Shown: positions 1-21,129 of the stretch, in pieces
Position numbering within the stretch: the first letter of the stretch is position 1
Layout of the letters: each line of letters begins with the position of its first letter
Origin: a virus
DNA: 21,129 bases
IMG/VR virus record: IMGVR_UViG_3300032322_000482
Span: 1-21,129 of that record
Direction: 5' to 3' (one strand)
Translations under genes and position numbers: made by a program
The notes under the pieces: model-generated
The model's database searches: none
What the model was told of the DNA's origin: nothing
What the model saw: the letters and a program-made list of their open reading frames with translations, nothing else

Positions 1-3000
1 CCGGACGTTACAATCTCGTTCAACCCAGCAAACTATACTTTCACAATTACACCGACTGGTTCGACTTGGGTGTACTGGAGAAACTCTGTTAAGTATACTG
101 TAACTGGTGCAAAATCGGTTGTACTTCCTGGAACACCTCCGGCTGCTGACGAGTATTTCGTTTACATCGACGCGACTGATGGAACGCTAAGCACTGCTAC
201 GTCGCCTTGGCTTTTAACCGATATCAATCAGAACTGGGTGCCCGTTGCTCTAATTGAGTGGAACGATGCACTAACACCTAAGTTCCAGATGTACTCTGAA
301 CTACACTCATGTAGTTTTACGAGAGGTTTACATGCTTACCATCACTTAACCGAAGGTAGCAAGTGGACTCCTGGTGGTGGTGTGTTGAGTGGGTTTACAC
401 TAGCTACACTAACGGATGCTGCTTGTACATTCGGTATTACTAGTGGTACTTTGTACGATGAAGATATTCGCCATGATATCCCAGGTATTGCTGATGGTAA
501 TGGTTCAGGAACACCTTATACCATTCGTTATCGTAGTGGTGCTACTTGGGCATGGGTGTCGTCTGCTGTACCATTCGCGTATACGCCTGGTGGTTACATC
601 AACTATGACAACGCAGGTACATTGACACAAGCTAATAATAGTAACGGTAATTTCATCACAACGTATTTGCTAGCTACGCCCAATGGTTATCAGATTATCC
701 AAGGTCAAACCCAGTATACTTCAGTAACCACAGCAGAAGCGGAAAACTGGTCATCGCTAGCGAAACCAATAACTGTTCTAGAATTCACCGTACTTTACAA
801 GTTTGTATGGGAAACCAGAACTAGTGGTTCAAACCTAGGTAGAGTTCGGTTGACTTCCGTTAGAGACTTGTCGATATCACCGACAGGTATTGGAGCGAGT
901 GGAGCAGGGTCAGTTTCTGCATCCGATGAAGGTGTACTTCTAACGAATGCTGTAACATCGTTTAACTTTGTTGGAAATAGTTTAACGGCTACTAATAGTG
1001 GTGGTGCTGTTACCGTAACTGGTGCAACTCTTGCACCAGTTGCCACGTCTGGTTCATACACCGACCTATCAAACCAACCATCCATCCCTGCTGCGCAGGT
1101 TAATAGCGATTGGAATGCTAGTTCAGGTGTAGCACAGATTCTCAACAAACCCACAATTCCTGCTGCTCAAGTCAACTCAGATTGGAACTCTGTATCGGGT
1201 GTATCACAGATTCTCAACAAGCCTACAATCCCTGCTGCGCAGGTTAATAGCGATTGGAATGCTGTCTCAGGTCTTGCTCAAATCCTCAACAAGCCTACCT
1301 TGTTCAGCGGTAGCTATACCGACTTGACCAACAAACCCACAATTCCTGATGCTCAAGTCAACTCGGATTGGAACGCTGGTTCGGGTGTAGCACAGATTCT
1401 AAACAAGCCTACAATTCCTAGTGCAATCAGCATTATCGATGAATCGACTACTCTAACTTCCACTCCTACGTCCATTGCTTTTGCAGGTGCTGGTGTAACC
1501 GCTAGTAATGTTGGTAATGCAGTAACCGTCACGATTCCTGGCGGCGGCGGTGGTGGTACTGGTACGAATCCTCAAGTCGTATACAATAGCACTGGATATA
1601 ACATTTCCAATAGTGCTGTTGAGGCACTGGTTGGTTCTGTTACACTTCCGGCAAATATCGTTAGCACTGCTGGTGCTGGTTGGCTTATTGACCATAATGC
1701 ATTATATACCAACGACACTGGTGCCACACAAACCATCAACTACAATGTATTGGTTGGTAGTAGCAGTGCTTTGTCTACCACAACTGGTACGATTTCTGCG
1801 GCTGCTACCGAAAGACATACACTAGTTAGATTGATTGTCCGTAGAAAGACAGCATCAACAGCGTATATGTTGGTACAAGTCTTTGTTTCCGCCGCTAGTG
1901 CTACTCTTGGTAATGGTGCAATAACCGCTACCAAAGAAATTGATAACGTTACATTCGATTGGAGTGTCGATAATACCATCAACCTCAGAGCTACATTAAG
2001 TTCTACTAGTACAAGTCATACTTACAATGGTAAGTATACAGTTTCCACATTCAATGGAGGCTATACGCTAGAAGAAATTCAAGATGCTGCTGCTGGTATG
2101 CTAACTGGTGGTTCCCATACTGGCATTAGTTTTTCGTATGATGACACAAATGCAATTGTCAATGCTACGGTTACTGGTGGTTCTAATGTTCCTGTAAACC
2201 TGGGAACAGACAATCGCACAACTACTACGATTGATGTAACTTCTAGTACAGGTACTTCCGCTACGATTCCTGCTGCTACCACATCATTGGCTGGATTGTT
2301 GACTTCTGCTGATAAGACCAAATTAGATGGTCTTGGTGGTGGTGCTTCGATTATTGCCAAAGATGAGGGTAGTAACCTTACAACCAATCTCGCATCCATC
2401 AACTTTGCCGGGGCTGGTGTAACCGCTTCAACATCTGGTAATGACGTAACCGTTACAATTCCTGGTGGCGGTAATTCGATTATTGCTAAAGATGAGGGAA
2501 GTAACCTTACGACTGCTCTTGCATCCATCAACTTTGCTGGAGCTGGCGTAACTGCTTCGACATCCGGTAATGACGTAACTGTTACGATTCCTGGTGGTGG
2601 TTCGTCTACATCGATTAATGGAATAGCTACACTATCGCCCATAGACATGCCTCCGCAATCGGCTTCAGCATTCGACGACGAATTCTATGGATATACTCTT
2701 GATAGTGGCTGGACATTGACCAACGGCACCAATGCTGTACTAACGGTTGATAATTCCTGGCTGAAAATAAGAGATGTTCATAATGGTGGTTCCGGTGGAC
2801 TTTTAACCATCACAAGAAATAATGGTACCGTTTCCGGGAACTTTACAATCACCGCTCGTGTTGATGCGCTACTAACACAAAACAACTATCAAGGTTGTGG
2901 TCTTTGTTTAATCGATACTGGTGGTAAAGTTGTTGCATTTGGTATGACTGCTGACAATAGTGGTCGTGGTATGATTCTTAACTACTGGACTACTAGAACT

Positions 3001-4443
3001 TCCTACAGCTCAACACCGTTTATTATCGGAGTATCTGAATCATTATATACAGCTAAGTATTTAAGAATCACTTCTGATGGTACTACATTAAGTTTCAGAC
3101 AATCTGCTGATGGTGTAACGTTCAATGAATTTACTTCGGCGGGTATAAGTGAATTCTTAGCCGCTGGTCAGTTATCCGTCGGTATATGGGTCCAGAATGA
3201 TGTTGGTGGTGGTGTAGACCCGACTATATTTGTTGATTGGTTTAGATATGAAGCCGCAGCAACTGCGACTGCACCTAGACTGGAGAATATGGAAAATAGA
3301 ACAATACCCAGACTGTTCAATAAGTTGGGTAAAGCTCTTACTGTTGACGCTAATAATCAACTGATTTTCAGCACAAACAATTTCCTAGACACTAGTAACT
3401 TAACCATCATAACACCGATTGTTACACCAGCCGCTCTCGATGCAAATACGAACAATTACAATCCAACCGGGTTAGATAGTGCTCGTATTCTGAAGGTTAG
3501 TGCGTCTACTCATGTGTTGTTGACTGGTATCACTGCTCCATCCACTGACAATAGAATACTGACACTGATTAATGTTGGTTCATTTACAATCACTCTACGC
3601 GACCAGGCATACAGCACAGCATCTACGGCAGCCAATAGATTCAACATTGGTAATCCTGAGTATGCGTTAATTCCAGGCACTAGGATTGATTTAATCTATG
3701 ATTTACCCAGTGCAAGATGGATGTTGATTGATGTTTTCATTCCAACAAGGAACGCTCTATTAACGGTTCAAAGCAACTTCTGCGATTTCGTTGGTGGCAA
3801 CTCCGGACATCCCGATTTTGGCTTGCCTGTCTTTACTGGTACTTCTGCCGGTTGGAACGCTTCCGGTGCTAGCTATACAGGACGTGTTGGTGTATGCAAC
3901 GCAACTACTGGTACAACTGCTACTGGTAGATCCGGTTATGGTACATCGGGTGTTACTGGGTTATGGCATGACACATCGAAGTACATGCGATATTCTAGTG
4001 TTATTAGAAGTCAAGGTACATTGTCTGATGCAACCCATACATACTTTGTCTATGTCGGTTTCTTCGATTCATTCTCAGCAGAACCTACCGACGGTTTCTA
4101 CTTTAGATATGATTACGCAACTAACAGTGGTATATGGGAAATATTATCCCGTTCCAACAGCGTCACATTAAACACGGGTGCTACAAATACTACGGTAACT
4201 TATGCAATTAACACATGGTTTGCAATGGATTTAATCATATTACCGGACAGAAGTGGCGAAGCTTGGATAAATGGAACCTTAGTTGCAACTGTTGCTTCTG
4301 GGAACATGGTTGCTGCTGGTACAAGTAGAGCATTCGGTTATGGCACCAACATTCGTAAAACTGTTGGTTCAAGTGGAGCACGAGATATTGAATGTGATTC
4401 GGTGGAATTTACACAGATTAACTCACAAATCAGAACACGCTAA
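1..4443 (+). CDS. Large phage tail fibre / adhesin, 5'-truncated by the window
   Basis: The frame is open from base 1 with no stop, so the gene begins before the window; the GTG at 70 is internal. About 1480 residues are visible. The N-terminal ~300 residues resemble a fibre shaft or attachment domain with a His-rich stretch (ELHSCSFTRGLHAYHH). Residues ~345-475 hold repeats of the phage-fibre type SDWN...ILNKPTIP with GSYTDL.N.P spacers. Four copies of a second repeat (D-E-G...SI.FAGAGVTA...VTVTIPGGG) follow and interleave. Residues ~890-1085 (FDDEFYG...FVDWFRYE) and ~1260-1480 look like concanavalin/laminin-G-type beta-sandwiches, separated by a small domain common in phage fibres (ILTLINVGSFTITL...). 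It probably binds the host surface, and the lectin-like folds suggest glycan binding. Long tail fibre, side fibre or baseplate spike cannot be told apart from sequence alone. The stop codon lies inside the late promoter of the next gene. Confidence 0.8.
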   Translation, partial: PDVTISFNPANYTFTITPTGSTWVYWRNSVKYTVTGAKSVVLPGTPPAADEYFVYIDATDGTLSTATSPWLLTDINQNWVPVALIEWNDALTPKFQMYSELHSCSFTRGLHAYHHLTEGSKWTPGGGVLSGFTLATLTDAACTFGITSGTLYDEDIRHDIPGIADGNGSGTPYTIRYRSGATWAWVSSAVPFAYTPGGYINYDNAGTLTQANNSNGNFITTYLLATPNGYQIIQGQTQYTSVTTAEAENWSSLAKPITVLEFTVLYKFVWETRTSGSNLGRVRLTSVRDLSISPTGIGASGAGSVSASDEGVLLTNAVTSFNFVGNSLTATNSGGAVTVTGATLAPVATSGSYTDLSNQPSIPAAQVNSDWNASSGVAQILNKPTIPAAQVNSDWNSVSGVSQILNKPTIPAAQVNSDWNAVSGLAQILNKPTLFSGSYTDLTNKPTIPDAQVNSDWNAGSGVAQILNKPTIPSAISIIDESTTLTSTPTSIAFAGAGVTASNVGNAVTVTIPGGGGGGTGTNPQVVYNSTGYNISNSAVEALVGSVTLPANIVSTAGAGWLIDHNALYTNDTGATQTINYNVLVGSSSALSTTTGTISAAATERHTLVRLIVRRKTASTAYMLVQVFVSAASATLGNGAITATKEIDNVTFDWSVDNTINLRATLSSTSTSHTYNGKYTVSTFNGGYTLEEIQDAAAGMLTGGSHTGISFSYDDTNAIVNATVTGGSNVPVNLGTDNRTTTTIDVTSSTGTSATIPAATTSLAGLLTSADKTKLDGLGGGASIIAKDEGSNLTTNLASINFAGAGVTASTSGNDVTVTIPGGGNSIIAKDEGSNLTTALASINFAGAGVTASTSGNDVTVTIPGGGSSTSINGIATLSPIDMPPQSASAFDDEFYGYTLDSGWTLTNGTNAVLTVDNSWLKIRDVHNGGSGGLLTITRNNGTVSGNFTITARVDALLTQNNYQGCGLCLIDTGGKVVAFGMTADNSGRGMILNYWTTRTSYSSTPFIIGVSESLYTAKYLRITSDGTTLSFRQSADGVTFNEFTSAGISEFLAAGQLSVGIWVQNDVGGGVDPTIFVDWFRYEAAATATAPRLENMENRTIPRLFNKLGKALTVDANNQLIFSTNNFLDTSNLTIITPIVTPAALDANTNNYNPTGLDSARILKVSASTHVLLTGITAPSTDNRILTLINVGSFTITLRDQAYSTASTAANRFNIGNPEYALIPGTRIDLIYDLPSARWMLIDVFIPTRNALLTVQSNFCDFVGGNSGHPDFGLPVFTGTSAGWNASGASYTGRVGVCNATTGTTATGRSGYGTSGVTGLWHDTSKYMRYSSVIRSQGTLSDATHTYFVYVGFFDSFSAEPTDGFYFRYDYATNSGIWEILSRSNSVTLNTGATNTTVTYAINTWFAMDLIILPDRSGEAWINGTLVATVASGNMVAAGTSRAFGYGTNIRKTVGSSGARDIECDSVEFTQINSQIRTR
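1084..1413 (+). repeat. Four-copy SDWN/NKPTIP coding repeat, 72-bp period
   Basis: Copies begin at 1084, 1156, 1228 and 1342. The first three are exactly 72 bases apart. The fourth follows a 42-base insertion coding for TLFSGSYTDLTNKP. At DNA level copies 1 and 3 are nearly identical over their first ~35 bases (GCTGCGCAGGTTAATAGC), while copies 2 and 4 share a different codon version (GCTCAAGTCAACTC). The arrangement is therefore A-B-A-B. Confidence 0.9.
2347..2604 (+). repeat. Two tandem 129-bp coding repeats in the fibre gene
   Basis: Two back-to-back units (2347-2475 and 2476-2604) encode 43 residues each, SIIAKDEGSNLTT...VTVTIPGGG, with one core amino-acid change (N to A after TT) plus linker differences. 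Many silent third-base differences separate the copies, so selection holds the protein while the DNA drifts. Diverged members of the same repeat are seen near 916-1025 and 1429-1556. Confidence 0.9.
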
Positions 4444-4446
4444 ATA
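4440..4446 (+). promoter_or_regulatory. Late promoter CTAAATA before the 270-aa gene
   Basis: CTAAATA matches the T4 late -10 element TATAAATA at six of seven positions and recurs before most genes here. It contains the TAA stop codon of the fibre gene. The ATG of the next gene is 27 bases downstream, behind TATAGGAG. Confidence 0.7.
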
Positions 4447-4473
4447 CTTACGGAAACTATAGGAGACTATTCT

Positions 4474-5286
4474 ATGAAAAACCTAGATAATCTTAGATTA
4501 TATTTGAATGAAGCCATCGGCGTGAAATCCGGTATCAATGCAACTGGTATTGATACCGCAGTTAACAATATGACGCAATCGCATTCGCCTACCTTTGGTC
4601 AAAATAAAACGGAACATGCCGGTGCATTCGACCCTGAAGGTGGTGGACATGACCCAGAAGAGATTGCCAAAAAAAGTGGTATAGACATCGAAGAAGTGAA
4701 TAGACGTATCGTTATCGGTGTTAGAACGGAAATTGCTAAAGGTGTTACCGATAAAGCCAAAGCCCGTAAAATAGTAACAGATAAACTATTCAATAATATC
4801 GAAGCATATAGCAATTTGAGTTCACAGGAAAATAAAACCCCAGGTCAGAAAGGTGCCCCAGCCGGTGCTCCTCCCAGTGCAGCGGGTGCTCCGAAAAATA
4901 TGAATGAAGCTATTCTGGATAAGTTTATCAATATGGCTCGCCAGCCTATTCTGGAACAGAAAACAATTTATGATAATTTTTGCTACATGACCGAAGCTCA
5001 ACTAAAAGATTTCGGGATTAACCCCAACGAATCAGGAAGAGCATATACCGTTGTTTTCAAATTCCACGGTCAAACTAAAATTCTCAGTCTATTTTGGCCC
5101 GATACTCGCAGACCTACCAGGCAAGACATGCAAGCGTATGTCGAAGCATTGTATCCAATGGCAAAATTAATGTCATTCACAAAATACGAGAAGGGAGATC
5201 ACGGTTTAGGTCTTTTGTTAGTTCATAACAAGTCAGTAGGAAGAACCACTCACGCAAACACCAAAAATACTGACGACATGGGCTAG
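4474..5286 (+). CDS. Unassigned phage protein in the gp16 position, capsid-targeting-like N-terminus
   Basis: This is a 270-aa protein directly upstream of the large terminase. The start is set by TATAGGAG nine bases before the ATG. The slot is where T4 has gp16 (small terminase), but I see no gp16 similarity and it is much longer than T4 gp16 (164 aa). The N-terminus has Y-L-N-E-A at residues 10-14, like the capsid-targeting sequence of T4 internal proteins (MKTYQEFIAEA), which gp21 cuts after Glu. A second L/M-N-E-A lies near residue 147. Residues ~115-145 are an Ala/Pro/Gly-rich linker. The C-terminal ~125 residues look like a compact alpha/beta domain (YTVVFKFHGQTKILSLFWP). It could be a diverged small terminase or a head-packaged protein. 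It is cotranscribed with gp17, 8 bases apart. Confidence 0.7.
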   Translation: MKNLDNLRLYLNEAIGVKSGINATGIDTAVNNMTQSHSPTFGQNKTEHAGAFDPEGGGHDPEEIAKKSGIDIEEVNRRIVIGVRTEIAKGVTDKAKARKIVTDKLFNNIEAYSNLSSQENKTPGQKGAPAGAPPSAAGAPKNMNEAILDKFINMARQPILEQKTIYDNFCYMTEAQLKDFGINPNESGRAYTVVFKFHGQTKILSLFWPDTRRPTRQDMQAYVEALYPMAKLMSFTKYEKGDHGLGLLLVHNKSVGRTTHANTKNTDDMG

Positions 5287-5294
5287 AGGTTATT

Positions 5295-6971
5295 ATGGCT
5301 ATAGGTGCAAATGTAAAATCAAGGGGCGATACTCTCCTGCGACAACCAGGAGAGAAAATCGAATATACTGCAGAAATGCAAGCAGAGATGAAGAAATGTA
5401 AGAATAACATTGTTTATTTTACATCCAAATATCTCAAAACTTTTAATGCCGATGCGCAGTCGCTTGTCCCGTTTATACCAAGGGATTACCAGAAGACGAT
5501 GTTCGATGCTTTCGAGAATCATAACAGAGTAATCTGTATGACTCCTCGACAGGCGGGTAAATCGGTTACTGTTGCTGCATTTATTGTTTGGTCCATTCTA
5601 TTCAAAGGAACTTATAAAGTTGCAATCCTGGCCAACAAAAAAGAGATTGCGATGGAAATCCTGGATGTTGTCAAGCAGGCATATGAAAATCTACCGAAAT
5701 GGCTTCAGCATGGCGTTACAAAGTGGAATGAAGGGACTGTCAAGCTAGAGTCTGGTGCGGTTGTTAGAGCGGCTGCTACCAGTGCATCTGGTGTTCGTGG
5801 TATGACGTTCAACTTAGTATTCATTGACGAATTTGCTCACATCGAAAACCACATCGCAGATAAGTTCTTTAACTCGGTGTTCCCGACAATTTCATCCGGT
5901 CAAAAAACTAAGATGTTCATTGTTAGTACGCCTAAAGGTTTGAATCGCTTCTATAAGATGTGGACGGAAGCCGAACAAGGCAAGAACAGCTTCAAGGCGG
6001 TTAGAGTGCGATGGCAAGATGTCCCCGGTAGAACCGAAGCATGGAAGCAGAAATATATCGCAGATACCGATATCAACCAATGGGAACAAGAGCAAGAATG
6101 TGAATTCATGGGTAGTAGTGATACTCTACTTAGTGGTGAATGTTTGCGTAACTTGGCTGGTGTTGCTCCAATATCTAGTTCGGAATATCTGGATATATAT
6201 AGTGAACCGATAAAATCTCATGATTATGTTATTACCGTAGACGTTGCGCGTGGAACAAATAAAGACCACTCAGCATTTATAGTGTTCGATATTACAAAAT
6301 TTCCACATAAGGTCGTTGCAAAATATTACAATGCCAATATTCCTGCAATGCTATTCCCCGACCCGATTTACAGAGCAGCCAAGGCATATAACTCTGCATG
6401 GGTTTTGTGTGAGGTTAATGATGTTGGTAATCAGGTTGCCGAAACTCTTTTTATGACTCACGAGTATGAAAATATTCTAATGACCAAGACTATGGGGAGA
6501 AGTGGTCAGGTTCTGGGATGTAATCTAGGTTTAACTAATACCCAATATGGCGTGAAGATGTCCACGACCGTCAAGAAAGTTGGATGTGCAAACTTAAAAA
6601 CGGTACTAGAAAGTCATAAACTGCTATTACAAGATTATACTGCGATTAGAGAATTATCCACATTTGTATTGAAATCTAATGGTACATATTCCGCCGATGA
6701 TGGCGAAGATAACCATGACGATTTGTGTATGTGTCTGGTTTTATATGCTTGGATGCTTGAACAACCGTTCTTCAAAGATTTAACAAATTCTGATGTCCGT
6801 AAGAAATTGTATCACGATAAAATTTCAGATTTGGCGGAAGAAGTTGAACAACTTTGTGCATTTGTTGTTGACAATTTACCCGAAACTGTATATTACGACA
6901 AATCTACCGGAATGCATTGGGATGTTGTACCACAAGAAAACAATCCGTACTTCTACTGGTTAGGCGCTTAA
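5295..6971 (+). CDS. 17: Large terminase subunit (packaging ATPase/nuclease)
   Basis: This 558-aa protein corresponds to T4 gp17, the motor that docks on the portal, pumps DNA into the prohead and cuts the concatemer. The ATPase half has Walker A PRQAGKS at 84-90, Walker B LVFIDEF at 174-180 with the D-E pair at 178-179, and the coupling motif STP at 211-213. The RNase H-like nuclease half shows the expected acidic triad: D316 in VDVARG, E373 in CEVNDVG and D475/D476 in NHDD. It is slightly shorter than T4 gp17 (610 aa). It has no late promoter of its own. A GAGG ribosome binding site overlaps the end of the upstream gene, so the two are expressed together. Confidence 0.97.
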   Translation: MAIGANVKSRGDTLLRQPGEKIEYTAEMQAEMKKCKNNIVYFTSKYLKTFNADAQSLVPFIPRDYQKTMFDAFENHNRVICMTPRQAGKSVTVAAFIVWSILFKGTYKVAILANKKEIAMEILDVVKQAYENLPKWLQHGVTKWNEGTVKLESGAVVRAAATSASGVRGMTFNLVFIDEFAHIENHIADKFFNSVFPTISSGQKTKMFIVSTPKGLNRFYKMWTEAEQGKNSFKAVRVRWQDVPGRTEAWKQKYIADTDINQWEQEQECEFMGSSDTLLSGECLRNLAGVAPISSSEYLDIYSEPIKSHDYVITVDVARGTNKDHSAFIVFDITKFPHKVVAKYYNANIPAMLFPDPIYRAAKAYNSAWVLCEVNDVGNQVAETLFMTHEYENILMTKTMGRSGQVLGCNLGLTNTQYGVKMSTTVKKVGCANLKTVLESHKLLLQDYTAIRELSTFVLKSNGTYSADDGEDNHDDLCMCLVLYAWMLEQPFFKDLTNSDVRKKLYHDKISDLAEEVEQLCAFVVDNLPETVYYDKSTGMHWDVVPQENNPYFYWLGA

Positions 6972-7003
6972 TTTCAAAATTTGACTTCTAAAGTTGGGTT
7001 TCG

Positions 7004-7010
7004 CTAAATA
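7004..7010 (+). promoter_or_regulatory. Late promoter CTAAATA before the sheath gene
   Basis: CTAAATA stands 28 bases before the gp18 ATG, with AGGAG at 7029-7033 as ribosome binding site. It should drive gp18 and gp19 together, as there is no promoter between those two. Confidence 0.75.
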
Positions 7011-7038
7011 AAAGTAGGATATATTTATAGGAGCTAAT

Positions 7039-8997
7039 ATGGCATATCTTAAAACTGCATCTCCGGGTATTGTCGTGTCGGAAGTAGACATGACCAAATC
7101 GGGGAATACCGTTACAACTGGGAATATCGCCGCCATCGCTGGTCCTTTTCAGCGTGGTCCGATTAACTTGCCAGTATTGATTGAAACTGAATCCGAACTT
7201 ATTGGTACTTTCGGTTATCCGACCGATAGCAACTACGAGTATTGGCATTGTATTCAAAGATTCTTGAACTATGGTGGGCGTTGTTATGTCGTCCGCGTTG
7301 CCGAAGCTGCTGCTAGAAACGCAGTCTTGACCGGTAGTGCAATTCAAGTTAAAACCACTCTCGAATTTAATCAAAACCGTGGAACATATACCGTTGGTGC
7401 GCTTGCTCGTACTGCTGGTGTATACGGCAACAACATCGGTGTTTCTGTAATCGACCATGGCGCAGACCAATTGCTTACCCTTGCAACAACTCCGGCTTCT
7501 GCTCCGACCGTTGGAGCTACGCTGACTTTCAACGTTACGCCTAGCGGCACAAAAACAGCACTCGTCTATTCATGGGATTCGGTAAACAAAAAACTCGCAG
7601 TTATCAACGTAACTGGTGGTGCTATTACTACAGCCGATGTGCTAGAAGATGGTGCTACTGATGTTGTTATCAGTACCGCTGTTGATTGGTATAGCGAACA
7701 GGTTGTATTCGAAAATGTGGAGTGGCGTAGACTCGCGGCTCGTCCTGGAACATCTTCTTTCGTATCGTCTCGTGGTGGTTCCGCAGACCTCTTCCACGTT
7801 GTAGTTTATGATGCAACTGGTGGAGTGACCGGAAATAGATACAGCATCCTGGAAACATACTTCAATGTCTCTAAAGCTAAAGGTGCTCAGACCGCTACCG
7901 GCGACATTTCTTACTTCGTAGATGTTATCGCCAACCAGGGTAATTGGGTATATCTGGTTGATACTCTTCCTGTTATTAGCGCTGGTACGCTTAATACTGG
8001 CAAGACTTCACTGGGTTCCACAACATACTCCGCTGCTTTCAAGTATATCACATCGGGCTCGACGACTCTAAGTGGTGGCGTCGATGACCTTGCATCTACA
8101 TCTGGTGGTGTTCTTGCTGGTTACGATTATTTCGATGACCCGGAAGAGTATACCGTAGATTTTCTGTTGATGGGTCCGGGAGAATCCAACGTTCAACTTA
8201 GTGTTGCTAAGGCAAACTACGTTATTGCTAAGGCAGAACTTCGTAAAAATTCAATTGCGTTCGTTAGCCCCGCGAGAACATCCGTGTTGAATATCGCCAG
8301 TAGCGATACAGTCACCGATAATTTGATTGTATGGGATGCCAGCGTTACCGGAAGTTCTTATGCTATTAAAGATAGCGGATACATTGAAATTTACGACAAA
8401 TATCGTGATACTCGCTGCTGGATTCCTATGAATGCTGATATCGCTGGTATCTGTAGTTCGAACCCATTCTACGTTGCCCCCGCTGGTAAGGTGAAAGGTC
8501 AACTCAGAGGTGCAAATATCAGACTGGCATACAATCCTACATTGAAATCGCATAGAGACATCATCTATGTTCAGTCGATTAACCCGGTAATTTCTAAGAA
8601 TGGTGGCATCTACCTCTATGGTGATAAAACCAACTTGAGAGATGACAGTGCATTTAGTCGTATTAACGTTCGTAGAGTATTCATCGAACTAGAGAAAGCG
8701 ATTTCTGCATCTGCTGAAGCGTTCTTGTGGGAATTCAACAACGAAACGACACGTTCATTGTTCCGTAACCAAGTCGAGCCCTACCTGTCAGACCTCAAAT
8801 CCCTCGGTGGGATCGTTGACTATGTAGTTCAGTGCGATGCTTCTAATAATCCGCCTTCAGTCGTAGACAACTACGAATTTGTCGCAGATATCTATATCAG
8901 ACCGGCTAGACCTATCGAAGCTATTGCATTAAACTTTATTGCATCTGCGTCTGGTATCGCGTTTACGGAAACTTCCACTACATTCAAAGGATTCTAA
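7039..8997 (+). CDS. 18: Contractile tail sheath protein
   Basis: At 652 aa it is close to T4 gp18 (659 aa). The N-terminus (LKTASPGIVVSEVDMT...AAIAGPFQRGPINLP) is the typical sheath opening, followed by F-G-Y-P and an R-C-Y-V-V-R-V strand. The C-terminal region (RRVFIELEKAISASAEAFLWEFNN... DIYIRPARPIEAIALNF) is the conserved sheath domain that forms the inter-subunit mesh. Subunits polymerise around the gp19 tube and contract to drive it through the host envelope. The start has AGGAG six bases upstream (7029-7033). The gene ends 13 bases before gp19. Confidence 0.97.
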   Translation: MAYLKTASPGIVVSEVDMTKSGNTVTTGNIAAIAGPFQRGPINLPVLIETESELIGTFGYPTDSNYEYWHCIQRFLNYGGRCYVVRVAEAAARNAVLTGSAIQVKTTLEFNQNRGTYTVGALARTAGVYGNNIGVSVIDHGADQLLTLATTPASAPTVGATLTFNVTPSGTKTALVYSWDSVNKKLAVINVTGGAITTADVLEDGATDVVISTAVDWYSEQVVFENVEWRRLAARPGTSSFVSSRGGSADLFHVVVYDATGGVTGNRYSILETYFNVSKAKGAQTATGDISYFVDVIANQGNWVYLVDTLPVISAGTLNTGKTSLGSTTYSAAFKYITSGSTTLSGGVDDLASTSGGVLAGYDYFDDPEEYTVDFLLMGPGESNVQLSVAKANYVIAKAELRKNSIAFVSPARTSVLNIASSDTVTDNLIVWDASVTGSSYAIKDSGYIEIYDKYRDTRCWIPMNADIAGICSSNPFYVAPAGKVKGQLRGANIRLAYNPTLKSHRDIIYVQSINPVISKNGGIYLYGDKTNLRDDSAFSRINVRRVFIELEKAISASAEAFLWEFNNETTRSLFRNQVEPYLSDLKSLGGIVDYVVQCDASNNPPSVVDNYEFVADIYIRPARPIEAIALNFIASASGIAFTETSTTFKGF

Positions 8998-9010
8998 GAG
9001 GTAAAAAACA

Positions 9011-9601
9011 ATGGCTCCAACTATTAATGATTTCAAATCCAAATTTACTGGTGGTGGTGTCCGTAATACGATGTTCCGTGTTACCATGATTTTCCCCCAA
9101 GCAGTAGTAGCATCCGTTTCTGATTTAGCTCAGGACAGCGAATTCTTGGTTAAGGCTTCTGCCATCCCTGGCAGCACCAACGCCAAGATTCCTATCTACT
9201 TCCGTGGTCGTCAACTCAAAGTCAATGGTGACAAAGAATTCGACGATTGGGCACTGACCGTTTATTCCGACAGAAACTATAAAATGCGTTCAGCATTTGA
9301 AAAGTGGGCTGAAATTGTCGGTCGTCACTCCGAAATCTATGGCGAGATTGAGTACGAAAATTACTTCTCTCGTGCATATGTAACTCAATTAGACAGAAAC
9401 CATGAACCTATTCGTAGCTATATGATGGAAGGTGTTTGGCCTATTTCTGTAGATTCAATTCCCGTTGCATTCGATTCGGTCAACCAAATCCAAGAATTTG
9501 GTGTTACACTAGCTGTTCAATACTGGGCCGCTGCCGATGGCGACATTGGTAATGTCAATAGCAATGGATTTAGCTCCGATCCTCGTCGGGTTTCTAGCTA
9601 A
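9011..9601 (+). CDS. 19: Tail tube protein
   Basis: This 196-aa protein (T4 gp19 is 163 aa) forms the inner tube through which DNA leaves the capsid. Recognisable family segments are the FRVTMIFP strand, KASAIPGSTNAKIPIYFRGR, the FDDWALTVYSD motif and the C-terminal GVWPISVDSIPVAFDS...EFGVTLAVQYW. The last of these matches T4 gp19 (GLWPTNVGELQLDWDS...EVTLALDYW) closely. A GAGG ribosome binding site sits at the end of gp18. The C-terminus extends ~20 residues beyond the family end. Its TAA stop is nested in a CTAAATA box and is followed by a strong terminator. Confidence 0.96.
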   Translation: MAPTINDFKSKFTGGGVRNTMFRVTMIFPQAVVASVSDLAQDSEFLVKASAIPGSTNAKIPIYFRGRQLKVNGDKEFDDWALTVYSDRNYKMRSAFEKWAEIVGRHSEIYGEIEYENYFSRAYVTQLDRNHEPIRSYMMEGVWPISVDSIPVAFDSVNQIQEFGVTLAVQYWAAADGDIGNVNSNGFSSDPRRVSS

Positions 9602-9604
9602 ATA
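9598..9604 (+). promoter_or_regulatory. Late-promoter-like CTAAATA directly before a terminator
   Basis: The box contains the gp19 stop codon. No gene starts between it and the terminator at 9629-9658, and gp20 has its own CTAAATA further on. If active it would make only a short RNA. It may instead be a chance match created by the GCTAAATAA ending. Confidence 0.45.
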
Positions 9605-9609
9605 ACCCG

Positions 9610-9658
9610 TTAGACCTCCTTACAACAACGGCCTCTTTATTAGAGGCCGCTTTTTTTT
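9610..9658 (+). ncRNA. Candidate ~49-nt late RNA carrying an anti-Shine-Dalgarno sequence
   Basis: A late promoter at 9598-9604 predicts a start near 9610. The RNA would have a single-stranded 5' part containing ACCTCCTTA (9614-9622) and then the terminator hairpin with a T8 tail. ACCUCCUUA equals the 3' tail of bacterial 16S rRNA and is complementary to the AGGAG sites used by this phage. The layout of a 5' seed plus intrinsic terminator is that of a bacterial small RNA. Transcription is inferred only. Confidence 0.35.
9629..9658 (+). terminator. Rho-independent terminator after gp19
   Basis: CGGCCTCT (9629-9636) and AGAGGCCG (9642-9649) form an 8-bp perfect stem around the loop TTATT, followed by C and eight T residues. 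It ends the gp18-gp19 unit three bases before the gp20 late promoter. Confidence 0.92.
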
Positions 9659-9660
9659 GC

Positions 9661-9667
9661 CTAAATA
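9661..9667 (+). promoter_or_regulatory. Late promoter CTAAATA before the portal gene
   Basis: CTAAATA begins three bases after the terminator T-tract and 33 bases before the gp20 ATG. It restarts transcription for the head genes. Confidence 0.75.
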
Positions 9668-9693
9668 AAGTTAGAAATAAGTCTGAGGGCAAT

Positions 9694-11412
9694 ATGTCAA
9701 AATTATTTGGATTTAGTATTAAGGAAGACCCACAGAATAAGCTGCTTAATAAAGCCAGTCCTGTTCCTGTGAATAATGATGATGGCGTTACTCCTATTGT
9801 GGGTGGCGGGCAGTATGGATATAGTCTAAATCTAGACCCAAGTATTAAGGGTGAATTTGATTTAATTCGCAGATATCGTGCCATGTCGCTCCAACCAGAA
9901 ATCGACCAAGCCATCGAAGATATCACTAATGAAGCTATTGTTAGTGATACTAATGATGTTCCCGTTCGTATCGATTTAACCAATATGCCGGTTGGTGAAG
10001 CTGTTAAAAATATCATACGCGGAGAATTCAAATATATCCTGGGATTGCTTGATTTTAACAATAAATGCCAAGACATCTTCAGAAAGTATTACGTCGATGG
10101 TAGATTATATTATCATAAAATTATCGACTTCGATAAACCGGAAAGAGGTGTTCTTGAGCTTAGATACATCGACCCGTTAAGTATTAAGCCCGTAAGAGAA
10201 ATCAAGAAGAAAGAAAAAGATAGTAGAACTGCGGGTTCCTATTCTAGTTTCGACAGCGGTAACTTCGGTAAATCTGCTGCACTAGAAGGTGAGGTATATG
10301 ACGAGTATTTCGTATACTCTCGTAATGGATTTGGTAATTATTATGGTCAAAATGGTGGTGGCCAGCAACAGACAAAACAAATCGACCCTAGAGGAAAAAA
10401 TACGGTAGCCGTTCCTATTGCTAAAGACGCTATCGCTTATGTAACTTCTGGTTTGGTTGATGGTAATAATGGCATGGTATTGTCTTGGTTGAATAAGGCA
10501 ATTAAACCATTAAATCAATTGAGAATTCTGGAAGATTCAACCGTAATCCACCGGGTAGTTCGTGCTCCTGAGCGTAGGGTCGTATACATCGATGTTAGTG
10601 GTATGCCTGGGCCTAAAGGTGAAGAGTTTATTCAAAAACAGATAAATCGCCTTAAAACAAAAATTACCTACGATTCTGTCACTGGTGAAATCAAGGACAA
10701 TAATCATTTCATGTCGATGTTGGAAGACATTTATCTTCCTAGATATGGAGGGAACAAGGGTACAGAAATTAAAACTCTACCTGGAAGTGATAGCCTTTCT
10801 AATATGGAATTCTTGCAATATTACCAAGATGCTCTCATGCGGGCATTGAACGTACCACTAACAAGACAGCAAGCGGCTCAAGGTATGTCCTTCGGGCGTT
10901 CAGGTGAAATTCTAAGAGATGAAGTTAAATTTGCCAAATTTGTGGCTAAAATGCGTAAGCGTTTTTCACAACTTTTTACAGACATTCTGAAAACTCAATT
11001 GATACTGAAAGGTGTGTGTTCTCCTAAAGAATTCGATGAATTGAAAGAACATATTCAGTATGACTACATCTACGATAACCAATATGCTCAATTGAAAAAA
11101 ATCGAAATTCAGAATGAAGAGCTGGCTTTGGCTGCAGCGGTAGAACCATATATCGGAAAATATTTCTCCACATACCAAGTTCGCCATAGCATCCTCGGCC
11201 AATCGGATGATGAGATTGCGGAAATCGATAAACAGATTCAATACGAAAGACAGGTTGGAATTATCCCATCTCCGCAACAGGACGCTGCTGTGGGTGGCGG
11301 CGGAGCAACTGCAAACCAAAATGCAGAAGCCGAACTAGAGCAACCAGCACCAGAAGGTGGTGCGGAAGCTCCTAACCCGGAAACGGATAACCCAGAAAGT
11401 CCACAAGTATAA
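9694..11412 (+). CDS. 20: Portal vertex protein
   Basis: This 572-aa protein corresponds to T4 gp20 (524 aa). Twelve copies form the ring at the unique capsid vertex that nucleates head assembly, binds the terminase and joins the neck. Family segments are visible: IRRYRAMSLQPEIDQAIEDITNEAI near the N-terminus, the helical stem region with RAPERRVVYIDVSGMPG, the EDIYLPRYGGNKGTEIKTLPG segment, and NVPLTRQQ with FGRSGEILRDEVKFAKFV. The last ~45 residues are rich in Gly, Ala, Glu and Pro and extend beyond the core. The ribosome binding site is GAGGG, six bases upstream. The TAA stop lies inside TATAAATA, which starts the next unit. Confidence 0.96.
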   Translation: MSKLFGFSIKEDPQNKLLNKASPVPVNNDDGVTPIVGGGQYGYSLNLDPSIKGEFDLIRRYRAMSLQPEIDQAIEDITNEAIVSDTNDVPVRIDLTNMPVGEAVKNIIRGEFKYILGLLDFNNKCQDIFRKYYVDGRLYYHKIIDFDKPERGVLELRYIDPLSIKPVREIKKKEKDSRTAGSYSSFDSGNFGKSAALEGEVYDEYFVYSRNGFGNYYGQNGGGQQQTKQIDPRGKNTVAVPIAKDAIAYVTSGLVDGNNGMVLSWLNKAIKPLNQLRILEDSTVIHRVVRAPERRVVYIDVSGMPGPKGEEFIQKQINRLKTKITYDSVTGEIKDNNHFMSMLEDIYLPRYGGNKGTEIKTLPGSDSLSNMEFLQYYQDALMRALNVPLTRQQAAQGMSFGRSGEILRDEVKFAKFVAKMRKRFSQLFTDILKTQLILKGVCSPKEFDELKEHIQYDYIYDNQYAQLKKIEIQNEELALAAAVEPYIGKYFSTYQVRHSILGQSDDEIAEIDKQIQYERQVGIIPSPQQDAAVGGGGATANQNAEAELEQPAPEGGAEAPNPETDNPESPQV

Positions 11413-11415
11413 ATA
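11408..11415 (+). promoter_or_regulatory. Perfect T4-type late promoter TATAAATA before gene 67
   Basis: TATAAATA is identical to the T4 late consensus and overlaps the portal stop codon. ATAGGAG and the ATG at 11439 follow. It should drive gp67 and gp21. Confidence 0.8.
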
Positions 11416-11438
11416 CTTTATATAGGAGATAAACAATC

Positions 11439-11600
11439 ATGGATGGCACTCAATTAGTTTCACTTATAGCCAGCGGCCAAACATCTCAGGCTATGGATGC
11501 ACTCAATAGCTTGATGTTAGACCGTATTAATAGCAGAATTGAAGAAGTTAAACCTGAAATCGCACAGCAACACTTCACTAGAGCGTTTGGAGAAGAGTAA
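11439..11600 (+). CDS. 67: Prohead core protein, gp67-like (53 aa)
   Basis: This short gene has a strong TATAGGAG ribosome binding site ten bases before its ATG, and its stop overlaps the gp21 start (TAATG), so translation is coupled. The product opens MDGTQLVSLIASGQ and continues through ALNSLMLDRI and EEVKPEIAQQHF. It parallels T4 gp67 (MEGLIEAIKSND...AARTIDLIKEEKIAIARNF) in order and spacing. In T4, gp67 is a prohead core component needed for correct head length and is destroyed by gp21. The long acidic C-terminal tail of T4 gp67 (80 aa) is absent. T4 gene 68, which would come next, is also missing. Assignment rests on position and short similarity. Confidence 0.85.
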   Translation: MDGTQLVSLIASGQTSQAMDALNSLMLDRINSRIEEVKPEIAQQHFTRAFGEE

Positions 11601-12250
11601 TGAAGTTAATAATCGAAGAAAACTTTGAAGATGTTCGGGTATTAACCGAATCGAAAACAACCGGAGAAAAAAGATTATTTATCGAAGGTATTTTTCTTCA
11701 ATTCGACATCGAAAATCGTAATGGTAGAATATACGAATCCAAAGTAGGCGACCCCGTTGTTCAGAAATACATTAAAGAGACTGTTGCTAAAAATAGAGCA
11801 GTGGGGGAACTTGGACACCCTGAGAACCCGAAGTTGAATGAAGAGCGAATTTCGCATAAAATCGTACAACTTAAAAAAGAAGGTAACAACTGGAAAGGTA
11901 AAGCACAATTATCTTCTACGCCTATGGGTCAAATTGCTAAGAATCTATATGAAGATGGTATTCAGTTGGGCGTATCCAGTCGCTGTCTGGGTAATATTCA
12001 AAATCGCAACGGTAAAAATTATGTAGCAGAAGGTCTGCGTATGATTACCGCCGCCGATATCGTTCTCGACCCAAGCGCACCTGATGCTTTTGTTAATGGA
12101 ATTATGGAAGGTAAAGAATGGTATGTAGAAGGTGATGTGTATTCAGAACAACAATTCGAACGAGCTAGGAAGCGTATCAACGAATCTGTTGATAGAGGAC
12201 AACTAGCACTGCAACAGCAAATTGAATTCGCTAGAGTATTCAGATACTAA
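11600..12250 (+). CDS. 21: Prohead core protease
   Basis: At 216 aa it matches T4 gp21 (212 aa), the serine protease with a herpesvirus-assemblin-like fold that cleaves the scaffold and capsid proteins during head maturation. The likely catalytic residues are His73 in GELGHP and Ser126 in LGVSSR, both in family-typical surroundings. The segment RNGRIYES near residue 40 is also conserved. An L-T-E/S site at residues 15-17 could be a self-cleavage point. It starts by TAATG overlap with gp67. Its stop codon is nested in the gp22 late promoter. Confidence 0.95.
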   Translation: MKLIIEENFEDVRVLTESKTTGEKRLFIEGIFLQFDIENRNGRIYESKVGDPVVQKYIKETVAKNRAVGELGHPENPKLNEERISHKIVQLKKEGNNWKGKAQLSSTPMGQIAKNLYEDGIQLGVSSRCLGNIQNRNGKNYVAEGLRMITAADIVLDPSAPDAFVNGIMEGKEWYVEGDVYSEQQFERARKRINESVDRGQLALQQQIEFARVFRY

Positions 12251-12253
12251 ATA
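12247..12253 (+). promoter_or_regulatory. Late promoter CTAAATA before the scaffold gene
   Basis: It contains the gp21 TAA stop. TAGGAG (12265-12270) and the gp22 ATG at 12281 follow. Confidence 0.75.
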
Positions 12254-12280
12254 TTATTGACAGATAGGAGAATCTATTTA

Positions 12281-13315
12281 ATGGCAAAACAACAGACTGG
12301 AAAAAGCGTAATAGACAACCCCCTGGATATGGGACCGAAAGATGGCGTTTCGCGTAGCACGACCGCTGTCAATAAAGGTGCAAAACCTGCTGAAGGTATC
12401 CCTCATCTCAGAAATCAGGGTTATGTCGATGGTGGTACAGAAAAGATTTCTGGCATTGAAGATTACAGTGTCAAGAGTCCTTCTGCTAAAGGTGCTACAC
12501 CCCCCGGTGGAGCAGGTAGAGGAGATGATACAAAAAATGCGGTTAAACCCGGTAATTCTCTCCGTCCCGAAGTCCTTCAACAGCTTCAAATCAAGAGAGA
12601 AGGTGTTGAAACGGCTACTTCGGAAGAGTTTGATTCGTTGGTCGAAGGTGACGACACCTTAACCGATGATTTCAAATTGCAAGCCAAGACTATTTTTGAG
12701 GCTGCTCTACAACAGCACCTTGAAATTGAAATTGCACGTCTTGAAGAAACCTACGCAGAAAGATTTGATCAAGCTGTTGGTGTTTTGGCCGAGCAAGTTG
12801 AATCATTCATGGATTATTCATCGGCTCAGTGGCTGGAAGAAAATCGTCTGGCTGTTGAAGATGGAGTTCGCTCACAATTGAATGAATCCTTCATGGCTGG
12901 ACTGCACAACCTGTTCCGTGAACACTATGTTGCTGTACCGGAAGAGAAGTTTGAAGTTTTTGAAGCTATGGTTGCCCGTTTGGATGACATGGAAGACAAA
13001 CTCAACGAGCAAATCGAAGCCAACGTAAACTTAAACGAAGCTCTGTTACAAGCGCATCGTGAAATCTTGGTTCAAGAAGAAGCCAGAGGGCTGACTCAAG
13101 TTCAAGTAGATAAATTGCAACGACTTTCAGAAAGTATTTCATACGCAGGAGATGCTGATAAATTCTCTCGGCAACTTCAAACCCTAAAAGAAAGCTTTAT
13201 TGAAGGTTCTAGTGCTCCCACCACACAAAATTACATCACTGAAGATGTTGTTCAGCGTGGTCCGGAATATGGCACACGGATGCAATCATATCTTAGTGCA
13301 TTAGGTGTTCAATAA
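12281..13315 (+). CDS. 22: Prohead core scaffold protein
   Basis: This 344-aa protein sits between the protease and the capsid gene, the place of T4 gp22 (269 aa), the main internal scaffold. The ATG at 12281 with TAGGAG is preferred over an upstream TTG at 12257. The first ~105 residues are Gly/Pro/Lys-rich and probably disordered, an extension relative to T4. The remainder is highly charged and helical with strong coiled-coil character (residues ~130-310). Several L/I-x-E sites (LVEG, LNES, LNEA, FIEG, ITED) are the type cut by gp21, consistent with destruction of the core before packaging. The C-terminus (YGTRMQSYLSAL) is family-like. Confidence 0.92.
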   Translation: MAKQQTGKSVIDNPLDMGPKDGVSRSTTAVNKGAKPAEGIPHLRNQGYVDGGTEKISGIEDYSVKSPSAKGATPPGGAGRGDDTKNAVKPGNSLRPEVLQQLQIKREGVETATSEEFDSLVEGDDTLTDDFKLQAKTIFEAALQQHLEIEIARLEETYAERFDQAVGVLAEQVESFMDYSSAQWLEENRLAVEDGVRSQLNESFMAGLHNLFREHYVAVPEEKFEVFEAMVARLDDMEDKLNEQIEANVNLNEALLQAHREILVQEEARGLTQVQVDKLQRLSESISYAGDADKFSRQLQTLKESFIEGSSAPTTQNYITEDVVQRGPEYGTRMQSYLSALGVQ

Positions 13316-13338
13316 ACATTGTCGTCGTAAGCATTTGT

Positions 13339-13345
13339 CTAAATA
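13339..13345 (+). promoter_or_regulatory. Late promoter CTAAATA before the major capsid gene
   Basis: CTAAATA lies in the 56-base gap before gp23, with TTAGGAG at 13354-13360 and the ATG at 13372. Confidence 0.75.
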
Positions 13346-13371
13346 ATTTTAGTTTAGGAGTTAATTATCCA

Positions 13372-14814
13372 ATGTACGAAAATAATCTTACAACTTCCCA
13401 ATTGCTGGAGAAATGGGAACCGCTTTTAGAGCATAGTGACCTTCCCCCCATCCCTCAGCGTAACCTGCGCCATCGTAAGGCTGTTACCGCTTGTCTGCTG
13501 GAAAACCAAGAAATTCATAACGCTAGTGGTCGTGGAGCTGGTCTGTTGACCGAAGCTAGCATCAACGTTACCGGCGACACCGGTTTCAGTAATGCGGCTG
13601 CTAATGCTGGTCCTAGTGCCGGTTTCGACCCCATCCTGGTTTCAATGGTTCGTCGTACTATGCCCAACCTGATTGCATACGACCTCGTGGGTACTATCCC
13701 CATGCGTGGTCCCTACGGTGCAATCTTCGCTAAGCGTGCCCGTTATGTTGACGGTGATCTCGATATGGCAGGCCCCGAAGCTTTCTACAATGAAGCAGAC
13801 CCCACGTTCTCTGGTGGTTTCGGTACTTATACCGGTACTGGCACCAACGCAGAACAAAACCCCGGCCTGCTTAACGATGCTACTGGTGGTGGTACAACCG
13901 CTGGTGCTATGGACCCCGTTCTTGCTTCTTCGACTGCTTTCCAAGCTAACCGCAATGGTTTGACCGGTGCTAATATGGCCACCTCCAAGCTGGAAGTTCT
14001 CGGTAGCACCAACAACGAATTCCGCGAAATGGCTAACACGTTCGAAAAAGTCACCGTCCACGCTGGTGGTCGTGGTTTGCGTGCTAGCTGGTCGATTGAA
14101 ATGGCACAAGACCTTAAGGCTATTCACGGTCTCGATGCTGAAGCTGAATTGACCAACGATTTGGCTACTCAAATCATCACCGACATCAACCGTGAACTCG
14201 TTCGTGTTATCTATCACACTGCTAAGCCCGGTGCTCAAAACAACGTTGCTAACGCTGGTGTTTATGACTTGAACATTGACTCCAACGGTCGTTGGTCGAA
14301 AGAAAGAATGCAAGGTATGCTGTTCCAGCTCCACCGGGATGCTAGCGCAATTGCTCAACAAACTCGTAGAGGGCGTGGTAATATCGTTATCTGTTCCGCT
14401 GACGTTGCATCTGCTTTCCGTATTGCTGGTATTCTCGACTACGCTCCCGAATACAGTGCAAACCTCGATATCGATGATACCGATGACCTGTTTGCTGGTA
14501 CGATTGATAAAGGCCGTAGCTCCTTCCGCGTTTTCATCGACCCGTATTCTGCCAACTCGAGCAATACTCAGTATTTCGTTGTTGGATACAAGGGCCGCGA
14601 TTTCGGCGATTGTGGATTGTACTACTGTCCTTACATCGGTCTGCAATTGATGTCTGTTAAAGACCCCGCTACCTTCCAGCCTTCAATCGGGTTCAAGACT
14701 CGTTATGGTCTGGTTGCTTCTCCCTTCGCTGAAGGTGCAACTGCTGGTGGTGGTCGGATTACCTTCGGTACTAACACATTCTACCGTCGAGTTAGAATCG
14801 CCAACCTCAACTAG
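13372..14814 (+). CDS. 23: Major capsid protein
   Basis: This 480-aa protein corresponds to T4 gp23 (521 aa), the HK97-fold hexamer subunit of the head. Diagnostic segments include FDPILVSMVRRTMPNLIAYDLVG, PMRGPYGAIFAKRARY, EMAQDLKAIHGLDAEAELTNDLATQI, and the C-terminal GYKGRDFGDCGLYYCPYIGLQL with FKTRYGL. The prohead protease site is visible as L-L-T-E/A, giving cleavage after Glu61 and a mature protein of 419 residues. Codon use looks more selective than in neighbouring genes, with many C-ending codons (CCC, AAC, GAC), as expected for the most abundant product. A bidirectional terminator follows the stop. Confidence 0.98.
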   Translation: MYENNLTTSQLLEKWEPLLEHSDLPPIPQRNLRHRKAVTACLLENQEIHNASGRGAGLLTEASINVTGDTGFSNAAANAGPSAGFDPILVSMVRRTMPNLIAYDLVGTIPMRGPYGAIFAKRARYVDGDLDMAGPEAFYNEADPTFSGGFGTYTGTGTNAEQNPGLLNDATGGGTTAGAMDPVLASSTAFQANRNGLTGANMATSKLEVLGSTNNEFREMANTFEKVTVHAGGRGLRASWSIEMAQDLKAIHGLDAEAELTNDLATQIITDINRELVRVIYHTAKPGAQNNVANAGVYDLNIDSNGRWSKERMQGMLFQLHRDASAIAQQTRRGRGNIVICSADVASAFRIAGILDYAPEYSANLDIDDTDDLFAGTIDKGRSSFRVFIDPYSANSSNTQYFVVGYKGRDFGDCGLYYCPYIGLQLMSVKDPATFQPSIGFKTRYGLVASPFAEGATAGGGRITFGTNTFYRRVRIANLN

Positions 14815-14844
14815 TACAAGCCTTCGGGCATTGTCAAATATCGC

Positions 14845-14870
14845 AAAAGCCACCCTTTCGGGTGGCTTTT
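14845..14870. terminator. Bidirectional intrinsic terminator between convergent genes
   Basis: AAAAGCCACCC (14845-14855) and GGGTGGCTTTT (14860-14870) form an 11-bp perfect stem around TTTC. The A4 and T4 ends give a U-tail in either direction. It serves gp23 on the plus strand and the gp19-like gene on the minus strand. Confidence 0.92.
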
Positions 14871-14880
14871 CGTATATTGG

Positions 14881-15507
14881 TTAAGTCGATACGGTGTTCG
14901 AATCCGTTTCTTTGGCGGCTAAACCGCTTCGAATATCAAAATATGTATACTCGAAAGCAACGCCCGCCGATAAGAAACCTGGATTAGTGATGCGAGTATC
15001 AAAATCTGCACTACCTAAAGACACAGGAAAAGCGTCGTGATAAGTGATGCTGGCGACTGGGTTGTAATTACTTGATAGCACTTGTAAAGTAATCTCAGCA
15101 GTCTCACTATAAATCGTATCAAACTTGCTAACTCTTCTTCCGGTTGGTGGTTTCTTAACAATTGATTCACCAATCTTCGAGACTTGCTGGATTTCATCTA
15201 CGGATACCGCACCCGTCATATATCTCATCCAGTCATAAACCTGGATATAATTCTTAAGATTCTCGTCAACAAGAAATTCAACAACAAGGTTCTCAAAATT
15301 TAACTCATCTGCAACATGCGGAATTTTGTTTAGTCTGGTGGATTGCTGCGCCGAGCCGCATGATACCACTGGAATGTTAGCCCTAACGCAGAATAGAGGG
15401 ACGGCCATCACTTTTTTACAAATTAATAAAAAGCCATGGGGCATTAAAAAATTTCTATTTTCCAATGCTTGCAAATTGTTATTAGATGTAGTCGATTCAA
15501 ATGTCAT
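14881..15507 (-). CDS. gp19-like tail tube-family structural protein
   Basis: This 208-aa minus-strand protein converges on gp23. It follows the pattern of a tube-fold family frequent in T4-like phages: NFLMPHGFLLICKKV, then PLFCVRANIPVVS, a LNFENLVVEFLVDENLKNYIQVYDWMRYM core, and a C-terminal half with ITLQVLSSNYNPVASITYHDAFPVSLGSADFD ending in FEYTYFDIR. The last part mirrors the gp19 pattern of a W/F-P-x-S turn followed by a beta strand. It is probably a virion tube or tube-terminator protein. By cyanophage gene order this slot is often gp3 (tail completion), so that is the main alternative. The ribosome binding site is weak (GAGGG ~8 bases upstream). A minus-strand AATAAATA box lies 25 bases before the ATG. 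Confidence 0.75.
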   Translation of the reverse strand: MTFESTTSNNNLQALENRNFLMPHGFLLICKKVMAVPLFCVRANIPVVSCGSAQQSTRLNKIPHVADELNFENLVVEFLVDENLKNYIQVYDWMRYMTGAVSVDEIQQVSKIGESIVKKPPTGRRVSKFDTIYSETAEITLQVLSSNYNPVASITYHDAFPVSLGSADFDTRITNPGFLSAGVAFEYTYFDIRSGLAAKETDSNTVST

Positions 15508-15532
15508 AGGAATATCCCTCGTATTTCATGAA

Positions 15533-15540
15533 TATTTATT
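15533..15540 (-). promoter_or_regulatory. Minus-strand late promoter AATAAATA for the gp19-like gene
   Basis: Read on the minus strand, AATAAATA fits NATAAATA and contains the TAA stop of the HNH gene. The next ATG (15507) is 25 bases on. Confidence 0.6.
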
Positions 15541-16192
15541 CATCTCGAACAGGTGTATAATCTCCAAAATACTTAACTTCGGCTTCTCTACGAACTTTTA
15601 CGGCTTCTTCTTTAGTTGTGAAATATCCTAGATTTTCCTGTTTACCATCTACCGTGATGCGAGCACGCCATTTCTTACAATCTTCACGCCAACCTACGCC
15701 AATCTCACCAGAAGTGTTATTTTTCATCATTTTAGCTTTCTGCTTATTCTGCCGTGGCGTAATAAGTTGTAAATTACTCAGAAGATTGTTCGATGGATTA
15801 CTTTTTTTATGGTCTACGACCATTCCTTCTGGAATTGGACCATGTTCCAATGCCCAGATGAAACAATGTAGATATCTTTCATCGTTAGAACCTTCTTCGA
15901 CGTATCTGACGTAATACCCATTACTATCTGAGTACCATGACCCAGCTTCAATAATTTCCTTTTCATACTTCGGCTCAGAACCTTCTGGAGCTTTGTCACG
16001 TTCGAATTTTCTACCAGAAGTTGTAGCACCATTTTTCAAATCGCTGTTCCTTACAATTCCAGTACATTCAAACTCGCTACAATAACATAAACAAGCCGAA
16101 CATCCGTAACCACCAATCGTATGATGGTTTTCCAATACTGTCAGTGTGCCAAAAGTTGCACCAATTTCTATAAGCTTTCTAGGTCTACCCAT
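15536..16192 (-). CDS. Free-standing HNH-AP2 homing endonuclease
   Basis: This 218-aa protein has three parts. Residues ~8-60 (GATFGTLTVLE...C-S-A-C-L-C-Y-C...SDLKNGATTSG) match the degenerate zinc-ribbon-like N-terminal domain common in phage HNH proteins. Residues ~105-150 are the HNH nuclease: H109 in LHCFIWA, D127-H128 in VVDH, N136/N140 and the closing PRQN. Residues ~160-212 (SGEIGVGWREDCKKWRARI...LGYFTTKEEAV) are an AP2 DNA-binding domain. Such genes spread by cutting alleles that lack them. The start is MGRPRK with AGGAG 12 bases upstream, reached from an overlapping sigma-70/late promoter. The last TAA forms part of the promoter of the downstream gene. It appears intact. Confidence 0.93.
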   Translation of the reverse strand: MGRPRKLIEIGATFGTLTVLENHHTIGGYGCSACLCYCSEFECTGIVRNSDLKNGATTSGRKFERDKAPEGSEPKYEKEIIEAGSWYSDSNGYYVRYVEEGSNDERYLHCFIWALEHGPIPEGMVVDHKKSNPSNNLLSNLQLITPRQNKQKAKMMKNNTSGEIGVGWREDCKKWRARITVDGKQENLGYFTTKEEAVKVRREAEVKYFGDYTPVRDE

Positions 16193-16195
16193 TTT

Positions 16196-16203
16196 TATAA
16201 ATA
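16196..16203 (+). promoter_or_regulatory. Plus-strand TATAAATA late promoter pointing at a terminator
   Basis: TATAAATA lies just outside the HNH start codon but faces the opposite way. No plus-strand gene begins before the terminator 20 bases on, so any product would be a ~50-nt RNA antisense to the HNH leader. Confidence 0.45.
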
Positions 16204-16222
16204 CTCCTGATTGGTTTTGTAC

Positions 16223-16261
16223 TGGGGAGAAGTGTTTTCGGCACTCTCCCCATTTTTATTT
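16223..16261 (+). terminator. Intrinsic terminator on the plus strand, antisense to the HNH leader
   Basis: TGGGGAGA (16223-16230) pairs with TCTCCCCA (16245-16252). After a bulged A the stem extends by GTG/CAC around the loop TTTTCGG. The tail is TTTTTATTT. On the minus strand there is no T-tract after the stem, so it terminates rightward transcription only. On the minus strand the same stem forms a hairpin in the HNH 5' leader. Confidence 0.8.
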
Positions 16262-16289
16262 AGTATATCACGCGGCTGAACCTTGTCAA
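16257..16289 (-). promoter_or_regulatory. Overlapping sigma-70 and late promoter for the HNH gene
   Basis: On the minus strand TTGACA (16289-16284) is followed after 16 bases by TATACT (16267-16262). The late box CTAAATA (16263-16257) shares its first two bases with that -10, reading TATACTAAATA. Host polymerase and gp55 polymerase could both start here. Confidence 0.7.
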
Positions 16290-16293
16290 GACC

Positions 16294-16647
16294 CTAAATG
16301 TCATATGACGGGCCTTTTCCGAAGAGTAACTGTAGTTGTCTGTATGCGTTCTGGAATGTGTCGTCAGCCATTTGCTTATCGCTGGTTGATAAATATCTGT
16401 ATCTGAATTTCGAGTGACCTGTGTATTGGCCCCAGTATTCGTGAAGGTCTTCACATAATATAGAATAGCCGGGTTTAATATATCTGGGAGTTAATCGAAA
16501 CTTCTCGCTCTTACCACCACACGGAATAAATACACGCACACGGTAATATCTGATACCGGCCTTTGTATCTTCGGTATACACCATTACATACGGACTATTT
16601 TCATCATTTTGATTTAAGAGTAAACACCGAAAATCTACAATATCCAT
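16294..16647 (-). CDS. Hypothetical 117-aa protein divergent from uvsW
   Basis: I do not recognise this protein. The ATG at 16647 (MDIVDFRCLLLNQ) is chosen because a minus-strand CTAAATA ends 21 bases upstream; a longer reading would run back into uvsW. The product is soluble and mixed in charge, with several predicted beta strands (YVMVYTED, RYYRVRVFIP, KFRYRYLS) and a C-terminal helix (ADDTFQNAYRQLQLLF). No signal peptide or membrane segment is visible, and its two cysteines form no metal motif. The ribosome binding site is weak. The gene stops just before the HNH promoter. Its placement in the late, minus-strand island suggests a minor virion or assembly role, but that is only context. Confidence 0.7.
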   Translation of the reverse strand: MDIVDFRCLLLNQNDENSPYVMVYTEDTKAGIRYYRVRVFIPCGGKSEKFRLTPRYIKPGYSILCEDLHEYWGQYTGHSKFRYRYLSTSDKQMADDTFQNAYRQLQLLFGKGPSYDI

Positions 16648-16667
16648 GGGTTGCACCAACTCTGTTG

Positions 16668-16683
16668 TATTTAGTCCTAAATA
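16668..16683. promoter_or_regulatory. Back-to-back divergent late promoters
   Basis: TATTTAG (16668-16674) and CTAAATA (16677-16683) form a perfect inverted repeat separated by two bases. The left box reads leftward to the 117-aa gene and the right box reads rightward to uvsW (ATG 16710). Confidence 0.75.
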
Positions 16684-16709
16684 GTATTGAAATATTTGAG
16701 ATGTTAAAA

Positions 16710-18152
16710 ATGACTGATATCTTAATCCGGAAGCACAATGAAGCATATATTAATGTAGAAGCTTCATGCGAGATTCTGAATGAATTGAGTCAGTATTTTT
16801 CCTTCAAGACGGAAAATGCTCAATTTATGAAAAAACATCGTAAAGGGTGGGATGGTATCACCCGATTGTTCAATAGACGGAACAATACAATATATGCCGG
16901 TCTTCTCTTCAGGATTTGTAACTGGGCCGAAAAGTGCGGCTATACTTATGAATTCGTAGACAATGAATTCTATGGTATGCCATTCGAAGAAGATGAGATG
17001 ATTACCGAATATGGCTGTAAATTCTACATGAAGAAATTAGCTAGCCATATCACACCTAGAAGCTATCAGCTTAGCTCTGTATATGAAGCATTGCGATATA
17101 ATCGCAAAACAATCATATCAGCAACCGCTAGTGGCAAGAGCTTTATCATTTATACGATTGTTAGGTATCATGCTCAGTATGATAGAAAGATTCTTATTGT
17201 AGTTCCGCGTGTAGACCTCGTTAACCAGTTAACCAACCAGTTTGTGGGATATGGGTGGGATGAGAAACATATCCATAAAGTTTCGGGAGGATTCGAGAAG
17301 GATACCGACAGATTAGTGACCATCTCCACATGGCAATCTATCACCGAACAGAATGCTTCCTGGTATGACCAATTTGATTGTATTATGTGTGATGAAACTC
17401 ACCAGGCTAAATCCAAAGAACTCAAGAAAGTATTCTCAAGCTGTAGAGAAGCAAAATATAGATACGGATTCACTGCCACTCTAAGTAATGGTTCAAAGCT
17501 GGATGCCATTGTAATCGAAGGGTTGTTTGGTCCAGTCTACCGAGCAGTGAATACTGCCGATATGATTGCTGGTGGTAATGCCTCACAACTCGCCATTCAA
17601 GTGCAAGTGATGAGACATTCCAAACCCGTAAGTATCACGCAATACGAGGATGAAGTCAAATACTTATGTAATTGTGAGCCTAGGAATAATTACTTAATCA
17701 ATCTCGTAAAGAATCTTCCTGGTAACACGATTGTGTTATTCGACAGAATCGATGAACATGCCATTCCATTCTTTCATCGATTGAATAATGAAACTACTAC
17801 CCCATGTCACCTGATTCATGGTAAAATTGCAAATCGAGATAAGATTTATGAGATAATTAGAAAATCCCATAACAATATTCTAATAGCTTCTTATGGGTGT
17901 TGTTCCACTGGTATCGACGTACCTAATGTCGATAATATGGTATTTGCTTCCTCCGGTAAGTCATCTATCAAAGTGATGCAATCCATTGGTAGATCACTTC
18001 GCCTAGCAGAAGGTAAAGAAATAGCAACAGTCTATGATATTGCTGATCATATTAATGGTGGAAGTAATTACACATTCCAACACTTACACAAAAGATTGGA
18101 ATTGTATAACAATGAAGACTTACCATACGAGATAGAAGATATCGATTTATAG
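16710..18152 (+). CDS. uvsW: UvsW-type recombination/branch-migration helicase
   Basis: This 480-aa superfamily 2 helicase matches T4 UvsW, which unwinds R-loops and branched DNA and shifts replication from origins to recombination. The N-terminal domain (YINVEASCEILNELSQYFSF...KGWDGITRLF) aligns with the T4 start. Walker A is ATASGKS at 138-144, the DEAD-box variant is DETH at 228-231, motif III is TAT near 255, and motif VI is QSIGRSLR near the C-terminus. The longer frame from TTG 16563 is rejected because it overlaps the divergent gene and its promoter. ATG 16701 is an alternative start. The gene is under a late promoter, as in T4, where uvsW is also late. Confidence 0.95.
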   Translation: MTDILIRKHNEAYINVEASCEILNELSQYFSFKTENAQFMKKHRKGWDGITRLFNRRNNTIYAGLLFRICNWAEKCGYTYEFVDNEFYGMPFEEDEMITEYGCKFYMKKLASHITPRSYQLSSVYEALRYNRKTIISATASGKSFIIYTIVRYHAQYDRKILIVVPRVDLVNQLTNQFVGYGWDEKHIHKVSGGFEKDTDRLVTISTWQSITEQNASWYDQFDCIMCDETHQAKSKELKKVFSSCREAKYRYGFTATLSNGSKLDAIVIEGLFGPVYRAVNTADMIAGGNASQLAIQVQVMRHSKPVSITQYEDEVKYLCNCEPRNNYLINLVKNLPGNTIVLFDRIDEHAIPFFHRLNNETTTPCHLIHGKIANRDKIYEIIRKSHNNILIASYGCCSTGIDVPNVDNMVFASSGKSSIKVMQSIGRSLRLAEGKEIATVYDIADHINGGSNYTFQHLHKRLELYNNEDLPYEIEDIDL

Positions 18153-18176
18153 CTTCTAAAACCTTGTACAAGTTCT

Positions 18177-18184
18177 TATAAATA
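18177..18184 (+). promoter_or_regulatory. TATAAATA late promoter after uvsW
   Basis: An exact T4 late consensus lies 25 bases after the uvsW stop. It reads into the 330-base region that holds inverted repeats, two short ORFs and a possible pseudoknot. Confidence 0.65.
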
Positions 18185-18224
18185 ACCATTCATTCTCACA
18201 CTTATAGTATTTCATCTTATCTGC

Positions 18225-18297
18225 TGCTTGTCAAGGGGTTTTACAAATATTGTAACAAATCTTTACAAAGCTATCTTAGAAAGAGACTTGACAAGCA
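18225..18297. repeat. 11-bp inverted repeat with outward-facing TTGACA boxes
   Basis: TGCTTGTCAAG (18225-18235) and CTTGACAAGCA (18287-18297) are perfect reverse complements 51 bases apart. Each holds a TTGACA pointing outward. Candidate -10s are weak: AATACT at 17 bases leftward and TAAGAT at 16 bases rightward. The centre contains TTACAA-ATA-TTGTAA (18241-18255), a smaller operator-like palindrome. It may be a divergent promoter/operator, a structured RNA or an origin-like site. Confidence 0.6.
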
Positions 18298-18313
18298 AGC
18301 TATAGGAGCTAAG

Positions 18314-18346
18314 ATGCACAGTATACCACCAGTCCTTCCAGGATGA
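18314..18346 (+). CDS. Candidate 10-codon leader peptide
   Basis: The ATG is preceded by TATAGGAGCTAAG, almost the same initiation region as gp18 (TATAGGAGCTAAT). It encodes MHSIPPVLPG and stops at TGA. Three prolines, including a Pro-Pro pair, could slow ribosomes. The stop overlaps the ATG of a second short frame (ATGA) and lies within the possible pseudoknot. It could also be the remnant of a decayed gene, and the peptide may not be functional. Confidence 0.4.
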   Translation: MHSIPPVLPG

Positions 18347-18383
18347 CCAGGAAGAAGGGTATAACATCAAACTGGTGTCATCC
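18327..18383 (+). ncRNA. Possible H-type pseudoknot in the leader RNA
   Basis: CACCAGT (18327-18333) pairs with ACTGGTG (18371-18377), and GGATGA (18341-18346) pairs with TCATCC (18378-18383). The order is that of an H-type pseudoknot with directly abutting stems. The loops are 7 and 24 nt. A competing hairpin CTTCC-A-GG/CC-A-GGAAG also exists, so a switch between folds is conceivable. No known RNA family is recognised. Confidence 0.4.
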
Positions 18384-18459
18384 AGCACAGAAGCACATAG
18401 GAGGGTTTCTAGGGGATATTGTAAGGGGTTTTGCTCCATCGCACGAGAACGCTAAATAG
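18343..18459 (+). CDS. Candidate 38-aa basic peptide coupled to the leader ORF
   Basis: This frame starts at the ATG that overlaps the leader stop (ATGA), the usual form of translational coupling. It encodes 38 residues beginning MTRKKGITSNWC and ending APSHENAK, with a short hydrophobic part (GGFLGDIVRGF). It has no ribosome binding site of its own beyond GG. The stop TAG is inside CTAAATAG, the promoter of the next gene. I do not recognise it, and it may be chance. Confidence 0.35.
   Translation: MTRKKGITSNWCHPAQKHIGGFLGDIVRGFAPSHENAK
18452..18458 (+). promoter_or_regulatory. Late promoter CTAAATA before the acidic protein gene
   Basis: CTAAATA lies 24 bases before the ATG at 18483. Only a poor ribosome binding site (TTGGA) is present in the short leader. 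Confidence 0.7.
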
Positions 18460-18482
18460 TAACGAAAGTATTGGATAAAAAA

Positions 18483-18950
18483 ATGGCTCAACAGTATTCG
18501 AATTATCACCATTACCTCGTGGAAGCTGCTACCGCTATTCTTTCCCACGATCAGTATAGATATGTTAGCGAAAAGAAAGAATGCGACAAAGCTGAGAAGT
18601 ACGAGAAAGACGCCAAAGAAGGCGAAGAAGGAGAAGATGAAGAGGAAGATGAGAAAGCAGCTAAGCTGCCTTTCCCCGTTAAAGAATCCTACTTCGCTAA
18701 TCTGATCGGTGTTCTGGCCGAAGGCGAGTATATTGTCACCAAGGAAGATTTGCTTGCACTGGCTGAAGCAGCTCTTGCTATGATTGAAGAAGGTGAAGGG
18801 TACACTCCCGATGCCGACGCTAAAGCTCGTATCAAAGACTACTACACCCGCAAAGAACCCAAGAAAGAAAAGCTTTCTGGTAGCCGTGAAGGTAGAAACC
18901 TCATGTTCGGTAAAGAGACTCCTAAGACTCATTGGGAGACTTACAAGTAA
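18483..18950 (+). CDS. Acidic hypothetical protein with capsid-targeting-like N-terminus
   Basis: This 155-aa protein is not recognised. The ATG at 18483 is preferred to a TTG at 18471. Its start includes Y-H-H-Y-L-V-E-A (residues 8-15), which fits the Y-x-x-F/Y-I/L-x-E-A pattern of T4 internal-protein capsid-targeting sequences (MKTYQEFIAEA). gp21 cleavage after Glu14 is therefore predicted. Residues ~38-64 are a run of Glu, Asp and Lys (EGEEGEDEEEDE). A helical Ala/Leu/Glu region follows (KEDLLALAEAALAMIEEGEG), and the C-terminus is basic (RKEPKKEKLSGSREGR). The late promoter and the motif together suggest a head-packaged or prohead core protein, which is an inference. Codons are well chosen (many C-ending), hinting at high expression. 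Confidence 0.75.
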   Translation: MAQQYSNYHHYLVEAATAILSHDQYRYVSEKKECDKAEKYEKDAKEGEEGEDEEEDEKAAKLPFPVKESYFANLIGVLAEGEYIVTKEDLLALAEAALAMIEEGEGYTPDADAKARIKDYYTRKEPKKEKLSGSREGRNLMFGKETPKTHWETYK

Positions 18951-18976
18951 GTAGATTGCAAACCTTAATACATATT

Positions 18977-19017
18977 TGGGTCGTATGGTTGACATACGAC
19001 CCATCTTGTTTTATAAT
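18977..19017 (+). promoter_or_regulatory. Consensus sigma-70 promoter with -35 in a hairpin tip
   Basis: TTGACA (18989-18994), 17 bases, then TATAAT (19012-19017): a perfect match. TGGGTCGTATG (18977-18987) and CATACGACCCA (18993-19003) form an 11-bp perfect stem with loop GTTGA, so the -35 starts in the loop. The stem could end the upstream transcript, serve as an operator, or both. Confidence 0.9.
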
Positions 19018-19047
19018 GGTTTCAGTAATTTACTGAGGTTATTTTTA

Positions 19048-20046
19048 ATGATTAAATTTGTGATGATTTCTCTGGCCGTATTGACTACGGCTGGAGCTGC
19101 TAGTGCAACTACCAAACCCCCTACTCCTACTCCTGCGGCTAATGCTAACGCTGCCAACAACACCAACGTCAATGCTGGTGGTGGCACTGGGCTCGGTCTT
19201 GGTGTCGGTATCGGTAAGGGTGGCCAAGGTGGTACTGGTATCGGTAAAGGCGGTACTGGTATCGGTAAAGGTGGTAATGCTGAGTCGAATGTCAACACCA
19301 TCACTAAGACAAACGTTAATGCTGCTGGTGGTCAAGGTGGTAAGGCTGGCGCAAGCGCTTTCGGTGGTGGTGCAAACACTGTCGTAACTCCCACTCAAGA
19401 CCAGAATCTTCAGCAAACACTGACCAATAGTGTTGGTAAGTTGTTGGACACCGTGAATTCTGCAGCAACCGCGAATCCGGTTCAGACTTTTACACCTAGC
19501 AATACTCTCAGCAACGTTGCTGGTGATGTTGCGAATACGTTCAATCCTACCAATGACATTGCAAACCTTGTTGGCGACGTTGCATCAAGCGCTAAAGCAC
19601 TTCAGACGTTCAACCCGACGAATACAAACAATGCTCAGTTTTCTAACAATCCGGTGAATACATTCAAACCTACTACGATTGTTCTACCGGACCCCGCCGA
19701 GGTAAATCTACCTGCTGCGATCGCCCCTGCGTATGAGATTACTGTTGATGGTAATTCCCTCAAAATCCCCTATGTCGGTCAGCAAAGCTATGGCTTTACG
19801 TTTGCATATTTTGGGTTTACCAAGAACAAGGTAGCCGATAGACTCCCCGAAGGTGCTAGAGATAGCATTCAGCGATTCGAGAGTGTTCTGTTGATTAACC
19901 GCGTTCTACAACTGGCTCCCCAGTTGCCCCAAGAGCAATCAGATGATTTGATCAATACAGCATTTGTCACGTTAAAGCGTGAACTGCTCCGTCAGGATGT
20001 AAATCGTGGTGTAATTGTAGACCCTAAGACGATGCGGGCCTACTAA
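19048..20046 (+). CDS. Secreted glycine-rich phage protein
   Basis: The ATG at 19048 follows TGAGGT and the consensus promoter; the GTG at 18976 lies upstream of the promoter and is rejected. The 332-aa product opens with a signal peptide: basic start MIKF, hydrophobic core VMISLAVLTTAGA and an ASA cleavage site after residue 20. A low-complexity part follows with PTPTP, Asn-rich stretches and IGKGG(Q/T)G repeats (19210-19275). Then come four TF-x-P-[ST]-N/T repeats with GDVA. The C-terminal ~100 residues (YEITVDGNSLKIPY... to PKTMRAY) look folded, with a helical RDSIQRFESVLLINRVLQ segment. No family is recognised. Early host-type transcription and export suggest action on the host envelope, such as exclusion of other phages or surface remodelling, but this is inference. 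It contains one HIP1 site. Confidence 0.8.
   Translation: MIKFVMISLAVLTTAGAASATTKPPTPTPAANANAANNTNVNAGGGTGLGLGVGIGKGGQGGTGIGKGGTGIGKGGNAESNVNTITKTNVNAAGGQGGKAGASAFGGGANTVVTPTQDQNLQQTLTNSVGKLLDTVNSAATANPVQTFTPSNTLSNVAGDVANTFNPTNDIANLVGDVASSAKALQTFNPTNTNNAQFSNNPVNTFKPTTIVLPDPAEVNLPAAIAPAYEITVDGNSLKIPYVGQQSYGFTFAYFGFTKNKVADRLPEGARDSIQRFESVLLINRVLQLAPQLPQEQSDDLINTAFVTLKRELLRQDVNRGVIVDPKTMRAY
19717..19724. repeat. HIP1 octamer GCGATCGC
   Basis: The palindrome GCGATCGC is highly over-represented in many cyanobacterial genomes. A single copy is weak evidence for a cyanobacterial host or donor. Confidence 0.6.
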
Positions 20047-20065
20047 TAACAACTTAAGCGAATAT

Positions 20066-20106
20066 TGTAGGCTAGTGGTTGACACTAGTCTACATTGTGC
20101 TATAAT
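20066..20106 (+). promoter_or_regulatory. Sigma-70 promoter of gene 55 with the same hairpin layout
   Basis: TTGACA (20079-20084), 16 bases, then TATAAT (20101-20106). TGTAGGCTAGTG (20066-20077) and CACTAGTCTACA (20083-20094) form a 12-bp stem with one G-T pair and loop GTTGA. The stem sequence differs from the one at 18977 but the geometry and loop are the same. Confidence 0.9.
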
Positions 20107-20132
20107 AAAATAAGTTGTTAGAGGAGAAAGAC

Positions 20133-20759
20133 ATGGCTACTAAGACAAATCAACATTATGTTGATAATACCAAATTCAGGAATGCGTTGATTGATTATAG
20201 AAATTCATATCTTGATGCTATACGCGAGCTTGTTAAATATCTGGAAGATGAGTATTTTAACGTACCAGTTGAAGATGTTAAGATTCGTAAGCGCAAGGTT
20301 GAAGTATTTTTTGCAGATGAGACAGTTTCATTTAATACTAAGACTGAAGAGTTCTCACATATTACCAGTAAGTTCAAGAAGCCCAGGATGAGCAACTATA
20401 TTGGTAAATGCTTCATGCTAATCGCGGGCAACATTGCTAATCTACCGTGCTTTCGCGGATATCCCTTTATCGATGATATGATTTCCGATGCTCTGGAAAA
20501 TATGGTAATGTACGCACATAATTATGATGATACGGTCTCGCCTTATGCATTCTCGTATTTTAATATTTATGCGTATCGATGCTTTTTCCGTAAAATCACG
20601 GCAGAGAAAAAGCTAATTACAATGTGGAATCGATATGTTGATTCGGCTAGCTGGGAAACTTTCTTTGAAGGTAATTATGATTCTGTAGATGATATTCCTG
20701 GATTGGAGCAGATTAGAGTGATGTCATCCCCCGACAAGAAACTTAGGAAATTTGCGTAA
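20133..20759 (+). CDS. 55: Late-transcription sigma factor gp55
   Basis: At 208 aa (T4 gp55 is 185) it directs host RNA polymerase to late promoters. The opening YVDNTKFRNALIDYRN parallels T4 YVNNKELLQAIIDWK. The core IGKCFMLIAGNIANLPCFRGYP...DMISDALENMVMYAHNYDDTVSPYAFSYFNIYAYRCFFRKITAEKK matches the T4 sigma region 2-like segment. Residues ~35-85 are an insertion relative to T4. The C-terminus is basic (SSPDKKLRKFA) and lacks the hydrophobic-acidic end (SLDFLYE) with which T4 gp55 binds the sliding clamp. The ATG at 20133 follows AGAGGAG. Its consensus host promoter fits expression before the late genes. Confidence 0.93.
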   Translation: MATKTNQHYVDNTKFRNALIDYRNSYLDAIRELVKYLEDEYFNVPVEDVKIRKRKVEVFFADETVSFNTKTEEFSHITSKFKKPRMSNYIGKCFMLIAGNIANLPCFRGYPFIDDMISDALENMVMYAHNYDDTVSPYAFSYFNIYAYRCFFRKITAEKKLITMWNRYVDSASWETFFEGNYDSVDDIPGLEQIRVMSSPDKKLRKFA

Positions 20760-20763
20760 CTTC

Positions 20764-20770
20764 CTAAATA
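20764..20770 (+). promoter_or_regulatory. Late promoter CTAAATA after gene 55
   Basis: CTAAATA lies four bases after the gp55 stop and 27 bases before a GTG start at 20798. Confidence 0.7.
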
Positions 20771-20797
20771 TAATAGAATAGAGCTTGTAGGCTAATT

Positions 20798-21129
20798 GTG
20801 TTTAGAGAACAATTTTTACAACTATTGGAGCAGTTGAATGGACGTCAAGAAAGTGGCGGCTTGAATAACCCAAGCCGTCTACAGCCTCATATTGCTCAGG
20901 GTGCAAGAGAATTACAACGAGCTAGTACAAACGGAAATACAAATGATTCTGGTCCCTTCGGTGCCAATTATTTGACTAGCAGGAGTCCTAAGAATAATAC
21001 TTCCCTTATTTCCCGTGATAGAGCAGAAAACAGCCAACAACCCGATTATAGCACACCCGGTTCCGTCGATCCAAGGGTTGGTAGTGGGCATGATAAGGCA
21101 CTAAATCCGGTCGTAGGCCAAATTGCGGC
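20798..21129 (+). CDS. Hypothetical late protein, cut by the window end
   Basis: The frame opens at GTG 20798, with TGTAGG about seven bases upstream and a late promoter before that. It runs open to the last base (110 residues visible). The start is MFREQFLQLLEQLNGRQ, a short amphipathic helix containing an L-L-E motif. The rest is rich in Ser, Asn, Gly and Pro (GANYLTSRSPKNN, DYSTPGSVDPRVGSG) and probably disordered. No family is recognised. The late promoter suggests a structural or assembly role. The ATG at 20838 is in another frame and soon meets a stop. Confidence 0.65.
   Translation, partial: MFREQFLQLLEQLNGRQESGGLNNPSRLQPHIAQGARELQRASTNGNTNDSGPFGANYLTSRSPKNNTSLISRDRAENSQQPDYSTPGSVDPRVGSGHDKALNPVVGQIA

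Follow-up and report, generated by a model that had tools for sequence, protein, structure and literature searches.

A putative back-to-back promoter region between uvsW and an acidic protein gene in a T4-like virus fragment

Analysis of an IMG/VR virus fragment of approximately 21 kb (IMGVR_UViG_3300032322_000482, positions 1 to 21,129; the whole of this 21,129-nucleotide stretch is termed the window here) brought out an unusually long intergenic segment between uvsW and an acidic protein gene, spanning 18153-18482 with no strand assigned, which is likely to be a regulatory region. Its best reading, to which a probability of roughly 0.45 is given, is a putative pair of back-to-back sigma70 (early) promoters around an AT-rich centre of TTACAA-type repeats, together with a late promoter in front of the acidic protein gene. 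The segment had been described in a sequence-only reading as a layered regulatory or RNA locus; the regulatory half of that description is retained in the form of two outward sigma70-like promoters and the late promoter of the acidic gene, while the RNA half is not supported. The features listed in that reading are indeed present and the gap that holds them is unusual, although most of them lie near chance and the small genes and RNA structure it invoked did not gain support.

PHROG matches were obtained in the window for terminase, portal, scaffold, major head protein, a tail-tube-like protein (minus strand), helicase and late sigma factor, and Synechococcus phages were nearest for both the uvsW helicase (~44% identity) and the portal (~56% identity), because of which the uncultured phage is judged to be a divergent T4-like phage of cyanophage type. 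Fairly close relatives are limited to L174 (46% identity in uvsW) and L003 (64% identity in the head protein, with an acidic-like gene after gp23); a contig with an identical head gene, L002, stops short of 18153-18482. Between gp23 and uvsW, the minus strand of the window (14881-16746) holds the tail-tube-like gene, an HNH endonuclease gene and an ORF of no known function, at an interval where the plus strand of cyanophages carries gp3 and uvsY; uvsY itself was not recognised in the window. The acidic protein gene downstream of the segment (18483-18950, plus strand) has a relative in L174, and its product is one of a small unnamed family that has a single stretch of ~33 residues in common (window 18483-18950, L003 1380-2366, L174 1411-1905), whose members lie near gp23 in one relative and beside uvsW in another. 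No convincing relative of the acidic protein was obtained from 50,697 phage records.

The gap was measured by one common rule, from uvsW to the next ORF of at least 80 codons, in loci where uvsW is followed by 900 nt of sequence or more (n=172). It amounts to 318 nt in the window and to 71 nt or less in 171 of the 172 related loci, which strongly confirms the earlier remark that such a gap is unusual in a packed block. The remaining locus is T4, where no ORF of at least 80 codons was found on that strand after uvsW, because the next gene is convergent. Six cyanophages examined have the order uvsW, T4-GC139 (annotated as 'methylamine utilization' or hypothetical) and gp55, with a nearly zero gap after uvsW. 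In L174, uvsW is followed after 29 nt by the gene related to the acidic one (51% over 33 residues, E 6e-5), and a GATAAATAA late promoter is positioned at the stop of uvsW. Since only 29 nt separate the two genes there, about 300 nt of the uvsW-acidic gap in the window look extra, the whole segment being ~300 nt longer than in relatives. The segment is absent from L174, DNA and protein searches of the region against the 50,697 phage records brought up nothing convincing, an IMG/VR pattern scan for the exact left arm of its inverted repeat with part of the centre returned 0 matches, and no tRNA was detected by ARAGORN.

Within this segment, a perfect 11-bp inverted repeat is formed by 18225-18235 and 18287-18297 (given on the plus strand), whose arms stand 51 nt apart and contain CTTGTCAAG (18227-18235) and CTTGACAAG (18287-18295), respectively. 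Each arm carries a TTGACA box, leftward at 18234-18229 and rightward at 18288-18293, and the two are thus outward-facing, just as had been reported; inverted repeats of at least 11 bp were encountered in 6 of 1000 shuffles of the region. The inner palindrome noted earlier (TTACAA at 18241, TTGTAA at 18250) is also there, within the AT-rich centre of TTACAA-type repeats at 18240-18269 (plus strand). The palindrome CTTGWCAAG is found three times in the window as against 0.16 expected, one copy being positioned at the -35 of the HNH promoter. The inverted repeat, CTTGWCAAG and TATAGGAG, whose other plus-strand copies are all ribosome sites of genes, stand out, most other named features being near chance.

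The two outward boxes were evaluated by a sigma70 scan with general weights as used in the literature. The leftward sigma70-like promoter (18206-18234, minus strand; TTGACA-17-AATACT with a TG(A) extension) ranks fifth among all sites of the window, with 0.45 expected per strand at that score; set against TTGACA, a 16-18 nt spacer and either TATAAT or an extended -10, it shows 6/6 at the -35, 17 nt, 4/6 at the -10 and the TG. Its predicted start near 18199 would be antisense to the end of uvsW. The rightward candidate for a sigma70-like promoter (18288-18315, plus strand; TTGACA-16-TAAGAT; predicted start ~18322) shows 6/6 at the -35, 16 nt and 4/6 at the -10 with no TG, and ranks twelfth with 3.0 expected per strand. 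The three best sigma70 sites of the window are all intergenic, before gp55 (20079), the Gly-rich gene (18989) and the HNH gene (16289, minus). The window contains a single divergent pair scoring at this level, and one or more turned up in 2 of 60 shuffled windows; 17 such pairs were counted in 248 T4-like loci (1.8 Mb), those of L034, L071 and L174 being located before gp55.

Some observations speak against this reading: both -10 boxes have two mismatches each, a simple sigma70 scan gave 3 sites in 1 kb vs 2.6 in shuffles, and there is no gene immediately to the left that would need the leftward promoter. The overlap of the rightward -10 with the ribosome-site-like TATAGGAGCTAAGATG speaks for another role of these bases. 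Nor is the layout conserved, no other CTTGNCAAG pair within 120 nt having been found in the 248 T4-like loci, and the promoter reading is drawn from a single sequence.

The late promoter of the acidic gene, CTAAATA at 18452-18458 (plus strand), precedes the acidic ATG by 31 nt, a spacing similar to that of the late promoters of gp18, gp20, gp23 and the gene at 4474. A further late-promoter-like motif, TATAAATA at 18177-18184 (plus strand), had been proposed as a promoter; the motif exists, but no start codon follows it at the usual 28-46 nt downstream. It arose in 17 of 1000 shuffles of the region, is present three times on the plus strand of the window vs 1.26 expected, and is possibly there by chance. 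As a separate observation, the TAAATA core overlaps the stop codon of the upstream gene at 4441, 9599, 11410 and 12248, and does so as well at the end of a 38-codon ORF (18453).

If the back-to-back promoters are active, early transcription from ~18322 would proceed rightward into the acidic and Gly-rich genes, and transcription from ~18199 would run leftward and antisense into the 3' end of uvsW, although the antisense nature of this predicted transcript is conjecture. A regulator could bind the AT-rich TTACAA centre between the promoters and affect both, and control would pass to the late promoter at 18452 after gp55 has been produced. Both short ORFs, like the pseudoknot, would most likely be by-products of such an arrangement.

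The same layout is found in other phages, matching their back-to-back sigma70 promoters, and the earlier verdict that the region fits no known element was therefore too strong. An IMG/VR pattern scan for TTGTCAAG, TTTACAA and TTGACAA in that order, with no -10 specified, yielded at least 119 loci and 61 distinct sites. Among the matches listed, a near-TATAAT box at 15-17 nt outward on both sides was observed at 19 of the 61 distinct sites and at 0 of 61 for each of five wrong spacings; the other 42 of the 61 listed are without -10 boxes on both sides, and a run of 22 listed sites of equal 65-nt length constitutes one sequence family without two-sided -10 boxes. The closest likeness among the matches listed is L253, where perfect TTGACA-16-TATAAT promoters point in both directions from a centre TTTACAAATCTTTACAAA between diverging ORFs. 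L253 and 18 further distinct sites among those listed share with the window the TTGTCAAG / TTTACAA / TTGACAA order and the outward -35 boxes, but have near-consensus -10 boxes on both sides where those of the window are weaker. For the composite pattern, four extra IMG/VR matches are about the number put down to chance (an estimate, not a computed value), and only L253 is alike beyond the pattern. Taken at the level of sequence, the layout is a recurring, ordinary way of building divergent promoters. In another phage (L272 1880-2800, L304 9650-10290), a row of TTTACAA-TTGACAA-N-TATAAT promoters was also seen, with two back-to-back modules 580 nt apart.

Published control schemes offer a comparable background. 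In the sections of PMC2984593 drawn on here, cyanomyoviruses are modelled with early sigma70 and late NATAAATA promoters, sometimes both before one gene, and the control of cyanophage early and middle genes is described as unclear; further background is contained in parts of PMC5780444 and PMC3037559. The T4-like cyanomyoviruses S-PM2 and Syn9 covered in those sections resemble the window in having sigma70-like and nTAAATA boxes, both before one gene, whereas the two sigma70-like promoters of the window are placed back to back, one in each arm of an inverted repeat, and between genes of the same direction (PMC2984593). Antisense transcription in a T4-like cyanophage likewise has a counterpart in the CfrI antisense RNA of S-PM2 presented there; CfrI, however, was observed and is antisense to psbA and a homing endonuclease gene, while the uvsW antisense RNA of the window is predicted from its sequence (PMC2984593).

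A possible explanation, though on balance an unlikely one, is that the segment is leftover intergenic DNA, the debris of a lost or degraded gene, in which the motifs are mostly there by chance and only the late promoter at 18452 would be working. The near-chance frequencies of TATAAATA, the pseudoknot and the single promoter matches agree with this, as does the presence of another gene, T4-GC139, at this place in cyanophages, and two short ORFs that are non-coding-like and yet keep a good ribosome site are what a decayed gene might leave. However, the inverted repeat (6/1000), the three CTTGWCAAG (0.16 expected) and the divergent pair (2/60) are together improbable by chance, and searches for a relative of such debris, at the protein or DNA level, were negative.

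The short ORFs themselves were assessed by codon usage. The ribosome-site-like TATAGGAG and a 10-codon ORF (MHSIPPVLPG) occupy 18301-18343 (plus strand), the ORF itself extending over 18314-18343 and overlapping by ATGA a 38-codon ORF at 18343-18459 (plus strand). The initiation site had been called gp18-like, and TATAGGAGCTAAGATG at 18301-18316 does resemble the TATAGGAGCTAATATG of gp18; TATAGGAG occurs four times on the plus strand, and the other 3/3 are ribosome sites of genes. The proposed leader ORF and its ATGA-coupled partner can thus be located, but the codon usage of both is non-coding-like. The score of the 38-codon ORF is below that of 99.6% of gene segments and sits among the out-of-frame controls, that of the 10-codon ORF is lower still, and those of the acidic, Gly-rich and HNH genes are gene-like. 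With no Pfam or PHROG match and no convincing tblastn match in the 50,697 phage records, the 38-codon ORF has neither gene-like codon usage nor a homologue, and 18343-18459 is probably not a gene.

These ORFs enter into an RNA leader reading, close to the idea first put forward for the region and unlikely in our estimation, in which a transcript from TATAAATA (18177) would fold such that a long inverted-repeat stem masks the ribosome site belonging to the 10-codon ORF, itself coupled to the 38-codon ORF. The stem is able to pair with ATAGGA or TAAGATG, the three remaining plus-strand copies of TATAGGAG are all at gene starts, and the hand-picked stretch 18215-18310 folds on the plus strand with a z of -3.4 (0 of 200 shuffles), as compared with -0.9 on the minus strand for 18186-18310. 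Against this, a scan of 1684 windows placed the 100-nt pieces of the region at a z of only -2.5 to -2.7, behind many coding windows, and folding is hence unexceptional window-wide. Rfam 15 gave 0 matches above gathering score in the window and 4 low-scoring ones at E up to 10, none of a bacterial family. The crossing pairings at 18326-18383 do permit the pseudoknot that had been suggested, but crossing helices formed in 20 of 500 shuffles (4%). Moreover, both ORFs are non-coding-like by codon score, no relatives of the region were found for covariation, and TATAAATA lies ~135 nt from the ATG as against 28-46 nt for late promoters here. With no Rfam match, unremarkable folding, such a pseudoknot frequency and non-coding-like ORFs, the notion of an RNA locus is not supported.

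The AT-rich centre was further compared with HLR1, the site of the cyanobacterial regulator RpaB, which has the pattern KTTACAWW-NN-KTTACAWW. The window stretch 18252-18269 is one mismatch from this strict pattern, and the two share TTACAA-type direct repeats ~10 bp apart, upstream of -35 boxes. It is conceivable, but rather improbable, that the centre would be an HLR1-type site bound by RpaB of the host, so that the promoters respond to its light or redox state. In favour of such a site, the nearest relatives by portal and uvsW are cyanophages, an exact HLR1 match is present in the relative L003 at 2494-2511, before a tail-tube-like gene, and TAACAAATCTTTACAA (in 18252-18269) resembles HLR1 sites of Synechocystis such as TAACAAAACTTTATAA and TTACAATCGTTTACAA (PMC6331805, Table 1). 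The L003 HLR1 stretch is also the best DNA match to the region in related loci, tied with two others at E 0.47 in 1.8 Mb, and this likeness can be taken as suggestive only. The scans do not bear out HLR1 as a general device: an exact match was found in 1 of 18 records and in 0 of 10 named phage genomes, and the site was not found in the named cyanophages searched; 12 sites with at most one mismatch occur in 1.8 Mb of T4-like loci and a background therefore exists; and the composite pattern gave 19 matches in the GTDB genome collection, 1 of them in Nostoc, with no cyanobacterial enrichment. TTTACAA is also found between divergent promoters of phages without known host, and in a literature survey covering HLR1, RpaB and cyanophages no paper, judged by its listing, connected the site with cyanophages.

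The uvsW helicase ends origin-dependent replication in T4. A two-way light/redox switch may be imagined, in which RpaB or a similar OmpR-type regulator on the TTACAA repeats would balance the rightward early transcript against the uvsW-antisense RNA and hold the helicase back until the late phase; we would be surprised to see this elaboration borne out.

It is very improbable that the segment represents a displaced copy of the gp55 promoter region, which normally occupies the uvsW-gp55 interval and would have stayed in place upon the arrival of the acidic and Gly-rich genes. To its credit, gp55 promoters in the group have CTTGTCAAG as their conserved -35-like element, and in L034, L071 and L174 gp55 is preceded by TGTCAAG, an AT-rich stretch, TTGACA and a -10. 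A profile of 93 such regions, however, finds L034 (E 1.5e-4) and picks up the window region only as fragments (E ~1 to 3), despite the likeness by eye, and the segment was not placed among the gp55 promoters. Independently of the segment, a strongly conserved promoter region before gp55 was noticed in T4-like cyanophage contigs (e.g. L085 5882-5967, L100 3631-3715), with the order of an element like CTTCAACCCTAACAAAGGTATTCTAC, ~14 nt, YTGTCAA(G), 13-20 nt and a -10 box; the pattern was recovered in 137 of the loci scanned, 93 of them distinct. CTTGTCAAG appears 66 times on the plus strand vs 9.5 in shuffles, and a crude count of TTGTCAAG at 64 of 177 projected gp55 starts is too low, many of these starts having been projected into the gene upstream. 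In the window, the two strong promoters of the Gly-rich gene (18977-19018) and gp55 (20067-20105) each have TTGACA in a palindrome, perfect or nearly so, whose arms differ between the two while the 5-nt centre is GTTGA in both; these may be operators, and an overlapping terminator is possible at 18977-19018.

Lastly, the 11-bp terminal-type inverted repeat around 51 nt, with its outward -35 TTGACA boxes, could recall a small MITE-like mobile element, but this is extremely improbable, as no direct target repeat flanks the inverted repeat and no second copy exists in the window or in the 248 related loci.

Overall, we present the dense segment 18153-18482 as a modest, ordinary regulatory region that is unusually placed, and its features have been turned into a prediction of two transcription starts. 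Should the antisense branch be real, it would give T4-like phages a means of timing their uvsW expression. Mapping an early promoter pair together with a regulator site would contribute to understanding the early and middle gene control of cyanophages (PMC2984593).

Follow-up and report, generated by a model that had tools for sequence, protein, structure and literature searches.

The window (the whole stretch of DNA analyzed here, a 21.1-kb record) is part of the genome of a T4-like, cyanophage-type virus. It carries genes for terminase, sheath, portal, protease, major capsid, an HNH endonuclease (in opposite orientation), the UvsW helicase, orfA, orfB, and gp55. Its nearest named relatives are cyanophages, its capsid protein being 54% identical to that of Synechococcus phage S-B68. 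Identity between the gp55 of the window and cyanophage gp55 proteins is about 30%, and the window protein has an insertion of ∼45 aa, N-terminal to the conserved YIGKC motif. The orfB product combines an N-terminal signal-peptide-like stretch (judged by eye) with Gly/Asn-rich repeats; PHROGs, Pfam, NCBIfam, and phage records yielded no match to it. A search of contigs for relatives of uvsW and of the window gp55 returned none that were useful.

Other features of the fragment lie outside the region considered below. A minus-strand gene (14881-15507) resembles one on contig L005 (2539-3153); the L005 copy is co-directional and 3′ of gp23, and the window copy is inverted (by eye). On the minus strand at 16219-16289, an 11/12 promoter (TTGACA-16-TATACT) lies 5′ of the HNH endonuclease gene and runs immediately into a hairpin that is terminator-like on the plus strand (GGGGAGAAGTG...CACTCTCCCC-ATTTTTATTT). 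The 330-nt uvsW-orfA gap contains opposite-strand TTGACA boxes (18228-18294; TTGTCAAG at 18228 and CTTGACAA at 18287), with a 10/12 promoter match at each.

Two promoters, P1 and P2, match the sigma-70 consensus (TTGACA, 16-18 nt, TATAAT) at 12 of 12 positions; they lie 1.09 kb apart and are the only such matches within positions 5000-21129 (16 kb; Table 1). Neither has the T4-type late promoter TATAAATA: their boxes are TATAATGG and TATAATAA, accompanied by a −35. Both are situated between co-directional genes, P1 preceding orfB, an orphan secreted-type ORF, and P2 preceding gp55. A first-pass annotation had drawn over each TTGACA a hairpin with a GTTGA loop, and we found both hairpins exactly as placed, with the TATAAT spacings that it gave (17 bases at P1, 16 at P2). 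Its stem lengths of 11 and 12 bp also hold, with the qualification that the second stem includes one G-T pair, its only departure from Watson-Crick pairing, which becomes G-U when read as sense RNA. The annotation had further described the stem sequences as compensatory, as is borne out by the 7 of 11 aligned pairs that differ between P1 and P2, all 7 of which still pair. The hairpin lies 26 nt (P1) or 19 to 20 nt (P2) past a stop codon; TATAAT and then an SD sequence follow close behind, and the next start codon is 38 to 44 nt 3′ of the hairpins.

Table 1. Features of the orfA-gp55 region (positions are those of the window)
Feature	Position	Strand	Description
orfA	18483..18950	+	155 aa, acidic, no family; gene 5′ of P1
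Possible P1 outer stem	18950..19034	+	Arms 18950-18964 / 19018-19034; bulged, some G-U
P1 hairpin	18977..19003	+	TGGGTCGTATG-GTTGA-CATACGACCCA; 11 Watson-Crick pairs
P1 arms and loop	18977-18987 / 18993-19003; loop 18988-18992	+	GTTGA loop
P1 −35	18989..18994	+	TTGACA; first four bases in loop, last two in 3′ arm
P1 T-rich stretch	19004..19012	+	TCTTGTTTT; 3′ of stem, within spacer; candidate terminator U-tract
P1 −10	19012..19017	+	TATAAT; spacer 17 nt
orfB	19048..20046	+	332 aa; gene 3′ of P1; no relatives found
P2 inverted repeat, left arm	20047..20056	+	TAACAACTTA; begins directly 3′ of orfB stop
Weak antisense promoter-like site at P2	20064..20092	-	TAGACT-17-TACAAT, 9/12; register of cyanophage gp55-region antisense promoter
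P2 hairpin	20066..20094	+	TGTAGGCTAGTG-GTTGA-CACTAGTCTACA; 12 pairs including one G-T
P2 arms and loop	20066-20077 / 20083-20094; loop 20078-20082	+	GTTGA loop
P2 −35	20079..20084	+	TTGACA
P2 −10	20101..20106	+	TATAAT; spacer 16 nt; TG at extended −10 position
P2 inverted repeat, right arm	20111..20120	+	TAAGTTGTTA; gp55 leader start, right before SD GAGGAG
gp55	20133..20759	+	Late-transcription sigma factor; PHROG 234, E 1.1e-30

As RNA, the P1 and P2 elements fold at −19.5 and −18.6 kcal/mol (z of −5.8 and −4.3), with none of 200 shuffles as good, and both thus provide the stable, G+C-containing transcript hairpin of an intrinsic terminator. As single-stranded DNA they fold at −12.3 (P1) and −9.3 kcal/mol (P2), again better than all shuffles. 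Stem length alone is not rare, since stems of ≥11 bp with G-T allowed occur about three times per shuffled window, and the shared GTTGA loop is partly automatic, because TTGA makes up four of its five bases and TG is required opposite the CA of the −35. That in both perfect promoters a long stem has its center at an identical position within the −35 is nevertheless not due to chance. We judge it highly improbable that the elements are a by-product, either as diverged duplicates or as dyads without function: the two intergenic regions do have in common TGGTTGACA, and TTGT 5′ of the −10, and long stems of the G-T-allowing kind do arise by chance in this sequence, but pairing is retained at every differing position and the folds beat every shuffle.

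As a motif, the GTTGA loop does not extend more widely. The part of this virus's genome that could be covered, namely the 21.1-kb fragment plus about 1.5 kb, yielded no further copy; the promoter pattern had no matches in contigs L003 and L005 or in the full record L004/L289, which is 99.8% identical to the window and stops short of the P1/P2 region. Three exact patterns were used to seek GTTGA-loop elements in viral contigs; of the 32 other exact ATG/GTG matches, none had a stem of >6 bp at GTTGA (range, 3 to 6 bp). The exact P1 core is absent from the 84,980 genomes searched, the P1 and P2 intergenic regions gave only chance-level nucleotide matches in a phage collection, and Rfam gave no match. 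The fixed geometry on which the first-pass annotation had based its case for selection is therefore not general, given these short stems and a hairpin register that varies across phages.

Strong hairpins across the −35, by contrast, do recur, and more often than expected by chance. From viral contigs we assembled 686 nonredundant promoters (≥11/12); the sources were T4-like contigs, records of cyanophages, and contigs picked up with a promoter pattern. These promoters were compared with permutations in which left arms were joined to right arms of different promoters. With relatedness among contigs controlled only by removal of copies >80% identical, hairpins of ≥8 bp on the −35 numbered 17, compared with 2.95 expected (standard deviation [SD], 2.1; maximum, 10 in 40 permutations), and very strong ones numbered 10, compared with 0.35 expected (maximum, 2), among the 686 promoters. 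A T-tract together with a stem spanning the −35 was seen in 14 cases, P1 included, compared with 3.2 expected (SD, 1.6; maximum, 9 in 60 permutations). The profile of hairpin positions peaks at the −35 and again about 20 to 25 nt upstream; this second peak represents separate terminators that abut promoters. At four of the loci (L214, L137, L032, and L054), the element is a plain terminator in which TTGACA falls within or next to the loop and the spacer holds the T-tract (terminator score d, +21 to +30): L214 is a textbook example, GAGGGTG-CTTGA-CACCCTC-TTTTTTTATGCTATAGT, and the L054 element lies directly 3′ of a gp23-sized gene. In other phages, roughly half of the strong hairpins at the −35 are without a T-tract, so termination does not cover the whole class.

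Strong folds (≤−14 kcal/mol) around the −35 are biased toward the sense RNA (20 sense versus 11 antisense; control, 7.5 versus 5.7). Such a bias is not expected from extrusion of DNA, and it bears on the proposal that P1 and P2 are cruciform-sensitive promoters, in which extrusion under negative supercoiling would hide or expose the −35 and activity would follow DNA topology. A stem of 11 to 12 bp closed by a 5-nt loop is of a size that can extrude, and the DNA folds given above are compatible with extrusion, but we consider this the least probable of the alternatives weighed here.

Hairpins without T-tracts would also suit a DNA operator, with a dimeric regulator binding a palindrome over the −35 and blocking the promoter. 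The dyad center on the −35 is a classical repressor position, and cyanophage gp55 promoters often carry TTGACA-N4-TGTCAA dyads. In these relatives, however, an overlapping antisense promoter accounts for the dyads. TTGTCAAG occurs 5′ of cyanophage gp55 in 65 of 87 regions, compared with 1.7% of random windows. An initial view that TTGTCAAG was an operator of unknown kind was dropped, since the sequence, read on the other strand, forms the −35 of the antisense promoter. An antisense match of ≥10/12 is present in 55 of 61 nonredundant cyanophage gp55 regions (loci L209-L288, L204-L208, and L322-L324; 2.9% of random windows) and one of ≥11/12 in 45 of 61 (0.9%). This promoter is mostly TTGACA-17-TANAAT, is intercalated with the sense gp55 promoter ∼100 nt upstream of gp55, and was also found in P-HM2, Syn30, and S-CAM9; it was absent from a Sinorhizobium phage and a T-even phage used for comparison, and a global k-mer excess of TTGTCAAG was not seen. 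Judging from its placement, it could act by promoter interference or produce antisense RNA over the gene upstream. Covariation of the arms at the relatives' gp55 promoters is modest (within-class permutation P = 0.005 without the window) and partly expected because the promoters face each other.

The antisense promoter does not explain the GTTGA hairpins, since it reaches only 9/12 at P2 and has no counterpart at P1. Nor do P1 and P2 share an arm sequence that a common regulator might read: of their 11 aligned pairs, 4 are common, 2 of which are forced by the −35. The operator dyad offered in the first-pass annotation is weakened by this dissimilarity, and we regard it as distinctly unlikely.

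Beyond the inner hairpins, both regions can form outer stems that span from the upstream stop codon to just before the next SD. At P2 this is a perfect 10-bp repeat with arms 54 nt apart (left-flank shuffle P of about 0.009); at P1 the stem runs from the orfA stop codon to the orfB SD (P of about 0.05). Statistical support for these stems is modest. They raise the possibility that the spacer, when read through, folds as outer stem plus GTTGA hairpin for RNA processing or translation and not for termination; such a structure might bring the upstream stop codon beside the next ribosome site or supply double-stranded RNA for cleavage. The case is weak at P1, and the inner hairpin alone supplies most of the folding energy. 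As an account of both elements we find it possible, if unlikely; at P2, an RNA structure that stabilizes the 3′ end, serves in processing, or couples translation offers a reasonable alternative.

Our preferred explanation, which we hold at slightly better than even, is that P1 and P2 each combine an intrinsic terminator and a host-type sigma-70 promoter in the same ∼40 bp. RNA polymerase ending the upstream gene would transcribe a hairpin into its RNA (stem of 11 or 12 bp, GTTGA loop) and may stop within the T-rich stretch that follows it; as DNA, the element would present TTGACA, running from the loop into the 3′ arm, with TATAAT 16 to 17 bp on, for initiation toward orfB or gp55. The stems would then differ because any pairing sequence suffices for a stem, with TTGACA fixing the center. 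Placement just past stop codons, unlike stems with one center, the excess in other phages, and the sense-RNA bias all argue for such a fused element. It is also the best supported of the three readings offered in the first-pass annotation, favored by the stop-codon placement, the P1 T-rich stretch, the phage excess, and the P-HM2 promoter described below, and disfavored by the weak T-tract of P2.

The fit is moderate at P1 and weaker at P2, owing to this poor T-tract. A simple scan finds P1 terminator-like, and TCTTGTTTT passes as a U-tract; by an approximate d score, P1 is borderline (+0.1), a little below the gp19 and gp23 terminators of the same fragment (+5 and +13). At P2 the tract is TTGTGC (d of −14), and terminator scans miss it. 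What was observed are the sequences, their folds, the gene context, and the excess of such arrangements elsewhere; termination, promoter firing, and any advantage of the arrangement, such as compactness, insulation, or quick reuse of terminated polymerase at the adjoining promoter, are inferred.

Bacterial RNA polymerase can stay on the DNA after termination at a hairpin and restart at a nearby promoter (PMC11347151), a behavior that, by analogy, would suit fused elements of this kind. It seems rather unlikely, on present evidence, that the phage has gone further and that the elements are a selected device in which polymerase stops in the spacer U-tract and restarts there, tying gp55 expression to transcription of the preceding gene. 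Such a handover would mean that terminator and promoter strength are coupled via one set of bases. If fused elements are real, phage annotation should seek terminator and promoter as one element, and the arrangement would offer a natural test bed for reinitiation following hairpin termination. They would also bear on how the onset of the late sigma factor is timed in cyanophages, which are without T4-type middle promoters (PMC5780444). Searches of the open literature on fused terminator-promoters and on cyanophage gp55 promoters gave no direct precedent.

Like bacterial and phage intrinsic terminators, the elements have a stable hairpin past a stop codon and, at P1, a T-rich stretch; they differ in that the loop and 3′ arm double as the −35 of the next promoter and in that P2 lacks a good U-tract. 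The early promoters of phage N4, which are recognized as DNA hairpins by the phage's own virion polymerase, have a stem of 5 to 7 bp and a 3-nt loop. There, too, a hairpin forms part of the promoter, but P1 and P2 have stems of 11 to 12 bp, a 5-nt loop, and consensus host-type boxes, and the gene content of the window is T4-like.

Parallels are also found at gp55 itself. In Prochlorococcus phage P-HM2 (GU075905), the promoter of the same gene has a hairpin-enclosed TTGACA followed by a −10 (CCCCGC-TTGACA-GCAGGG-TTTTTTTG-TTATAAAAT); it is a clear case of a plain terminator over the −35 and differs from the window elements in having an evident T7 tract, a stem that is shorter and in another register, and no GTTGA loop. 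The Kyanoviridae S-PRM1, S-CAM9, S-RIM12, and S-SM1 keep TTGTCAAG and the intercalated antisense promoter, in contrast to the window, which has only the weak antisense site; like the window, they have a sigma-70 promoter directly 5′ of gp55, and in S-PRM1 and S-CAM9 an 8-bp stem surrounds its −35.
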